From Gordonia tangerina (GTDB lineage Bacteria; Actinomycetota; Actinomycetes; Mycobacteriales; Mycobacteriaceae), in the NCBI RefSeq assembly GCF_021556435.1, contig NZ_JAKGCU010000008.1, forward strand, positions 1 to 64,000: DNA of 64,000 bases, read 5' to 3'. The notes under the pieces were generated by a model, which was given only the letters and a program-made list of their open reading frames with translations, ran no database searches and was not told the DNA's origin. The position numbers and the translations under genes are program-made. Shown in pieces: positions 1 through 64,000 of the stretch (positions within the stretch are counted from its first letter, which is position 1; each line of letters starts with the position of its first letter).

Positions 1-53
1 ACGGTCTCGATCCAGAACTCGCCATCAACGGTTCCGTAGCCACGAGTGCTCAC
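1..53 (-). CDS. possible 5' end of a CDS leaving the window
   Basis: A GTG at 53-51 opens a reverse frame of 17 codons that runs off the window edge without a stop. It reads MSTRGYGTVDGEFWIET. The upstream sequence has no convincing Shine-Dalgarno, and 17 codons are too few to assign a family. It is listed because the repeat array begins only about 60 bp upstream of it, so this may be the first gene on that side. Confidence 0.25.
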   Translation of the reverse strand, partial: MSTRGYGTVDGEFWIET

Positions 54-112
54 CCAGCAGCAGCCACCAACACCAAGTCTGACCCAAACTCACGACCAGA
101 CCCAGTAGCTCC

Positions 113-737
113 CATTAGTAGTCGGCGAGCGGCAGCGAGTCGGCGTATCGAGATTTGGTGAGATGCTGTCAGGCGCCGGAGGTCTCGATACGCTCGCTCA
201 CTTCGTTCGCGGGCTACTCGACCAGCGGTTGGGGTGCGCGGGCTGTTCGCTGGTTGATCGAGTGGCCGGGACTTACCCGTTGGTCGAGTAGTCGGCGAGC
301 GGCAGCGAGTCGGCGTATCGAGATTTGGTGAGATGCTGTCGGGCGCCGGGGGTCTCGATACGCTCGCTCACTTCGTTCGCGGGCTACTCGACCAGCGGTT
401 GGGGTGCGGGCTGTTCGCTGGTTGATCGAGTGGCCGGGACTTACCCGTTGGTCGAGTAGTCGGCGAGCGGCAGCGAGTCGGCGTATCGAGATCTGGTGAG
501 ATGCTGTCAGGCGCAAGAGGTCTCGATACGCTCGCTCACTTCGTTCGCGGGCTACTCGACCAGCGGTTGGGGTGCGCGGGCTGTTGGCTCGTTGATCGAG
601 TGGCCGGGACTTACCCGTTGATCGAGTAGTCGGCGACCGCCAGCGAGTCGGGGTATCGAGATTTGGTGAGATGCTGTCAGGCGCAAGAGGTCTCGATACG
701 CTCGCTCACTTCGTTCGCGGGCTACTCGACCAGCGAA
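113..737. repeat. array of ~170-bp units built from inverted arms
   Basis: An arm beginning GGTCTCGATACGCTCGCTCA occurs at 181, 351, 519 and 689, so the period is 170, 168 and 170 bp. Between these arms lies a second arm (about 116-150, 281-324, 453-495, 621-664) that reads GGTCGAGTAGTCGGCGAGCG and ends GCGTATCGAGAT. The second arm is an imperfect reverse complement of the first. Every unit can therefore fold into a long hairpin, and neighbouring units can pair with each other. Reading frames across the array are fragments of the repeat and are not genes. Such TCGATACGCTCGCTC-type elements are, to my knowledge, common between genes in Gordonia and Rhodococcus relatives. The array lies just downstream of the DUF4395 stop codon and may end its transcript. 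Confidence 0.9.
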
Positions 738-780
738 TGCGGGTGTGCGCGGACGGCTGCACCCGCGGTTGGGGTGTGGT

Positions 781-1278
781 CTACGCAGCCAAGCGCAGCG
801 AGAGATCGTTGCACACCTCGCACACTGTCTCGGGGATGATCCCGCGTCGCTGCAGGAACCCGAAGGCGACGCACCCGAGGCACAGGCCGAACACGAACTC
901 CAGGGACGCCGCCACGATGAGCACGCCGGTTACGATCTGGGCCGCGACGCCGAGGCCGAGCAGCGACAGCACCAACGCGCTGCCGCTGAACACGAGCCCG
1001 ATGGTCTGGGCGAACCGCTTGGGCGGGCCGGGCACGAGTTTGGTCTTGCGCCAGATCTTCGGTGCGATGAACCGCACCGACAGCTGGCCGAACGGAGAGA
1101 ACCGAGGACCTGCCATCACCCGCAGCAGAAAGCCGAGTGCGAGCAGGGCGTAGGGCACCGGGTGGTCGACCACGATCGCCACCACGGCGAGCGCGATCAC
1201 CAGACCCGCGGTCGAACGGGCCGCGTAGTCGTTGACCGGATTGGGAAACGTCAGCGCCGACGGCAACGTTGGGGACAC
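781..1278 (-). CDS. DUF4395 family membrane protein
   Basis: This 165-residue protein has four hydrophobic stretches (about 25-48, 85-105, 108-128 and a weaker one near 135) and a C-terminal CEVCNDLSLR motif with two cysteines, as expected for the DUF4395 family of small actinobacterial membrane proteins. The GTG at 1278-1276 is chosen because AGGAGGT (1284-1290) sits six bases upstream. Longer in-frame starts would run back into recQ. It follows recQ on the same strand with a 67-bp gap. The family has no firm function; members are sometimes near thiol-redox or rhodanese genes, so a redox role for the cysteines is only a guess. Confidence 0.75.
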   Translation of the reverse strand: MSPTLPSALTFPNPVNDYAARSTAGLVIALAVVAIVVDHPVPYALLALGFLLRVMAGPRFSPFGQLSVRFIAPKIWRKTKLVPGPPKRFAQTIGLVFSGSALVLSLLGLGVAAQIVTGVLIVAASLEFVFGLCLGCVAFGFLQRRGIIPETVCEVCNDLSLRLAA

Positions 1279-1345
1279 CGAAAACCTCCTGAAGAACAGC
1301 TCTGCCGAAGGTAGACAACGTCGCGACCCCGGGCAATGATTCCGC

Positions 1346-3187
1346 TCACGCCGGTTCGGATTCCGCATCGAACCCCGAGATCGCGGCGAGTACGTCGTCG
1401 CCGTACTGCTCGAGTTTGGCGTCGCCGATGCCCGATACCGATCGCAACTGCGTCGTCGACGCCGGCCGCAGCGCCGCCAGTTCACGCAGGGTGGCGTCGT
1501 TGAACACCACATACGGCGGCACACCGCGCCGCGATGCCTCGGCCTTGCGCCACGCACGCAGGTGTTCGAACAAACCGCGGTCGGCGTCGGGCAGGTCGGG
1601 TGCTGAGCGTGATCCGCGGGTGCTGCGCCCGCCGGCCGGTCGCGCCGGATCGGTCCGCAACATCACGGTGGTTTCGCCGCGCAACACGGGCCCGCTCTTG
1701 TCGGTGAGGGTCAGCACCCCGTAGTCGCCCTGAGGTGCGATGATCCCCGAGGCCACCAGCTGACGGATCACGCTGCGCCAGGCGGCGGCGTCGAGGTCGG
1801 TGCCGATGCCGTAGGTGGTCAGCCGCGTGTGTCCGCGCTCTCGGATGCGGGCGGTGTCGGCGCCGCGCAGGATGTCGATGAGGTGGCCGGCGCCGTAGGG
1901 CGGATCGCCCAGATCCCGCTGCAGCCGCACCATCGTCGAGAGCAATTTCTGCGCCGGCACGGTGCCGTCGAAGGTCTTCGGTGGGGTCAGGCACGTGTCG
2001 CAATTGCCGCATGCCTGTGCGTCCTGCCCGAAATACCTCAGGAGTTGAGCGCGTCGGCAGTCCACGGTCTCGCACAGCGCGAGCATCGCGTCGAGGTGCT
2101 GCTGTTGGACCCGCCGGTGATTCGCGTCGCCGTCGGACTGGTCGATGAGTCGACGCTGCTGCATGACATCGGCCAACCCGTAGGTCATCCACGCCACCGA
2201 CGGCAGACCGTCGCGCCCGGCTCGACCGGTCTCCTGGTAATAGCCCTCCACGCTCTTGGGTAGATCGATGTGGGCGACGAACCGCACGTCGGGTTTGTCG
2301 ATACCCATGCCGAAGGCGATGGTCGCGACCACGACGACGCCGTCGGCGCGCAGGAATCGCTCCAGGGTGTCGTGGCGGACTTCGCGATCGAGGCCGGCGT
2401 GATACGGCATCGCGTCGACGCCGTTGGCCGCCAGGAACGCCGCCGTCTTCTCCACCGAGGCGCGGCTCAGTGCGTAGACGATCCCGGTGGCCGGTTGCCC
2501 GTCGACGTGGCCGTCGGTGCGGATGAAGTCGAGAAGTTGTTTGCGGGGTTCAGATTTGGTGACGATGCGGTAGGTGATGTTGGGACGGTCGAAATCGGCG
2601 ACAAAGTGCCGGGCGTCAGCGAGGTGCAGGCGTTCGGTGATTTCGGCGTGCGTGCGGCGGGTGGCGGTCGCGGTCAACGCGATGCGCGGGACATCCGGCC
2701 ACAGTTCGGCGAGCTCGCCGAGTGCGAGGTAATCCGGCCGGAAGTCGTGTCCCCATTGCGAGACGCAGTGGGCCTCGTCGATCGCGAACAGCGAGATCCG
2801 ACCGCTCTGCAACAAGGCCCGGCAGCCTGCGGTGTTGAGGCGTTCCGGTGCGACATAGAGCATGTCGAGTTCACCGCTGCGAAAAGCCGATTCGACCTCG
2901 GCGCGCTGTTCGGAAGTCTGCGTTGAGTTCAGATACGCCGCGTGCACCCCGAGTTCGCGCAGCGCGGCGACCTGATCGGACATCAACGCGATCAGCGGTG
3001 AGACGACGACCCCGCAGCCCTCCCGGACCAGTGCGGGCACCTGGTAGCAGAGACTCTTGCCGCCGCCGGTGGGCATCAGGACAACTGCATCTCCGCCGGA
3101 GACCACATGATCGACGATCTGTTCCTGATCACCGCGGAACGACTCGTAACCGAAGGTCGATGCCAGTACGTGCCACATGTCTGCCAC
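1346..3187 (-). CDS. recQ: ATP-dependent DNA helicase RecQ
   Basis: This 613-residue protein is a superfamily 2 helicase that unwinds DNA 3' to 5' during recombination and fork repair. Walker A is TGGGKS (residues 40-45) and motif II is DEAHC (137-141), followed by the RecQ-specific aromatic-loop region. A zinc-binding RQC cysteine cluster (CETVDC...CGNCDTC) lies near residues 370-400. A helix-rich HRDC domain occupies about 535-605 (LRELAALRP...LRSVSGIGDAKLEQYG). Length and domain order match bacterial RecQ. The first codon is GTG at 3187; an in-frame ATG three codons later (3178) is an alternative, and neither has a strong ribosome site. DUF4395 lies downstream on the same strand. Confidence 0.95.
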   Translation of the reverse strand: MADMWHVLASTFGYESFRGDQEQIVDHVVSGGDAVVLMPTGGGKSLCYQVPALVREGCGVVVSPLIALMSDQVAALRELGVHAAYLNSTQTSEQRAEVESAFRSGELDMLYVAPERLNTAGCRALLQSGRISLFAIDEAHCVSQWGHDFRPDYLALGELAELWPDVPRIALTATATRRTHAEITERLHLADARHFVADFDRPNITYRIVTKSEPRKQLLDFIRTDGHVDGQPATGIVYALSRASVEKTAAFLAANGVDAMPYHAGLDREVRHDTLERFLRADGVVVVATIAFGMGIDKPDVRFVAHIDLPKSVEGYYQETGRAGRDGLPSVAWMTYGLADVMQQRRLIDQSDGDANHRRVQQQHLDAMLALCETVDCRRAQLLRYFGQDAQACGNCDTCLTPPKTFDGTVPAQKLLSTMVRLQRDLGDPPYGAGHLIDILRGADTARIRERGHTRLTTYGIGTDLDAAAWRSVIRQLVASGIIAPQGDYGVLTLTDKSGPVLRGETTVMLRTDPARPAGGRSTRGSRSAPDLPDADRGLFEHLRAWRKAEASRRGVPPYVVFNDATLRELAALRPASTTQLRSVSGIGDAKLEQYGDDVLAAISGFDAESEPA

Positions 3188-3235
3188 AGGGCACCACGTT
3201 ACTGGCGGGAGCCGACCGAACCGGCCGGCCGGTCC

Positions 3236-3724
3236 TCAGGGCGCCTGCCCCGGGATCTCCCCGAGATCGACCGGCTCTTCCGGGACCGCCTCGGCGCTGC
3301 CGAGCTCGGCTTCGTTGATCTCGCCGAGATCCACCGGATTACCGGGTAGGACGTCCTCGCCGGATTCGAACGATTCGAGGTCGGCCGCGGGTTTGGCCTC
3401 TCCGGGTGCAACGCCCTCGGGATCGCCGACGCCGGGGTCGGTGGCTTCGATTTGGGCCTGTTCGAGCTCGACCTCTTCGAGAACGACGGGCCCGTCGCCG
3501 ATGTCGTTGTGTTCCTCGACGTCGATGATGTCGCGCTCTTCGTCGTCGCGGGCCCGACGCGCCGCGTCGCGCATCTCGAAGCCGTCGGTGACGAGATCGC
3601 CGATCTCGCGGGCGACATCGGCGACAGCGCCGGTGATGATGGTGGCGATCCGGCCGACGTGCGTGGCCGTCGACTCCACGAGTTCCTGGACGAGGTCCTT
3701 GTTGCGTTCGATGCTGTCGACCAT
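3236..3724 (-). CDS. conserved hypothetical acidic protein
   Basis: The ATG at 3724 gives 162 residues. The first ~65 are amphipathic and helical (MVDSIERNKDLVQELVES..., ending in RDAARRARDDEERD). The rest is very acidic, with two copies of a PVDLGEI motif near the end (PVDLGEINEAE and PVDLGEIPGQAP). There is no signal peptide or membrane segment. It lies 37 bp downstream of the desaturase on the same strand and could be the last gene of that operon. I do not recognise a characterised family. The helical head with a disordered acidic tail suggests a small adaptor or envelope-associated protein, which is inference only. Confidence 0.7.
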   Translation of the reverse strand: MVDSIERNKDLVQELVESTATHVGRIATIITGAVADVAREIGDLVTDGFEMRDAARRARDDEERDIIDVEEHNDIGDGPVVLEEVELEQAQIEATDPGVGDPEGVAPGEAKPAADLESFESGEDVLPGNPVDLGEINEAELGSAEAVPEEPVDLGEIPGQAP

Positions 3725-3761
3725 GCTCAGTATTCTGCCACCGGGACCGGCAGACCGTGCC

Positions 3762-4964
3762 TCACGCAACAGCCGACGGCGAGCGCTCCACGGTCACCAC
3801 CAGGTCGTTGTCGTCGCGGGTCAGGAAGTTCGGTAGCGAGAGTTTGGCGATCTTTTTCCAGGTCGAGGCCAACTGGTGGCTCAGCGAACCCGTGTTGTAC
3901 GGCAGACCGTAACGTTCGCAGATCTCGCGAACCTCTCCGGAGATCTCCGGATACCGGCTGGCGGGGATGTCGGGGAACAGGTGATGCTCGATCTGATGCG
4001 AAAGGTTGCCACTCATGATGTGGAACAGCGGGCTGCCGGTGATGTTCGCCGAGCCCAGCATCTGTCGCAGGTACCACTGGCCGCGCGTCTCGTCGGCGCA
4101 CTCCTCGGCCGTGAAGGTCTGGGCGCCGCTGGGGAAGTGGCCGCAGAAGATGATCGAGAAGGTCCACAGGTTGCGAACGAGGTTGGCTGAGGCGTTACCC
4201 AGCAGCGTGGTCACGAACAGGGGGCCGGTGAGGGCGGGGAACACCACGTAGTCCTTGAGGACCTGTCGACCGGCCTTGCGCCACATACCCTTGACGAGAC
4301 CTTTGACGTCATACCATTTGCGTTTGCCGGCGACGATGTTCTCGACCTCCAGGTCATGGAGCATCACGCCCCATTCGAACAGCAGCATCAGCGCGGTCGC
4401 ATAGCCAAGGTTACCGAGGTAGTAGGGATTCCATTTCTGGTCGCGATCCATCCGCAGAATGCCGTAGCCGATGTCGCGGTCCTCGCCGATGATGTTGGTG
4501 AAGGTGTGGTGCATGTAGTTGTGGCTGTGGCGCCATTGGTCGGCCGGGCACACGGTGTCCCATTCGAATTCGCGTGAGTTGTAGGTGTCCTCACGCATCC
4601 AGTCGTACTGGCCGTGCATGACGTTGTGGCCGATCTCCATGTTGTCGAGGATCTTCGACACCGACAGTGCGCCGACCGCGGCCACCCACGCGGGCGGGAA
4701 GAAGCCGAGATACATCAGTGCGCGACCGGCGATCTCGAAGCCACGCTGGGCGCGGATGACCGAGTAGAGGTATTCGCGATCCTTCTCGCCGAGGTCGGCG
4801 ACGACCCGTGCCTTGAGTTCGTCGAGTTCGCGGCCCAGTGCCTCCACTTGCTCGTAGCTGAGCACGATGTGTTTGGGGTCGTCGACGGTGGTGGGCTCGT
4901 CCGGGACGGGTGCGTCGATACCGACCAGGGCGGTGTCGGTGGTGGGGTGGTCGATGATGGTCAT
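3762..4964 (-). CDS. desA3: acyl-CoA/acyl-lipid desaturase (DesA3-like)
   Basis: This 400-residue membrane-bound di-iron desaturase introduces a double bond, probably delta-9, into stearoyl-type acyl chains. The three histidine boxes are intact: HNVMH (113-117), HNYMHH (148-153) and HQIEHH (323-328). Hydrophobic segments lie near 83-105, 188-205, 240-260 and 265-285. The ATG at 4964 starts one base before the end of the upstream reductase gene, so the two are translationally coupled. The pair matches the M. tuberculosis Rv3230c-Rv3229c arrangement in which the reductase feeds electrons to DesA3. The unit is divergent from a FabR/DesT-like repressor, which implies control by the acyl pool. The ortholog name rests on family and context. 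Confidence 0.92.
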   Translation of the reverse strand: MTIIDHPTTDTALVGIDAPVPDEPTTVDDPKHIVLSYEQVEALGRELDELKARVVADLGEKDREYLYSVIRAQRGFEIAGRALMYLGFFPPAWVAAVGALSVSKILDNMEIGHNVMHGQYDWMREDTYNSREFEWDTVCPADQWRHSHNYMHHTFTNIIGEDRDIGYGILRMDRDQKWNPYYLGNLGYATALMLLFEWGVMLHDLEVENIVAGKRKWYDVKGLVKGMWRKAGRQVLKDYVVFPALTGPLFVTTLLGNASANLVRNLWTFSIIFCGHFPSGAQTFTAEECADETRGQWYLRQMLGSANITGSPLFHIMSGNLSHQIEHHLFPDIPASRYPEISGEVREICERYGLPYNTGSLSHQLASTWKKIAKLSLPNFLTRDDNDLVVTVERSPSAVA

Positions 4965-4965
4965 G

Positions 4966-6042
4966 TCAAACCTCGATTTCCACGTCGCCGACGGGCGCAT
5001 TGATACAGAGTTGGATCTGCGTGTCGGCTTCGCTGTCGGTGTCTCCGGTCAGCACGTTGCGGGTGCAACCGGATTTCTTGATCGCAGTGCAGGAGAAACA
5101 GATCCCCATCCGGCAGCCGGAGTCGGGCCGGAGCCCGGCCGATTCCGCCTGGTCGAGGATGGTGCGGCCGTCGTTGGTCGCCGATCTGCCGGATCGCAGG
5201 AAGGTCAGCTCGCCGTCGACGGGTGCGTCGGGGTCGACGGAGATCGGTACTGCCAGCGTGAACGCCTCGCGGTGCAGCGGTTGGGTCAGTCCGGCCGCGT
5301 CGTGATGGCGCTCGACGGCGTCCATCAGTGCGGCCGGTCCGCACACGAACAACTCGGCATCTGCGAAATGGTCGATGTCGTCGAGATGTGCGCCGGTGAA
5401 ATGCTCGCCGTGGGCGTCGCGGGTGTAGTGCACCCGCAGGTCGACCCTCGGGTGGTTCGCGGCGATCGCGGCCAGGTCCGTCCGGTAGGCCACGTCATCC
5501 GGTGTGCGTGCGTAGTGCAGAAAGGTGATGGCTCCCTGGTGGCCCTCGGCTACGAGCGTTCGCATCATCGAGAGTACGGGTGTAATACCACTGCCGCCGC
5601 TGATGAAGACTGCCGAACGGGGGCGCTCGGCAGGTAGGACGAACTCGCCGGTCGCCGCCGACAGTCCGACGACCATGCCGACGTGCGCGTGGTCGAACAG
5701 GTGCCGCGAGACGAACCCGCCCTCGTGGGCGGTCACCGTCAACTCGAGATCCCCGCGGGGTGACGGAGCGTTCGCGGGGGAAAAGCACCGGGTGTGCCGG
5801 ACGCCGTCGATAACGGTACTGAGCTGGACATACTGTCCGGGAAGGTGGCCGGTCCACTGGTGTGTGGGGCGAAGAGTGAGTCGGACGGCCCGGCTGGTCG
5901 GGCGGTCCACCGCGACGACCTTGGCACGGATGTCGCGCCAGGTCAGCATCGGATCGATCAGTTCGAGATAGCGGTCGACGGGATGTGGCGAGAGGGCGCT
6001 CTCGACAATGGTCCCGAGGACCGAGGGAAGGCGGATGCTCAT
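4966..6042 (-). CDS. ferredoxin--NADP reductase with C-terminal 2Fe-2S domain, desaturase electron donor
   Basis: This 358-residue protein passes electrons from NAD(P)H through FAD and a plant-type 2Fe-2S cluster. Residues ~30-135 form the FAD-binding barrel (GQYVQLS, then CFSPANAP). Residues ~140-260 form the NAD(P) domain (SGGSGITPVLSMMR, FVCGPAALMDAV). The C-terminus holds the ferredoxin cysteines (CRMGICFSC about 312-320, and CIN near 345). It begins at ATG 6042 and ends one base before the desaturase start codon, so the two form a tight operon. Length and domain order match the Rv3230c-type oxidoreductase that partners DesA3. A palindromic operator candidate lies 22-45 bp upstream of its start. 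Confidence 0.92.
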   Translation of the reverse strand: MSIRLPSVLGTIVESALSPHPVDRYLELIDPMLTWRDIRAKVVAVDRPTSRAVRLTLRPTHQWTGHLPGQYVQLSTVIDGVRHTRCFSPANAPSPRGDLELTVTAHEGGFVSRHLFDHAHVGMVVGLSAATGEFVLPAERPRSAVFISGGSGITPVLSMMRTLVAEGHQGAITFLHYARTPDDVAYRTDLAAIAANHPRVDLRVHYTRDAHGEHFTGAHLDDIDHFADAELFVCGPAALMDAVERHHDAAGLTQPLHREAFTLAVPISVDPDAPVDGELTFLRSGRSATNDGRTILDQAESAGLRPDSGCRMGICFSCTAIKKSGCTRNVLTGDTDSEADTQIQLCINAPVGDVEIEV

Positions 6043-6063
6043 GGGCTGGCTCCGTTCGTGTGC

Positions 6064-6087
6064 TCACTTGAGTGAACATATGTACAC
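6064..6087. promoter_or_regulatory. putative FabR/DesT-type operator between desaturase operon and tetR
   Basis: Two overlapping inverted repeats are visible. One is TCACT-TG-AGTGA (6064-6075). The other is GTGAACATATGTACAC (6072-6087), a 16-bp palindrome with a single mismatched pair around a perfect ACATATGT core. The site lies 22 bp upstream of the reductase start and about 115 bp upstream of the divergent tetR start. TetR repressors bind palindromes of this size, and FabR/DesT sites also have an A/GTGAAC...-type form. Binding by the adjacent regulator is inferred from position. Confidence 0.65.
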
Positions 6088-6200
6088 AAAACAGTGTGGC
6101 ATGTTCGGCGCCGGTGTCGTCAAGGACTTTTGTTGTGACGGCTGTCACTGGGGCTGACGCGGTCTCCGGCGGCGGAGTCATCCCGCTCTAGACTCGGACC

Positions 6201-6899
6201 GTGACCAGGTCTCGACACACCGCGCGGCAGCGTCCGTCACGTGCTGTCGGCGAGCCGGATGGGCGGACTTCGGAGAGTCGGGCCGAGCGTAAGAGTCGTA
6301 CCCGGCAGGGTCTGCTCGACGCGACGATGGAACTCGTCGCCGAGCGCAGCTTCGGCAGCATCAGTCTGCGCGAGGTGGCGCGGGGTGCAGGCATCGTGCC
6401 GACCGCGTTCTATCGGCATTTCGCCTCTATGGAGGATCTGGGCGTCACGCTGGTCGAGGATTCGATGCGGGTGTTGCGGCGCACGCTGCGCGAAGGGCGG
6501 CGCGATCTCGCCGCTCGGCAAGCTCTGCCGACGGCGCAGAACTCGCTGGCGATCCTGCTGCGCCACGTCCACGACAACGAGGCGCAGTTCCGGTTTCTGG
6601 TACGCGAGCAGCACGGCGGTATCGCCGAGATCCGTCGTGCCATCGACACCGAGTTGCGGTTGTTCTCCAAGGAACTCGCCATCGATCTGTCGCGGCTGCC
6701 CGACCTGGCGCAGTGGTCGCCGGAAGATCTGGAACTGGCCGCCGAACTCATCGTCACGATCATGCTGACCGCGGTCGCCGACCTCCTCGACAACGATTAC
6801 CGCGGTCGAGAGGCCGAGCGCGATATCGTCGCCCGGACCGAGCGCCAGTTGGTCATGGTGTTCCTCGGCATGGGGCAGTGGCGAGTTCGTACGGATTAG
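6201..6899 (+). CDS. TetR-family regulator resembling FabR/DesT
   Basis: This 232-residue protein has a ~30-residue basic N-terminal extension, then a TetR helix-turn-helix (about 33-80: ERSFGSISLREVARGAGI, then PTAFYRHFASMEDLG). The recognition-helix end FYRHFxxMEDLG and the following VEDSMRVLRRTLREGR closely resemble FabR of E. coli and DesT of Pseudomonas, which sense the saturated/unsaturated acyl-CoA ratio. FLVREQHG in the ligand domain also fits that group. Start is GTG 6201. It is divergent from a reductase-desaturase operon, the same gene logic as desT-desCB. It most likely represses that operon and itself through the palindrome at 6064-6087. Confidence 0.88.
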   Translation: MTRSRHTARQRPSRAVGEPDGRTSESRAERKSRTRQGLLDATMELVAERSFGSISLREVARGAGIVPTAFYRHFASMEDLGVTLVEDSMRVLRRTLREGRRDLAARQALPTAQNSLAILLRHVHDNEAQFRFLVREQHGGIAEIRRAIDTELRLFSKELAIDLSRLPDLAQWSPEDLELAAELIVTIMLTAVADLLDNDYRGREAERDIVARTERQLVMVFLGMGQWRVRTD

Positions 6900-7015
6900 T
6901 GTCGTATCGCCACGAGCGTGGCAGGTGAGCGGATTACTACAACTTCGTATCGAGCTGGGCATCGAGGGGTGATCCCGTTTAGTCTCCTGTTACTGATGTG
7001 ACTAGGGAGACGCAA

Positions 7016-7918
7016 GTGACTCGTGTGAAGTTGATTGTCACGGTGACCGCCGTGACAATCGCCGGTTCGTTGCTCCTCGGATCGGCGACTGCTGCTGCCT
7101 CACCCGCGTGGTGGCCACCTCAACTCCCGCCGCTGCCGCCGCAGATCGCGAAGTTCCTCGAGCCGCCGGTGCCCACCGAGAAGAAGCTCATCAGCAGTTT
7201 CGCGAAGATGCAGAAGAGCATGCGCAGATCACAACCGGGCAAGGTGGGACTGGCGATCGTGGCGGTTGGTTCCGATCGCGTCATCACGATGGGTGACCTC
7301 ACCACCGGCCGTGCGTGGTCGACCTTGAAAGTGCCGGTGTCGCTGGCCGCGCAGCGCCGGTACGGTGCGGCCGTGGCCGCAGAGGAAGACAAGGCGATCA
7401 CGTTCTCCGACAATGACGCCGCCGGCGAGCTGTGGGGTGCGTTAGGGGGTGGCCAGAGTTCGGTCGACGCGGTGACCGCGGTACTGCGCGAAGGGCATGA
7501 CACCCGCACGCAGGTCAGTTCGGAGGCGGATGACCCGCCGTCCTACCCCGGCTACACCCCGTGGGCGTTGGCCGACCAGGCACGTTTCGGGGCGCATCTG
7601 CCCTGTATGCCTGGTAGCGAGGATGTGATCCGGCTGATGAGCAACGTGGCGGCCAACCAGCAGTGGGGTGTGGCGACGATGGCGCCGAACAAGGGGGCGG
7701 TGACGGCGGTGAAGGGTGGCTGGGGACCGGCGACCTCCCGGTCGGCGGGGTACCTGGTCCGGCAGCTCGCGGTGATCACGACCACCCGCGGTGATGTCGC
7801 GGTCTCGATGGCGGCCATTCCGCGCAACGGCTCGTTCACCACGGGCACCCGGATGCTCAATCGGGTGGGGGACTGGCTGGAGCGCAACCTCCCACAACTG
7901 CCGACGGGACGATGCTGA
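7016..7918 (+). CDS. exported serine beta-lactamase-fold protein
   Basis: The GTG at 7016 is chosen because AGGGAGA (7004-7010) lies five bases upstream. The 300-residue product has a signal peptide (KLIVTVTAVTIAGSLLLGSATAAAS, cleavage near residue 28-30) and a Pro-rich linker. The mature part shows all three penicillin-binding/beta-lactamase motifs in order: STLK (102-105), SDN (131-133) and KGG (233-235). It therefore belongs to the serine-hydrolase fold of class A beta-lactamases and PBPs. Whether it hydrolyses antibiotic or acts on peptidoglycan is open: the ExxxN-type omega-loop motif is not obvious. It stands alone between a tetR gene and a convergent YibE/F gene. Confidence 0.8.
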   Translation: MTRVKLIVTVTAVTIAGSLLLGSATAAASPAWWPPQLPPLPPQIAKFLEPPVPTEKKLISSFAKMQKSMRRSQPGKVGLAIVAVGSDRVITMGDLTTGRAWSTLKVPVSLAAQRRYGAAVAAEEDKAITFSDNDAAGELWGALGGGQSSVDAVTAVLREGHDTRTQVSSEADDPPSYPGYTPWALADQARFGAHLPCMPGSEDVIRLMSNVAANQQWGVATMAPNKGAVTAVKGGWGPATSRSAGYLVRQLAVITTTRGDVAVSMAAIPRNGSFTTGTRMLNRVGDWLERNLPQLPTGRC

Positions 7919-7962
7919 CTCGCGCACGCAAAAGGTGTCGACCAACGGCGGCTGCGTGACGG

Positions 7963-9372
7963 TCAGAGGTCGGGGCGTGCGTGGCGGCCACCCGGGCGTG
8001 GCGTCGCTGTCGGCGCAGGAGGCGGCGGGGGCGGCTCCGATCCCGGACCGGCCGGTGTGGCGCCGGCGGGGCGGGTCAGCGCGGCTGCGATGACCGTGGT
8101 GAGTGGAACCGACAACGCGATCGCGATGCCGCCCACGAACGAGCGGGCCAATTCCACCGCGATCGCATCGGTGGTGACCAGCGAGCCGAAGGGTTGTTGG
8201 GCCACCGAGAACAGCAGCAACAGGGGCAGCGCACTGCCCGCGTATGCGAACACCAGCGTGTACACCGTGCTGGCGATATGGTCGCGGCCCACCCGCATCG
8301 CCGCGCGGAAGGTCGCCAGCCGAGTGGGCTCACCGGCGGCAGCGAGTTCGAACGCTGCCGAGGCCTGGGTGATCGTGACGTCGTTGAGCACGCCGAGGGT
8401 GCCGATGATGAACCCGGCGAGCAGCAGCCCACTGATCGAGATACTGCTCTGATACACCTGCAGGTTGACAGTCTGATCCCCCGACAGACCGGTGATATGC
8501 ATCGTCTCGATGGACAGCCAACTCAGCACGCCGGCGAGCACCAACGACATCAAGGTCCCCAACAGCGCCGAACTCGTTCGCAGGCTGATGCCGTGCGCGA
8601 GGTAGAGCACCACGAACAAGATGGCCGCCGACGACACCACCGCGACCGCCACCGGCGACTTCCCGTCCAGGATGGCCGGCAGGGTGAAGATGCCGAGGAC
8701 CAGGAACGCGAAGACCAGCCCGATGATCGACCGGAGCCCGCGCCAGGCCGCGACGAGCACCACCGCACCGACGAACAGCAACGCCCAGATGATGGTCGGT
8801 ATCGTGCGCTGATAGTCGAAAAAGGTATAGCGCGTGTTGCCATCCGGGCCCGGGACCACGCTGAGCCGGATCTTGTCCCCGACCGCAAGGGTGGGTTGTC
8901 CCGCCTGCGGCTGGTCGAGCTGGTCTGCCGACGGGGCGAGCGCACCGGGTTCGGATCCGGATTGCGCTCGGTTGGTGGGGATCTCCAGCAGCGTGTGTCG
9001 TCCCCGATCGTCGCCGTCGTCGAGCTGTACGGTCGCCGCGATACACGGCCCGGTCGGCGAGGCGCCGGGCAGCTGGAACTCGGCGCCGTCCTGCACGGTG
9101 CCGGTCAGCGGATTGAGGCAGTCCGCTCGTTGGGTGTCGACGACATGGGCGTCGACGGTCTGGATCGATCCACCGTCGGCGGAGCGGAATTGCATGGGAA
9201 TGCTGTGCTCGCCGTCCGAGGGCCACAGCACGACGGCGCCGACCACCACACCCACGCCGATCACGCTGAGCGTGGCGATCACGAACCATCGTGCCAACGG
9301 CGACAGCACCGCGGGAATCTCCGACAGGTTGTGCGTATGACCGTGACCGTGTCCGCGACCTGGATGACTCAC
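7963..9372 (-). CDS. YibE/F-like integral membrane protein
   Basis: This 469-residue protein has a His-rich cytoplasmic start (HGHGHTH), a first membrane segment near 30-50, and an extracytoplasmic domain to about residue 195. The C-terminal half carries seven or more transmembrane helices (about 200-430). The GFIIGTLGVLNDVTITQAS stretch and a following long helix region are the hallmark of the YibE/F family. The end is Pro-rich and basic (GSEPPPPPPAPTATP...). The histidine cluster at the N-terminus could bind metal, but that is only suggested by composition. The family has no settled function. It is convergent with the beta-lactamase-like gene and divergent from the DinB-like gene. Confidence 0.85.
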   Translation of the reverse strand: MSHPGRGHGHGHTHNLSEIPAVLSPLARWFVIATLSVIGVGVVVGAVVLWPSDGEHSIPMQFRSADGGSIQTVDAHVVDTQRADCLNPLTGTVQDGAEFQLPGASPTGPCIAATVQLDDGDDRGRHTLLEIPTNRAQSGSEPGALAPSADQLDQPQAGQPTLAVGDKIRLSVVPGPDGNTRYTFFDYQRTIPTIIWALLFVGAVVLVAAWRGLRSIIGLVFAFLVLGIFTLPAILDGKSPVAVAVVSSAAILFVVLYLAHGISLRTSSALLGTLMSLVLAGVLSWLSIETMHITGLSGDQTVNLQVYQSSISISGLLLAGFIIGTLGVLNDVTITQASAAFELAAAGEPTRLATFRAAMRVGRDHIASTVYTLVFAYAGSALPLLLLFSVAQQPFGSLVTTDAIAVELARSFVGGIAIALSVPLTTVIAAALTRPAGATPAGPGSEPPPPPPAPTATPRPGGRHARPDL

Positions 9373-9454
9373 GTCGACACCTTAGCGGTGGGTCGTCGCC
9401 CGCGGCCCTCGCAGACGGCCATGCGGGCGTGAATCGAGGAGTAGAAGTGGAAGT

Positions 9455-9955
9455 ATGCGCTCTACAGACATCTTGATCGACGGTTTCGGCCGCGTGTCGG
9501 AGAACGTCCACGCCGTCCTCGACGGCATCACCTCCGAACAGCTCGTCGAACGGGTGGCGCCTGAGGCGAACACGATCGCCTGGCTGATCTGGCACATCTC
9601 CCGGGTCCAAGACGCGCAGGTCGCCGACGTCGCCGTCGCCGACGAGGTGTGGACCTCGGCCGGCTTCTATGACCGATTCGCGCTGCCCTTCGACCGGTCG
9701 GCATCCGGCTACGGCCAATCCCCCGACGAGGTGGCTCAGGTCATCGTCGAGCCCGGGCTGCTCGCGGAATATCACGACGCCGCCCACGCCGCGACGGTCG
9801 GCTACCTGCGCACACTCTCCGATGACGATCTCGAACGGGTGATCGACGAGAACTGGGATCCGCCGGTGACCCTCGGCGTCCGTCTGGTCAGCGTTCTCGA
9901 CGACGACGCCCAACACGTCGGGCAGGCCGCCTACATCCGAGGTCTGGTGGGCTGA
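9455..9955 (+). CDS. DinB-like (DUF664) mycothiol-transferase-type protein
   Basis: This 166-residue four-helix-bundle protein shows conserved histidines at 47 (LIWHISR), 107/111 (YHDAAH) and 154 (DDDAQHVGQAAYIRG). These match the metal-binding triad of the DinB/DUF664 superfamily, whose actinobacterial members include mycothiol-dependent transferases and maleylpyruvate isomerase. Start is ATG 9455, 82 bp from the divergent YibE/F gene. Its C-terminal 40 residues are nearly repeated in a broken copy at 36861-36995. The exact substrate cannot be read from the sequence. Confidence 0.8.
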   Translation: MRSTDILIDGFGRVSENVHAVLDGITSEQLVERVAPEANTIAWLIWHISRVQDAQVADVAVADEVWTSAGFYDRFALPFDRSASGYGQSPDEVAQVIVEPGLLAEYHDAAHAATVGYLRTLSDDDLERVIDENWDPPVTLGVRLVSVLDDDAQHVGQAAYIRGLVG

Positions 9956-9956
9956 G

Positions 9957-9980
9957 TCGACAACTGCCGGCAGCTGTCGA
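9957..9980. terminator. 24-bp palindrome after the DinB-like gene
   Basis: TCGACAACTGCCGGCAGCTG followed by TCGA is self-complementary over 12-bp arms with one mismatch. It starts one base after the stop codon of the DinB-like gene. The GC-rich centre and position suggest a terminator without a U-tract; with no loop it could equally be a protein-binding site. Confidence 0.45.
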
Positions 9981-10087
9981 GATGGATGGGTGCCAGGGCA
10001 TCTGGCCTGGACGAGGTATCGGCGAATCGGACGGGGTCTGCCGGATCAGGGCGTGAGAGGTCGGCAGGCCCGTGAGACGATCGGCGC

Positions 10088-11086
10088 ATGACCGAGCCCT
10101 CCACGCCGCCCGAGTCGGTCAAATCGGCGGCAGAACCGACTGTCGACGACGACTCGGGAGCGTCAGGCGACTCGATGCTGACCGTGGTCATCGCGTTCGT
10201 GATGAACGTGCTCATCGCGATCGCCAAGACGATTGCGGCGGCCATCACCGGGTCGGCGTCGATGCTGGCAGAGTCCGCGCATTCGTGGGCCGACGCCGGC
10301 AACGAAGTGTTTCTGCTGATCGCCGAACGTCGCGGTTCGCGTGGCCGCGACGAACGCCATCCCTTCGGCTACGGGCGAGAGACCTACATCTGGTCGCTGT
10401 TCGCCGGCTTCGGACTGTTCGCCGTCGGCGCGGCGGTGTCGGTGATGCACGGCATCACGTCGTTGACCGAACCCGAGCCCGACGCCAACTATCTCATCGG
10501 CTACCTCGTCTTGGCGATATCGGCTGTACTGGAAGGTGTTTCGTTTGCGCAGTCGATTCGTCAGGCGCGGGTGGCGGGTGAGCGGTTCGCCATCCATCCG
10601 CTCCGCTTCCTCAACCGGACGTCCAACACGACCCTGCGGGCGGTGTTCTTCGAGGACGCCGCGGCGTTGACCGGGCTCGCGATCGCTGCGCTCGGTATGG
10701 CTTTGCATCAGATCACCGGGTCGGCGGTCTGGGATGCGATCGGGTCCATACTCGTCGGCACCCTGCTGGGCGTGATCGCGATCTTCCTGATCAAACGCAA
10801 CAGCGAGTTCCTGCTGGGGCAGACGGCGATGCCGCGGACTCGATCGTCCATCCTCCGAAAGATGCTCGAGCATCCCGACATCGAGCGGATCACCTATCTG
10901 CACATCGAGTATGTGGGACCGATGCAGTACTACCTGGTTGCCGCCGTCGACATGGTCGGGGATCTCGCCGAGCACGAACTTGCCGAACGTTTGCGTCGAG
11001 TGGAGCGTGAGATCGAGGCGCACGAGCCGATCGTCGAGGCGGTACTGACCCTGTCCACCACGGCCGAACCATCGCTGATGCCGTGA
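10088..11086 (+). CDS. cation diffusion facilitator (CDF) efflux protein
   Basis: This 332-residue protein exports divalent cations, typically Zn2+, Co2+, Fe2+ or Mn2+, in exchange for protons. It has six predicted membrane helices between residues ~30 and 240. TM2 carries the metal site HSWAD (HxxxD, within SMLAESAHSWADAGNEV) and TM5 carries FFEDAAAL. The C-terminal domain (about 240-325) is the cytoplasmic ferredoxin-like dimerisation domain. The first 30 residues are disordered and acidic. Start is ATG 10088. Metal specificity cannot be decided from motifs alone. It is 27 bp upstream of the LLM oxidoreductase, but a functional link is not evident. Confidence 0.9.
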   Translation: MTEPSTPPESVKSAAEPTVDDDSGASGDSMLTVVIAFVMNVLIAIAKTIAAAITGSASMLAESAHSWADAGNEVFLLIAERRGSRGRDERHPFGYGRETYIWSLFAGFGLFAVGAAVSVMHGITSLTEPEPDANYLIGYLVLAISAVLEGVSFAQSIRQARVAGERFAIHPLRFLNRTSNTTLRAVFFEDAAALTGLAIAALGMALHQITGSAVWDAIGSILVGTLLGVIAIFLIKRNSEFLLGQTAMPRTRSSILRKMLEHPDIERITYLHIEYVGPMQYYLVAAVDMVGDLAEHELAERLRRVEREIEAHEPIVEAVLTLSTTAEPSLMP

Positions 11087-11113
11087 CATCGCCCGGCGCG
11101 TAGGTTGGCAACC

Positions 11114-12043
11114 GTGGACTTACGCATCTTCACCGAACCCCAGCAGGGTGCAACCTACGACGACCTCTTGCGTGTGGCGCGGGCGACCGAGGATCTGGGG
11201 TTCGACGCCTTCTTCCGTTCGGACCACTACCTGGCGATGAACGTCGAGGGCATGCCGGGACCGACCGATGCATGGCTGACGCTGGCCGGGCTCGCGCGCG
11301 AGACGTCGCGCATCCGGCTCGGAACGCTGGTCACCTCGGCGACCTTCCGGCTGCCCGGCCCGCTGGCCATCTCGGTTGCGCAGGTCGATCAGATGTCAGG
11401 CGGGCGAGTCGAACTGGGGCTCGGAGCCGGCTGGTTCGAGGCCGAACATGCCGCCTACGGCATTCCCTTCCCACCGCTGCGCGAACGCTTCGACCGGCTC
11501 GAGGAGTCGCTGGAGATCATCACCGGTCTGTGGGGCACCCCGGCGGGCCGTCGATTTGACCACCGGGGCAAACACTTCGCGCTGTCCGATTCGCCCGCCC
11601 TGCCCAAACCCGTGCAGCAACCCCGGCCGCCGATCATCATCGGCGGCGCCGGAAAGAAGCGCACCCCGGCGTTGGCCGCCCGCTTCGCCGACGAGTTCAA
11701 CGTGGCGTTCGCACCCGTCGATACCGCTACCGAGCAGATCGGTCGGGTGCGGGCGGCATGCGCCACCGCCGGCCGTCGTCCCGAGACCATGACCTTCTCC
11801 GCTGCGCTCGTGCTGTGCTGTGGGCGGACCGACGCCGAATTGGCGCGCCGAGCCGAGGCGATCGGCCGGGAGGTGGACGAGCTGCGCGAGAACGGGGCGG
11901 CCGGCACCCCGGGCGAGGTCGTGGAGAAGATCCAACGGTACCGGGAGGCCGGTGTGGGCCGCATCTACCTGCAGACCCTTGACCTGAGCGACCTCGACCA
12001 CCTGGCCGTGGTGGCGGCCGACGTCATGCCGCACCTCGGCTGA
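11114..12043 (+). CDS. LLM-class F420-dependent oxidoreductase
   Basis: The 309-residue product is a TIM-barrel luciferase-like monooxygenase/reductase. Characteristic stretches are the N-terminal RIFTEPQQGATYDDLLR, then FRSDHYLA, the IRLGTLVTSATFRLPGPLA region, and GRVELGLGAGWFEAEH. These resemble actinobacterial F420-dependent enzymes more than FMN luciferases. The GTG at 11114 is preferred over the TTG at 11105 because relatives begin (M)DLRIFTEP. The substrate is unknown. It is convergent with the pirin-marR unit with only 18 bp between the stops. Confidence 0.85.
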   Translation: MDLRIFTEPQQGATYDDLLRVARATEDLGFDAFFRSDHYLAMNVEGMPGPTDAWLTLAGLARETSRIRLGTLVTSATFRLPGPLAISVAQVDQMSGGRVELGLGAGWFEAEHAAYGIPFPPLRERFDRLEESLEIITGLWGTPAGRRFDHRGKHFALSDSPALPKPVQQPRPPIIIGGAGKKRTPALAARFADEFNVAFAPVDTATEQIGRVRAACATAGRRPETMTFSAALVLCCGRTDAELARRAEAIGREVDELRENGAAGTPGEVVEKIQRYREAGVGRIYLQTLDLSDLDHLAVVAADVMPHLG

Positions 12044-12061
12044 TGTGTTGGCCCGGTCCCG

Positions 12062-12409
12062 TCACCTGGCCACTGTCGACTCCATCTGCCAGTAGAGGAT
12101 CTCTGCGTCGTTCTGTGCCGTGAGCCGGATATCATCGTGGCCGGTGAACCGGATGGCATCGCCGGCCTCCAGGTTGATGTTGCCGGTGATATCAGCGACG
12201 GATACGTGTCCCACGGCCACGAACAGGTGTCCGAATGGCGCGCCCGGCAGGGTGATGGACACTGTGTCGGATACCGCGTCCCGCGGTCATCCGCTGGATT
12301 TCGCCGGGCCGGCCAGATCGAAATTGCCGGTGGCCGGAAAGGACTGTCGCGAATCGAGCCACTCGTTGCGCCAGTGGCTTCGCTCGTGGGCGCGGATTAT
12401 CTGCGTTAT
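12062..12409 (-). pseudogene. decayed second pirin gene
   Basis: Two pieces of a pirin-family (bicupin) protein remain on the same strand in different frames. The 5' piece (12409-12290) reads ITQIIRAHERSHWRNEWLDS... and ends at a stop after ATGNFDLAGPAKSSG. The 3' piece (about 12262-12062) reads SITLPGAPFGHLFVAVG and continues to ILYWQMESTVAR. The middle, including most of the metal-binding cupin, is missing. The first codon is ATA at 12409-12407, overlapping the marR stop (TAA at 12408-12406). An ATG there would restore an ATGA overlap identical in form to the upstream pirin-marR junction. The gene was therefore probably the third cistron of the operon before it lost its start codon and its centre. 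Confidence 0.75.
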
Positions 12410-12858
12410 CGGGCTCCCTTCTCGGAGAGGTGCGCAGACAGTCGCATCATGATGTCGAGCAGGACCGCACCGTCGTCCATGGACAGCGCGTCGAAGAAGA
12501 GCTTCTGCACGCAGCGCAAGTGATCTGTTGCGGCGGAATGGAAGGCGGCGGCTCCGGCTGCGGTGAGCACGGCATAGCTGCCGCGTCTGTCCTCGTCGGC
12601 CCGCTCGCGACACAGCCAGCCGCGTCGGACGAGCGTGTCGACCTGATACGACAAGCGCGAGGTGGAGAAGACAAGTCGGTCGGACAACTCGCGCATGCGT
12701 AGCCGGCGTTGCGGATCGTTGTACAGCAACATCAGCAGCTGATAGTCCGCCAGCGACATGTCCGCGGTGGTCTTGAGATCCTCGTCGAGGACGGTCTGCA
12801 GGCGGGCACTGGTCTCGATGAAGTTCTGCCAGGCCGCCGGGCGTGGATCGGCGCTCAC
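12406..12858 (-). CDS. MarR-family regulator
   Basis: This 150-residue winged-helix regulator has the MarR core: LADYQLLMLLYNDPQRRLRM, the recognition helix in TSRLSYQVDTLVRRGW, and the wing with the DxR motif ADEDRRGSYAVLT. Start is ATG 12858, overlapping the pirin stop by 4 bp (ATGA), so the two are co-translated. MarR proteins of this kind often sense phenolics or oxidants and repress their own operon. A perfect 7-4-7 inverted repeat in the leader of the operon (13844-13861) is the likely operator. Confidence 0.92.
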   Translation of the reverse strand: MSADPRPAAWQNFIETSARLQTVLDEDLKTTADMSLADYQLLMLLYNDPQRRLRMRELSDRLVFSTSRLSYQVDTLVRRGWLCRERADEDRRGSYAVLTAAGAAAFHSAATDHLRCVQKLFFDALSMDDGAVLLDIMMRLSAHLSEKGAR

Positions 12859-13826
12859 CGGCTGGTGTGGGGCATCAACGCGTCCGGCGGGATGACGCCG
12901 AGACGGCCCGCCTGGAAGTCCTCGATGGCCTCCATCAGCTGCTGACGCGTGTTCATGACGAACGGCCCGTACTGGACCACCGGCTCGCGGATGGGGCGTC
13001 CACCGAGTATCAGCAGCTCCAGCGCCGGACGATTCGAGTCCTGGCCGGCGTCGGCGGTCGCGGTGATGCGGTCACCCGTGCCGAACACAGCGAGTTGGCC
13101 CTGCCGGATCGGGCGTGCCTCGGCGCCGACGGTACCGCGGCCGGAGAGCACGTACACCAGTGCGTTGAAATCGGGGCGCCACGGGATCGACAGCCGCGCA
13201 CCGGGGGAGACGGTGGCGTGCGCGAACGTGATCGGGGTGTGGGTCGATCCCGGACCGGTGTGGCCGTCGACGTCGCCTGCAACAACACGGATCAAGGCGC
13301 CGCCGTCATCAGAACTGAGCAGTCCCACCTGGGCGCCCTCCAAATTCTGGTACTTGGGTGCCAGGAATTTGTCCGCCGCCGGCAGATTCACCCAGAGCTG
13401 GATGCCGTGGAACAGGCCGCCGGAGTCGACCAGTTCGGCCGGTGGCGTCTCGATGTGGAGGATGCCCGCACCTGCGGTCATCCACTGGGTGGCACCATTT
13501 TCGATGAGCCCGCCGCCACCGGTGGAATCCTGATGCTGGAACCGTCCGTCGATCATGTAGGTCACGGTCTCGAAGCCACGATGCGGATGCCACGAGGTTC
13601 CCTTCGGTTCGCCCGGCTCGTAGTCGACCTCGCCCATCTGGTCCATGTGGACGAACGGGTCGAGGTCGGCCGACGAGACACCGGCGAACGCACGGACGAC
13701 GGGGAACCCCTCACCTTCGTAGCCGCGGGGACCGGTGGTGACCGACTTCACCGGGCGTTCGACCTCGTCGGGGGCGGCGGTGCGCACACGGGGCAGGGTG
13801 AGGGTATCGGCGGTGACAGCAGGCAT
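12855..13826 (-). CDS. pirin-family protein (bicupin, quercetinase-like)
   Basis: This 323-residue protein contains two cupin barrels. The N-terminal cupin carries the metal-binding motif WHPHRGFET (about 82-90) with further ligands around IENGATQWMTAGAGILHIE (His and Glu near 126-128). The C-terminal cupin includes YVLSGRGTVGAEARPIRQGQ and LILGGRPIREPVVQYGPFVMN, the pirin signature end. Some pirins oxidise flavonols and others are redox-sensitive cofactors. Start is ATG 13826 with AAGGAG about eight bases upstream. It is the first gene of the pirin-marR operon and is longer than many pirins by a ~25-residue N-terminal lead. Confidence 0.9.
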   Translation of the reverse strand: MPAVTADTLTLPRVRTAAPDEVERPVKSVTTGPRGYEGEGFPVVRAFAGVSSADLDPFVHMDQMGEVDYEPGEPKGTSWHPHRGFETVTYMIDGRFQHQDSTGGGGLIENGATQWMTAGAGILHIETPPAELVDSGGLFHGIQLWVNLPAADKFLAPKYQNLEGAQVGLLSSDDGGALIRVVAGDVDGHTGPGSTHTPITFAHATVSPGARLSIPWRPDFNALVYVLSGRGTVGAEARPIRQGQLAVFGTGDRITATADAGQDSNRPALELLILGGRPIREPVVQYGPFVMNTRQQLMEAIEDFQAGRLGVIPPDALMPHTSR

Positions 13827-13843
13827 GTCCAGCTCCTTCCAGG

Positions 13844-13861
13844 TAGCTCAAATCTGAGCTA
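13844..13861. promoter_or_regulatory. probable MarR operator in pirin-marR leader
   Basis: TAGCTCAAATCTGAGCTA is a perfect inverted repeat with 7-bp arms (13844-13850 and 13855-13861) and a 4-bp AATC spacer. It lies 18 bp upstream of the pirin start codon, just before the ribosome site. Size, symmetry and place are those of a MarR autoregulatory operator. Binding is inferred. Confidence 0.7.
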
Positions 13862-13962
13862 TATCGTGCTCAACCCGGCCGTGTCGAGACTTATTCCAGG
13901 CGAATGCCCTGACGGGTTCATAACGTCTCGCCGCAGACGGTCGAGCGTGAATAATCGAGGCC

Positions 13963-14379
13963 ATGGCCGACAAGGGACTGGGATATCGGGACATCGGGGG
14001 CAGGGGCGCCGACACGCGCGGACCCGAACGCCAGCGGTTCAAGAAGCTCGCGCAGGCGGCGTTGAACGCGGACATGACCGTCGATCAGGTCGAGGGGATT
14101 CTCGCCGACCTCGGGGAGACGCTCGTCGACATGAACAAGACCATCAGCGGTCTCGACGGGGCCATCGACACGATGGACGACACGCTGTCCAAGCTGTCGG
14201 TGACGCTTGATCAGGTCGACAGCACGGTGGCGTCGATGGGAGACATCGTCGCGCGGTTGGAACAGGTGGTCACCAGGGTGGAGGCGCTCGTAAGTATCGG
14301 CGAGGCCGCGCTGCGGCCGTTGGGCGCGATCGAGTCGGCGGGCCGCAGCGTCGCGTCGAGGCTCGGCATCGGAAGCTGA
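13963..14379 (+). CDS. small coiled-coil protein of unknown function
   Basis: This 138-residue protein has a charged N-terminus and then a long heptad-like helix from about residue 45 to 110 (VDQVEGILADLGETLVDMN, then ISGLDGAIDTMDDTLSKLS, then LDQVDSTVASMGDIVARLE). The spacing of hydrophobic residues and regular Asp/Thr suggests an extended coiled coil, as in many actinobacterial ATPase-like membrane-adjacent proteins. There is no signal peptide or transmembrane helix. Start is ATG 13963. It lies only 13 bp upstream of the lipase gene and is probably co-transcribed with it. No named family is recognised. Confidence 0.75.
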   Translation: MADKGLGYRDIGGRGADTRGPERQRFKKLAQAALNADMTVDQVEGILADLGETLVDMNKTISGLDGAIDTMDDTLSKLSVTLDQVDSTVASMGDIVARLEQVVTRVEALVSIGEAALRPLGAIESAGRSVASRLGIGS

Positions 14380-14392
14380 GACGGGAGTGGAT

Positions 14393-15226
14393 ATGCAGCG
14401 CGCGGAACACAATTTTGTCGGCGGCCATGGCGAGACGATCACCTACGACGTCATCGACCCGATCGATCAGCCGCGGGCGGTGGTCGTCATCGCGCACGGC
14501 CTCGGCGAACACGGTCGCCGCTACACCCACGTCGTTGATCGACTGGTGGCTGCGGGCAACCGGACCGTGGTGCCCGACCATCTGGGTCACGGTCGCTCGG
14601 GCGGCAAACGTCTGCGACTGCGGCGCTTTGCCGACTTCACCGACGATCTCGACCGCGTGATAGGCGAGACCGCCGTCGCGGACCGGCCGACCTTTCTGGT
14701 CGGGCACAGCATGGGTGGGTGTATCGCGCTGGACTATGCGCTCGACCACCAGGATCAACTGGCCGGGCTCGTGCTGTCCGGCGCGGCCGTGGTGCCGGGC
14801 GACGACATGTCGCCCATCGCGATGAAGCTGGCGCCGGTGCTCGCCCGGGTGGCCCCGGGGCTGCCCACCACGGCACTCGACGCGAGCGCCATTTCGCGTG
14901 ATCCGCAGGTGGTCGCCGACTACAACGCCGATCCGCTGGTCATCCGCAGCAAGATCCCGGCCGACCTCGGGGCCGCGATGCTCACCACCATGCAGTCCTT
15001 TCCACGCCGACTACCGCGACTGCAGCTGCCTCTGCTGGTCATGCACGGCGGTGACGACGTGCTGACCAGCCCGGCGGGCAGCGAACTGGTCGATCGCCTC
15101 GCCGGGTCGTCGGACAAGACGTTGACCATCTATGACGGCCTGTATCACGAGATCTTCAACGAACCCGAGCGCGACCGGGTGATCACCGACGTTGTCGACT
15201 GGCTGGTGGCGCACACCCCGGCCTGA
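14393..15226 (+). CDS. monoacylglycerol lipase-type alpha/beta hydrolase
   Basis: The ATG at 14393 is chosen over GTG 14387 because GGGAG (14383-14387) is then at proper spacing. The 277-residue product has HGLGEHGRRY forming the oxyanion region (35-44), the nucleophile elbow GHSMGG (Ser106), the acid in GGDDVL (Asp221/222) and the base His252 (YDGLYHEIFNE). This is the pattern of bacterial and mycobacterial (Rv0183-like) monoacylglycerol lipases, which split monoacylglycerols to glycerol and fatty acid. There is no signal peptide, though the mycobacterial enzyme is envelope-associated. It is convergent with the antigen-85-like gene. Confidence 0.9.
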   Translation: MQRAEHNFVGGHGETITYDVIDPIDQPRAVVVIAHGLGEHGRRYTHVVDRLVAAGNRTVVPDHLGHGRSGGKRLRLRRFADFTDDLDRVIGETAVADRPTFLVGHSMGGCIALDYALDHQDQLAGLVLSGAAVVPGDDMSPIAMKLAPVLARVAPGLPTTALDASAISRDPQVVADYNADPLVIRSKIPADLGAAMLTTMQSFPRRLPRLQLPLLVMHGGDDVLTSPAGSELVDRLAGSSDKTLTIYDGLYHEIFNEPERDRVITDVVDWLVAHTPA

Positions 15227-15244
15227 GCGTCATCTCAGTCCGGA

Positions 15245-16738
15245 TCAGGGCACCGGCGTCGTCGTCGGGATCGATGATTGTGCCGGGATCGGGACCGACG
15301 GGGTAGTACTCGGCGGGACCGTCGACTCACCGGTGTCGGCACCGGACTCGGAAGTCGGCGACTCCGTACTCGGCGTGGACGCGCTGGGCTGGGTGTCGTC
15401 GGCGGCCGAGGATGTCGACGACACCCCGGGCTCGGTGGCCGACGCCGACGTCGAATCGGTCGATGTGCTCGATGCCGCGGACTGTGCCGACGTGCTCGGG
15501 TCGGCCGATAGGTCGACGGTGTCGAGCACCGGCGTGGACTCAGCGGCGAGCAGGGCGGCCTGGGTGGCCTTGGTGGAACCCTCGGGGTCGGGGGTACCGG
15601 AGGCGTCGACCACCTGCACCTTCTCGGTGACCGGCGGGTTGTTGCGCAGCGCCTCGAGAACGTGGTCCTTGCCGTCGGCGAGACCGCGACCCCAGTTCTC
15701 CCAGGTGTGGCCCCCGTAGTTGGGCAGCGAGATCACCGATGCGCCGCTCTGTGCGGCCTGTAGTTGCATGAGGACCGTCGACACCGCGGAGAGCATCTCG
15801 AGGGCCATCGCACTGATCTGATCCTGCTGGGACAGTTTGGCCATCTCGCTCGAGGTGAGGAATCCGTTGCCGGACGAGATGATCAGCACCTGCCCGTTCT
15901 CGTTGAGTTTGTTGACGTTCTTCGACGGATCGTTGTCGGTCCACCGCTGACTACCGGGCGCGCCCCACATGTTGACGATGCCGTTGGTGTAGTTCGACAC
16001 GATTGTCTGGCTGGCGAACACGCCGAGCGCACCGATCGGGTTGTCGGTCTGGTAGTAACCCGACATCGCCTGCACGACCTTGAACTGGTCCGGATGACGC
16101 TCGGCGAGTGTCACCGCGGGGCCACCCGACATGGACAGGCCGACGATCGCGTTGTTGTTCTTGCTGACGCCGAAGTTCTCGGCGAGGTAGTCGGGGAGCT
16201 CCTCGGTGAGGAAGGTCTCCTGCGCGATGGTGGTGTTCTCCGCGCCGGCACCGCCTTCCCAATCGGTGTAGAACGACGACGCTCCGCCGACCGGCATCAC
16301 CAGGGTGGTGTCGGTGTTGCCGTCGTATACCTGGGCGGCCTGCACATCGTTGGTCCACGCGGAGCGATCCTCTTGCGCGCGCATGCCGTCGAGCAGGTAG
16401 ATACCCTGGTCGCTGCCGTTGGAGGCTCGGATCTGGACGGTGACGAACTTGTTCTGCGACTCCGACCAGACCTTGCAGTTCTGCACGTAATTGCCCGAAG
16501 AATCCCAGGTGCAGCCCTCACGTAACACCTCGGGATGTCCCGCCATGGCTGATGCCGTGTTGCCACCGGAGAACAGCGATCCCACGCCGAACAGGCCCAG
16601 GCTCAGCACCACCACGGCGGACAGGCCCGCGACCCGACGTCGGATACTGCGCCGGGGCGCCGGGGCAGTGGCGTCGGGCGCCATCCGCCACCCGTCGGCG
16701 ATCATGGACGAATCCGGCTGTTCCGGTTGGCTGGGCAT
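15245..16738 (-). CDS. antigen-85-type mycolyltransferase/esterase with long Ser/Thr-rich tail
   Basis: The ATG at 16738 (AGGAG five bases upstream) gives 497 residues. An N-terminal membrane/signal segment lies at ~36-66 (VAGLSAVVVLSLGLFGVGSL). The alpha/beta-hydrolase core (70-365) matches the Ag85/mycolyltransferase family: GIYLLDGMRAQEDRSAW, then GLSMSGG with nucleophile Ser204, and catalytic His344 in GGHTWENW. These enzymes transfer mycolates to trehalose or arabinogalactan outside the membrane. From ~370 the protein becomes a low-complexity Ser/Thr/Pro/Asp tail of about 125 residues, which Ag85A-C lack; this may anchor it in or extend it through the wall. It is one strong sign of a mycolic-acid bacterium. 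Confidence 0.9.
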   Translation of the reverse strand: MPSQPEQPDSSMIADGWRMAPDATAPAPRRSIRRRVAGLSAVVVLSLGLFGVGSLFSGGNTASAMAGHPEVLREGCTWDSSGNYVQNCKVWSESQNKFVTVQIRASNGSDQGIYLLDGMRAQEDRSAWTNDVQAAQVYDGNTDTTLVMPVGGASSFYTDWEGGAGAENTTIAQETFLTEELPDYLAENFGVSKNNNAIVGLSMSGGPAVTLAERHPDQFKVVQAMSGYYQTDNPIGALGVFASQTIVSNYTNGIVNMWGAPGSQRWTDNDPSKNVNKLNENGQVLIISSGNGFLTSSEMAKLSQQDQISAMALEMLSAVSTVLMQLQAAQSGASVISLPNYGGHTWENWGRGLADGKDHVLEALRNNPPVTEKVQVVDASGTPDPEGSTKATQAALLAAESTPVLDTVDLSADPSTSAQSAASSTSTDSTSASATEPGVSSTSSAADDTQPSASTPSTESPTSESGADTGESTVPPSTTPSVPIPAQSSIPTTTPVP

Positions 16739-17043
16739 GTGACTCCTGACATCTACGACTTCCCCCGATGCACGACGACTCACCTCGCGGCGGTCCTGGC
16801 GTGCGCTGCCCGGTCTGTCGTTGCCGGGCAGGCGGGCGTTACCGATCGTTGCATGCCCGTCGACTGCGCATCTGCTGCGAGGCAGCGACCACCGGGCGGG
16901 CAGCGGCAAGCGTTTCGCGATTGACCAGCGCACGCCTGTGCCAGGCGGGACACTGGGAGCGGCCGTACCCTTCGGGCGGCCGTGCCCCGGTGGCGCCGGA
17001 CCGGACGTCGTCGTGGGCGATCGCAACGACAGTGGGGATCCAG
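16739..17043. other. 305-bp divergent intergenic region
   Basis: This gap lies between the Ag85-like gene and the carotenoid oxygenase and must hold both promoters. I found no strong inverted repeat, RNA gene or extra reading frame with a ribosome site in it. Confidence 0.5.
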
Positions 17044-18453
17044 ATGTCCGCCGAGCAGACTGCACCAACTCGCCCCGCACCCGTGGACATGGCGCACCAC
17101 GCGCATCTGTCCGGTGTCTTCGCGCCGCAACGCCAAGAGGTCGACGTCAGCGATCTTTCGGTGTCCGGCGAGATCCCCGACGACCTGCAGGGCAGTTATC
17201 TGCGCAACGGACCCAATCCTCGGTTCGATCCGATCGGCTCCTACGTCTATCCGCTCGACGGCGACGCGATGGTGCACCGACTCGACATCGGCGACGGCGC
17301 CGCGCACTATCGCAACCGTTTCGTCCGCACACCGATGGTGGTGGCCGAGGAGAAGGCCGACCATGCCATCTGGTCGGGCCTGACCGACGGATACACGCCG
17401 CCCGCCTCCGAGGTGGGGCCAGAGCTCGCCGGGACGTTCCGTCAGCTGCCCGACATCAACGTCGTCGAACACGGTGGCCGGCTGCTCGCGATGGCCGAAT
17501 CCGATCAGCCCTACCGGCTCGACCCGGCCGATCTGGCCACCATCGCGCGCGACGACTGTGACGGCGCGATGGCGGTCGGCAGTACCGCGCACCCGAAACT
17601 CGACCCCGAGACCGGTGAGCTGGTGCTGTTCAACTACGTACTGGAGGCGCCGTACCTCACGTGGGCGGTGATCGGCCGCGACGGTCAGACACTCCGACCG
17701 CCGACACCGGTGGACGGTGTGGACCGACCCCTGATGATCCATGACATGGCCTTGACGTCGCGCTACATCGTGCTGTTCCTGTGCCCGTTGGTCTTCGACA
17801 TCGAGGCGCTGCTCAGTGGTGGCGGGTTGCTGCAGTGGCGACCGGACTCCGGTACCCGCATCGCGCTGATCCCGCGGGACGGTTCCGCGATCGGTTGGAT
17901 CGACGCCGAGCCGATGTGGGTATGGCACTTCGCGAATGGGTTCGACACGCCGGGCGCGGACACGGTGACCGTCGACTACGTCGAGTGGACCTACCCGGGT
18001 GGCTTCGCCGACATGCCGACTCCGGCGACCTCCGCTCTGGTTCGGGCGGTACTCGATCCGGCCCGCGGCACCATCGTCCGGACCACCATGGGCGCCAGTG
18101 TGAACGTCGAGTTCCCACGAGTCGACGACCGGATGCTCACCCGGTCACATGCGCAGGTGGCGACGGTCGGCAAGAGTGACGGCGATTCCGGCGACCTCGA
18201 CAGCCTTTGGTTTCACGACCTCTCCTCCGGCAGCGAGTCCTGTTGGCGCCCAGGGGTGGCGATCGGCGAGCCCATCTATCTGCCCGGGACCGAGCACGAC
18301 TACTGGGGCGCGTTCGGCACCGATCCGGCAGACATGTCGTCGCACTTCTACATCCTGCCCGCCGACGATCCGGCCGCCGGTCCGCTCGCGACCGTGCACA
18401 TGCCGATCAGGGTGCCGGCCGGGCTGCACGGGGCGTGGCTGCCCGGAACGTGA
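17044..18453 (+). CDS. carotenoid oxygenase (RPE65/CCD family)
   Basis: This 469-residue non-haem iron dioxygenase cleaves conjugated double bonds of carotenoids, stilbenes or related phenylpropenes. The four iron-binding histidines are in the expected seven-bladed-propeller positions: His183 (STAHPKLD), His233 (LMIHDMALT), His295 (VWHFANGF) and His ~462 (AGLHGAWLPG). The N-terminal GSYLRNGPNPRFDP motif is typical. Start is ATG 17044, preceded by GGGGA. The neighbourhood has no carotenoid biosynthesis gene, so the substrate may be external. Confidence 0.93.
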   Translation: MSAEQTAPTRPAPVDMAHHAHLSGVFAPQRQEVDVSDLSVSGEIPDDLQGSYLRNGPNPRFDPIGSYVYPLDGDAMVHRLDIGDGAAHYRNRFVRTPMVVAEEKADHAIWSGLTDGYTPPASEVGPELAGTFRQLPDINVVEHGGRLLAMAESDQPYRLDPADLATIARDDCDGAMAVGSTAHPKLDPETGELVLFNYVLEAPYLTWAVIGRDGQTLRPPTPVDGVDRPLMIHDMALTSRYIVLFLCPLVFDIEALLSGGGLLQWRPDSGTRIALIPRDGSAIGWIDAEPMWVWHFANGFDTPGADTVTVDYVEWTYPGGFADMPTPATSALVRAVLDPARGTIVRTTMGASVNVEFPRVDDRMLTRSHAQVATVGKSDGDSGDLDSLWFHDLSSGSESCWRPGVAIGEPIYLPGTEHDYWGAFGTDPADMSSHFYILPADDPAAGPLATVHMPIRVPAGLHGAWLPGT

Positions 18454-18475
18454 CGCCGAGACGACCCGAGACGCA

Positions 18476-18514
18476 CGACGACCGCCCTCGCAGGTGACAC
18501 GAGAACGGTCGTCG
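18476..18514. terminator. two-step hairpin between convergent genes
   Basis: CGACGACCG (18476-18484) pairs with CGGTCGTCG (18506-18514). Inside it CTCG (18487-18490) pairs with CGAG (18500-18503), separated by a small symmetric internal loop. It lies between the carotenoid oxygenase and aldehyde dehydrogenase stops and would serve both. There is no T-tract. Confidence 0.6.
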
Positions 18515-18559
18515 GGAGAGGAGAGCCCGGGTCGTGAGAGGCGGACCCGAGCAGGTGCG

Positions 18560-19984
18560 TCAGGCGTCGTAGCCGAGTAGCGACTTCACCTCGAGGAACT
18601 CGTCGAAGGCGTAGTCGCCCCACTCACGGCCGTTGCCGCTCTGCTTGTAGCCGCCGAACGGCGCCACCGGATCGAGTTGTGCGCCGTTGAGTGAGATGGA
18701 ACCGGCGCGGATGCGTGAGCCCACCTTGCGTACCTCGTCGACGTCCTTGCCGGACACATAGCCGGCCAGTCCGTACTCGGTGTCGTTGGCGATCTCGATC
18801 GCATTGTCGAGCGAGTCGTAGCCGATCATCACCAGCACCGGGCCGAAGATCTCGGTGCGTGCGATCTCCATGTCGTTGGTGACCTCGGAGAACACGGTGG
18901 GGCGGACGTAGTAGCCGGTGGGCAGGTCGTCGGGGCGTCCCGGCCCGCCGAACACCACCTTGGCACCCTCGGCTACACCGCGGTCGATGAGTCCCTGGAT
19001 CTTGGTGAACTGCGGCTCGGACACCACCGGACCCAACCGGACGTCACCGCTCGGGTCGCCGACGGTGAGGGTGGCCTCGACCGACTTCGCCGCCTCCTCG
19101 GCCTCGGCCATCCGGGACGAGGGGACCAGCATTCGGGTGGGTGCGTTGCAGGACTGGCCGGAGTTCATCATCATCGCTGCGACACCGCCGGCAACGTTGG
19201 CGGCGAAATCTTCGTCGTCGAGGATGATGTTCGGGCTCTTGCCGCCGAGTTCCTGGGCCACGCGCTTGACGGTCGGTGCGGCGTTCTTGGCCACCTCGAT
19301 GCCGGCGCGGGTGCTACCGGTGAACGAGACCATGTCGATCCCCGGGTGCGCGGCCAGTGCGGTGCCGACGCCCGGGCCGTCGCCGTTGACAAGGTTGAAC
19401 ACGCCGGCGGGAACGCCTGCGGCATCGAAGATCTCGGCGACGATCGCGGCACTGAACGGGGCCACCTCTGACGGCTTGAGCACCATGGTGCAGCCGGTCG
19501 CGAGCGCCGGGGCCACCTTGCACATGACCTGGTTGAGCGGCCAGTTCCACGGGGTGATGAAGCCGCACACGCCAATCGGCTCCTTGACGATCCGCGAGGT
19601 CCCGCGATCCTCACTGAAGCTGAAGGTGGGTAGCTGGGCGGCCGCGGTCATCAAATGCGCCAGTCCGATCGGTACCTGGACGTTGTTGGCCAGGCCGCTG
19701 GGCGCGCCCATCTCCTCGGTGACTGCCGCGGCGAGATCGGGCATCCGCTTCTGGTACTCGGCGACGACGGCGTTGAGGATGGTGACCCGTTCGTCCACCG
19801 ACGTTTGGCTCCAGGTCACAAACGCCTTGCGGGCGGCGTCGACGGCCTTGTCGACGTCGGCGGCGGTGCCCAGGGCGACGTGGCCGGCGGCCTTCTCGGT
19901 GGCCGGATTGATCACGTCGATGAGGTTGAGCTCGGCGGGCTCGGCCCATGAACCGTCGATGTAGAACCTGGTGATCTCGCGCAT
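18560..19984 (-). CDS. aldehyde dehydrogenase (NAD(P)-dependent)
   Basis: This 474-residue enzyme oxidises aldehydes to acids. It has the general-base motif QELGGKSP (Glu near 245), the catalytic cysteine in [11 protein letters not shown] (near 279), the Rossmann contact [19 protein letters not shown], and the EIFGPV and [13 protein letters not shown] motifs near the end. Start is ATG 19984 with GGAGGT about six bases upstream; the frame continues upstream for another ~1.4 kb but only as antisense to the next two genes. The motif set fits the broad-substrate group of actinobacterial ALDHs. It is divergent from a small monooxygenase-type gene. Confidence 0.93.
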
Positions 19985-20143
19985 GTAGTACCTCCGACTC
20001 GACACGTGTTGTCTCCACCACACTATGCCGCCTCCGGGTATCGCCGACAAGGCTTCCGGGAAACGGTGGTTGTCAGATATATCCGTCTCTGATTGAGACG
20101 GCGACGAGGTGGTGGACAGGGCTGGGATCATTACAGTGGGAGC

Positions 20144-20464
20144 ATGATCTTCATCGTGGCAAAGTGGCCCATCAAGCCCGAATTCGCCGATCAATGGCCT
20201 GATCTCGTACAGAGTTTTACCGAGGCCACCCGCGCCGAGCCGGGCAATAGGTTCTTCGAGTGGGCGCGCAGTCTCGACGATCCGAACACCTACGTGCTCA
20301 CCGAGGCGTTCGACGATGACGCCGCCGAGGCGCATGTGAACAGCTCGCACTTCCAGGTCGCGACGACCGAGTTGCCGAAGTATCTGCAGCGCACGCCCGA
20401 CATCATCAACGTCACGCTCGATCAGGACGGCTGGTCGGAGCTGGGGGAGATGTCGGTGGACTGA
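20144..20464 (+). CDS. antibiotic-biosynthesis-monooxygenase (ABM) domain protein
   Basis: The ATG at 20144, preceded by GGGAG, gives 106 residues. It reads MIFIVAKWPIKPEFADQW and continues with RAEPGNRFFEWARS and AFDDDAAEAHVNSSHFQ. This is the ABM ferredoxin-like dimer fold used by small quinol or haem monooxygenases and by stress proteins such as YgiN. The conserved strand-helix layout and HxxSxHF motif are present. It is a single-gene unit divergent from the aldehyde dehydrogenase. The substrate is unknown. Confidence 0.85.
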   Translation: MIFIVAKWPIKPEFADQWPDLVQSFTEATRAEPGNRFFEWARSLDDPNTYVLTEAFDDDAAEAHVNSSHFQVATTELPKYLQRTPDIINVTLDQDGWSELGEMSVD

Positions 20465-20590
20465 TCCCGTCTGCCGCCGATACGGCGCGGAGGTCACAAG
20501 CGGGGACGGTGGCGCCCCACAATTGGTGGTTGTGGGCACACAAGGTCGGGCCCTCTGCCGGAGGACGCGCGATTCCTCGACAGTGGAGCC

Positions 20591-21727
20591 ATGACCGCCA
20601 CGCTCGAGCGCACCGGAGTTGTCCGTCGTCGTCTCCTTCCCGATCTCGACCATCCGCGTCAGGTGTTCGAGCACCTGACGCCGAACTGGTTCGCTGCGGT
20701 GATGGGCACCGGGATCGTCGCGAACGCGGCGATCGTGCTGCCGGTGCAGTCGGCGATCATCACCGCGTTCGCGACCGCGATCTGGCTGCTCGCGTCGGTG
20801 CTGCTCGTCGCGATCAGCGCCGCGTTCGCCGTGCATTGGCGTCGCCACGGCGAGACCGCGCGCCGGTATGCCACCGACCCGGTGATGTCGCAGTTCTACG
20901 GTGCGTTGCCGATGGCTCTGCTCACCGTCGGCGCGGGCACCCTGCATCTCGGTGAGCCGATCCTGGGCGGCGCGGTCGCACTGTCGATCAGTGGCGTGCT
21001 GTGGGCAGCCGGCACCGCAATCGGCGTGGCGACCGCGGTCTGGGTGCCGTTCGCGATGATGACCGCCGAGCAGAACTCCGAACACGCGGCCCTGCCCGCC
21101 TGGCTGATGCCGGTGGTGCCCCCGATGGTGTCGGCGTCCACGGGCGCCGCACTGGTGGCCTACGTTCCGGCTGGACAGCTGCGACTGACGATGCTGGCCG
21201 GCTGTTATGCACTGTTCGGCATGAGTTTGATCCTCGGATTGATGACCATGACGTTGATCTATGCCCGACTGCTCCGCGGTGGGGTGCCGGTGTCGCGGTC
21301 GGCCCCGACGATCTGGATCACGCTCGGCATGGTCGGCCAGTCGATCACCGCCGCCAACCTCCTCGCAGTCCAGTCGCATCTGGTGTTCACCGGTGAGCAC
21401 GCACCGATCGCGGTCGGGCTGACCGTGTTCGGCATCGTTTACGGGTTGGTGATGGGTGGCTTCGGCATCGCCATGTTCACACTCGCCGTGGCCGTCACCG
21501 TACGAACTGTGCGCCGCGGGCTGCCGTTTGCGCTGACCTGGTGGAGCTTCACCTTTCCCGTCGGCACCTGTGTGACGGGCCTGTGCGCGTTGGGGTTCGC
21601 CCTGGACTCCACGCCGATTCGCGATCTGGGTGCCGCGCTCTACGTCGTTCTGCTCGCGGCCTGGGTGACCGTGGCCGCCCGGACCGTACGGGGTGCGATA
21701 GGTGGGCGCGTCTTCTTGCCTGCGTGA
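20591..21727 (+). CDS. TDT/SLAC1-family transporter (tellurite-resistance/dicarboxylate type)
   Basis: This 378-residue protein has ten predicted membrane helices beginning at LTPNWFAAVMGTGIVANAA, the signature start of the TDT (TehA/Mae1/SLAC1) family. Members move C4-dicarboxylates, sulfite or anions. The loop EHAALPAWLMPVVPPMVSAS and the later PFALTWWSFTFPVGT (helix 9) are further family marks. Start is ATG 20591. The gene is convergent with an MFS gene with 18 bp between the stops. Specificity cannot be resolved here. Confidence 0.88.
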   Translation: MTATLERTGVVRRRLLPDLDHPRQVFEHLTPNWFAAVMGTGIVANAAIVLPVQSAIITAFATAIWLLASVLLVAISAAFAVHWRRHGETARRYATDPVMSQFYGALPMALLTVGAGTLHLGEPILGGAVALSISGVLWAAGTAIGVATAVWVPFAMMTAEQNSEHAALPAWLMPVVPPMVSASTGAALVAYVPAGQLRLTMLAGCYALFGMSLILGLMTMTLIYARLLRGGVPVSRSAPTIWITLGMVGQSITAANLLAVQSHLVFTGEHAPIAVGLTVFGIVYGLVMGGFGIAMFTLAVAVTVRTVRRGLPFALTWWSFTFPVGTCVTGLCALGFALDSTPIRDLGAALYVVLLAAWVTVAARTVRGAIGGRVFLPA

Positions 21728-21745
21728 CGCTGCGTCGCGAGCCGG

Positions 21746-22903
21746 TCAGACGCGTCGGCGCAGGCGCAGGGCACGGGCGAGCGACGCCACTGCGGCGGCG
21801 GCCGCCAGGACGACCAGCGGGGCGACGACACCGGTCGAGGGCCGAATGCTGGTGAGTAGCACCGGCAATCCGAACCCCAGGTAGCAGGCGACATAGAACA
21901 TCCCGGTCACCGCACCCCGGTGCTCCGACGGTGTCATCGTCTCGACATCCATCAGTCCGTCGCGCAGACACAGACCGTAGGCAAGACCCAACACGATCGC
22001 GGTGATCACGAACAGAGCCATACTCGGGTGCGCGCCTCCCGCGGCTGCGAGCAGGAAGCCTGCGGCTGCCAGCGCTGCCCCTACGACCCCGGCCGACGGG
22101 CCGCTGTGCAGTCGGCGCACCACGAACTGGATGATCACTCCCGACCCCAGACTCAACGCGGCCGCCAGGCCGGGCACCCACGCGCCGTCGTAGCGGTCGG
22201 CGATGCGCTCGGCCATCACCACGACGGCGACGGTCACCGACGAGAACACCCACAGCGCCATCGGCACCGACCAGGACAACGCGGCACCCACAGATCGTCG
22301 CCCTGGATCGTCGACGGATGCGCCGTGCGCGGTGGGTGCCGGGGTCGCGGGCGTGAGTGCCACTGCCGCCGCGGCCACGGCGATCGACGCGATCCCGGAC
22401 ACCGCGAACGGCATCTCGAGTCGATGCGGGACGAACTCGGCGAGCAGACCGGTGATGACGGGGCCGAGGGCGAAGCCGGTGGTCAGGATGGCCCCTGCCA
22501 GCGTCGCTCCGGATCGGCCGCGCAGGTCCGCAGCCCAGGCGGTGCCGGCGCTGATGGTGAGTCCGGCCCCGAGCCCGACGACGAGGCGACCGACGAGCAC
22601 TCCGGCCTCCTCGTGCCAGACGATCATCATCAGATTTCCGATCCCGGCCAGGACCGCGCCGGTCAACACCACCGGCCGCCGGCCGGTCCGATCCGACAGC
22701 GTGCCGCCGCCGAACAGGCCCGGCAGCAGCCCGAGTGCGTAGATGCCGAACGCGCCGGTGAGCACAGTTGAGGACAATCCCTTGTCGACCCGCAGGACCG
22801 GGATCATCGACGCGAAGTGATTGGCGCCCCATCCAGTGGTGAACAGCACCAGCAGAACCGCGGGGAGGGCAAAGCGTCGTGTGCCGATCTCGTCGATGTT
22901 CAT
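21746..22903 (-). CDS. MFS transporter
   Basis: The ATG at 22903 gives 385 residues and twelve hydrophobic segments. An upstream in-frame start at 22969 would overlap the divergent esterase and is less likely. The motif-A equivalent GGGTLSDRTGRRPV lies between TM2 and TM3. The second half has shorter loops (EHRRGAVTGMFYVACYLGFGLP). Family relatives export drugs or small metabolites. No substrate can be named. It is divergent from the HSL-type esterase, which leaves a 64-bp shared promoter region. Confidence 0.88.
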   Translation of the reverse strand: MNIDEIGTRRFALPAVLLVLFTTGWGANHFASMIPVLRVDKGLSSTVLTGAFGIYALGLLPGLFGGGTLSDRTGRRPVVLTGAVLAGIGNLMMIVWHEEAGVLVGRLVVGLGAGLTISAGTAWAADLRGRSGATLAGAILTTGFALGPVITGLLAEFVPHRLEMPFAVSGIASIAVAAAAVALTPATPAPTAHGASVDDPGRRSVGAALSWSVPMALWVFSSVTVAVVVMAERIADRYDGAWVPGLAAALSLGSGVIIQFVVRRLHSGPSAGVVGAALAAAGFLLAAAGGAHPSMALFVITAIVLGLAYGLCLRDGLMDVETMTPSEHRGAVTGMFYVACYLGFGLPVLLTSIRPSTGVVAPLVVLAAAAAVASLARALRLRRRV

Positions 22904-22967
22904 CGGGCGAGATTCTGCCGCGTTATACCTGGATTCAACCAATCGCAGCGAAAGGTGAGCGTCGACC

Positions 22968-23876
22968 ATGACCGCACAGCACGAGTTTCATCCCGACCTG
23001 GCGCGTTCGGCACGTGTGTTGCCGCGCGGGCTCGCCGGCCCGCGAAGCCTGCGGATCGTCCGCTTCCTACAGGGCTCGCTCGCCCGGCTGCAGCGCGATC
23101 GCGGTGTCGAGGTGAGGTCACTGCCCTCCGGCGGCGGGGTGCGCATCTTCCGGCCTACCGGTGGGCGTGCGGTGGCGCCGGCCCTGGTGTGGATCCACGG
23201 CGGTGGATTCGTGCTCGGCGAGGCCCGGCAGGACGACGACCTGTGCCGGCGATTGTGCGCCGAAATCGGCGCCGTCGTGATCTCGGTGGACTATCGATTG
23301 GCGCCCGAAAATCCGTTCCCGGCGGCACTCGACGACTGCCACGAGGCCCTGCAGCTCGCCTACGAGACCGATGGTGTGGATGCGTCCCGGGTGGCGATCG
23401 GCGGCGCGAGTGCCGGCGGTGGTTTGGCCGCCCAGGTGGCGTTGCGGGTCAAAGAACGTCGCGAGAGCGCACCGGTCCTGCAGCTGCTGGCCTACCCGAT
23501 GCTCGACGACCGCACCGGCGCCGCCGGACCGTCGCCGATCGAGAACCGATTCAGGATGTGGAACAGCAGTTCCAACCGGTTCGGGTGGGGGGCTTACCTG
23601 GGCGGCGCCGCGCCCGAGATCGTCGCGCCGGCTCGTCGCGACGATCTCACCGGACTTGCACCGGCGTGGATCGGCGTCGGCGAACTCGACCTCTTCCATG
23701 ATGAAGATGTGGCCTACGCGAAGCGCCTACGCGAGTCCGGGGTGGACTGCGCGCTGGAGGTGATCCCCGGCGCCTATCACGCCTTCGACCTGATCCAGAC
23801 GAACGCGCCGGTGTCCAAGGAGTTCTTCCGGATGCAGACGGCGGCGCTCCGCGCGGCATTCGCCGCATCGGCGTGA
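22968..23876 (+). CDS. alpha/beta hydrolase, hormone-sensitive-lipase group esterase
   Basis: This 302-residue esterase has the HSL oxyanion motif HGGGF (about 77-81), then SVDYRLAPENPFPAAL, nucleophile elbow GGASAGGG, acid in GELDLFHDED and base in PGAYHAF. It should hydrolyse short-chain esters in the cytoplasm or at the membrane; no signal peptide is present. Start is ATG 22968. The MFS gene on the other strand shares its promoter region, which may pair uptake or export with ester hydrolysis. Confidence 0.92.
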   Translation: MTAQHEFHPDLARSARVLPRGLAGPRSLRIVRFLQGSLARLQRDRGVEVRSLPSGGGVRIFRPTGGRAVAPALVWIHGGGFVLGEARQDDDLCRRLCAEIGAVVISVDYRLAPENPFPAALDDCHEALQLAYETDGVDASRVAIGGASAGGGLAAQVALRVKERRESAPVLQLLAYPMLDDRTGAAGPSPIENRFRMWNSSSNRFGWGAYLGGAAPEIVAPARRDDLTGLAPAWIGVGELDLFHDEDVAYAKRLRESGVDCALEVIPGAYHAFDLIQTNAPVSKEFFRMQTAALRAAFAASA

Positions 23877-23901
23877 GGTGCACCGGCCCGGGGCGACCCG
23901 A

Positions 23902-24132
23902 CTAGCCGATACTGCTCGCGATCGCGATCACCAGGCCGGCGAGGGTGAGCACCAGCACCACGGTCGCGGCGATCACCGCACGACGTCGGCGCCCGGTGGT
24001 CACGGCGTTGATGCCGACGCCGATGCCGATCAGGATCGCCGCAGCATAGACGGCGATGCCGAGGGTGAGCCCGGCGGCATTCGCGTCCGCCATCGCCAGC
24101 GGTGTCTCTGTCAGGGCGGGGAACGTGGTCAT
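23902..24132 (-). CDS. small two-helix membrane protein
   Basis: This 76-residue protein has two hydrophobic helices (about 22-42 and 53-73) joined by the basic loop TTGRRRRA, which should face the cytoplasm. Start is ATG 24132. It lies downstream of the secreted lipase start-to-stop direction with a 50-bp gap (24133-24182) on the same strand, so it may be its last cistron. No family is recognised. Confidence 0.6.
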   Translation of the reverse strand: MTTFPALTETPLAMADANAAGLTLGIAVYAAAILIGIGVGINAVTTGRRRRAVIAATVVLVLTLAGLVIAIASSIG

Positions 24133-24182
24133 CGCACGAGTACATCACGCGGGTGGTGCGGTGCTCGGGTGCTGCCCGGGCT

Positions 24183-25373
24183 TCACACCTGTGCGATCAA
24201 CCACCGCGCGATGTCGGTGGCCGCACCCGGCTCGGTTGCCACGCCGGCGTGGCCGACCGGATGCTCGACGTAGGTCACCGACATTCCGTTGTGGCGGTAG
24301 GTGTCGACCAATCGCGTGACGAGAGGCTGCGGTGCCACCGTGTCGGTGAATCCGGCATCCACGCGAACCGGAATCTGCGCGGGGATATGCAGATTCCGCA
24401 CGTCGTTGCGCTCGAGTATCTCCACCAGCTTCGCCTTCATCTGCGCGCCCGCGGGGCCGAGTAGCTGGGTCGGTGCGAGTCCGCCGAAGGAGCCGGGCTC
24501 GGTGAGTTCGGCATAGCATCGATCCTCGATGTGGGGCAGCAGCACGGTCGCGGATCGACTGAGACCACCGCGCGTCATCAGGTCGGCGAAATCCGGATCC
24601 GCTGCTGCCGCGCCACTGCCCAACAGCGCGGCCAGGCCGACCAGTTCATTGATCGCGGGGCCCGCCAGCGGTACGCCGGACAATGCGTCGAGGATTGCGG
24701 CCACCTCCGTCGGTGGGGCCAGTGCGGCGACGGCACGAAGCCGTAACCCATTCCACTGTGCCGCCTCGCGGGCGCCGGCCGACAACGCGGCGACCGCGCC
24801 CTCCGAGTGGCCGGCGACCACCACGTCGTGGCTGATCCGGGAGTCGTACCGAGAGACCGCGACCGCTGCGTCGATGGTCGAACGCGCCAATGATCCCGCG
24901 ATGAGGTACGGATGCGGTCCGGAACCACCGATACCCTCGAAATCCGGGCGCACCACCGCGAATCCGGCGTCGAGCAGATGGGCGATGACCCGATCACCGG
25001 AGGTCATCCGAGGCAGCTCCGGATGCGTGGTGGTCGCGGTAGACGGGGCGCAGTGATCCGCGCCGCCGACGGTCATGTGATTCCACACCGCCAGTGGCCA
25101 TCCGGAGTCCGGGGCCGGTGCGCTCGGCAGCGTGAGGGTGCCGGTCATCTCGGTGCGCACGCCGCGCACCGAGGTGGAGGTGTATCGGATGCGTGAGGTG
25201 GTGCTCGCGCCGTCGACGACCATCGGGCCGTCGGCGATCACCTCCGCGGCGACAACGGTGGGTACCGCCTGCGTGGGCGCCGCCTGTGTCGGCGCGGCGG
25301 CGGCCCAGGCCACCATGATCGATGCACCGCCGGCGACCATGCGGCACAACGTCGTCCGAATTGCCACGATCAC
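24183..25373 (-). CDS. secreted lipase/esterase (LIP family)
   Basis: This 396-residue exported hydrolase has a signal peptide (MIVAIRTTLCRMVAGGASIM... ending AAAAPTQA near residue 31). The core shows AVWNHMTVGG, PDFEGIGGSGPHPYL, and the nucleophile elbow AGHSEGA; Asp (VDAGFTDTVAP) and His (PVGHAGVA) complete the triad. This is the secretory triacylglycerol-lipase (LIP) layout of Candida-type and actinobacterial enzymes. Start GTG 25373; an in-frame GTG two codons in is an alternative. It probably works on exogenous lipid. The N-terminus holds a short PTQA(A/V)PTQA repeat. Confidence 0.88.
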   Translation of the reverse strand: MIVAIRTTLCRMVAGGASIMVAWAAAAPTQAAPTQAVPTVVAAEVIADGPMVVDGASTTSRIRYTSTSVRGVRTEMTGTLTLPSAPAPDSGWPLAVWNHMTVGGADHCAPSTATTTHPELPRMTSGDRVIAHLLDAGFAVVRPDFEGIGGSGPHPYLIAGSLARSTIDAAVAVSRYDSRISHDVVVAGHSEGAVAALSAGAREAAQWNGLRLRAVAALAPPTEVAAILDALSGVPLAGPAINELVGLAALLGSGAAAADPDFADLMTRGGLSRSATVLLPHIEDRCYAELTEPGSFGGLAPTQLLGPAGAQMKAKLVEILERNDVRNLHIPAQIPVRVDAGFTDTVAPQPLVTRLVDTYRHNGMSVTYVEHPVGHAGVATEPGAATDIARWLIAQV

Positions 25374-25477
25374 CCCCGTGTCCCCACCCGGTTCCGGACC
25401 GGCAGGGTCTGCGTCGCAGACGCTACACCGGCGGCGGGCCGTTGTCCGCGCGATTCAACCGGATGGGGGAATCGATC

Positions 25478-26164
25478 TCAGCTACGGAGACGGCGTACCA
25501 GGATGAACACGATCGCGCCGAGAACCAACGCACCGACGAGCGGCGCCGCGCGCTTGGCCACCGAGCCGCCGGCGTACTGCATGAGGTCAAGCGCCTCTGC
25601 CTCGGCGTGCGGCTCGGTGGACGGCTGGACCGGGGTGGTGGCTGCGGCAGCCCCGGCGCCCTCGGATTCAGCCGGCTGCCCGCCTGACGGTGGTGTGGCT
25701 GCCGGTTGCGCGGCCGGCGCCGGTTCACCGAGTTTCTTCGACAGGCAGGACGAGAACTGGTCGATGATCTTGCCGCCGACATCCGACAGCATGCCCCGAC
25801 CGAACTGGGCAGGTTTGCCGGTGATGGCCAGGTCGGTGACAACGGTCCCGGTGGTCTGGTCGCCCTCATCCTTCAGCGTCATCGTGACCGATGCCTTGGC
25901 GGTGCCCTGGCCGCGGGATTCCTTGGCGTTGCCCTCGATCACCGCGCGGTGGGCACTCTCGTCTTTCTCGACGAAGGTCCCGGTGCCTTTGTACACCAGG
26001 GCAACCGGGCCGATCTTCACTTTGATCTGGCCGGTGAAGCTGTCCCCATCGACCCCGGTCAGGCTGGCACCGGGCATGCACCCGGTGACCCTCTCGGGAT
26101 CGATCAGGGCATTCCAGACGTCGTCGATCGGTGCGTCGACGGAGAAGGCGTGTTCAAGCTGCAT
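25478..26164 (-). CDS. coxG: CoxG: SRPBCC carbon-monoxide-dehydrogenase accessory protein with membrane anchor
   Basis: This 228-residue protein has an N-terminal SRPBCC/CoxG domain (1-148, beginning MQLEHAFSVDAPIDDVWNAL and including CMPGASLTGVDGD), an Ala/Pro/Gly linker (~150-195) and one C-terminal transmembrane helix (VGALVLGAIVFILVRRLRS). CoxG is thought to tether CO dehydrogenase to the membrane or quinone pool. Start ATG 26164 is two bases before the coxM stop. It is the last gene of the cox cluster and keeps the usual CoxG anchor. Confidence 0.92.
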   Translation of the reverse strand: MQLEHAFSVDAPIDDVWNALIDPERVTGCMPGASLTGVDGDSFTGQIKVKIGPVALVYKGTGTFVEKDESAHRAVIEGNAKESRGQGTAKASVTMTLKDEGDQTTGTVVTDLAITGKPAQFGRGMLSDVGGKIIDQFSSCLSKKLGEPAPAAQPAATPPSGGQPAESEGAGAAAATTPVQPSTEPHAEAEALDLMQYAGGSVAKRAAPLVGALVLGAIVFILVRRLRS

Positions 26165-26166
26165 GG

Positions 26167-27021
26167 TCAGACTCCCGCTGCGGTGACGACGGCTCGGCGT
26201 GTGAGCACCTTCGCCAGGTGGGTGCGGTACTCGGCGTCGGCGTTGGTGTCGCTCATCGGTTCGGCGCCCTCGGCGGCATGGTCGGCGGCCGCCCGGATCA
26301 CGTCGATGTCTGCGGACTGCCCTACCAGCGCCTGCTCCACTCCGCGGGCCCTGACCGGTACCGCGCCCATGTTGGTCAGTGCGACCGCGGCGTTGCGGAT
26401 GGTCCCGCCGTCGACGTCGACGGTCGCGGCGACCGCGACCATCGACCAACTCTGTGACACCCGGTGGAACTTCTCGTAGTGGGCGCGCCAACCGGTGTGC
26501 TTGGGGATGCGGATGTCGACCAGGATCTCGTCGGGTTCGAGTGCGGTGGTGAAGATGTCGGTGAAGAACTCTTCGGCACCGAGGCTGCGTCGGCCGTTGG
26601 GCCCGGCGACGGTCATGGTGGTGTCGAGAGCGACGGCCACCGCGCCGAGATCGCCGGCCGGGTCGGCGTGGGCGAGTGAACCGCCGAATGTGCCGCGGTG
26701 GCGGATCTGCGGGTCGGCCACCGTCGCGGTGGCCTCGGCGAGCAGCGTGGCGTGTTGGCCGACGAGAGCATCGGTCATGACGTCGTGATGGGTGGTCATC
26801 GCCCCGACGACGAGCGCGTCGCCGTCATCGCGCACCCCACGCAGTTCCTCGATCCGGCCGAGATCGATGATCGTGCTGGGTGAGTTCAACCGCAGCCGCA
26901 ACACCGGCATCAGGCTCTGCCCACCGGCGATGACCTTGGCGTCCTCGCCGGCGTCGGCCAGTGCGGACAGCGCCTCGGCCAGGCTGGTCGGGGCGACGTA
27001 CTCGAACTCGGACGGAATCAC
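26167..27021 (-). CDS. coxM: CoxM: FAD-binding medium subunit of CO-dehydrogenase-type molybdoenzyme
   Basis: This 284-residue flavoprotein carries electrons from the 2Fe-2S subunit to the quinone side. The FAD contacts are GGQSLMPVLRLRL (near 33-45) and TVADPQIRHRGTFGGSLAHA (near 98-117), followed by DPAGDL. Start is GTG 27021, with GGGAGGT upstream and a 4-bp overlap with the coxL stop. Length and motifs match the xanthine-oxidase-family medium subunit. Confidence 0.94.
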   Translation of the reverse strand: MIPSEFEYVAPTSLAEALSALADAGEDAKVIAGGQSLMPVLRLRLNSPSTIIDLGRIEELRGVRDDGDALVVGAMTTHHDVMTDALVGQHATLLAEATATVADPQIRHRGTFGGSLAHADPAGDLGAVAVALDTTMTVAGPNGRRSLGAEEFFTDIFTTALEPDEILVDIRIPKHTGWRAHYEKFHRVSQSWSMVAVAATVDVDGGTIRNAAVALTNMGAVPVRARGVEQALVGQSADIDVIRAAADHAAEGAEPMSDTNADAEYRTHLAKVLTRRAVVTAAGV

Positions 27022-29426
27022 TTGGCACCTCCCTGGGTGGACGAGGAGCGGGCCGCCTCGATGGCTTTCCACACCCGCATCGGACTGCACGGCATCTCGA
27101 CCTCGGTCACCCCGAGGTGGCGCAGCGCGTCGAGGACCGAGTTGACCACCGCGGGTGTCGAGGCGATGGTGCCTGCCTCGCCGACCCCCTTGACGCCCAG
27201 CACATTTCCGGTGGCCGGGGTCTCGGTGCGGTCGGTGATGAAGTGCGGCAGATCCGGAGTGCCCGGCACCAGATACTCCGCGAACGATCCGGACAGCAGC
27301 GTGCCCGACTCGTCGTAGATCGCGTCCTCGTACAGGGCCTGCGCGATGCCCTGGGCGAGACCGCCGTGCACCTGTCCTTCCACGATGAGTGGATTGACCA
27401 CGCTGCCGATGTCGTCGACGCACACGTACTTGCGGATCTTCACGAACCCCGTCTCGGTATCCACCTCGACGGCGCACAGATGCGTGCCATGTGGGAACGA
27501 GAAGTTCTCCGGATCGAATGTCGCCTCCGAATCGAGGTTCGGCTCAACGCCTTCGGGCATGTCGTGCGCGGCGAACACGGCGAGCGCCACATCGGTGATG
27601 CCGACCGCTTTCTCGGTGCCCTTCACCGTGAACTTGCCGTCGGTGAACTCGAGGTCGTCCTCGGCCGCCTCCATCAGGTGCGCGGCGATGGGACGCGCCT
27701 TGTCGACCACTTTCTCGGCTGCCTTGACGACGGCCATGCCACCGACCGCGAGGGAGCGCGAACCGTAGGTGTCGAGTCCGCGTGGCGAGGTCTGGGTGTC
27801 GCCGTGTAAGACCTCGACGTCCTCGAAGGGCACGCCGAGTCGGTCGGCGACGATCTGGCTCCACGCCGTCTCGTGACCCTGGCCGTGGGCTGAGCTGCCG
27901 GTGACCACCTCGACCTTGCCGGTCGGCAGCATCCGGATCGCGGCGTGTTCCCACCCGCCGGCACCGCCGCCGAGCTGACCCATGATCCGCGACGGCGCGA
28001 GGCCACACATCTCGGTGAAGGTGGATACGCCGATGCCCAGTTGCACCGTGTCGCCGCGTTCGCGGCGCTGCGCCTGTTCGCGACGTAGTCCCTCGTAGTC
28101 GAACAGCTCCTTCGCCTTTTCGGTCGCCGCCTCGTAATTGCCGGTGTCATAGGTCAATCCGGCGACGGTGTCGAACGGGAACTCCTCGTGGCGGATCCAG
28201 TTCTTCTCGCGGAGCGCGAGTGGATCCATGTCGAGTTCGGTGGCGAGCTCGTCCATCATCCGCTCGATGGCGAAGGTGGCCTCCGGACGTCCGGCACCGC
28301 GATAGGCGTCGGTGGGCACTTTGTTGGTGAAGACATTGGTGCAGGAGAAGTGATAAGCCGGGAACTTGTAGATGCTGTTGTACATGAACGCGCCCAGGAT
28401 GGGCACCGCAGCGGTGAACACCCGCAGGGTGGCGCCCATGTCGGCGAGCAACTCGACTTTCATGCCGGTGACCGTGCCATCACGTTTCGCCGACAGGGTG
28501 AGCTTCTGGATCTGGTCGCGGCCGTGGTGGGCGGCCTGCATCGACTCACTGCGCGACTCGGTGTATTTCACCGGCTTGCCCAGGCGCCGGGCGATCAGCA
28601 GTGCGAGCACCTCTTCCGGGCACACCTGCAGCTTGCCGCCGAATCCGCCGCCGACATCGGGGGCGATGACGCGCAACTTGTGTTCGGGGATGCCGAGTGT
28701 CATCGCGAGCATCAATCGCAGGATGTGCGGGACCTGGGTGGCCGACCACATGGTGATCTGGGGGCCCGTCGGGTCGACGACCGCCGACCGCGGCTCCATG
28801 AACGCGGGGATCAGGCGTTGTTGGCGCAGCGTGCGTTCCACGACGACCTCGGAATCGCGGATCGCGTCCTCCACACTGCTGCCGGTGCCCGCCTCGGCCG
28901 AGTCGAACACCCACACCGCCTGGACGTTGGTGCCCATGTCCGGATAGACCAGGTCGGCTCCGTCCTGCGCGGCGGCGGCCAGATCGAGGACGACAGGCAG
29001 GTCGTCGTAGTCGATGTCGATGCTCTCCAACGCGTCGTGCGCGGCGTACGGATCACGGGCCACGACGATCGCGACCGCCTCGCCGGCGAACCGGACGGTG
29101 TCGACTGCGAGCGACGGGGCCGGCGGGACTTTCATATCCGGAGTGATCTGCATCGCGTTGGGCAGGGAGGCTTGCTCCTCGGCGAGGTCGGCACCGGTGT
29201 AGACGGCGACGACGCCGGGCATCTGCTTGGCCGCCTCGGCATCGATGCTTGCGATGCGTGCGTGCGCCATCGGACTGCGCAGGATCGCGATGTGCAGCAT
29301 GCCGGGCAGCACGATGTTGTCGGTCCAGCGGGTACGGCCGGTGATGAGATGGTCGTCTTCCTTGCGGACGCGGGCCTTGCCGATCTCGTGTTCGGCGGCA
29401 GCGCTCGGTTCGACGGTCGCGGTCAC
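27018..29426 (-). CDS. coxL: CoxL: molybdopterin large subunit, form II type
   Basis: This 802-residue catalytic subunit binds the molybdenum cofactor. Key motifs are GGGFGGK (about 268-274), the active-site loop [10 protein letters not shown] (about 374-383), [13 protein letters not shown], and the catalytic Glu in [12 protein letters not shown] (near 762). True CO-oxidising form I enzymes carry AYXCSFR in this loop; AYRGAGR is the form II signature. Form II enzymes have been linked to weak CO oxidation or to other substrates. The GTG at 29426 has GGGAGGT upstream and overlaps the coxS stop by 4 bp. The gene order coxS-coxL-coxM is intact. Confidence 0.95.
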
Positions 29427-29902
29427 TGGGCACCTCCCGTGGCCTGCATTTTGTCGGCGGCGTCGAGGACGGCGGCGACGATGTTCTGGTAGCCGGTGCA
29501 GCGGCACAGGTTGCCTTCGAGGCCTTCGCGTACCGCGTGCTCATCGGGACTCGGGTTGTCGCCGAGCAGATCGATCGTCGACATGATCATGCCGGGAGTG
29601 CAGTAACCGCATTGCAGGCCGTGGTTGTCGCGGAATGCCGCCTGCACGGGATGCAACGCGCCGTCGCGGGCGAGCCCTTCGACGGTGGTGACGTCGGCGC
29701 CGTCGGCCTGCACGGCCAGGACCGAGCAGGACTTGACGCTGTGTCCGTTCAGCAGGACGGTGCAGGCGCCGCAGTTGCTCGTGTCGCAACCGACCACGGT
29801 GCCGACCTTGCCCAGCTGATTGCGTAGGTGATGGACGAGTAGCGTCCGTGGTTCGACGTCGTCGGTGTAGGTTGTGCCGTCGACGGTGAGGGTGATGCGC
29901 AT
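29423..29902 (-). CDS. coxS: CoxS: 2[2Fe-2S] small subunit
   Basis: This 159-residue protein holds the two iron-sulfur clusters of the CO-dehydrogenase/xanthine oxidase family. Cluster II cysteines are in [15 protein letters not shown] (about 39-53); cluster I cysteines are in QCGYCTPGM and NLCRCTGY (about 97-140). Start ATG 29902 has GGAGG about five bases upstream; an in-frame start eight codons earlier is unlikely. It is the first gene of the structural coxSLM set, with a 161-bp gap to coxE that could hold a promoter. Confidence 0.95.
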
Positions 29903-30063
29903 GGGGCCTCCAATGCATGCCGGCAATCGTGGGCTGGCGCCGGGCGAAACCTTCCACCGTCACTCTGCGCCACCACTGTGTCCCAGATCACCGAAATCGC
30001 GGAATCCGTACTCGGCGCCTCGGATTCGTCGCCGTTATGAGCTGGTGTCCTGCGGGACACGAA

Positions 30064-31158
30064 TCAGGCCTCGCGGACCGCAACCAGCAGTTCCTGCAAC
30101 GTCGCCAGCGAGTGTCCGGCGAGCAGCAGGTCGAGGTGGGGTAGTGCGGCGGCGATCCCGCCCTGCACGGGCTGATAGCCGGGCGCACCGGCGTGCGGGT
30201 TGACCCACAACACAGCCTTGGCGAGGCGATGCAGGTGTGCCATCTGTTGCCCGAGCAGCGCCGGATCGCCGCGCTCCCAACCGTCGGAGAAGATCACCAC
30301 CACCGCGCCACGCGCCAATCCCCGTCGACCCCACCGGTCCAGAAAAGCCTGCAGTGTGTCGCCGAGCCGGGTTCCGCCCGCCCAGTCCGGCACGGCGCGA
30401 CCGGCAGCGGCGAGTGCCAGTTCGGGATCGCGGGCGCGTAACGCCACCGAGAGTCGCGTGAGCCGGGTGCCGAGGGAGAACACCTCGGTCCCGGACGGGT
30501 TCGCGCGGGTCACCACATGCGCGAAGCGCAGCAGGGCATCGGCGTAGGGGCTCATCGATCCGGAGACATCCAACAGCAGTACCACGCGGCGTGGCCGGGT
30601 GGCGGATCGATGGTGGCTCGGACGTACCGGTTCGCCCCCGGCGGCGAGCATGTCGCGCACGGTGCGTCGTGGATCGACCCGTCCCCGCCGGGCCGGGGTA
30701 CGACGTAGGGCGGCCCGCCGCGGCGGGCGCGGCCGCAACTCCGCGATGAGTTCGGCGAGGTGGGCGCGTTCGGCCGCCGACAGCGAGGAGATGTCGCGGT
30801 GGCGCAGCACCTCGGTGTCGTCGGCGGCCACCGCCAGCTGTGGCCCCGATCCGTCCGTGCGCTGTTCGCCGGCGGTCTGAAGCGCGGCCATCGGGCTGTG
30901 CTTGGGCTGGGTGGGGCGTCGGGTGGCGCGTGGGACCTGATCGCCGAACCAGGCGTCGAAGGCGAGATCGAAGCGCGGCTGGTCGTCCGGGTCACGGCAC
31001 AGGGTTGCCCGGCCGGCCCAATACACCGCGTCGACGTCGGCGAGGTCGATCTCGCGCAGCGCGCGGAGGAACGTTTCGACGGAGTCGGTCGCGACCGGCA
31101 GCCCGGCGTGTGTCAGGGTCCGCGCGAACCCAGCGACGCCGACCAGCTCGCCGGTCAT
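30064..31158 (-). CDS. coxE: CoxE: VWA-domain maturation protein
   Basis: This 364-residue protein has an N-terminal CoxE domain and a C-terminal von Willebrand A domain with the MIDAS metal site DVSGSMS (about 207-213) and later Thr/Asp ligands (WAGGTRLGD, IFSDGWERGD). With the MoxR-type ATPase CoxD it matures the large subunit, inserting sulfur and copper in form I enzymes. Start ATG 31158 overlaps the coxD stop by 4 bp. Residues ~75-195 are a poorly conserved, Arg/Pro-rich linker. Confidence 0.92.
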   Translation of the reverse strand: MTGELVGVAGFARTLTHAGLPVATDSVETFLRALREIDLADVDAVYWAGRATLCRDPDDQPRFDLAFDAWFGDQVPRATRRPTQPKHSPMAALQTAGEQRTDGSGPQLAVAADDTEVLRHRDISSLSAAERAHLAELIAELRPRPPRRAALRRTPARRGRVDPRRTVRDMLAAGGEPVRPSHHRSATRPRRVVLLLDVSGSMSPYADALLRFAHVVTRANPSGTEVFSLGTRLTRLSVALRARDPELALAAAGRAVPDWAGGTRLGDTLQAFLDRWGRRGLARGAVVVIFSDGWERGDPALLGQQMAHLHRLAKAVLWVNPHAGAPGYQPVQGGIAAALPHLDLLLAGHSLATLQELLVAVREA

Positions 31159-32045
31159 GCGAGCAGACGGTCCAGCCCGGCGCGGGCGACGCGATCGAGA
31201 TCTTCGCGGTACTTCAGGACGGTACCGAGGGTGGCGGCGGCGATCTCGGCGTCGAGCACATCACGATCGAGTTCGCGCAGGGCGCGTGCCCAATCCAGGG
31301 TCTCGGCCACGCCCGGTGGTTTCAGCAACTCCAGGCCGCGCAGGACGTGCACTGCCTGTGCCACCTGGGTGGCCAGGTCGTCGGCGATGCCCGGTACCCG
31401 GCGATGCATGATGGCGATCTCGCGGTCCAGGTCGGGGTGTTGTAGCCAGTGATAGAGGCATCGGCGTTTGAGCGCGTCGTGCACCTCACGGGTCCGGTTG
31501 GAGGTCAGGATCGTCAGTGGCGGCGTTGCGGCCCGGATGTGTCCGAGTTCGGGGATCGTCACCGCGTTCTCGTCCAGCAACTCGAGCAGGAACGCCTCGA
31601 ACTCGTCGTCGGCGCGGTCGATCTCGTCGACGAGGAGTACACAGGGCGCGTCGGTAAGTGCCTGAAGGAGCGGCCGGGCGAGCAGGAAACGTTCGGTGTA
31701 GAGCGAGGATTCGGCTGCGTCGGCGTCCAGAGCGCCGCCGCTGGCCGCTTCGAGTGTGCGCAGGTGCAGCAGTTGACGCGGGAAGTCCCAGTCGTAGAGA
31801 GCCTGCGAGGCATCGATGCCCTCGTGACATTGCAGCCGGATCAGTGGCAGTTGCAACGCCTCGGCCAGTGCTACCGCGAGTGAGGTCTTGCCGGTGCCCG
31901 GTTCGCCCTCGCAGAACAGGGGTCGTCCCATTCGCAAGGCGAGGAAGGCGGCCATGGCCAGACCGTCATCGGCGAGATAGCCGGTGGACTCGAGAGCCGC
32001 CGCGAGTTCGCGCGGCGATCCGGCGGCGGGTCGTGCGTCGGTCAC
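31155..32045 (-). CDS. coxD: CoxD: MoxR-type AAA+ ATPase
   Basis: This 296-residue chaperone ATPase has Walker A GEPGTGKTS (about 44-52), Walker B VLLVDEIDRAD (about 126-136) and an ILTSNRTREVHDALKRRCL sensor/arginine-finger segment. In characterised systems CoxD acts with CoxE to mature CO dehydrogenase. Start is ATG 32045. It is the first gene of the cox cluster and is divergent from the Rieske protein gene. Confidence 0.93.
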   Translation of the reverse strand: MTDARPAAGSPRELAAALESTGYLADDGLAMAAFLALRMGRPLFCEGEPGTGKTSLAVALAEALQLPLIRLQCHEGIDASQALYDWDFPRQLLHLRTLEAASGGALDADAAESSLYTERFLLARPLLQALTDAPCVLLVDEIDRADDEFEAFLLELLDENAVTIPELGHIRAATPPLTILTSNRTREVHDALKRRCLYHWLQHPDLDREIAIMHRRVPGIADDLATQVAQAVHVLRGLELLKPPGVAETLDWARALRELDRDVLDAEIAAATLGTVLKYREDLDRVARAGLDRLLA

Positions 32046-32212
32046 CTCGCGAGCCTATGCCCAGACGCGGCCCGGTAGGTCGGGACCGCGCACATCGCCG
32101 TGACGTCCGGGAGATCGCGTTGCGGCCAATCCTGCGGCCCGGGTGTGGCGGCTCCCGATGTTTGGCACGATGAACGCGAGGTCATGCCAGTTACCCACAG
32201 CCCGGGAGAGTC

Positions 32213-32671
32213 ATGAGCAACGTCAACATGCCCATTACGATCGGACGACGCAAGGTGCTCGGCGGTGCGGCCGCCGTTGCCGGTGCGGCCGCACTCGCGG
32301 CCTGCGGGTCCGACGACAACACCGATTCGGCGTCCACCACCACGGCCGATGCCGATTCGTCCGGTGCCGAATCGTCCGGGGATGGCGGGCTGCTGCCCGA
32401 TGCCGCCTCTATCGCCGTCGGTGGGGGTGTGGTGATGGAGGCGGTGAAGACGGTCGTCACCCACCCTGCCGACGGGGAGTACAACGCATTCTCCGCGGTC
32501 TGCACCCACAAGGGCTGCACGGTCAGCGATGTCACCGACAACGAGATCATCTGCCCCTGTCACGGCAGCAAGTTCTCCGCCGAGGACGGCAGTGTCATCG
32601 AAGGCCCCGCGACCGAGCCGTTGGCATCGCGACCGATCAGCGTCGCCGACGGGAAGGTCACGCTGGGCTGA
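32213..32671 (+). CDS. exported Rieske 2Fe-2S lipoprotein
   Basis: This 152-residue protein starts with a twin-arginine-like head (GRRKVLGGAAAVAGAAALAAC) that also contains a lipobox, AALAAC, so it may be a Tat-exported lipoprotein anchored through Cys31. After an acidic Ser/Asp/Thr linker comes a single Rieske domain with both cluster motifs intact: CTHKGC (104-109) and CPCHGSKFS (122-130). It should be a one-domain high-potential electron carrier outside the membrane. It is divergent from coxD with a 167-bp gap. A link to the cox electron chain is possible but not shown. Confidence 0.9.
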   Translation: MSNVNMPITIGRRKVLGGAAAVAGAAALAACGSDDNTDSASTTTADADSSGAESSGDGGLLPDAASIAVGGGVVMEAVKTVVTHPADGEYNAFSAVCTHKGCTVSDVTDNEIICPCHGSKFSAEDGSVIEGPATEPLASRPISVADGKVTLG

Positions 32672-32700
32672 CGCCCGGCGGCGTTGTTCGTCGCCGCCGG

Positions 32701-34278
32701 TCAGTTCTCGGTCGAGCCCGCCGAGGCGTCGTCGGTGGACGCCGCAGTTTCCGGCGAGGTGTCCGTCTCCGGTGAACTGACGGTGTCGGGCGCGACCCCG
32801 CTGTCCGGATCGGCACTGCCCGACGCGGACTCAGCACTGGGTCCGGTCGTGTCCGGCGTGTTGTCGGCGTGGTCGTCCGGGGAGTCCGCGACGACGGTCG
32901 GGGCCGGTACCTGGTTGTCGACGCTCGGCCCGGTGTCGACGGACGGCGGCGTGGACTGTGTCGTGGGCGGCGTCGGCTCTGGTGCTTGCGGTACCGGGTC
33001 TGGTGCCGCGGCGATCTCCGACGTGCTCGGACTGATTCGGGCGGATGTGGGAGACGGATCATCGGTGGGATCAGTCGCCGATGTGTCTGTGGCAGCGCGG
33101 GACTGTCTCTGGTCGGCTCCCGTATCAGGCGCACCGGTGGCCGCGGCGGAGGTCATCGTCACGCTGTATGGGGTGGGGGCAGCCGTGACCGGGACGGCCG
33201 AGTCCTCGACTCCGGGTCGCTGCATCGGATAGAAGGCTTCGGCCGCCCGGTTCCAGTCCTCGACATCATCGGCGGTGTAGGGGATGCCCAGTTCGTCGTG
33301 CACCCATTGGATGGCCAGCGCGAGTGGATGTCCGACGTCGTACACCTCGTAGCGTGTGTTGCCGTCGACGCTGTGGTAGACCGTCGGGTCGTCGAACCGG
33401 TTGATGTCGGCGTATGTCTGCGGTCCGTTGCCGCTGTGGACGGTGAGAAACCCTGCGGCGTCGACGATCAGCGACGACACGGGCCGGTACCACACCCACT
33501 GGAAGTTGGCGACGGGGTCGCCGACGACGATCACCGACGTCACGGGAGTGTTCCCGGTCGCGCCGGGGTTGCGGGCCCCGTCGGATTCGATGCCGATCAC
33601 GCCGGCGATCTGCGGCAGAATCGGCGTATCGGCCAGCCACGACTTGATCCCCCACGGGCTGCGCGGATCGGAGACCAAGACGATCCGTGTCCGTGTGGGA
33701 TCGAGGTAGCCACCCTCGTGGGCGATTTCGGCTGCATTGCCGACGGCGTCGGCGCCCTGCGAGTAGCCGGTGTAGACCACCATCGGAGGCCCTCCCGGCG
33801 CTGCGCCGGCGAACGCGCGCATGACGTCGAGATTGCGGTCGACTGCCACGTCTTTCGAGTCGTCATAGAGCGGCGCCAGGAAGGGCAGTGTCCCGGTCTT
33901 GCCGGCGATGATGGGACCGAACGACTCGGGATAGTTGACCACCAGGGTGGTCCGGCTGCCCATGAGTGGATAGATGCGCGGGAAGAGCGTTGCGTCATCG
34001 GTCCCCGGGGTCACGACGATGATCGCGCTTCCGGGCACGTCGTCAAGGAAGTCGAGGCCGTTGGTGTCGTCGGTCGCGTCGTAGACGATGCCGTCGTCGA
34101 TCAGGTCGTCGACGACGGCGGTGGCGCCCGCCGATGCGGGTCCGAGCGGACCGAGCGTCGCGATGCACACGGCTCCGGCGACGGCCGATACCGCTGTCGC
34201 GCGCGTCGATGTGCTCCGGAATCGGTTCGTTGACAACTGTGCTGGTCGGCGATGCTTACCGCGGTGCGCCAATGTCAT
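32701..34278 (-). CDS. secreted PE-PPE-domain serine hydrolase with disordered tail
   Basis: The ATG at 34278 gives 525 residues; TTG at 34272 would fit the GGAG site slightly better. A signal peptide follows a basic head (TRATAVSAVAGAVCIATLGPLGPASAGA). The core (about 50-350) has the PE-PPE fold: VYTGYSQGADAVG with nucleophile Ser, SVIVVGDPVANFQWVWYRP, then acid in YHSVDGNTRYEVYDVGHPLA with catalytic His in GHPLA. Mycobacterial PE-PPE proteins are serine esterases in or on the cell wall. The last ~165 residues are Ser/Asp/Thr/Pro-rich and probably disordered. Confidence 0.85.
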   Translation of the reverse strand: MTLAHRGKHRRPAQLSTNRFRSTSTRATAVSAVAGAVCIATLGPLGPASAGATAVVDDLIDDGIVYDATDDTNGLDFLDDVPGSAIIVVTPGTDDATLFPRIYPLMGSRTTLVVNYPESFGPIIAGKTGTLPFLAPLYDDSKDVAVDRNLDVMRAFAGAAPGGPPMVVYTGYSQGADAVGNAAEIAHEGGYLDPTRTRIVLVSDPRSPWGIKSWLADTPILPQIAGVIGIESDGARNPGATGNTPVTSVIVVGDPVANFQWVWYRPVSSLIVDAAGFLTVHSGNGPQTYADINRFDDPTVYHSVDGNTRYEVYDVGHPLALAIQWVHDELGIPYTADDVEDWNRAAEAFYPMQRPGVEDSAVPVTAAPTPYSVTMTSAAATGAPDTGADQRQSRAATDTSATDPTDDPSPTSARISPSTSEIAAAPDPVPQAPEPTPPTTQSTPPSVDTGPSVDNQVPAPTVVADSPDDHADNTPDTTGPSAESASGSADPDSGVAPDTVSSPETDTSPETAASTDDASAGSTEN

Positions 34279-34549
34279 TTCTCCGTCACATAGGTGCTGC
34301 GGGGCTGAGTGCAGCAATGCTTCGTACCGTGCGATGCCCGATACCTCTGATGACGTTACGGAGATTCGAAATCGCAAATCTATCGACCAAATGTATGAAC
34401 CTGAATCGTCAATGTAGATGACTGACCCCATTTCTGGGGGCTCGTAGTCGGGTCATGGCCGTCAGATGTGCATGCGTCAACGCCCGGCCCCTGCGGTCGG
34501 GTGTGGACGCCGCGCATAGCTGTGCCTCGCGTGCGAGACGGCCCTGCGC
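34279..34549. other. 271-bp gap between DUF222 and PE-PPE genes
   Basis: This region follows the premature end of the DUF222 gene. I looked for the missing HNH domain here in all reverse frames and did not find it. A small hairpin CCCCA-TTTC-TGGGG (34426-34439) is present. The half nearer the PE-PPE gene is more A+T-rich and probably contains its promoter. Confidence 0.5.
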
Positions 34550-36148
34550 CTACGGGTGTCGGCAGCGATAGTCGCGGTAGCGAAAGATCCGGTGGACGCG
34601 CGGGGTCGCCGCGCAGCGGGGCTCGAGCACCGCCGGTGCCGGTGCGAGGACGGCAGGTACCGACTCGTTCCAGCGCACCCGCCGCACGTCGAGTGGGCGC
34701 TGTTCTCCGTTGACTGGGCGTCGTTTCCCGTCGACTGGGCGCTGTTTCCCGTTGACTGGGCGTCGTTTTCCGTCGGGTGGGCTTTGGTGGCCTGGGCTTT
34801 CGTCGTCGACTGTGTGTTCGGCGACGTGGTGGTGTGCGAGCGGGTCGACCTCGGTGGGGTTGTGTGCAGACCCCACGTTGTCGGGGCAGTCGGCTGACGG
34901 TCCGCGCACGTCGGGGGTCGGTGCATCGCATCGCGCGGTCCACGTTGTTGATTCGCTACCGTCGCCGGGGTCGTCGTCGGATGTCGGATCAGCGGCGGTG
35001 TCGGTGGAAGTCGACTGTGCGGCAGAAGGTTCGACCGTAGTGGTGTCGGGTTCGGTGGGCTCATCGGTGCCGGCGGAGTCCGTGCTCTCGTCGACGGGCG
35101 TGGCCGTGGTCTCGGGTGTGACCGCGTTGTCGTCGACCGCCACCGACGGGGTCGCGTCGGCGGCCCGCTTGCGGGTGCGGGCGGTGCAGGTGTCGTAGCC
35201 GCATGCGCATTCCAGGCGCACGTCGGGGACGCTGTGGATTTCGGCGAGGGCGATGGCGCGTCGGTGTCCGACGCGGCGGGGGTCGCGGCGGCAGACGCGT
35301 TCGGCGATGAGGTCGGCGATGCGGTGTTGGAGGTGGATGGCGTGTTCGGCGCTCAGGCAGGCCGACATTTGCATGTGGCCGAAGGCTTCTTTGGCGAAGG
35401 TGACGTTCTGGAAGGCTTGGGCGACGTCTTCGCGGGCTTGGGCGTGCGCGTCGGGGTCCAGGCTGATCAGTGCGCTGTCGAGTTCGTCGCGCAGCACGGT
35501 GTCGGGGGTGGGCCGGTAGGCCAGTTCCAGGGCGATGTCTTCGAAATCGACGGGCGCTTCGGCCGGGTCCTGGGGTGTCTCGTCGCGGCCGTCCGGGTCG
35601 CTGTCGCCGTCAACGCTCGCGTCACCGTCACCGTCGGCGCACGCGTCTGCGTCTGGGGTGGGTTCCTCGACTGGGGTGTCGGGTCGGGGACCGAGCGCTT
35701 GGTCGAGGATGTCGTTGAGGCGTGGTCGCAGGTTGCCTTTGGGGGCGGTCTGCGAGCTGGTGGCCAGTTCGGTGACGCGGTGGGTGCTGAAGTCGCCGGC
35801 GAGGTAGGCCAACCGGATTTTGGGCAGGTCGGCCAGCATGTGTGCCAGTGAGGCCCATTCGCCGGCTTTGCCGCGGGTGATGCCCAGTTGCAGGGAGATC
35901 TCGCCGATGGCGTATTTGTGGGCTTTGGTGTGGGAGCCGGAGTTGGCGTGTGGGCCGTGGCTGTTCAGGCGGTCGTTGTAGGCGCGGTCGCCGATCATGC
36001 CGGCACCGAGCACGGTGCGGGCCTCGGATTGGCGGCTCAAGCGCAGCGTGTCGCGCACTCCGTCGGCGTAGGCCATCTGGTCGGCGACACCATCGAGCGG
36101 CGCCGACAACACGGTGTCATCGGCGTCGTGATCGGTGAAGGAGAACAC
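34550..36148 (-). pseudogene. DUF222 (REP13E12-type) protein truncated at the start of its HNH domain
   Basis: The 532-residue frame has the DUF222 domain in its first ~330 residues (YAIGEISLQLGITRGKAGEWA, THRVTELAT, the CACGYDTC region and VCRRDPRRVGHRRAIALAEIH). It then has a long low-complexity part with four 7-residue repeats of the type PVNGKQR. Family members normally go on to FVRARDRFCRHPGC... and an HNH nuclease motif. Here the protein ends RIFRYRDYRCRHP and stops (TAG). So the HNH zinc-finger nuclease part is absent and the nuclease function is probably lost. GTG start at 36148. Related REP13E12 genes are known prophage integration sites in M. tuberculosis; this one lies about 220 bp from the tRNA fragment at 36372. 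Confidence 0.8.
34694..34777. repeat. four 21-bp tandem repeats inside the DUF222 gene
   Basis: Units of TGGGCG(C/T)(T/C)GTTTCCCGT(T/C)GAC type start at 34694, 34715, 34736 and 34757. Each encodes seven residues on the reverse strand, of the form G-K/E-R/Q-R-P-V-N/D. Units 1 and 3, and 2 and 4, are most alike. Confidence 0.8.
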
Positions 36149-36371
36149 CAGACGACCCTTCTATGAGACGGCGGCGGGCAACGAATCAGCAACCACAATC
36201 AGGCTAACGATGGGGTCCGACAACAACGATCCACCAGCATCGGAGGATGCGGCACCGGCGCGGCGTCATCGAACAGATCCAGAGTATCGACGGGGTACGA
36301 CAATAGTTGGAGCAATGGTCGTCGGCTCCGTTGCCGCCCGATCGAACAATCGTGGATCGGACGCCAACACA
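36149..36371. other. 223-bp gap upstream of the DUF222 gene
   Basis: This stretch holds the promoter side of the DUF222 frame. A forward frame beginning at 36135 runs through it into the tRNA fragment but has no supported product. I see nothing else definite. Confidence 0.4.
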
Positions 36372-36415
36372 GTGCCCCCAGTCGGACTCGAACCGACACT
36401 GGGCGGATCTTAAGT
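36372..36415 (-). repeat. 44-bp duplicate of tRNA 3' half (probable attachment site)
   Basis: These 44 bp match 38999-39042 at 43 of 44 positions (GATCTTAAGT here, GATTTTAAGT there). The match covers the tRNA from the anticodon loop to its 3' end and stops sharply at both sides. It lies in the same orientation, downstream of the tRNA's 3' end. This is what a displaced tRNA end looks like after site-specific integration by a tyrosine recombinase. Confidence 0.8.
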
Positions 36416-36734
36416 ACTTACGACCCGCTCGCGAGCGAACCGTCCGAACCTGCGACTTCGTCCCCGCATGGGCGCCATAAACTCTGTCTGGCAGCAGTTG
36501 TGCTGACGGCAGACGGTCTCCAGGGCATCTTAACCTCGATCGGTGGATCGAGGCTTAGGGCCGAAACCCCACCACACCAGGGGCTTACCCATACCTGGGG
36601 CCGTGCCCACGGTTACCAGCCGAAACTCAAACCAACATCTATGAAGGCTCGTTCATGAATTCTACGCCAGGGCCGAAGCGCCGCCGCTCGGTTGAAATCA
36701 GTGCACACCAACATAATTCACCCTACACGAGAAC
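36416..36734. other. unassigned DNA next to the att-like repeat
   Basis: No gene is visible in these ~320 bp. There is an 8-bp hairpin CCTCGATC-GGTG-GATCGAGG (36534-36553), a smaller one with CCAGG/CCTGG arms near 36577-36600, and a CGCTCGCGAGCG palindrome near 36426. The A+T content rises toward 36700. It may be an element end or a terminator-rich junction. Confidence 0.4.
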
Positions 36735-36995
36735 GTGTCAGGCTACGGCGCGGCTGCGCCGGTCTATCGCAATCCGGGGTGGCCCGGCGTGATACCGCTC
36801 CCACCGGGCGAAAAGTCACCACCGCCCGGTGGTTTCACCGGCCATTCGGGTGCTGACCCAACCGACGCCGACCTCGACGTCGTCGTCGACGATAACTGGA
36901 CTCCCGCGGTCACCATGGGGGTGCGACTGGTCAGTGTGCTCGACGACGACGCGCAACACATCGGGCAGGCCGCCTACATTCGTGGGCTGCTGTAG
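36735..36995 (+). pseudogene. 3' fragment of a DinB-like gene
   Basis: The last 44 codons (36861-36992) encode DLDVVVDDNWTPAVTMGV and then VRLVSVLDDDAQHIGQAAYI and RGLL. They align almost without change to residues 123-165 of the intact DinB-like protein at 9455-9955. The remaining upstream part does not resemble the family apart from a short SGYG, and two of the three metal-site histidines are gone. It is a truncated paralog or homolog. Confidence 0.8.
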
Positions 36996-37005
36996 GTGTC
37001 CGTAT

Positions 37006-37668
37006 TTAGGGCAGCACCCGGTTCACATCGCGCGAGATGATGAAACCGCTGCGCCCATAACAGGTCATGCCCGCCGTAGTTGAGGTACATGAGTTGCCAC
37101 GCACCATGATCGTCTGGCCGTAGGCGAGGGTGCGTGGACTCGGCGCGGTGAAGATGCCCTGAGAGGTGCAGAACTGCGTGACTTTGTCACCGTCGATGCG
37201 AACGGCATACGAATGGTTGGCCGTGTTGCGGCAGGTGACTCCCGAAGAAGCCGGCACCGACGACGCCGCCTGGCAGCCGAAGGGCGGGTTGTCGTCGCCG
37301 TCGACGCGGATGGCGCACCACACGTTGCCGCTGGGGGAGCGGAAGAAGTACTGCCCCGGTGCCGTTTCGAAATCGCGGGCGTCGACATTGGCGTCGTCGC
37401 GCGATGGTTTTGTCGGTGTGCCGGTGACGGGACGGTGTTGCTGCTGGTCGGTACGTGTTGTCCCCGGTGCCAACTTGGTCGAGTCGGCAGACGTCGGAGC
37501 CACCGGAGCGCCGGATGTAGCCGCCGTGTCGGGCGCGCCGGACTCGGTAACGGTGACCGTGTGCGCTGGTTCAGCCGCGGGGGTGGACTGACTTGTGTTG
37601 CAGGCTGCGACGGCCGCAATGAGCGGCGTCAGAACAACGACTGCGGCAAAAACTCTGCGATGGTGCAT
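37006..37668 (-). CDS. lipoprotein with DUF6636-like Cys-rich domain
   Basis: This 220-residue protein has a lipoprotein signal (FAAVVVLTPLIAAVAAC, lipidated Cys23), a Thr/Pro/Ala linker to about residue 95, and a compact C-terminal domain with six cysteines (SPSGNVWCAI, PFGCQAAS, GVTCRNTA, TQFCTSQG, NSCTSTTAGMTCYG). The SPSGNVWCAI start and cysteine spacing are like the DUF6636 domain of secreted actinobacterial proteins. Start is ATG 37668. It is the only apparently intact gene in the tRNA-bounded segment. Its role is unknown; disulfides and a lipid anchor put it outside the membrane. Confidence 0.75.
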   Translation of the reverse strand: MHHRRVFAAVVVLTPLIAAVAACNTSQSTPAAEPAHTVTVTESGAPDTAATSGAPVAPTSADSTKLAPGTTRTDQQQHRPVTGTPTKPSRDDANVDARDFETAPGQYFFRSPSGNVWCAIRVDGDDNPPFGCQAASSVPASSGVTCRNTANHSYAVRIDGDKVTQFCTSQGIFTAPSPRTLAYGQTIMVRGNSCTSTTAGMTCYGRSGFIISRDVNRVLP

Positions 37669-37752
37669 GAGTGCCTCCGGTGCGGGATGGTTGGGTCGCT
37701 CATGATGGATATCGACGCGCGAGGCGGTGGCGTTATACCCGAATCGGGTCTG

Positions 37753-38348
37753 TCATTCGAGTGGTCGACGCGGGGTGTTCAGTCGGGTGTCACCGACGGC
37801 CTGCACGGGGTGGGAAACCGTGCGTAGCACTCGCACGAACTCGTCGCCGGCATCGTCGAGAGCGCCGTCGTTGTGGATGACGAAGTCGCCACTGTGCTCG
37901 GGTGCCGGGTCGGGTCGTGCCAAGCGGTCGGTGACGTCGCGCCGATTCGCGTCCGCGGCCCTGCAGGCGCGCTCGGCGCACCGGGTCGGACACGCTCACC
38001 CGCACGCGGCCAGCCGTGCATAGCGTGTCGCCAGCTCCTCGAGCACACCGCGTGACACGTTGGCGACGACGGTGCGTCCGGTCCGCACGGCATCGTCGAC
38101 GTGTGTGGGATGTCGTAGCGCAAGCCGTGAGCCGTCCAGCGGACCGCGAACTCGCCACGCGCACACCGTGCTTCAAATTCCGCGACGCTCACCGGTTGAT
38201 GCACCTCACCGTCACCGGGAGGGCGGGTGATCACTCTGCGCACTAACGTGGCGTCGCAACGGGCCTTGGCGTAGTCGATGAGCGAGTCCTTGCCGACGCC
38301 GCTGGCGCCCACGACAGCTACGAACGCTCCCGGCCCCAGCGCACTCAC
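37753..38348 (-). pseudogene. phnN: phnN (ribose 1,5-bisphosphate phosphokinase) with frameshifts
   Basis: The first ~80 codons are in one frame: VAVVGASGVGKDSLIDYA with Walker A, RRVITRPPGDGEVHQPVS, then RWTAHGLRYDIPH. The homology then shifts to another frame (DDAVRTGRTVVANVSRGV and LEELATRYARLA), then to a third (VRVSVSDPVRRARLQGRGRE), and finally to a fourth stretch (DVTDRLARPDPAPEHSGDFV and IHNDGALDDAGDE) ending at TGA 37753. At least three indels are needed to restore one product. PhnN makes PRPP from the ribosyl bisphosphate released by the C-P lyase pathway. Its GTG start overlaps the phnM stop by 4 bp, as in a phn operon. Confidence 0.85.
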
Positions 38349-38677
38349 GAGACTCGGATGCCTTCGCGATAGACCGCTCGAACGACCGGTACCTGCCGTC
38401 CGCGCAGGTGGCTGGGTGTCGTCGACACCGTATGCGCCGCAATACGAACCAAGTCGGCGCGCTTACCGACGGCAATCTGCCCTCTGTCGTGCAAGCCGAC
38501 TGCTGGAGCCGGGTTCCCGCTGACCAGTCGGGCGCCGTCGGTCAGCTGAAGCACGCCGTCGGCAGCCAATTGAAACACCGCTTGCAGTGGGCTCGACGGC
38601 ACATAGTCGGACGACAGAATGTGCAGCAGTCCGCGGTCGAGAAGGTCGGTGGCGGCCACGCTGCCCGACTGGCTTCC
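38345..38677 (-). pseudogene. phnM: phnM 3' fragment (alkylphosphonate pathway hydrolase)
   Basis: About 105 C-terminal codons remain: SVAATDLLDRGLLHILSSDY, then VPSSPLQAVFQLAADG, NPAPAVGLHDRGQIAVGKRA and DLVRIAAHTVS. These fit the end of PhnM, the amidohydrolase-fold RPnTP hydrolase of C-P lyase metabolism. Upstream of 38677 the frame loses resemblance and the N-terminal metal ligands are missing. The fragment keeps its 4-bp overlap with phnN. Confidence 0.8.
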
Positions 38678-38998
38678 GGGCTGCCTGCTCGCGCCGGTGC
38701 GCGATGCGATCGTCCATCTTCTCCGCGCGGATCTGGAGCGATCGCATCTAAGGTGTCGAAGGCTGGTTTCTGACGCACAGCTTCCGACACGCCGGTTACG
38801 CAGGAACGTCGTACGCCGCGGCGGTGAGGTTGAGCACCTGGCGCTCCTTCTTTGTCGGCGGAGAAGCCACTTCACCAGATGCTGCCACGCGCCACCGACA
38901 ATCCACGGCGTAAACCGCTTACGCGCCGGGGTAGGACCGCGGTCGCGGAGGCTGAGCGCCCTGGCCAGGCTCATAGTCCTTCTACCTGCGCTGATGCG
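38678..38998. other. unassigned DNA between phnM fragment and tRNA
   Basis: These 320 bp should correspond to the 5' part of phnM if the operon were whole, but no frame resembles it. No integrase or excisionase frame is visible. Confidence 0.4.
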
Positions 38999-38999
38999 G

Positions 39000-39073
39000 T
39001 GCCCCCAGTCGGACTCGAACCGACACTGGGCGGATTTTAAGTCCGCTGCCTCTGCCAATTGGGCTATGGGGGC
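39000..39073 (-). tRNA. tRNA with TAA anticodon (Leu by anticodon)
   Basis: Read on the minus strand the cloverleaf is complete. The acceptor is GCCCCCA/TGGGGGC, the D arm starts GCCC, the anticodon arm is GCGGA-CTTAAAA-TCCGC, and the T arm is GTCGG-TTCGAGT-CCGAC with discriminator A. The loop CTTAAAA gives anticodon TAA, which reads UUA (Leu). CCA is not encoded (the DNA continues CCG). The variable region is only five bases (CCAGT), whereas Leu tRNAs normally have a long one, so the charging identity deserves a check. Its 3' half is duplicated at 36372-36415. Confidence 0.88.
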
Positions 39074-39494
39074 CCGGATGACAGCATGCCATGCACGAAG
39101 AATGAGCCGCCTCCGGGCGCGCCCAGGCGCTCGACGGTGCGGCGCGTTCCCAGAGCGGGAGAACTCCTGCGAATGGCTGCATGATTCCGAGACGCACACC
39201 AGATTGCCGACCCACATGGCGGCAGCCTCTTCCTCCTCTTGTTGATCACCTCCCGGGAGGGGCTGATCACAGATCGCCAGTAAACCAAAGGCGAATCGAT
39301 ACAAGTCAGCAGGTGTGACGTTCCATCGGCTGATTGCCGGGTCCTTGCGCCTGGATCGTTTGCCAGTTCGCGACCCGGCCCGTTCCCCAAAGGATCTAAT
39401 TAGCTGCCCGAAGTTTCCGATTGCTAACTCGGTGCTGTATATCTTCAATCGCGCGTGTTGAGGCGCGTGAAGCGGCGGTGCGGAGGGAACGATC
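39074..39494. other. 421-bp leader region of the 755-residue exported protein
   Basis: No RNA gene or convincing coding region is seen between the tRNA and 39495. From about 39370 to 39460 the sequence is noticeably A+T-richer than its surroundings (for example CTAATTAGC, then GCTGTATATCTTC), which suggests the promoter. Just before the start GGAGGG is the ribosome site. Confidence 0.45.
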
Positions 39495-41762
39495 ATGTTG
39501 GCAGACAACCGGAAACAGCGGCGGGCGCGGGAGCGGAGCGAAGCGCGTAAGTCGCGTCGGGTGCAAAAGGCGGTGGTGGCCCTGAGCGCCGGTATCGCGG
39601 TGGGCGTCGGTGCTGCGGGAGCCGCTGGTGCCGAGACGATCGGGTCGCAGGCGATCGCCGAGAACAGCTACACAACTGTTGAGAATCTGATCGTCATCGC
39701 CGACAACCTCGGGCGTACCCAGGTTGCCATGCTGGCACCGGCCGCATCAGTGTTGCCCGATGGCTGGGTTCCGGTCGTCACCAGCGAGTACTCGACCAGC
39801 ACCGAGCAACTCAACTTCCTGGAGGCGCTCACCCAGGGTGGGCAGCTGTTGCTCGCCGTGCCCGACACCAGTCACGTCCCCGGCGCGTCTACTGCGCTGT
39901 CGGGGATCAGCCCGCAGGTGGCGCAGGCGTTGTCGGCGCTGCCGCTGGCCGACACGCTCGGCAGCGGGGCGACGGTGTACTCGAAGATGGGAACGGCGCT
40001 GGTCGGACTGAACCTCGTCAACCTCGACACGGGTATCCAAAACGGCCTCGCCGACGCGGCGGAGCTCCTCGGCGGCAACAAAGTCGACCAGGATGCCGGT
40101 CAGCTCACCGGAATTCCGTCGATCGACGACGCGCTGGGCTTCTGGACCGGTAGCCGCACCACCTCGAACTGGACGGGAACCGTCAACTGGTTGGGCGCCA
40201 GCGGTACCACCTGGATCAGCCAGGACCAGGTGAGGATGGACGGAATCACCTCCGAACAGCTCACGGCGTTGTTCGGGCAGAATTTGAATCAGCCGGATGC
40301 GCTGGTGGTCTCCAACGGATCGAAGGAACTGGTCAAGGTCGGTGAAACCTGCAGGTGGGGCATCTGTATACCCAAGTACGACTACGTGTGGATTGGCGAG
40401 ACCGACGGCGACGGTAACCAGGTGCACACCACCATCTACGATCCGAACGCAGGAGTCGCTGACGCGTTGTCGGCTCTCGACGGCATCGATGTCGGCGGAT
40501 TCACCATCACCCAGCGTGAGGCCGGCGGCTCCTACACCGGAGCGCTCGGCGGCCAGGCCGGATGGTTGGCCGCCGCGACCCAGGTGGTGGTGCCCGGGAG
40601 CAGCGGAGCCGACGACTATGTCGCGACGGTCCCCGTCTACGCCGCAGGCATCAGCCTGCCCGACGGCCTGTTCACCACCGGCATGCAGCTCAGCCCCGGC
40701 CTGGTGACGACCAGCGGACAGTCGGTGGACTCGGTTCTCGGGAGTAGCACCTCCACCTGGTCACTTCCCGCGTTGGGAGTCGGTGCCCAACAGACGTCCC
40801 TGCTGGAGTCCTCGCACCTCGGACCCGATGGTTTCTCCTACAACTCGGGATGGACGATCGCGGCCATCACTCTCGGTGATGTGACGGTGCCGGTGGTGTA
40901 CTCGCTGGGTTCGGTCAACGTCGGTCCCAACGGGTTCGGCGTGAGCGGGCCGTCGATCATGGGTGTGGGTCTACCGGGATTCCAAGTGGGGTCCGCCCCC
41001 TCTGGCTCCGTATCGTCGACCATCCCAGATGCCATCTCCCAACTGCTCGGCGACGTTCCCACCTCGGTCATCACTCTCACACCGGAGATGCTGTTCCAGC
41101 TGGCACAGATCGAAGATCCGACCGGCGGAGTCCTGAGCGACCCGATCGGCACGCTCGAGTCGGTACTCAGCCCGCTGTTCACCAAGTACGTGACCCCGAC
41201 GGCCACCGAGGTGTCTCAGGCCATCGCCGACGCCGCCACCGAGGCCGTCAACCAGGGCTCGAGCGCCATCGCCGCAGCCTCCGCAAAGGCCGCCGACGTC
41301 ACCTCCGAGCTCGCTGACGCCACAGAGAGTGCCAGTCAATTGGCGGTGACTCCGCAGGACGTTGTCGAACCGAGCGCGGTCGAGACCGCCGTACCGTCGA
41401 GCGTGGGTCGCCATGCCTTGCCCGACGAACGGTACGCACCGACCGACACAACGGATGCCTCGACGACATACGTCGGGCGCCACCGTGCCGATGATGGGGA
41501 GTCGTCAGACGCCGCGAACGATGACGCCACCACCGATGTCGGTTCTGAGGGGACGGGCTCGGATGCCGGCACCGTCACCGCCGGGTCCGACACGGGCAAC
41601 TCGGATAGCGGCAGCGCAGACACCGCCGGCGCAGACGCCGCGGACGCAGGCAGCAGCAGCTCGGATACCGGCAGCTCCAGCGCTGCCGGCCCCGACGGCA
41701 GCGCGGACGTCGGAACCTCTGACAGCAGTGGCTCCGACAGCGGTGACGGTGCTGCCGCCTGA
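39495..41762 (+). CDS. large exported protein of unknown function with Asp/Ser-rich tail
   Basis: This 755-residue protein starts at ATG 39495 with GGAGGG upstream. A long basic head (RKQRRARERSEARKSRRVQK) precedes a signal helix (ALSAGIAVGVGAAGAAGAET), so cleavage is near residue 47. Residues ~48-560 are rich in Gly, Ser, Thr, Val and Leu with few charges and look like a beta-rich surface fold. The only cysteines visible are CRWGIC. An Ala-rich helical stretch follows (~565-620). Then comes a region with two GRH motifs (VGRHALPDERY and VGRHRADDGESS), and finally ~90 residues of almost only Asp, Ser, Ala, Gly and Thr. No known domain is recognised. The form suggests a wall-spanning surface protein. 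Confidence 0.8.
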   Translation: MLADNRKQRRARERSEARKSRRVQKAVVALSAGIAVGVGAAGAAGAETIGSQAIAENSYTTVENLIVIADNLGRTQVAMLAPAASVLPDGWVPVVTSEYSTSTEQLNFLEALTQGGQLLLAVPDTSHVPGASTALSGISPQVAQALSALPLADTLGSGATVYSKMGTALVGLNLVNLDTGIQNGLADAAELLGGNKVDQDAGQLTGIPSIDDALGFWTGSRTTSNWTGTVNWLGASGTTWISQDQVRMDGITSEQLTALFGQNLNQPDALVVSNGSKELVKVGETCRWGICIPKYDYVWIGETDGDGNQVHTTIYDPNAGVADALSALDGIDVGGFTITQREAGGSYTGALGGQAGWLAAATQVVVPGSSGADDYVATVPVYAAGISLPDGLFTTGMQLSPGLVTTSGQSVDSVLGSSTSTWSLPALGVGAQQTSLLESSHLGPDGFSYNSGWTIAAITLGDVTVPVVYSLGSVNVGPNGFGVSGPSIMGVGLPGFQVGSAPSGSVSSTIPDAISQLLGDVPTSVITLTPEMLFQLAQIEDPTGGVLSDPIGTLESVLSPLFTKYVTPTATEVSQAIADAATEAVNQGSSAIAAASAKAADVTSELADATESASQLAVTPQDVVEPSAVETAVPSSVGRHALPDERYAPTDTTDASTTYVGRHRADDGESSDAANDDATTDVGSEGTGSDAGTVTAGSDTGNSDSGSADTAGADAADAGSSSSDTGSSSAAGPDGSADVGTSDSSGSDSGDGAAA

Positions 41763-41775
41763 TCGGTGGCGGGGA

Positions 41776-41814
41776 TCAACGCCGACACGCTTTGATCGGT
41801 CGTGTCGGCGTTGA
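41776..41814. terminator. strong hairpin terminator
   Basis: TCAACGCCGACACG (41776-41789) pairs perfectly with CGTGTCGGCGTTGA (41801-41814) around an 11-nt loop. It lies 14 bp after the stop of the exported protein and 71 bp from the convergent gene's stop, so it can end both transcripts. Confidence 0.85.
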
Positions 41815-41885
41815 CCTCTGGTCAGGGGGCGCGATTTATCGTGGCGATCCCCACACCGTCGTAGATTTGTTGGCCGCGGGCCTCG

Positions 41886-43010
41886 CTACGCCGTATCGGT
41901 GTAGTCGGTGAATCCGTATTGTTCGTGCGGCCCGATCGCGGCGAATTCGAACAGCCCATCGCCGCTGACCGCTGCGTCGTCGATCGTTGCGACGAACTGG
42001 GTGAGATGGTCGGTGACACAGAACATCTTCATCGTGGGATCGAGTTCGGACACCTTGAGGTGGAGGTCTTCGACCTTCAGCTCGCCCTGCCACATACCGT
42101 GACGCCAATCCGGTTCCAGGCCATAGCCGGTGCCGAACGCGAGGTGATTGGCCAGCTGGGGCCGACAGGCCACGGTCGTGACCACCCCGGTCGGGCGGGT
42201 GAAGCGGAGGGTGGCGGCGGCGACGTCGCGGGTACCCGGAACGAACGAGATGTCATGGGCCACATGGCCGAGCCACTCGGGTTCGCGATCCGGGTCATCC
42301 CAGACGCGGCGCGCGTCGTCCATCACTCGTTCGCCCGTCTCGGTCTCCTGAACCACGACGACGATCGAGAAGTCGGCGAACCGCATCACCGAGTAGATCC
42401 AGAAGAACGTCCCGGACACGTTCGCGTCGGCCTTCCGGCCGGGTGGCTCTGCCTCGCCCACCGGTCGCACACCCCAGGATCGATCGCGGTTGCCGCGCCA
42501 GTCGGGGCCGGTGACCTCGAACGACTCGCCGTCGACGGTCAATGCCCCGCGCCAGGTGCCCGTCTGCACAAATCGTTGAGTGTCGAAGAACACCCGCTCG
42601 ATCTGCCGCTGAAAATGGCGCGGTTCGAGAACCGCAGGGCCGGCCGCGTCGAAGACGAGGTCGAACGCGAGGTCGCCGTGTCCGCGGTCGAGCGCAACCC
42701 GAAGACGGTGCAGCCCTTCGATGATCTCGATGATGAACGGGCCGATCCGCAGATCGCTACGATCGGCTCCCAGCGCCCGGGATGCGCGCACGACGATGTG
42801 TTCGTCGTGATGACGCACCACTGCGAAACAGTCCGCCACACCGAGATTCGGGTAGACGCCCAGTCCGATGATCAACCACGGCAAATCCGCACTCGGGCCG
42901 TGGCAGTTGAAGTAGTAGCGGTCGTAGAAGTTGCGATCGGAGGTCTGCACATGGCGGATGACCTCGGCGACCTGATGAATGGGGTAGTCGTCCATCGGGG
43001 ACAGCGTCAT
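41886..43010 (-). CDS. conserved hypothetical protein coupled to a phosphotransferase
   Basis: This 374-residue protein has no signal peptide or membrane helix. It contains many Trp and aromatic residues spaced as in a two-barrel, lipocalin-like protein (for example SWGVRPVGEAEPPGRK, then FFWIYSVMRFADFSIVVVVQ, and MWQGELKVEDLHLKV). Such proteins are found in mycobacteria and relatives beside APH-type kinases and acyl-CoA metabolism genes. Start ATG 43010 overlaps the upstream phosphotransferase stop by 4 bp, so the two are one translation unit. I do not assign an activity. A KstR-like operator in front of the unit suggests sterol- or lipid-linked control. Confidence 0.75.
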   Translation of the reverse strand: MTLSPMDDYPIHQVAEVIRHVQTSDRNFYDRYYFNCHGPSADLPWLIIGLGVYPNLGVADCFAVVRHHDEHIVVRASRALGADRSDLRIGPFIIEIIEGLHRLRVALDRGHGDLAFDLVFDAAGPAVLEPRHFQRQIERVFFDTQRFVQTGTWRGALTVDGESFEVTGPDWRGNRDRSWGVRPVGEAEPPGRKADANVSGTFFWIYSVMRFADFSIVVVVQETETGERVMDDARRVWDDPDREPEWLGHVAHDISFVPGTRDVAAATLRFTRPTGVVTTVACRPQLANHLAFGTGYGLEPDWRHGMWQGELKVEDLHLKVSELDPTMKMFCVTDHLTQFVATIDDAAVSGDGLFEFAAIGPHEQYGFTDYTDTA

Positions 43011-44137
43011 CGCACGTTCTCCCAGTATGTTCCGGCGAGCATCGCCTCGAGCGTGGCGCGATGCATGATCATGTCGTCGGTGTCATCGGGTTGTTCGGCC
43101 TGCCCGAAGTGGATGGCGCGGGACTGGATACGAAACATCACGACGGCGTGGATCAGCGCCGCATAGGTCAGATAGAAGTCCAGGTCACGGAGCTCGTGGC
43201 CGCTGACTCGCGTGTACGTCGCCGCGACGTCGTCGCGTGCCAAGAAGTCGGGAAGTCCCGGCATGCCCGCCATCTCGGTGAGGTCCTGGAAGAATCTGTG
43301 CAGGAAGATCAACCAGGCCACGTCGAGTTCCCGAGGGCCGTAGGCCGCCATCTCCCAGTCCAGCACCGCGGTCGGCGTGAAGTCCCGGTAGATGACGTTG
43401 CCGATCCGGGCGTCCCCCCAGGTCAGCACCGGGTCCGATTCGTCGGGCAGATGCGCCATCACCCAATCGAATCCACGCTCGATCAGCGGGGAACCCGCGC
43501 GTCCGGCCGAGGTCCAGGTATAGAACTCGCGCAGCCGGCGAACATGGGCGGCCAGGGGCGTCTCGCCCGGGCCCGGGAGGTCGAGCGACTCCTTGGGGAC
43601 CGGTGCGGAATGGATCATCGCCACAGTGGCGATCGTCGTCTCGGCGAGGGTGCGTCGTTGGTCGTCGTCGGCCTCGGTCAACCATGAGCCGAAGGTGTAG
43701 GGCATCACGTCCGGTGGCACGAGGCCGTCGATCCGGCCCATCACGAAGAACGGCGCGCCCAGTGGCTCCGGGTCGGGTTCGGACCAGTACAGCGGAGGCA
43801 CCGCCGCGCCGGTGGTGGCAGCGACGTGCTCGATGATCCGGAACTGCCGATCGAGATCGTAGGTGGGGAACACGGGATCGCTCTGCGGGAGTGGGGCGAC
43901 GCGTACCACCAGTTCGTGGGCGCTTCCCGACCACTGGGCGTCCAGCACGATCGTCTCGCTGGACATACCGTTGGCCGAGGGGATCTCGAGGCGGGTGATG
44001 GTCGCCGGTCCGCCGACTGTCGCGGGGAGCCAATCGTCGAGGCGGTCACGAAGCCACCCCGGATCGCGGCGGGATGACGTGGGGCGCGCGATCTCGCTGG
44101 GATCGGGCGACTCGATAGAGGGCATCGGTACATCCAT
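43007..44137 (-). CDS. APH/choline-kinase-fold phosphotransferase
   Basis: ATG 44137 gives 376 residues; ATG 44125 is also possible, and no ribosome site decides. The fold of aminoglycoside/choline phosphotransferases is clear: GMSSETIVLDAQW (nucleotide loop), FFVMGRIDGLVP, the catalytic-loop LTWGDARIGNVIYR (HGD-type with Trp-Gly-Asp), and the metal-binding VLDWEMAAYGPRELD. Family members phosphorylate small alcohols or act with acyl-CoA dehydrogenases; antibiotic resistance is not implied. It is the first gene of a two-gene operon and has a TetR/KstR-type site 27 bp upstream of the start. Confidence 0.85.
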   Translation of the reverse strand: MDVPMPSIESPDPSEIARPTSSRRDPGWLRDRLDDWLPATVGGPATITRLEIPSANGMSSETIVLDAQWSGSAHELVVRVAPLPQSDPVFPTYDLDRQFRIIEHVAATTGAAVPPLYWSEPDPEPLGAPFFVMGRIDGLVPPDVMPYTFGSWLTEADDDQRRTLAETTIATVAMIHSAPVPKESLDLPGPGETPLAAHVRRLREFYTWTSAGRAGSPLIERGFDWVMAHLPDESDPVLTWGDARIGNVIYRDFTPTAVLDWEMAAYGPRELDVAWLIFLHRFFQDLTEMAGMPGLPDFLARDDVAATYTRVSGHELRDLDFYLTYAALIHAVVMFRIQSRAIHFGQAEQPDDTDDMIMHRATLEAMLAGTYWENVR

Positions 44138-44163
44138 CGGACGAGGGGGTAGGCGGAGTGAAT

Positions 44164-44177
44164 TAGAACACGTTTCA
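44164..44177. promoter_or_regulatory. KstR-like operator
   Basis: TAGAACACGTTTCA matches the published KstR consensus pattern TNNAACNNGTTNNA at every fixed position. It lies 27 bp upstream of the phosphotransferase start and 129 bp upstream of the divergent mmpL start. KstR is a TetR repressor of cholesterol catabolism in mycobacteria and rhodococci; no kstR gene is in this window. Confidence 0.6.
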
Positions 44178-44305
44178 CTTGAGCGGCGGGGGGGTTCCGC
44201 GTGATCGATACCGCACATGCTTTTTCGTCCGATGGAACGATTGACCCCGTTCGATTAATGCTGATAACTTAACGGCGATAACCAAACGCTCCGGGGGGTA
44301 GTGAT

Positions 44306-46609
44306 ATGGCGAAGACGACGGCGCTGGTCCTACGCGCCCCGCGAGCGGTGCTCGCCGGGGCGGTGCTGTTGCTCGTGCTGGCCGGGCTGTATGGGGCGAC
44401 GGCCGCGCAGCACCTGCTGTCCGGTGGTTACAGCGATCCGACGTCGGCCTCGGCCCGTGCCGACGAGATCCTGGATGACACATTCGGTCGTGGGGGCATG
44501 CAGGTAGTGGTGAAACTCGATGGCCCGCCGGGTATGGACATGTCCACCGACCCGCAGGCGCAACAGGTGGGCAACTCCATCGTCGCCGAGCTCGCCGCCA
44601 AAAATTATGTGCAGCGACCGATCCTGTCGGTCTGGGGCAACCCGGAACTCGCACCGGCGCTCGTCAGTGAGGACTCGTCGTCGACACTCGTGATCGCCAC
44701 GCTGGACGGCGGGGAAGAGGACGCCCCCGCCTACGCCAGTGAGATCGAAGAGCAGCTCACCGGTGACCGGGACGGGATCTCGGTTCGCGTGGGCGGGCAG
44801 GGGCTGGTGTTCAACCAGGTCAACGAACAGACTACGAAGGATCTGGCGATAGCCGAGGGGATTGCCATCCCGATCAGCTTCCTGGTGCTGATCGTGGTGT
44901 TCGGCGGTCTGGTCGCCGCAGCCCTGCCGGTGGTCATCGGAATCGTCGCCATCGTCGGGACCTTCGCGTTGCTGCGTGTCATCGCCGAACTCACCGATGT
45001 GTCGATCTTCGCGCTCAACCTCACGACGGCACTCGGCCTGGCCCTGGCCATCGACTACACCTTGCTCCTCGTGACCCGCTATCGCGAGGAGGTCACGCGG
45101 GGGTCGGATCGCCCGGCCGCAATCGTGACGACGATGGCGACAGCGGGACGGACCGTGGCCTTTTCGGCGGTGACCGTTGCGCTGGCGCTCGTCGCGCTCG
45201 CGATCTTCCCGATGTACTTCCTGCGCTCGTTCGCCTATGCCGGCGTCGGTGTCGTGGTGGTCGCTGCGGCCGCCGCGCTCATCCTCACCCCAGCACTGCT
45301 GATGGTGCTCGGTCCGCGGGTGGATGCCCTCGATGTGCGGCGACCGGTTCGGCGGTTGTTCGGCCGCGCGGCACCGACACCGCAGCCGATCGAACAGACC
45401 CGCTGGTATCGGATGGTGCAGTTCGTGCTGCGCCACGCACTACCGGTCGCGCTCGTGGTGACGGCGATCTTGCTCGTCCTGGGAGCGCCGTTCCTGGGTA
45501 TCCGGTTCGGGTTCCCTGACGATCGCGTCCTGCCCCCCTCGGCGTCGGCGCATGTGATCGCGCAGGAGGTCCGCGACGATTTCGCCCAGGATCTGTCGTC
45601 GACGGTGACGATCGTGGCCTCGGGTGTCGGGGATTCGCACTCGCTGTCTGGGTATGCCGGTGAGCTGTCCCAGGTGTCCGGCGTCGACTCGGTGACCACC
45701 CCGACAGGCACTTTCGTCGACGGACAGGCCGTGGGGCCGGGCTCGACCGGCGACCAGCGCGGTGACGTGTCGATCGTCTCGGTGGCGTCGAGCGCCGAAC
45801 CGATGCGTGAAGACGGACGAGATCAGCTCGACGCGTTGCGGGCCGTCGAGTCACCGGATGGCGTGGAGGTGCTGTTCACCGGCCTCGCTGCGACGAACGC
45901 CGACACGGTCGACTCGATCTACGCGCATCTGCCATGGGTGCTCGGCTCTATCGCGGTGGCCACATTCGTGCTGTTGTTCCTGTTCACCGGCAGCGTCGTG
46001 CTGCCGCTGAAGGCGCTGGTGCTCAACATCTTGTCGCTCTCGGCGACGTTCGGTGCGATGGTCTGGTTCTTCCAGGACGGACATGCCGCCGGCCTGGGTA
46101 CCACGGCGACCGGCTATCTGGTCGCGACGATGCCGGTCCTGATGTTCTGTATCGCCTTCGGCCTGTCGATGGACTACGAGGTGTTCCTGCTCGGGCGCAT
46201 CCGTGAGGAGTGGCTCGCCTCGCAGCGCACACGGGCCGACAGCGATCACGCCGTGGCGGTGGGACTGGCCCGCACGGGCCGGGTGGTCACCGCGGCGGCG
46301 CTACTGATGAGCATCGTGTTCGCCGGGATCGCGGCATCCGAGGTGTCGTTCATGCGTATGTTCGGGGTGGGACTGACTCTCGCGGTCCTCATGGATGCCA
46401 CCATCATCCGGATGCTGTTGGTGCCGGCGTTCATGCGGCTGGCCGGCCGGGCGAACTGGTGGGCACCGGGGCCGCTACGACAGCTGCACGACAGGATCGG
46501 GTTGTCGGAGGGACCCGGGCCGGACGCGCCGGTCGCACGCCGACCATCGACACAGGAGCACAGTGCAGAGCATTCCGAAGAGGAGCAGATCACCCCGCGG
46601 ATCGGGTGA
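44306..46609 (+). CDS. MmpL/RND-family lipid exporter
   Basis: This 767-residue membrane pump has TM1 near 9-32, a periplasmic loop to ~175, five helices to ~335, a second periplasmic loop (~395-545) and five more helices to ~715. Proton-relay Asp-Tyr pairs are visible in AIDYTLLLVTRYREE (TM4) and LSMDYEVFLLGRIREEW (TM10), as in MmpL3-type pumps. The protein is compact compared with the ~950-residue mycobacterial MmpLs and lacks their long C-terminal tail. The start ATG 44306 has GGGGGT upstream. It is followed by, and overlaps, a tetR gene that may control it. The cargo is probably an envelope lipid but is not defined. Confidence 0.92.
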   Translation: MAKTTALVLRAPRAVLAGAVLLLVLAGLYGATAAQHLLSGGYSDPTSASARADEILDDTFGRGGMQVVVKLDGPPGMDMSTDPQAQQVGNSIVAELAAKNYVQRPILSVWGNPELAPALVSEDSSSTLVIATLDGGEEDAPAYASEIEEQLTGDRDGISVRVGGQGLVFNQVNEQTTKDLAIAEGIAIPISFLVLIVVFGGLVAAALPVVIGIVAIVGTFALLRVIAELTDVSIFALNLTTALGLALAIDYTLLLVTRYREEVTRGSDRPAAIVTTMATAGRTVAFSAVTVALALVALAIFPMYFLRSFAYAGVGVVVVAAAAALILTPALLMVLGPRVDALDVRRPVRRLFGRAAPTPQPIEQTRWYRMVQFVLRHALPVALVVTAILLVLGAPFLGIRFGFPDDRVLPPSASAHVIAQEVRDDFAQDLSSTVTIVASGVGDSHSLSGYAGELSQVSGVDSVTTPTGTFVDGQAVGPGSTGDQRGDVSIVSVASSAEPMREDGRDQLDALRAVESPDGVEVLFTGLAATNADTVDSIYAHLPWVLGSIAVATFVLLFLFTGSVVLPLKALVLNILSLSATFGAMVWFFQDGHAAGLGTTATGYLVATMPVLMFCIAFGLSMDYEVFLLGRIREEWLASQRTRADSDHAVAVGLARTGRVVTAAALLMSIVFAGIAASEVSFMRMFGVGLTLAVLMDATIIRMLLVPAFMRLAGRANWWAPGPLRQLHDRIGLSEGPGPDAPVARRPSTQEHSAEHSEEEQITPRIG

Positions 46610-47249
46610 ACTGCTCGCCGAGGAGATCATCTCCTCGGCAACCGAGTTGCTGGTCGAGCATGGGGATGACGCAGCGGTGTCGATCCGCGCCGTTGCCTCG
46701 CGCGTCGGTGTGACACCGCCGTCGATCTATCTGCATTTCGCCGACAAGGACGCGTTGCTCGACGCGGTGTGTGCCCGCTACTTCGAGCAACTCGACGGCG
46801 AGTTCGCAGCGGTCGCCGCTGGGCTCGATGATCCGCTCGAACGCGCACTGCAACTGGGCATGGCGTACGTGCGGTTCGCGATGTCGACCCCGGTGCTCTA
46901 CCGGATTGCGTTCCGGCAGTCGGAGCCCGGGTTGTCGAAGGTCGACGAGGTGCTCTCCGCGTCGGCTTTCACCCGCATCGCGGCGACGGTCGGTGAGCTC
47001 GCTGACGAGGGCTTCTTTCCGGAATCCGACGTCGGCGAGGTGGTGCTCGAGCTGTGGGCCGCGGCGCACGGTGTCGCGTCGCTGATGTTGGCAAAACCAG
47101 AGCTGTCCTGGGGCCCCGATCTCCGCCTGGCCGAGACGTTGCTGCGCTCGGTGTGTCTGGGGCGGACCACCCTGGGCATGCTCGGCCTGGACCTCCGGTG
47201 CGACGAAGCGCGCAGCTGGTTGGGTGCGTTGCGGCGTGTGCAGCCCTGA
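46563..47249 (+). CDS. TetR-family regulator overlapping mmpL
   Basis: The GTG at 46563 is supported by AGGAG (46556-46560) five bases upstream, so the gene begins 47 bp inside the 3' end of mmpL in another frame. The 228-residue product has the TetR helix-turn-helix (VSIRAVASRVGVTPPSIYLHF, ADKDALLDAVCARYF) and the C-terminal domain of the TetR_C_13/WHG type (AMSTPVLYRIAFRQ, ELWAAAHGVASLML). Co-transcription and the overlap imply that it is the local regulator of the mmpL unit, perhaps by autoregulation. Confidence 0.9.
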   Translation: MQSIPKRSRSPRGSGELLAEEIISSATELLVEHGDDAAVSIRAVASRVGVTPPSIYLHFADKDALLDAVCARYFEQLDGEFAAVAAGLDDPLERALQLGMAYVRFAMSTPVLYRIAFRQSEPGLSKVDEVLSASAFTRIAATVGELADEGFFPESDVGEVVLELWAAAHGVASLMLAKPELSWGPDLRLAETLLRSVCLGRTTLGMLGLDLRCDEARSWLGALRRVQP

Positions 47250-47379
47250 CCGGGCGCCCGCGGGGAGCAGCGAGAGACGGTCCGGGTCAAGAGAAGGTAA
47301 AGTCGGAACCTGACGGCAGCTGTACACGTTGTCACTGCAGACGTCACCACAGACCAATCGAGCACGAAGGAGCACGTAG

Positions 47380-48237
47380 GTGCGAAAGAGCAGCAACCCG
47401 GTTATGCGCGGCGTGGTCCGCGATAACCAGACCGGCCCCGCCGGGTTCGGCGCCGGGACGGCCGCCGCCGGTCAGGGTGCCATGTGGAATCAGTACGGGC
47501 AGCAAGCCGACCCGTACACGCAGCAGGCGCCGTCGGTCAGCCGCCAGCTGACCATCGACGATGTGGTCACCAAGACCGCAATGACTCTGGGGGTGCTGAC
47601 GATCTCCGCGATCGTCTCGTACTTCCTGGTGAACTCCAACGAAGCGCTCGCCACGCCGCTGATGCTCGTCGGCGCGCTCGGCGGCCTCGCCCTGGTCCTC
47701 GTCGCGACCTTCGGCCGGAAGCAGGACAACCCGGCGATCGTGCTCGGTTACGCACTGCTCGAGGGTCTGTTCGTCGGTTCCATCTCGTTTGTGTTCGCGA
47801 ATTGGATGGTGTCCGGTGACACGTCGGCCGGAGCACTGATCGGGCAGGCCGTGCTCGGCACGTTTGGTGTGTTCTTCGGGATGCTGCTGGTGTACAAGGT
47901 CGGCGCCATCCGCGTCACCCCGCGCTTTACCCGCATGCTCTTCGCGGGCATGATCGGCGTCATCGTCCTGATGCTGGGCAACCTCGTGATCGGCTTCTTC
48001 AACGGCGGCGAGGGGTTCGGCCTGCGTGACGGCGGCCCGCTGGCGATCATCTTCTCGCTGGTGTGCATCGCCCTGGCGGCCTTCAGCTTCCTGCTCGACT
48101 TCGACGCCGCCGACCGGCTGATCCGGGCCGGCGCACCGGAGCGCGCCGCCTGGGGCGTCGCACTCGGCCTGACGGTCACCTTGGTCTGGCTCTACGTCGA
48201 GATCCTGCGTCTGCTGAGCTACTTCAACTCCGAGTAG
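47380..48237 (+). CDS. Bax inhibitor-1/YccA-family membrane protein
   Basis: This 285-residue protein has a ~55-residue Gly/Gln-rich cytoplasmic head and seven membrane helices (from about residue 65 to 280). The C-terminal LDFDAADRLIRAGAPERAAW with conserved acidic pair is typical of actinobacterial BI-1/YetJ-type proteins, which leak or sense calcium and protons. Start GTG 47380 with AAGGAG seven bases upstream. It is a single-gene unit followed by a perfect terminator hairpin. Confidence 0.92.
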   Translation: MRKSSNPVMRGVVRDNQTGPAGFGAGTAAAGQGAMWNQYGQQADPYTQQAPSVSRQLTIDDVVTKTAMTLGVLTISAIVSYFLVNSNEALATPLMLVGALGGLALVLVATFGRKQDNPAIVLGYALLEGLFVGSISFVFANWMVSGDTSAGALIGQAVLGTFGVFFGMLLVYKVGAIRVTPRFTRMLFAGMIGVIVLMLGNLVIGFFNGGEGFGLRDGGPLAIIFSLVCIALAAFSFLLDFDAADRLIRAGAPERAAWGVALGLTVTLVWLYVEILRLLSYFNSE

Positions 48238-48256
48238 GTCCGACCCGACCCTGCAC

Positions 48257-48291
48257 AGCCGGGCCCCGCACTGTTGGTGCGGGGCCCGGCT
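48257..48291. terminator. perfect 14-bp hairpin after the BI-1 gene
   Basis: AGCCGGGCCCCGCA (48257-48270) and TGCGGGGCCCGGCT (48278-48291) pair perfectly around a 7-nt loop. There is no U-tract, as is usual in actinobacteria. Confidence 0.88.
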
Positions 48292-48501
48292 GCGTGTCCG
48301 GCTCGGCGGCCGTATGGGAAACAGCGGGTCGCGCGCCACCACCGAGGTCAGCCCGGCGACCCGAGGCACGCAAAATGTTCTCGCATCACATCGTGTGGTC
48401 TTGGTAGCGTTCGCTCTCATGTGCTGAGCAGTCACCGGTCGGCGATGAATCGCGCCGGCCACATCGGTCAACACTTCATGCCGCACGAAAGGACCTCATC
48501 G

Positions 48502-49998
48502 GTGACTGCTGCTCACCCTCTACCCACACGTCGCGCCGACGCGCTCTCCCGACCCGACCTGTTGCTGATCACTGTTCTGCTGGTCGCGACATTCGTGGTC
48601 ATCCTCAACGAGACCGTCATGACCATCGCCATCCCGGTGCTGCAGCGCGACCTCGACGTCCCGCCCAGCGTGGGTCAGTGGCTGACGACGGCGTTCATGC
48701 TGACCATGGCGGTGGTCATCCCGCTGACCGGGTTCCTCATCCAGCGCGTGGGAGCGCGCACCCTGTTCATCGTCGCGATGTCTGCGTTCAGCATCGGGAC
48801 GGTGGTGGCCGGTCTCGCCCCGGGTTTCGAGATCCTGCTGGTGGCCAGGGTCATTCAGGCGGTGGGTACCGCGATCATGCTGCCGCTGTTGATGACCACC
48901 GTCATGACCGTGGTGCCCGAACATCGGCGTGGCGTGATGATGGGCAACATCTCCGTGGTCATCGCGGTGGCGCCGGCGCTGGGGCCGACGGTGTCGGGCT
49001 TCATCCTGGATCATTTCGGTTGGCGGTGGATCTTCGGTTTCGTCGCGCCGATCGCAGTGCTCGCGTTGATCGTCGGGGCGGTGTTGGTCCGCCCGGTTGG
49101 GGAGCGGGTGGCCGCGCCCATCGACTACCTGTCGATCCCGTTGGCCGTGTTCGGTTTCGGTGGTCTCGTCTACGGCCTGGCCGGGGTCGGTGAGTCGGCC
49201 GAGGCCGATGCCGCCGTGCCGGTGTGGATTCCGTTCACCGTCGGCGTCGTGGCGCTGACCGCGTTCCTCACCCGGCAGCTGGTGCTGCAGCGCAGTGATC
49301 GCGCTTTGCTGGATCTGCGCGTTTTCGGTTCCGCACAGTTCTCGTTGGCCATGGGCGCGATGGTGGTCGCGATGGCCACGATGCTGGGCACCTTCATCGT
49401 CGTCCCGTACTTCGCGCAGACGGTGCTGGGTCTGGACCCGCTGACCACCGGGCTGCTGACGCTGCCGGGCGGCCTGATCATGGGCTTGGCCGGACCATTG
49501 GTCGGTCGCATCTACGACGCGAAGGGTCCACGCGTGCTGGCGATCCCCGGCACCATGACGGTGAGCGCGGGTGTGTGGTTGCTCGTCGGCGTGAACCCCT
49601 CGACATCGCCGTGGCTGTTGATGAGTGCCAACGCGCTGCTGTGCCTCGGGCTTGCCGCCACGTTCACGCCGTTGATGACGCTGGGGCTCGGGTCGGTGGA
49701 GCCGCGGTTGTATTCACACGGCTCTGCCGTCCTGGGCACCTTTCAGCAGGTTGCCGGCGCAGCGGGCACCGCCTTGTTCATCACGGTGATGACGGTGGTG
49801 GCCACCGCGGATCAGGATGCCGGAATCGTCGAGGCCGAAGCGATCAGCCACGGTGTGCAGCGCGTGTTCACGGTCGCCGGGGTGCTCAGCTTCGTACTGA
49901 TCGCGATCGTTTGTTTCGTGCGGAAGCCGCACGCGGTGGACGAGCCGGAATCCCACGCGACCGCGGATCTACCCGAATCGGTGGCCGTCGACCGCTGA
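48502..49998 (+). CDS. DHA2/EmrB-type MFS drug exporter
   Basis: GTG 48502 with AAAGGA at proper spacing gives 498 residues; ATG 48478 would add eight. Fourteen membrane helices are predicted. Motif C-like ISVVIAVAPALGPTVSGFIL marks it as an antiporter, and VVILNETVMTIAIPVLQRDL near TM1 and the WLTTAFMLTMAVVIPLTGFL stretch are typical of the DHA2 (14-TM) family. It should export hydrophobic drugs or metabolites with proton counterflow. It is followed by a hairpin shared with the convergent thiolase. Confidence 0.92.
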   Translation: MTAAHPLPTRRADALSRPDLLLITVLLVATFVVILNETVMTIAIPVLQRDLDVPPSVGQWLTTAFMLTMAVVIPLTGFLIQRVGARTLFIVAMSAFSIGTVVAGLAPGFEILLVARVIQAVGTAIMLPLLMTTVMTVVPEHRRGVMMGNISVVIAVAPALGPTVSGFILDHFGWRWIFGFVAPIAVLALIVGAVLVRPVGERVAAPIDYLSIPLAVFGFGGLVYGLAGVGESAEADAAVPVWIPFTVGVVALTAFLTRQLVLQRSDRALLDLRVFGSAQFSLAMGAMVVAMATMLGTFIVVPYFAQTVLGLDPLTTGLLTLPGGLIMGLAGPLVGRIYDAKGPRVLAIPGTMTVSAGVWLLVGVNPSTSPWLLMSANALLCLGLAATFTPLMTLGLGSVEPRLYSHGSAVLGTFQQVAGAAGTALFITVMTVVATADQDAGIVEAEAISHGVQRVFTVAGVLSFVLIAIVCFVRKPHAVDEPESHATADLPESVAVDR

Positions 49999-50028
49999 CC
50001 CGCGGTTTCTCTCTCCCCCCGGGTATGA

Positions 50029-50060
50029 CCGAGCCCTCCACAAACGCGTGGAGGGCTCGG
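50029..50060. terminator. bidirectional hairpin terminator
   Basis: CCGAGCCCTCCA (50029-50040) pairs perfectly with TGGAGGGCTCGG (50049-50060) around an 8-nt loop, between the convergent stops of the MFS and thiolase genes. Confidence 0.88.
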
Positions 50061-50107
50061 CCACTTCTGGGGTAAAAACCGTCAGCGGTGGGCTTGTGGC
50101 CGCTCGC

Positions 50108-51340
50108 TCAGCTGAGCCGCTCGAGCACCATCGCCATGCCCTGACCGCCACCCACACACATCGACTCGATTCCGAAGGTCTTGTCGTGGGTCTGCAGGTT
50201 GTTGAGCAGGGTGGTGGTGATACGTGCGCCGGTCATCCCGAACGGGTGACCCAGAGCAATGGCGCCGCCGGACACGTTCAGCTTGTCGTGGTCGATGCCG
50301 AGTTCGTTCGCCGACCCGAGCACCTGCACCGCAAAGGCCTCGTTGATCTCCACGAGGTCGATGTCGGAGATCGACATCCCGGAGATGCGCAGCACCTTGC
50401 GGATCGCCTCGATCGGGCCGAGGCCCATGATCTCCGGCGACAGGCCGGTCGCGGCGGTCGCCACGACCCGCGCCAGCGGCGTCAGCCCCAGCTCCTTTGC
50501 CTTGGTGTCGCTCATGATGACCAGCGCGGCAGCCCCGTCGTTGAGCGGGCAGGCATTGCCCGCGGTGATGGTGCCGTCCGGACGGAACACCGGCTTGAGC
50601 TGGCTGACCTTCTCGTAGGTGGTGCCCGCGCGCGGGCCGTCGTCGGTGGTCACGCTCGTGCCGTCGGGCAGCGTGACCGGGTCGATCTCACGCTCGAAGA
50701 ATCCGGCCTTGATGGCCTCTTCGGCGCGGTTCTGGCTCTGCACACCCCAGCGATCCTGATCTTCGCGGGAGATGCCGGTGAAACTCGCGACGTTCTCCGC
50801 TGTCTGACCCATCGCGATGTACACGTCGGGGATCAGGTCGTCTTGGCGCGGGTCGTGCCAGGTTCCGGCACCACCCTCGGCGGACTTCTCGGTGCGGGCC
50901 ATGGCCTCGTCGAACACCGGGTTCTTGGAGTTCGGTGCGCCGTCGGCGCCACCGGAGATTCCGAAGCTCGAGACGCTCTCGACGCCACCGGAGATCAACA
51001 CGTCGGCTTCGCCCGCCTTGATGGCGTGCAGCGCCATCCGGGTGGTCTGCAACGACGAAGAGCAGTAGCGGTTCACCGAGACCCCGGGGATGTGGTCGTA
51101 GCCGAGCTCGACCGCGATCACGCGCGCGATGTTGTAGCCGCCCTGGCCGCCGGGCTGTCCGATTCCCCAATGGATGTCCTCGATGTCGCGCGGATCGAGT
51201 TCGGGCACCTTGGCCAGGGCCGCGGCGACCATCTGCCGGGACAATTCGTCCGGGCGGACGTCTTTGAGGGATCCCTTTCCGGCGCGACCGATCGGGGAGC
51301 GGGCATGGGCGACGATGACTGCTTCAGGCATGTGCGTCAC
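50108..51340 (-). CDS. fadA3: acetyl-CoA C-acyltransferase (thiolase, FadA3-like)
   Basis: This 410-residue thiolase cleaves 3-oxoacyl-CoA with CoA, or runs the reverse condensation. It has the acylated Cys in NRYCSSSLQT (about 94), the second triad histidine in ALGHPFGMTG, NEAFA, and the C-terminal Cys in SMCVGGGQGMA. Start is GTG 51340 with GGGGAG close by; ATG three codons in is an alternative. Together with the adjacent exported SGNH protein and cbs-metB it copies the gene neighbourhood of M. tuberculosis fadA3 (Rv1074c), which supports the name. Confidence 0.9.
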   Translation of the reverse strand: MTHMPEAVIVAHARSPIGRAGKGSLKDVRPDELSRQMVAAALAKVPELDPRDIEDIHWGIGQPGGQGGYNIARVIAVELGYDHIPGVSVNRYCSSSLQTTRMALHAIKAGEADVLISGGVESVSSFGISGGADGAPNSKNPVFDEAMARTEKSAEGGAGTWHDPRQDDLIPDVYIAMGQTAENVASFTGISREDQDRWGVQSQNRAEEAIKAGFFEREIDPVTLPDGTSVTTDDGPRAGTTYEKVSQLKPVFRPDGTITAGNACPLNDGAAALVIMSDTKAKELGLTPLARVVATAATGLSPEIMGLGPIEAIRKVLRISGMSISDIDLVEINEAFAVQVLGSANELGIDHDKLNVSGGAIALGHPFGMTGARITTTLLNNLQTHDKTFGIESMCVGGGQGMAMVLERLS

Positions 51341-51341
51341 G

Positions 51342-52280
51342 TTACTCCCCGGTCGTTACGCGGTCGTGAGTCCGGCCGAGCAGGTGGCGCACCCGGGTGA
51401 TGATCCGACGCTGCTCCACGGCCTCGGACACCTCGGGGGGGTGCGGCAACGGTGTGGGGCCCCACTCATCGATGGCCGCAAGGACCTCGGGCAGCAGGAT
51501 GTCGGCGGCCAGCGCGTATCCGGCCGCCGACGGGTGGTACTGATCAGGCGAGAACAGGTGCTCGGGTTTGGCCAGGAACTCACTGGCGAGCAGATCGGCC
51601 ATCGGCACCGCACGTCCGCCTGCCGCTCGCACCGCACCCCGTTGGGCTGCGGCCAGCGAGAGTCCCCAACGGCGCAAGACGGTGCGCAACGGCTGTGGGA
51701 TAGCAGTGATGACGCCCAGATCGGGACACGTGCCCACCACGACCTCCGCCTCCTGCGCCACCAGCAGCGCGACTGCCTCGCCGAGGCGCCGTGCCGAGGT
51801 ACGGATGCCGTTGCGGGCGGTGACATCGTTGGCCCCGACCAGGATGACCGCGAGATCCGGACGCTCGCCGGTGATGAACATCGCGTCGATCTGCGCCGCC
51901 AACCCCTTGGACGTGGCGCCCACGATGGCTTTGTTCGCGTACCGGACGGTTTTGCCGGTCTCCGCGGCGACCCGCCGCGCCACCTGCACCCCCGGCGTTT
52001 CGTCGGCGATGTCGGCGCCCAGGCCCGCCGCGGTGGAATCCCCGAAGACAGCGAGGAACAGATCGACCGCGGCGTCGCGCGTGTAGCGGTGGGGTCCGGT
52101 GCCGTCGGGCCAGTAGATCCCGTCGCCGTTGGGGGCGTCGTCGGTGCGATGGGGGATCACCGTACGAGCTTCGGCCGCTTGACCGTTGAGATAGTTGTAG
52201 GCCGCCCACGAGGCGCCGGCGCTGGCCGCGGTCGCCGCCACCGTGGCGCCCACGTCACGCAGGATTCGGTTGCTGTCCAT
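51342..52280 (-). CDS. exported SGNH/GDSL-type esterase (Rv1075c-like)
   Basis: The ATG at 52280 gives 312 residues. An N-terminal hydrophobic segment (VGATVAATAASAGASWAAYNYL) is a membrane or signal anchor. The SGNH catalytic blocks are present: block I FGDSTAAGLG with Ser, the Gly of block II (KAIVGATSKG), block III ILVGANDVT, and block V DQYHPSAAGYALAAD with Asp and His. It should deacylate an envelope ester. It ends one base before the thiolase start (TAA 51342-51344), so the two form an operon. Position and type match Rv1075c of mycobacteria. It is divergent from cbs with 123 bp between. Confidence 0.9.
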   Translation of the reverse strand: MDSNRILRDVGATVAATAASAGASWAAYNYLNGQAAEARTVIPHRTDDAPNGDGIYWPDGTGPHRYTRDAAVDLFLAVFGDSTAAGLGADIADETPGVQVARRVAAETGKTVRYANKAIVGATSKGLAAQIDAMFITGERPDLAVILVGANDVTARNGIRTSARRLGEAVALLVAQEAEVVVGTCPDLGVITAIPQPLRTVLRRWGLSLAAAQRGAVRAAGGRAVPMADLLASEFLAKPEHLFSPDQYHPSAAGYALAADILLPEVLAAIDEWGPTPLPHPPEVSEAVEQRRIITRVRHLLGRTHDRVTTGE

Positions 52281-52403
52281 GCTGACCTGACTTGCGGGCG
52301 AACCGGTGAGTTGACCGGAGAAGAGACCGATGACACCTGCGCGACACGGCAGCCAGCTTAGTCCGAGTTCGAGTCGTTCCCATGCCTCTGGGACCATGGA
52401 CAC

Positions 52404-53798
52404 ATGCGTATCGCTGATCACGTCGTGGATCTGGTGGGCGACACCCCGCTGGTCAAACTCAACTCGGTGACCAAACCCGGTTCGGGACTGGTTGCGGCCA
52501 AACTCGAATACCTCAATCCGGGCGGCAGCAGCAAGGACCGGATCGCGGTGCGGATGGTGGATGCGGCAGAGAAGTCCGGGGCGCTCAAGCCCGGTGGCAC
52601 CATCGTCGAGCCCACTTCCGGCAACACCGGTGTGGGTTTGGCGCTGGTGGCTCAGCAGCGTGGCTACAAGTGCGTCTTCGTGTGCCCCGACAAGGTGGGT
52701 GAAGACAAGCGCAACGTCTTGCGGGCCTACGGCGCGGAGGTGGTGGTGTGCCCGACGGCGGTGCCGCCGGAGCATCCCGACAGTTACTACTCGGTTTCCG
52801 ACCGGCTCGTCCGCGAGATCGATGGTGCCTGGAAGCCCGACCAGTACTCGAACCCCGCGGGACCGCAGAGTCACTACGAGACCACCGGCCCGGAGATCTG
52901 GGCCGACACCGAGGGCACAGTGACCCACTTCGTCGCTGGTGTGGGCACGGGCGGCACCATCACCGGCACCGGCCGCTACCTCAAAGAGGTATCCGACGGG
53001 TCGGTGCAGGTGGTCGGCGTGGATCCGGAGGGTTCGGTGTACTCCGGTGGCACCGGCCGGCCTTACCTGGTCGAAGGTGTCGGTGAGGACTTCTGGCCGA
53101 GCGCCTATGACCCGACAGTGCCCGACGAGATCATCGCGGTCTCCGACGCCGACTCGTTCGACATGACCCGACGCCTCGCACGCGAGGAAGGTCTCTTGGT
53201 CGGTGGCTCCTGCGGAATGGCCGTGGTGGCGGCGCTCCAGGTCGCCGAGCGGGAGGGTCCCGACGCGGTCGTCGTGGTGCTGTTGCCCGACGGGGGACGC
53301 GGCTATCTCGGCAAGATCTTCAACGACGAGTGGATGAGCAGCTACGGCTTCCTGCGTACCCCGCTGGACGGCAAGACCAAGGAGTCGCTGGTCGGCGACG
53401 TCTTGCGGGGCAAGACGGGCGCGCTGCCCGACCTGGTGCACACCCATCCGCAGGAGACGCTGCGCGATGCCATCGAGATCCTGCGCGAGTACGGCGTCTC
53501 CCAGATGCCCGTCGTCGGCGCCGAGCCACCCGTGATGGCGGGCGAGGTGGCCGGCGCGGTCACCGAACGCGACCTGCTCAGCGCGGTCTTCGAGGGCCGC
53601 GCCAACCTTGCCGATCCGGTCGCCGAGCACATGGGCAACCCGTTCCCGCTGATCGGTTCGGGTGAACCGCTGTCGGCTGCCACCAAGGCGCTGTCGGAGA
53701 GCGACGCGCTCATGGTGGTCGAAGAGGGCAAGCCGATCGGCGTCATCACCCGGCACGACCTGCTGGCCTTCGTCAGCAGCCATCCCACCGTCGGCTGA
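52404..53798 (+). CDS. cbs: cystathionine beta-synthase
   Basis: This 464-residue PLP enzyme condenses serine with homocysteine to cystathionine, the first step of reverse transsulfuration. PLP-lysine is in GGSSKDRIA (about 41-49); SGNTGVGLA and GTGGTITGTGRYL form the cofactor phosphate and substrate loops. The C-terminal part (~335-460) is a pair of CBS (Bateman) domains (LRDAIEILREYGVSQMPVVG, LSESDALMVVEEGKPIGVIT), which usually bind adenosyl ligands and regulate activity. The start is ATG 52404. It is 32 bp upstream of metB, and both probably share one transcript. No haem domain is present, as in mycobacterial Cbs. Confidence 0.96.
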   Translation: MRIADHVVDLVGDTPLVKLNSVTKPGSGLVAAKLEYLNPGGSSKDRIAVRMVDAAEKSGALKPGGTIVEPTSGNTGVGLALVAQQRGYKCVFVCPDKVGEDKRNVLRAYGAEVVVCPTAVPPEHPDSYYSVSDRLVREIDGAWKPDQYSNPAGPQSHYETTGPEIWADTEGTVTHFVAGVGTGGTITGTGRYLKEVSDGSVQVVGVDPEGSVYSGGTGRPYLVEGVGEDFWPSAYDPTVPDEIIAVSDADSFDMTRRLAREEGLLVGGSCGMAVVAALQVAEREGPDAVVVVLLPDGGRGYLGKIFNDEWMSSYGFLRTPLDGKTKESLVGDVLRGKTGALPDLVHTHPQETLRDAIEILREYGVSQMPVVGAEPPVMAGEVAGAVTERDLLSAVFEGRANLADPVAEHMGNPFPLIGSGEPLSAATKALSESDALMVVEEGKPIGVITRHDLLAFVSSHPTVG

Positions 53799-53830
53799 GC
53801 CGGCCGGCACGCGACCCGAGGAGCATCGAA

Positions 53831-55003
53831 GTGAGTGAACAGCGCAGCGCTGCGGATTCGTCTCGCTGGCAGGGGTTCTCCACCCAGGCCATCCACGCCG
53901 GGTACGACCCGGACCCGCAGACCGGGGCAGTCAACGTCCCGATCTACGCCAGTTCCACGTTCGCCCAGGACGGGGTCGGCGGGCTCCGTGATGGATTCGA
54001 GTACGCCCGAACCGGCAATCCCACTCGGCGGGTGCTCGAGGCCAACATCGCCGCTCTCGAACGTGGCACCTACGGGCGTGGTTTCGCCAGCGGCATGGCC
54101 GCCACCGATGCGTTGTTGCGCGCGACCCTGCGGCCCGGTGATCACCTGGTCATCCCGAACGACGCCTACGGCGGCACCTTCCGACTCATCGACAAGGTGT
54201 TCAGCCAGTGGGGTATCACCTACTCGGCGGCACCGGTCTCCGATGTGGATGCGGTGCGCGCGGCGATCACGCCGGCCACCAAGCTGGTGTGGATCGAGAC
54301 CCCCACCAATCCGCTGCTGAACGTGGGTGACATCGAGGCGCTCGCCGGGGTCGCCCACGAGGCCGGGGCGCAGTTGGTGGTTGACAACACCTTCGCCTCG
54401 CCATATCTGCAGCAACCGATCACGCTGGGCGCCGACGTGGTGCTGCATTCGACCACCAAGTATCTGGGTGGTCACTCCGACGTCGTCGGCGGTGCGCTGG
54501 TCACCAACAGCGAGGAACTCGACGAGGCGGTGGCGTTCCTGCAGAACGGTGCCGGCGCGGTGCCCGGACCGTTCGACGCATACCTCACCATGCGCGGCAT
54601 CAAAACCCTCGCGGTGCGCATGGATCGCCACTGCGACAACGCCGAGAAGGTGGTCGATTTCCTGTCGTCGCACCCGAGGATCGACAGTGTGCTCTATCCG
54701 GGAATCCCGACACATTCGGGACACACGGTGGCCGGTAAGCAGATGCGTCGATTCGGTGGCATGGTCTCCGTACGGCTCAAGGACGGACAGGCTGCCGCCC
54801 AGGAGTTCTGCGCCCGCACCGAGGTCTTCACGTTGGCCGAGTCGCTGGGTGGGATCGAATCACTCATCGAGCACCCGGGAGCGATGACGCATGCGTCGAC
54901 CGCGGGTTCGCTGTTGGAGGTGCCTGCCGACCTGGTGCGGCTGTCGGTCGGTATCGAGGACATCGCCGACCTGCTCGGCGATCTCGAGAACGCGCTGGGG
55001 TGA
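53831..55003 (+). CDS. metB: cystathionine gamma-synthase/lyase
   Basis: This 390-residue PLP enzyme is of the Cys/Met-metabolism family. The Schiff-base lysine is in STTKYLGGHSDVVGG (near 210), with FASGMAATDA and NDAYGGTFRL earlier and LAESLGGIESLIEHPGAMTH later. It joins cysteine to an activated homoserine, or splits cystathionine to cysteine and 2-oxobutyrate; mycobacterial MetB does both. GTG start at 53831 with GAGGAG upstream. It follows cbs and is 17 bp upstream of ilvA, which suggests a common message. Confidence 0.95.
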   Translation: MSEQRSAADSSRWQGFSTQAIHAGYDPDPQTGAVNVPIYASSTFAQDGVGGLRDGFEYARTGNPTRRVLEANIAALERGTYGRGFASGMAATDALLRATLRPGDHLVIPNDAYGGTFRLIDKVFSQWGITYSAAPVSDVDAVRAAITPATKLVWIETPTNPLLNVGDIEALAGVAHEAGAQLVVDNTFASPYLQQPITLGADVVLHSTTKYLGGHSDVVGGALVTNSEELDEAVAFLQNGAGAVPGPFDAYLTMRGIKTLAVRMDRHCDNAEKVVDFLSSHPRIDSVLYPGIPTHSGHTVAGKQMRRFGGMVSVRLKDGQAAAQEFCARTEVFTLAESLGGIESLIEHPGAMTHASTAGSLLEVPADLVRLSVGIEDIADLLGDLENALG

Positions 55004-55019
55004 GGCGAGGGCCGCGGCC

Positions 55020-56216
55020 ATGTTGACCGGTGCCGACGTCGACGACGCGGTGCGCGCGCTGTCCACGGTGATGCGACGCACGCCGCTAGTGGCCTCGCGG
55101 GTGCTGTCCGAACGGATCGGCTGCGACGTCTGGCTCAAGTGCGAGAACCTCCAGCGCACCGGGTCGTTCAAACCACGCGGGGCCTACTTGAGGATCTCCC
55201 GATTGTCGGCGGAGGAACGCGCCCGCGGCGTCGTCGCGGCCAGCGCCGGCAATCACGCACAGGGGGTGGCCTGGTCGGCCGCCGAACTCGGTATCCGTGC
55301 GCGCGTCTACATGCCGACCGGTGCCGCGCTGCCGAAAATCGCCGCGACCAAGGCCTATGGAGCCGAGGTCATCCTCGAGGGTTCGACCGTCGACGAGGCA
55401 CTCGAGTCGGCCCGCCGGTACGCCGGCGAGACCGGTGCGATTTTGATCCACCCCTTCGATCACCGTGACATCGTGGCCGGTCAGTCCACCGTCGGAGCCG
55501 AGATTTTGCAGCAGATGCCCGACGTGGATGCCATCGTCGTGCCGACCGGAGGGGGCGGGCTGCTCGCGGGGATCGCCTCGGCGGTCAAGGCGCGACGCCC
55601 CGAGACCACCGTCATCGGCGTGCAGGCGGCGCAGGCGGCGGCATGGCCGCAGTCGCTGGCCGCCGGCCACCCACTGGCGTTGGCGGCGATGAACACCATG
55701 GCCGACGGCATCGCGGTGGCCCGACCGGGCGACGTGCCGTTCGAGCACATCACCCAACTGGTCGACTCCATCGTCACCGTCAGCGAGGAATCGCTCAGCA
55801 CCGCATTGCTGCTGATGCTCGAGCGCGCCAAACTCGTGGTGGAACCGGCCGGCGCCGCGGGCGTCGCCGCACTGGCCGCCGGGACCCTCGACCTGTCGGG
55901 CAAGGTGTGTGTGGTCGTCTCGGGCGGCAACATCGACCCACTGCTCCTCAGCCATGTGACCACCCACGGACTGACCGCGGCCGGACGATTTCTCACGGTC
56001 ACCGCGACGGTCTCCGACCGGCCCGGCGGTCTGATCGCCCTGCTCGAACTGCTCCGTGACCGTGGCGCCAGCGTCGTCGACGTGGTGCACTCTCGGGTCG
56101 CCGACGACCTGTACCTCGACGAGGTGCAGGTGACGGTCAGCGTGGAAACCCGCGGCCCCGAGCATCAGCGCGAGGTGCGACGCGCATTGGCCGACGCCGG
56201 TTTTCTGCGGGAGTGA
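55020..56216 (+). CDS. ilvA: threonine ammonia-lyase (biosynthetic/catabolic, ACT domain)
   Basis: The ATG at 55020 gives 398 residues. The PLP-lysine is in RTGSFKPRGA (about 47-56); AGNHAQGVA and GGGGLLAG are the substrate and phosphate loops. The last ~75 residues (RFLTVTATVSDRPGGLIALL...) are a single ACT domain. Length and one ACT domain fit the short actinobacterial IlvA that makes 2-oxobutyrate from threonine. It lies 17 bp after metB, which also can release 2-oxobutyrate, so the cluster joins two routes to the isoleucine precursor. Alternative: serine/threonine dehydratase used for catabolism. Confidence 0.92.
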   Translation: MLTGADVDDAVRALSTVMRRTPLVASRVLSERIGCDVWLKCENLQRTGSFKPRGAYLRISRLSAEERARGVVAASAGNHAQGVAWSAAELGIRARVYMPTGAALPKIAATKAYGAEVILEGSTVDEALESARRYAGETGAILIHPFDHRDIVAGQSTVGAEILQQMPDVDAIVVPTGGGGLLAGIASAVKARRPETTVIGVQAAQAAAWPQSLAAGHPLALAAMNTMADGIAVARPGDVPFEHITQLVDSIVTVSEESLSTALLLMLERAKLVVEPAGAAGVAALAAGTLDLSGKVCVVVSGGNIDPLLLSHVTTHGLTAAGRFLTVTATVSDRPGGLIALLELLRDRGASVVDVVHSRVADDLYLDEVQVTVSVETRGPEHQREVRRALADAGFLRE

Positions 56217-56220
56217 CGCC

Positions 56221-56748
56221 TCAGACCTGTGGTGACAGCGTCGAGAAGTGTCGGATCGTGTCGGTCTCGACGGTCTTGAACACCGTGGCCGCGGTCGGAC
56301 CGGAGAAGGCCGTGACCGCCTTCGCCGACGTCGACAGCTCCAGCGCGAACGACCACACGAGACGGCAGCCCACCTCGGCGGGGGAGATCTCGGTGAGCTC
56401 GCCGAAGCGCTTGAGGCCCGGGGTGGAGGCATTCTCGGCGTAGAAGGCGTTGCGGTACTCGCCGGTGTCGGCGTTCTCGTCCCAGACAAAGAAGTGCTCG
56501 TTCAACCCGGCGAATCCGGGCCCCAGCGCCGCCTTGCGTTTGGTGCCGACACCGTAGGGCGGGGGTGAGACGAACTCGATCGACTTGATCGCCCGACACC
56601 AATCCAGGGTGTGCTGTCGCGTCAGTTCGACCCAGGCTCGCCGGGGACTGACCGGAAGATGCGCGTCGATGCGGTAGGTGACCGGGGCGTTGTCGAAGAA
56701 GTCGAGGTCGATGGACTCGAGTGGGTAACTGCGCGCCATGGCCTTCAT
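56221..56748 (-). CDS. SRPBCC-family (polyketide cyclase/dehydrase-like) protein
   Basis: This 175-residue protein has the START/Bet v1-like helix-grip pattern: an N-terminal strand YRIDAHLPVSPRRAWVELT, an ALGPGFAGLNEHFFVWDEN segment and a long C-terminal helix (TAATVFKTVETDTIRHF). No signal peptide is present. ATG 56748 and ATG 56739 are both possible starts. Such proteins bind hydrophobic ligands; no substrate is predicted. Convergent with ilvA with 4 bp between the stops, and divergent from the large SARP regulator. Confidence 0.8.
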   Translation of the reverse strand: MKAMARSYPLESIDLDFFDNAPVTYRIDAHLPVSPRRAWVELTRQHTLDWCRAIKSIEFVSPPPYGVGTKRKAALGPGFAGLNEHFFVWDENADTGEYRNAFYAENASTPGLKRFGELTEISPAEVGCRLVWSFALELSTSAKAVTAFSGPTAATVFKTVETDTIRHFSTLSPQV

Positions 56749-56842
56749 TCATACACGGTCACCTCGGCTCACCGTGGTCGCTCGGTCCTTGCGCCGGTCA
56801 ACGAGATGTGGCACCGATCCGACCGGGCGCTAATCTGGCTGG

Positions 56843-59800
56843 GTGTCTGACTCCGAGGCGCCGGCCCCCGACGCGGTCACCGTGATCGGATTGCTGGGCC
56901 CGGTGGCCGTGGGCGTCGGAGCTCGCGATCCTGACACATTGGTGACGGTGGCAGGTGTGCGCGCCCGCCGTCTGCTGGCGTCGCTTGCGCTCGCGGACGG
57001 TCGAACACGATCGGCGGAACGGCTCATCGACGATGTGTGGACAGATGCGCCGCCCCGGTCTCCGATGTCGGCGCTGCACACCCAGATCTCGCGGCTGCGA
57101 CCGCTACTCGGCACCGGCCGCCTGCAGGGTGGGGTCAACGGGTATCGCCTCGTCGACTGCCGAACCGACTGTGACATCGTCGCCGATCTGCTCGACGACC
57201 CGGACAGCGCGGCGTTGCATGCGGTCGCCAGGTGGTGGCGAGGCGTGCCCGGCGACGATCTCGGCGATGATGCGGGATCAGGTCTCACCGCCGAGATCCG
57301 GCGTCGCGCGGACGGATTGCGGTCGTCGCTCGACCAGCGACGCGTGGCGCGTGCACTGGCCGAGGGCGACTTCGCGGTGGCCCGCGAGATCGCCGACTCG
57401 CGTTGTCGCGCTGACCCATTGGACGAGACGGCGCATGTGGATCTGATGCGGGCGTTGGCCGGGCAGGGTCGGGTGGCCGAAGCCCTGGCGGTATTCACCC
57501 GACTGCGACGGACGCTGTCGCAGCACCTCGGAGTCGATCCGGGACCGCAGGCGATCGCACTCAACACAGACCTGCTGGCGACCGACCAACGCTCCGGCGA
57601 CGCCGCGGCACCGGTGCCGCGGAGCCCGTCTGCTCCGCGGCGCGGGCACACCGTGGGGCTGATGGTGGACGCATCCGACCTCATCGGCCGGGACGGCGAC
57701 ATCCGCGAGATCGTCGATTTGTTAGGTCAGCACCGGCTCGTGACCGTGCAGGGGCCGGGAGGTGTCGGTAAGACCAGGGTCGCCCACCGGGTCGGCGCCG
57801 ACCTCGCCGACACCGGGCGGCCGGTCTTCTACGTTCCGCTGGCCCCGGTCCGCAACGACGACGACGTGGTGGCCGCCATTGCTGCATCGTTGGGCGTCGG
57901 CGAGACCGAGATCGGCAGTGGTGCTCGACCGCGGGTGACGGTGGGCGACCTCGCCGATCGGCTCGTCGACGCGGTGCGCAGTCAGCGTGCGGTCATCATC
58001 CTGGACAACTGCGAACAGGTCGTGGGAAAGTGTGCGCGCGTCGTCGCCGACCTGCTGGCCGCCGAACCGCAGCTGTCGATCCTGACGACGAGTCGGTCGC
58101 CGTTGTTGCTGGCGGCCGAACAGATCTATCAGCTGCCGGTCCTCGATGTCGGGATCAGCGGTTCGGCGGTCGAGTTGTTCCGGCGGCGTGCGCGCGCCAT
58201 CCGACCCGATGCACAGCTCCCTGCCGACGAGATCGCGCATCTGTGCCGGCATCTCGACGGACTGCCGCTGGCGATCGAGCTCGCAGCCGCGCGGATCCGG
58301 ACGATGACGGTCGCCGAGATATCGCGCCGGCTCGGCGAACGATTCGCGCTGCTGCGCGGCACCGACCGCACCGCCCCCGATCGCCACCGCACCCTCTACG
58401 CCGTCATCGAATGGAGTTGGGAACTACTTGATCCCGACGCGCAGACGGCAATGCGCCGACTCTGCCGATTTCCGGCCGGTTTCACCGCTGAGGCCGCCGG
58501 GGTCGTCGTCGGACGATCGGGAGTCGCGCTCGACGACACGCTGGAGGCCCTGGTCAATCAGTCCTTGCTGAACGTGACCGAGTCCGATGGGCAGATTCGC
58601 TACCGAATGCTGGAGATGGTGCGGGAATTCGGCGAGGAACAACTCGGCAGGTGCGCGGATACCGACGAATCCGAGGTCGTCGACAGGGCGATGGCGCGGT
58701 GGGCGCGCCAGTTCGCCGACGCGGCCGAAGCGCGGACACGGGACGCGGTCGACGACCGGCTGTTGCGTTGGGTCGCACCCGATGTCGAGAACCTCGTATG
58801 GGTGTTGCGCCGGTCTGCCACCGCGGCGTCGGCGACGCGAGATCGGGAGGCGATCGACACCGTTGTGTCGGTCTTCCCGGTTCTCAGCGGATTCTGGATG
58901 GTCCGCGGACTGCACGGTGAGGTCATGTCGTGGGGTCCGCGCATCCTCGCGGTACTACCGACACCGTCGGTCGACCTGAGTGACTCGATGCGGCGACGTT
59001 GGCAGTTCACGGTGCTCGCGTCGATGGCTCACCTGCTGCTGCGGCGCGAGTATCGCTCGGTGGCCACCGGCCGCTACTACATTCGTCGCCTGCACCGGCC
59101 CGACCGGATCCATGACGAGCCGACCGAACTGCTCTCGGCGTGCGCATTGGCGCGTCACCCGCTCGCAGCCATGCGGTTCGTCTCCCGTGCCGCGCGGGCG
59201 AGCAATGATCAGGTGCGTACCGCGGCGCTGTCGATCCGGATGAATGTCCGGGAGAACTTCGGCAACCTCGATCAGGCGCTGTCTGACGGACTCTCGCTGC
59301 TCGTCATCGGTCGTGAACATCACAACTCGTGGATGTCGGGGATGACGCAGGTGACCATCGCCAGTCTCTACGGACAACGCGGCGGCTGGGACCGGGCCAT
59401 CGGCTACTACCGGGACGGGATCGCCGATCTCGCGCGCCTCGGCGCCCGCGACGAGGAGATGCAGATCCGGTGCTACCTCGTGGCCACCCTCGTCGCGCTC
59501 GGGCGCATGGACGAGGCCGAGCGCGAGCTCGAGATCGCAGGTGACGGATGGCGGCCCGAGCACCCGGACCCGCAGGGCAATCCCGAGGTGATCGGGGCGA
59601 TGATGCTCGGCTACGCGGAACTCGCCTTTGCCCGTGGCGACCACCAGGTTGCCGGTGAAATCTATTGCAGAGCAGCATTTCTCATCAGAAACAATCATCC
59701 GCTGGGTGCGCAGGATCCGGGGATGGTGCTGCTGTTGGGCACCGCGGTGGTCGGTATGGTCCGGGCCGGAGATGCCGCAGCCGCCGAGGAGTTCGTGGAA

Positions 59801-60124
59801 CTCCTCGGCGACGGCATCAACCAGATGTTCGGCGCTGCGGGATGGCAGGATCAACCACAGGCCGGCGTGACCGCGATGGCTGCCGGGTATCTGCTGTGTG
59901 CGACCGGTCGCGCGGTCCCGCACGGGGCATGGCTACTCGCATTGGCGATGAGACTCGGTGCGCGCCAAGACTATCCGTCTCTTTACCAGGTGTACTCGAC
60001 GATGGATGTGATCTCGGGCCGGACCTCCGGGGAGTGGCAGGCGCTCGTGGCCCGGGGTCGGACACTATCGCGGCGCCAGGCGGTGGACGAGGTCCGTTCC
60101 ATCCTGGCGCCGCAACGTCGGTGA
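56843..60124 (+). CDS. SARP/AfsR-type regulator with NB-ARC ATPase and TPR region
   Basis: This 1093-residue regulator has an OmpR-like winged helix (about 10-95: VAGVRARRLLASLALADGRT, LHTQISRLRPLLG), a bacterial transcriptional activation domain (BTAD, ~100-250), and a STAND/NB-ARC ATPase from ~275. The ATPase Walker A is QGPGGVGKTRVA (about 303-314) and Walker B is AVIILDNCEQV. From ~620 it is helical with TPR-like repeats to the end. Such proteins integrate a signal through ATP-driven oligomerisation and activate secondary-metabolite or transport genes. GTG start at 56843. Its natural neighbour is the convergent DrrAB exporter. No biosynthetic cluster is visible in the window. Confidence 0.92.
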   Translation: MSDSEAPAPDAVTVIGLLGPVAVGVGARDPDTLVTVAGVRARRLLASLALADGRTRSAERLIDDVWTDAPPRSPMSALHTQISRLRPLLGTGRLQGGVNGYRLVDCRTDCDIVADLLDDPDSAALHAVARWWRGVPGDDLGDDAGSGLTAEIRRRADGLRSSLDQRRVARALAEGDFAVAREIADSRCRADPLDETAHVDLMRALAGQGRVAEALAVFTRLRRTLSQHLGVDPGPQAIALNTDLLATDQRSGDAAAPVPRSPSAPRRGHTVGLMVDASDLIGRDGDIREIVDLLGQHRLVTVQGPGGVGKTRVAHRVGADLADTGRPVFYVPLAPVRNDDDVVAAIAASLGVGETEIGSGARPRVTVGDLADRLVDAVRSQRAVIILDNCEQVVGKCARVVADLLAAEPQLSILTTSRSPLLLAAEQIYQLPVLDVGISGSAVELFRRRARAIRPDAQLPADEIAHLCRHLDGLPLAIELAAARIRTMTVAEISRRLGERFALLRGTDRTAPDRHRTLYAVIEWSWELLDPDAQTAMRRLCRFPAGFTAEAAGVVVGRSGVALDDTLEALVNQSLLNVTESDGQIRYRMLEMVREFGEEQLGRCADTDESEVVDRAMARWARQFADAAEARTRDAVDDRLLRWVAPDVENLVWVLRRSATAASATRDREAIDTVVSVFPVLSGFWMVRGLHGEVMSWGPRILAVLPTPSVDLSDSMRRRWQFTVLASMAHLLLRREYRSVATGRYYIRRLHRPDRIHDEPTELLSACALARHPLAAMRFVSRAARASNDQVRTAALSIRMNVRENFGNLDQALSDGLSLLVIGREHHNSWMSGMTQVTIASLYGQRGGWDRAIGYYRDGIADLARLGARDEEMQIRCYLVATLVALGRMDEAERELEIAGDGWRPEHPDPQGNPEVIGAMMLGYAELAFARGDHQVAGEIYCRAAFLIRNNHPLGAQDPGMVLLLGTAVVGMVRAGDAAAAEEFVELLGDGINQMFGAAGWQDQPQAGVTAMAAGYLLCATGRAVPHGAWLLALAMRLGARQDYPSLYQVYSTMDVISGRTSGEWQALVARGRTLSRRQAVDEVRSILAPQRR

Positions 60125-60136
60125 TCGGGGGTTCGG

Positions 60137-60970
60137 TCAGGTGTTGCGCATGTAGGCGCGGACCGCGAGCGGGGCGAACACCAGGGTGATCACCGCCGCA
60201 CCGAGCAGCGCCCACACCACATGGATGCCCACGTGGCCGTCCGCGGTCAGTTCCCGGACCGCGGTGACCAGGTGGCTGACCGGATTCACCTTCACGAAGC
60301 CCTGCAGCCAGCCGGGCATGGTGTCCACCGGCACGAAGGCATTCGACATGAACGTCAACGGAAACATGATAAGCATCGAGATGCCCTGCACCGCAGACGC
60401 CTTGCTCATCAGGCAGCCCATCAGGGCGAAGATCCACGAGACGGCGAAGCTGCAGATCATCACCAGAACCGCGGAGGCCACCACACCCCAGAAGTCGGGG
60501 CGCCAGCCCATGATGACGCCCATGATGATGGTGAGCACACTGGCGATCAGGTAGCGGATCACGTCGGCACCCAGCGCGCCCGCGAGCGGACTGATACGCG
60601 CGATCGGCAACGAGCGGAAGCGGTCGAAGACGCCCTTGTCCATGTCTTCGCGAAGCTGGGTTCCGGTCACGATCGAGGTCATCACCACCGTCTGCACCAT
60701 GATGCCCGGGATGATGACCGGCAGGTAGGAGGCCACGTCACCGCTGATGGCCCCGCCGAAGATGTAGGTGAACATCAGCGTGAAGATGATGGGCTGGATG
60801 GTGACGTCGAAGAGTTGCTCCGGGTTGTGCCGGATCTTGAGCACCCCGCGGTAGGCCATGGACAACGACTGGCGGATCGTCTCGGCCAGTGACACCGATG
60901 TCTTCGCCTGCGGCCGAGCGGATGTGGTGGTGATCGCCGGGGACGTCCCGGATTCGATGGTGGTGGTCAT
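60137..60970 (-). CDS. ABC-2 type permease, DrrB-like
   Basis: This 277-residue permease has six membrane helices (about 58-275) and the ABC-2 pattern VTIQPIIFTLMFTYIFGG and GTQLREDMDKGVFDRFRSLP. The last is the DrrB coupling-helix motif. Its start ATG (60970-60968) overlaps the ATPase stop by one base (TGATG), so the two are translationally coupled. DrrAB systems export anthracyclines or envelope lipids (for example phthiocerol dimycocerosates in mycobacteria). It is convergent with the SARP gene, 12 bp between the stops. Confidence 0.93.
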   Translation of the reverse strand: MTTTIESGTSPAITTTSARPQAKTSVSLAETIRQSLSMAYRGVLKIRHNPEQLFDVTIQPIIFTLMFTYIFGGAISGDVASYLPVIIPGIMVQTVVMTSIVTGTQLREDMDKGVFDRFRSLPIARISPLAGALGADVIRYLIASVLTIIMGVIMGWRPDFWGVVASAVLVMICSFAVSWIFALMGCLMSKASAVQGISMLIMFPLTFMSNAFVPVDTMPGWLQGFVKVNPVSHLVTAVRELTADGHVGIHVVWALLGAAVITLVFAPLAVRAYMRNT

Positions 60971-61962
60971 CAGGCGACCTCCTTGCGTTTTGCGGCGGAC
61001 TCCGCGTCATCGGCGGGTTTGCCGGTGATGGTGAGAAAGACCTCGTCGAGACTGGGCTTCTGCACGGTGATCTCGTCGATGTCGATGCCGCGCTCGCGCA
61101 GCGCGATCAGCACATCGGGGACGAGGTCGGATCGGGTCAGGCCCGCCGATATGCGCGCGGCCTCGGGGCTGAGGATGGGCGTCTCGCCGAGCACCGATGC
61201 CACGATCTCGCAGGCGGAAGCCGCGTCTGCGCGGTCACTCGGAACGAGTTGCAGAGTGTTGGCGCCCACTGATCGCTTGAGTTCGTCGGCGGTGCCGTCG
61301 GCGATCACCACTCCATGGTCGATCACTGCGATGCGGTCTGCGAGCTGGTCGGCTTCGTCGAGGTACTGGGTGGTCAGCAGCACGGTCGACCCCTGGCTGA
61401 CCAGGTTGCGGATGGTGGACCACATCTGGGCGCGGGTGCGCGGATCTAGTCCGGTGGTCGGCTCGTCGAGGAACAGCAGTGGGGGAGTGTCGATCAGACT
61501 CGCCGCGAGATCGAGTCGGCGGCGCATGCCTCCGGAGAAGTTCTTCAGTGGCCGATTCGCGGCTTCGGTCAGGGAGAACTCTTCGAGCAGCTCGTCGGCG
61601 CGAGCGCGCGCGGCGGGGCGTGCGAAGCCCAGCAGGCGGGCGAAGAGGACGAGATTCTGCGCGGCGGTGAGATCTTCGTCGACCGACGCGTACTGGCCGG
61701 TGACACCGACCAGGGAACGGACGGCGACGGCGTCGTCGACGACGTCGTAGCCGAAGACCTTCGCCGAGCCGGCGTCGGGGCGCAGCAAGGTGGCGAGCAT
61801 GCTGACCGTGGTCGTCTTGCCGGCCCCGTTGGGCCCGAGCACGCCGTACACCGAGCCGGTGGGTACCGCCAGATCCACTCCGTTGACGGCGCGGGTTGCT
61901 CCGAAATGTTTGACCAGTCCGCGGGCGTCGATCGCCAGGCCGGTCGAGGTCGAGGTTGTCAT
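60970..61962 (-). CDS. ABC transporter ATPase, DrrA-like
   Basis: ATG 61962 gives 330 residues. Walker A GPNGAGKTTT (about 44-53), the ABC signature NFSGGMRRRLDLA, Walker B LLFLDEPTTGLDP and the switch histidine region LLTTQYLDEADQLAD are all intact. The C-terminal ~90 residues (ITVQKPSLDEVFLTITGKPA) carry the DrrA-type regulatory domain. It powers the downstream permease. The start is set at the ATG; the frame runs further upstream only as antisense to another gene. Confidence 0.94.
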   Translation of the reverse strand: MTTSTSTGLAIDARGLVKHFGATRAVNGVDLAVPTGSVYGVLGPNGAGKTTTVSMLATLLRPDAGSAKVFGYDVVDDAVAVRSLVGVTGQYASVDEDLTAAQNLVLFARLLGFARPAARARADELLEEFSLTEAANRPLKNFSGGMRRRLDLAASLIDTPPLLFLDEPTTGLDPRTRAQMWSTIRNLVSQGSTVLLTTQYLDEADQLADRIAVIDHGVVIADGTADELKRSVGANTLQLVPSDRADAASACEIVASVLGETPILSPEAARISAGLTRSDLVPDVLIALRERGIDIDEITVQKPSLDEVFLTITGKPADDAESAAKRKEVA

Positions 61963-62018
61963 GCCGACGAGAGTGCCCGCCGGCTCTGTCGTGCGACTTG
62001 CGTCGGCTTGCACGCCGG

Positions 62019-63305
62019 TCACGGCATGGTGACGCCTGCTGTCGTGAGCTGTCGGGAAGCCGCGCTGCGCTGGGCGATGAAGGCCACGCCGAACAACATC
62101 ATCGGGACCAACAGGTAGCCGAACCGACCCACCGGTGCGAGGAGGAAGAAGCAGGTGAACCCGGCTGCGGTGAAGGTGGCAGCCGAGGAGAACGAGCGCG
62201 GCGGACGCCTCAGCACACAGACCGCCAAGATGATCGCGCAGGCCACGAGCAGGATCATGTCGGCGTTGCGTCCGGCGGAGCCGAAGGAGGCCAACAGGAC
62301 CCCGGGCATGGGGCTGTGTGCCGGTGTCGGGATGGGGCCGCGACCGGTCGGGAATTCGAGGACCTGGGCGATCGTGTCGGACACCGACAGGAAGGCCGGC
62401 AGTCCGAACACCGCGGTCGCCGTCGCGAACCATCCGGCGAATCTGAGGGTCACCGCGCGCGGAAAGCGAGTCACCAGCAGGGCGATGACGATCGGCACGC
62501 TCAGCAGCGCCACCCATTTGATGGCGACGGCGGCTGCGATGGCGATGGCGCCCATGCGTGGGCGTCGGGTGGCCACCGCAGCCAGCCCGAACAGCAGCAG
62601 GCCTGCCAGCGGCAGATCCACGCCGCTCGCACACATCTCCAGTGCGATGGTGGGCGACGCGATCAGCAGCACGGCGACGTGGCTCGCGCTTCGCGAGTCG
62701 ACCCGGAGAAGGCGGATCGATCCCCAGATGCCCGCGATGGCGATGGCGGCACACCAGATCCTCGGGTCGCCGACGATCTGCCATGCGCTCTGTGGATCCA
62801 GCCCGCTCCGGGTCAACACTGCTGCGGGCAGGCCGAACACGGCCATCACCGGCAGGTAGGGGTTGACGTCGGTCACCGAGGTCGCGTCGTGGACGTACGG
62901 GATGCCGTGGGTGAGAAGCAGGTTTCCCGAGCGGGAGACCACGGCGATCTCGTCCTGCATCTGATGATGACCGGTCAACAGTGTGACGAAGGGCACCAGG
63001 ACGGCTCCGGTGACCGCGGCAACACGCGCCAGTCGTACCCGGGGTACCCGCATCGAGGCGGGCATCATCGAGAGTCCCGCAGCGGTGCCGTAGCCGATCG
63101 CGGCCGAATGCGCCCAGGTGATGTGGCTGTCCAGCCCGGAGACCCGGAACAGTATGTAGGCGGTCACCCCGAAGGCGAGATAGGCCAGTGCTTCGGGGCG
63201 GTGTCGGGCGGTTCGTCGCAGGAACTCGCCGCATCGGGGCCGGTGACGTCCGTCGGCCACCGATTCGATTGTTTCGGCCCGGTCCGGCCGGATGTCGTCC
63301 GCCAC
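62019..63305 (-). CDS. GT-C family polyprenyl-phosphate-mannose-type mannosyltransferase
   Basis: The GTG at 63305 with GGGGGA upstream gives 428 residues. About ten membrane helices follow a ~45-residue cytoplasmic head. The first large loop contains QMQDEIAVVSRSGNLLLTHG and SVTDVNPYLP; an acidic residue here is the usual catalytic base of GT-C enzymes such as GT87/DUF2029 mannosyltransferases of lipoarabinomannan and glycolipid assembly. The assignment rests on architecture. It lies 56 bp upstream of the DrrA ATPase on the same strand, and is divergent from the PAP2 gene. Confidence 0.75.
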   Translation of the reverse strand: MADDIRPDRAETIESVADGRHRPRCGEFLRRTARHRPEALAYLAFGVTAYILFRVSGLDSHITWAHSAAIGYGTAAGLSMMPASMRVPRVRLARVAAVTGAVLVPFVTLLTGHHQMQDEIAVVSRSGNLLLTHGIPYVHDATSVTDVNPYLPVMAVFGLPAAVLTRSGLDPQSAWQIVGDPRIWCAAIAIAGIWGSIRLLRVDSRSASHVAVLLIASPTIALEMCASGVDLPLAGLLLFGLAAVATRRPRMGAIAIAAAVAIKWVALLSVPIVIALLVTRFPRAVTLRFAGWFATATAVFGLPAFLSVSDTIAQVLEFPTGRGPIPTPAHSPMPGVLLASFGSAGRNADMILLVACAIILAVCVLRRPPRSFSSAATFTAAGFTCFFLLAPVGRFGYLLVPMMLFGVAFIAQRSAASRQLTTAGVTMP

Positions 63306-63393
63306 GTGAATCCCCCAGGGTTTACTCTGGGGTACCACTTAGTTGTACCTAGCAACAACCGCTGTTGGTCGAACGTTCACCGATGGGGAGGCC

Positions 63394-64000
63394 ATGACCG
63401 CAACGGCGCAGGAGGACGTCACCACTGAGCGGTCGGCACCGGCCGGCCTGTGGTTTCGCCTGAATCCGACGCTGACCAGGGTTCGGGGATACCTGTCGCA
63501 GCCTCGCTGGTGGCTCGAGATCGCCCTCATCTGGGTGATCTATCAGACGTACTCGTTCGTGCGGAACCTCGGCGGCAAGGATTCCGCGCCTGCCTTCGCC
63601 AACGGAACGGCCATCGAGGACCTCGAGAAGCGCCTGTTCATCGGTATCGAGCAGCCGGTGAACCACTGGGTCAACGCGAATCGCTGGATCGCCGATCTCA
63701 GTGCGCTGCACTATCACACGCTGCATTGGTGGGTGACCATCGGCGTGGCGGTGTGGCTCTATTGGACCAACCGGCCGGGCTATCGGCGGGCGTCGCTTGT
63801 GCTCGCGTTGACCACCCTGATCGCGTTGGCCGGGTTCTATCTCATCCCGACCGCGCCGCCGCGCATGTACGACGGGTACCACGATGTGATGGCGCAGACG
63901 GCGACCTGGGGCTGGTGGGAGACATCGGGTTCGCCGGGGCCCGAGTCGATGACCAATCAATTCGCGGCCATGCCGTCACTGCATTGCGGGTGGGCCATCT
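63394..64000 (+). CDS. PAP2-superfamily phosphatase/inositolphosphotransferase, 3' end outside window
   Basis: The ATG at 63394 with GGGGAGG four bases upstream opens a frame with no stop before the window edge (202 codons seen). The protein has helices near 38-55, 105-122, 128-150 and a PAP2 motif-2-type block AAMPSLHCGWA at the very end, in which the SLH triplet includes the catalytic histidine. LGGKDSAPAFANG and LIPTAPPRM are further marks of the actinobacterial PAP2 / inositol-phosphoceramide-synthase-like group. The rest of motif 3 lies beyond 64000. It is divergent from the GT-C gene, and both may act in envelope lipid assembly. Confidence 0.85.
   Translation, partial: MTATAQEDVTTERSAPAGLWFRLNPTLTRVRGYLSQPRWWLEIALIWVIYQTYSFVRNLGGKDSAPAFANGTAIEDLEKRLFIGIEQPVNHWVNANRWIADLSALHYHTLHWWVTIGVAVWLYWTNRPGYRRASLVLALTTLIALAGFYLIPTAPPRMYDGYHDVMAQTATWGWWETSGSPGPESMTNQFAAMPSLHCGWAI

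Follow-up and report, generated by a model that had tools for sequence, protein, structure and literature searches.

Phage Omega, of the cluster J mycobacteriophages, is described as having its attB in tRNA-Leu-CAA, with a common core of 44 bp (PMC3706429, PMC10865867). A second kind of described system, the cis-mobilizable element (CIME), is defined by what it keeps and what it has lost: attL and attR are retained, while the genes for integration and transfer are gone (PMC5704250). The tRNA fragments that integration leaves behind are reported as a known problem for annotation (PMC9897764).

The locus considered here lies in Gordonia tangerina, in bases 1–64,000 of contig C65 of a genome of 5.29 Mb (G000); this 64-kb stretch is called “the window” throughout. 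Near its middle, 2.6 kb of DNA are bounded by a leucine tRNA gene and by a displaced copy of the 3′ half of that gene. We read 36372–39042 as a scar left when a tyrosine-integrase element, which would since have lost its integrase and most or all of its phage genes, integrated site-specifically into the 3′ half of tRNA-Leu(TAA), and we put the probability of this reading at about 0.8.

The repeat pair at tRNA-Leu(TAA)

The two copies of the repeat, at 36372–36415 and 38999–39042, are identical at 43 of 44 positions, stand in the same orientation and are spaced 2,627 bp apart. The second belongs to the single tRNA gene of the window, a tRNA-Leu(TAA) on the minus strand at 38998–39073 (ARAGORN; Rfam RF00005 agrees with 61.1 bits), and the repeated part begins in the anticodon loop and extends to the 3′ end. 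In terms of the reading above, the intact gene would be the attachment gene, the core within it (minus strand) the attL side, and the displaced 3′ half at 36372–36415 (likewise minus) the attR core. A 44-bp repeat of this part of the tRNA, with one mismatch and unchanged orientation, had been read from the letters in the original prediction, and the repeat search, ARAGORN and Rfam all bear it out.

The sole mismatch, C at 36409 and T at 39036, falls on the base directly 3′ of the anticodon. On this strand the T (an A in the tRNA) is kept in 51 of 51 other Gordonia genomes that bear the motif, and the simplest cause of the change in the displaced copy would be drift in a sequence without function. 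The 44-bp repeat is beyond chance: its first 24 bp, allowed up to 6 mismatches, have no match in ten shuffled 64-kb windows, and in 1.08 Mb of real loci the matches outside tRNA genes stand at 6 mismatches, with the exception of one at 4 (in G028).

Leucine tRNAs are expected to have a long variable arm. The tRNA-Leu(TAA) of the window and the tRNA-Leu(CAA) located elsewhere in the same genome are 76–77 nt long by ARAGORN and lack such an arm.

Use of the site within and beyond the genus

tRNA-Leu(TAA) is a used attachment site in Gordonia. The core pattern, run with up to 3 mismatches over 59 Gordonia genomes, is present in 52 (the seven with no match are uninformative for the placement of copies), and the reversed pattern, which served as a control, gave 0 matches in the 59. 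Five genomes have two core matches; the pair in G020 consists of whole tRNAs on separate contigs, and the four others (the genome of the window, G012, G066, and G068) have a partial second copy, which in each case lies 3′ of the tRNA in the same orientation. The spacing falls from 16.1 kb (G012) and 15.2 kb (G068) to 6.1 kb (G066) and 2.6 kb (the window).

All three longer stretches carry an integrase or part of one. In G012, a 390-aa tyrosine integrase (phrog_1, E 2.7e-65) stops 35 bp short of the core, and a primase/helicase-type protein and a tape-measure protein of 1802 aa were found among the 10 ORFs scanned; the integrase beside the tRNA in G068 is 87% identical to that of G012. The 6.1 kb of G066 are a phage remnant with an ORF for the C-terminal part of an integrase (phrog_1, E 3.1e-28), the N-terminal part of which was seen by eye in another frame, together with a serine-recombinase-type ORF, an HNH endonuclease and part of a major head protein. 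G068 also forms an occupied/empty pair with G031: the 400 nt outside its displaced copy match the 400 nt 3′ of the G031 tRNA with a score of 709 out of at most 800, the next best of the 44 flanks compared reaches 33, and G031 has no second copy. The same 44 flanks yielded no empty counterpart of G000, G012, or G066 (best scores 32, 38, and 34).

The original prediction had placed the intact tRNA at one end of the segment and the copy where a displaced end should be, and had looked to close strains for a larger, integrase-bearing element bounded by these repeats; among other Gordonia genomes, both are seen in G012, G068, and G066. It had also named two observations that would count against an element, namely the same 2.6-kb content in relatives and copies of the repeat elsewhere as ordinary pseudogenes. 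The whole insert is found in no other genome of the 59 (five candidate places scored per genome), and at up to 3 mismatches partial copies stand only beside this tRNA, with none away from it in any of the 59. That the displaced copy is just such a tRNA pseudogene, or a chance duplication unrelated to integration, would fit the lack of an integrase on the contig, but its boundaries, orientation, and position follow the geometry of G012, G068, and G066, and together with the confinement of partial copies to this tRNA this makes the idea extremely improbable.

Beyond the genus, the core is found at 41 of 44 positions in the attP region of Rhodococcus phage REQ2, where the annotated integrase ends 35 bp from it, and a close match lies at the end of the M. 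abscessus prophage prophiGD02-2 and likewise of prophiGD90-1. It also occurs in 19 IMG/VR stretches, two of them from one contig. Within at most 1.7 kb on the 3′ side, several of the stretches being much shorter than that, seven of the 19 show some likeness to one of the integrases of G012, REQ2, and G066. It is strong in three (L122, L130, and L135); in L124 and L133 the match is short, and in L127 and L134 it lies on the opposite strand.

The arms, the contents, and the surroundings of the segment

G012, G068, and REQ2 share one type of attachment arm, in which each side of the core carries a TGTGACA/CGTGACA pair, at distances that barely differ among the three. The insert of the window has one such word, mid-insert, and none near the cores. 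The element-side arm that adjoins its tRNA (38885–38998), probably the remnant of an integrase-arm region, resembles that of the G066 remnant. This likeness was first noticed by eye and then scored against shuffles: the score is 44, the best of 200 shuffles reach 27–30, the next best arm at 93 core places (some fetched twice) has 27, and a single shuffled query reached 31 among all arms compared. An arm at a tRNA-Cys gene in G024 scores 40, with 200 shuffles at most 28. By blastn, the near arm is 75% identical to that of G066 over 61 columns (E 0.007) and 74% identical to that of G024 (E 0.30); the similarity is good over 38885–38943, about 60 bp, and weak over 38943–38998. The far arm, from 36416 on, scores 21 against G066 and 19 against G024, where shuffles reach 24 and 26, and a comparison of 220 bp from each end of the segment, at 10 of 11 bases, gave no arm repeats common to the two.

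The two arms seem not to belong together, the near one being G066-like and the far one not. This would be accounted for by two elements in tandem at the tRNA that a deletion fused, so that the far end now comes from one and the near end from the other. Decayed elements have been described as accumulating in tandem at att sites (PMC5704250). We nevertheless consider such a history unlikely in the window, where no third copy of the core was found.

A pattern built from the window and G066 arms occurs in three of the 59 genomes: in these two by construction, and in G024, where it abuts the tRNA-Cys. Its match in IMG/VR (L162) lies within a structural-looking gene and was taken as chance, and a longer arm pattern has no match there. 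At the G024 locus, a copy of 40 bp from the 3′ half of tRNA-Cys, with one mismatch, lies at a distance of 1,404 bp, and most of one ORF, which matches a phage family of unknown function (E 2.1e-17), is found between the copies (L166, C257, approximately 4845–6290). This contig has neither of the two PF00589 matches of G024 and continues for about 225 bp past the start of the second copy; a stretch of 241 bp around the arm has no phage match. Both arms of G024 are homologous to those of G066 (scores 216 and 148; shuffles at most 29 and 27), so that homologous attachment arms are found at two tRNA genes, tRNA-Leu in G066 and tRNA-Cys in G024. It is highly doubtful that the window segment and the 1.4-kb segment of G024 are more than passive leftovers and belong to a family of integrase-less mini-elements, which would share arms, use resident phage integrases in trans and switch their tRNA by a swap of the core.

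Next to the displaced copy, the segment begins with 445 bp (36416–36860; G+C 0.616) that match no known attachment arm, are not homologous to the arm of G066 or G024, and have no phage match among those listed. Their sole match at the level of the genus is a 30-bp motif, 36561–36590, found once each in G016 and G001 at 94% identity; an exact part of this motif is not found in IMG/VR. Then follow, on the plus strand, a mycothiol S-transferase fragment (MST, DinB fold; 36861–36995, NF047843 positions 118–161 of 161), which has lost the 5′ end and comprises the final 44 codons, and on the minus strand a lipoprotein-like ORF of 220 aa (DUF6636; 37006–37668, PF20341), a broken phnN (37779–38348, TIGR02322 positions 1–81 of 179, in one frame), and a 3′ fragment of phnM (38345–38716, TIGR02318 positions 277–375 of 376). 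The profile searches thus recover the broken phn genes, DinB fragment, and intact lipoprotein of the original prediction, the last being open throughout, and they agree with it on the missing integrase: none was found among the segment ORFs searched with Pfam and other profiles, and 0 of the 8 PF00589 matches of the genome are on C65. No phage gene was recognized in the segment pieces searched, and the matches listed for the segment in phage DNA (20 of 59 records) are to the core or to tRNA genes only; a plasmid search returned phnM and DinB-type pieces in 3 records.

By their sequence, these contents look like pieces of other Gordonia chromosomes. An intact MST is also present in the window at 9455–9955, which makes the DinB fragment a diverged (79%) and incomplete second copy; the full MST is single-copy in 14 of the 14 genomes tested, with the extra piece only in the genome of the window. 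Relatives of the lipoprotein are found in 12 of the 59 Gordonia genomes, its own included. The closest, 58–62% identical, lies in G. effusa near the MST and 5.6 kb from the same tRNA; the remaining Gordonia matches among those listed are at most 38% identical, and relatives outside the genus (Millisia, Tomitella, and Nocardia) are 34–44% identical. The phnN–phnM DNA (37819–38677) has a 70–71% match to G019, G082, and G067, away from their tRNA-Leu(TAA).

In G. effusa (L093, 7126–9228) the MST, one ORF, and the DUF6636 lipoprotein stand side by side, and the window keeps the end of the MST and the lipoprotein without this middle gene, which we take to be DsbA/FrnE-like. We also considered that the insert is simply the chromosome, shrunk between the MST and the tRNA; this was rejected, the intact MST at 9455–9955 standing among its usual neighbors, in the order of the relatives, within 7963–22969.

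The G. effusa arrangement bears on a further history, in which only the displaced copy, and perhaps 36416–36860, are element DNA, while the MST, lipoprotein, and phn pieces arrived later from a G. effusa-like donor by recombination anchored at the tRNA. We hold this to be possible, if on the unlikely side. It would agree with the MST, lipoprotein, and tRNA having the same order and orientation in G. effusa G064, within about 7 kb and with a single-copy MST, and with the tRNA of the window differing at one acceptor-stem base from the other fetched tRNAs that have an identical core. It would also agree with the 24 bp 3′ of the window tRNA, which are similar to the sequence flanking tRNA-Leu(TAA) in other Gordonia (the sum of the five best scores was reached in none of 200 shuffles, and in 18 of 200 when the same test was applied to the flank of the displaced copy). 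One of those five flanks, that of G066, is an occupied site, and the other four have no second copy. The 24 bp need not be a tRNA-Leu flank, because the neighboring 60 bp and the flank word ACCTGC are also found in the G024 element end at tRNA-Cys, and this speaks against a later arrival, though it weakens the idea only, since the last GATGCG of the flank is not common to G024. A related objection to plain insertion, that the 24 bp are the native 3′ flank of the tRNA, is weakened by the same G024 match and by the occupied state of G066.

The DNA around the segment differs among relatives as well. On the outer side stands an ORF of 532 aa (34550–36148, minus strand), which is not part of the element; it has copies at 87–92% in contigs C11 and C29 of the same genome and in G028, and with its upstream region it forms a unit resembling a dispersed repeat (34550–36303). 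It has no Pfam match, and presumably is of the DUF222/13E12 type. G028 is the most colinear relative, with approximately 78–87% identity in pieces over window 849–36303; the interval from the end of colinearity to its tRNA is taken up by 3.05 kb of other genes, with no second copy and no empty site. On the other side of the tRNA, 39495–41762, which contains a 755-aa ORF between the tRNA and 41886, has no counterpart beside the G028 tRNA, and similar DNA in G006, G035, and G023 is on contigs other than those of their tRNA-Leu(TAA). The locus is therefore variable on both sides of the tRNA, G028 differing at the insert site and lacking 39495–41762. By eye, the G028 stretch between flank and tRNA (L098, 15295–18346) holds an alpha/beta hydrolase and an NhaC-type antiporter, and a weak T-arm-like match (20 of 24) is seen at 16593.

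Probable origin of the segment and its nearest relatives

The original prediction, that the segment is what remains of a tRNA-integrated element, is supported by the integrase-bearing stretches that the same core bounds elsewhere, by the empty site of G031, and by the G066-like near arm. Against it stand the far arm, unrelated to G066 and G024, the chromosomal type of the contents, with no phage gene recognized in the pieces searched, and the shortness, about 60 bp, of the near-arm likeness with its modest blastn E-values. The other content of G028 at the site, and the lack of an empty counterpart for three of the four occupied genomes, count on the same side. On our preferred reading, an integration followed by decay, a tyrosine-integrase element would have recombined with the tRNA at the anticodon loop, the tRNA would have been rebuilt from the copy carried by the element, and the 3′ half of the host would have been pushed to 36372–36415. 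Its kinship with the G066 phage remnant would hold for the tRNA-proximal end at least. Later losses, presumably by deletion, would have taken the integrase along with most or all of the phage genes, leaving two cores, a partial near arm, and fragments of genes. As the far arm is unrecognizable and the pieces look chromosomal, it is with reserve that we infer the phn, MST, and lipoprotein pieces to be cargo of the element rather than later replacements.

Today the segment probably persists as an inert scar, next to a tRNA gene that looks intact; at most, an integrase acting in trans could still excise it. It could be seen as a genomic scar of an ordinary kind, here tied to relatives of the element in other species. 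The comparison indicates that elements have landed in tRNA-Leu(TAA) repeatedly in Gordonia, and it aligns stretches of 16, 15, 6, and 2.6 kb between the same two cores, which is useful for the study of how integrated elements decay and change their target; the general understanding of such elements is unchanged.

Among the known relatives, the G066 remnant has the same tRNA, the same core, and a similar tRNA-proximal arm; unlike the window, it retains integrase, serine-recombinase, and head-protein pieces, and the far arms of the two are unrelated. With REQ2 the window shares a nearly identical core (41 of 44), whereas the arms of that phage are of the G012 and G068 type. As in the published descriptions of Omega, a 44-bp core covers the 3′ half of a leucine tRNA, has one end in the anticodon loop, and would leave the tRNA rebuilt at attL. 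Those descriptions concern complete phages at tRNA-Leu-CAA, with an integrase and paired arms, whereas the window has tRNA-Leu-TAA and no integrase. As in the CIMEs described, the integration genes are gone, with no integrase on the contig; of the attL and attR that a CIME keeps, the segment has both cores (43 of 44) and one recognized arm. CIMEs descend from an ICE or IME, whereas G066, the nearest relative of the window, carries a piece of a phage head gene. Judged by its sequence, the segment is an att-bounded, integrase-less relic that resembles a CIME. Among the systems described in these sources, the closest published parallel is the 44-bp core of Omega at tRNA-Leu-CAA, and the closest named class is the CIME.
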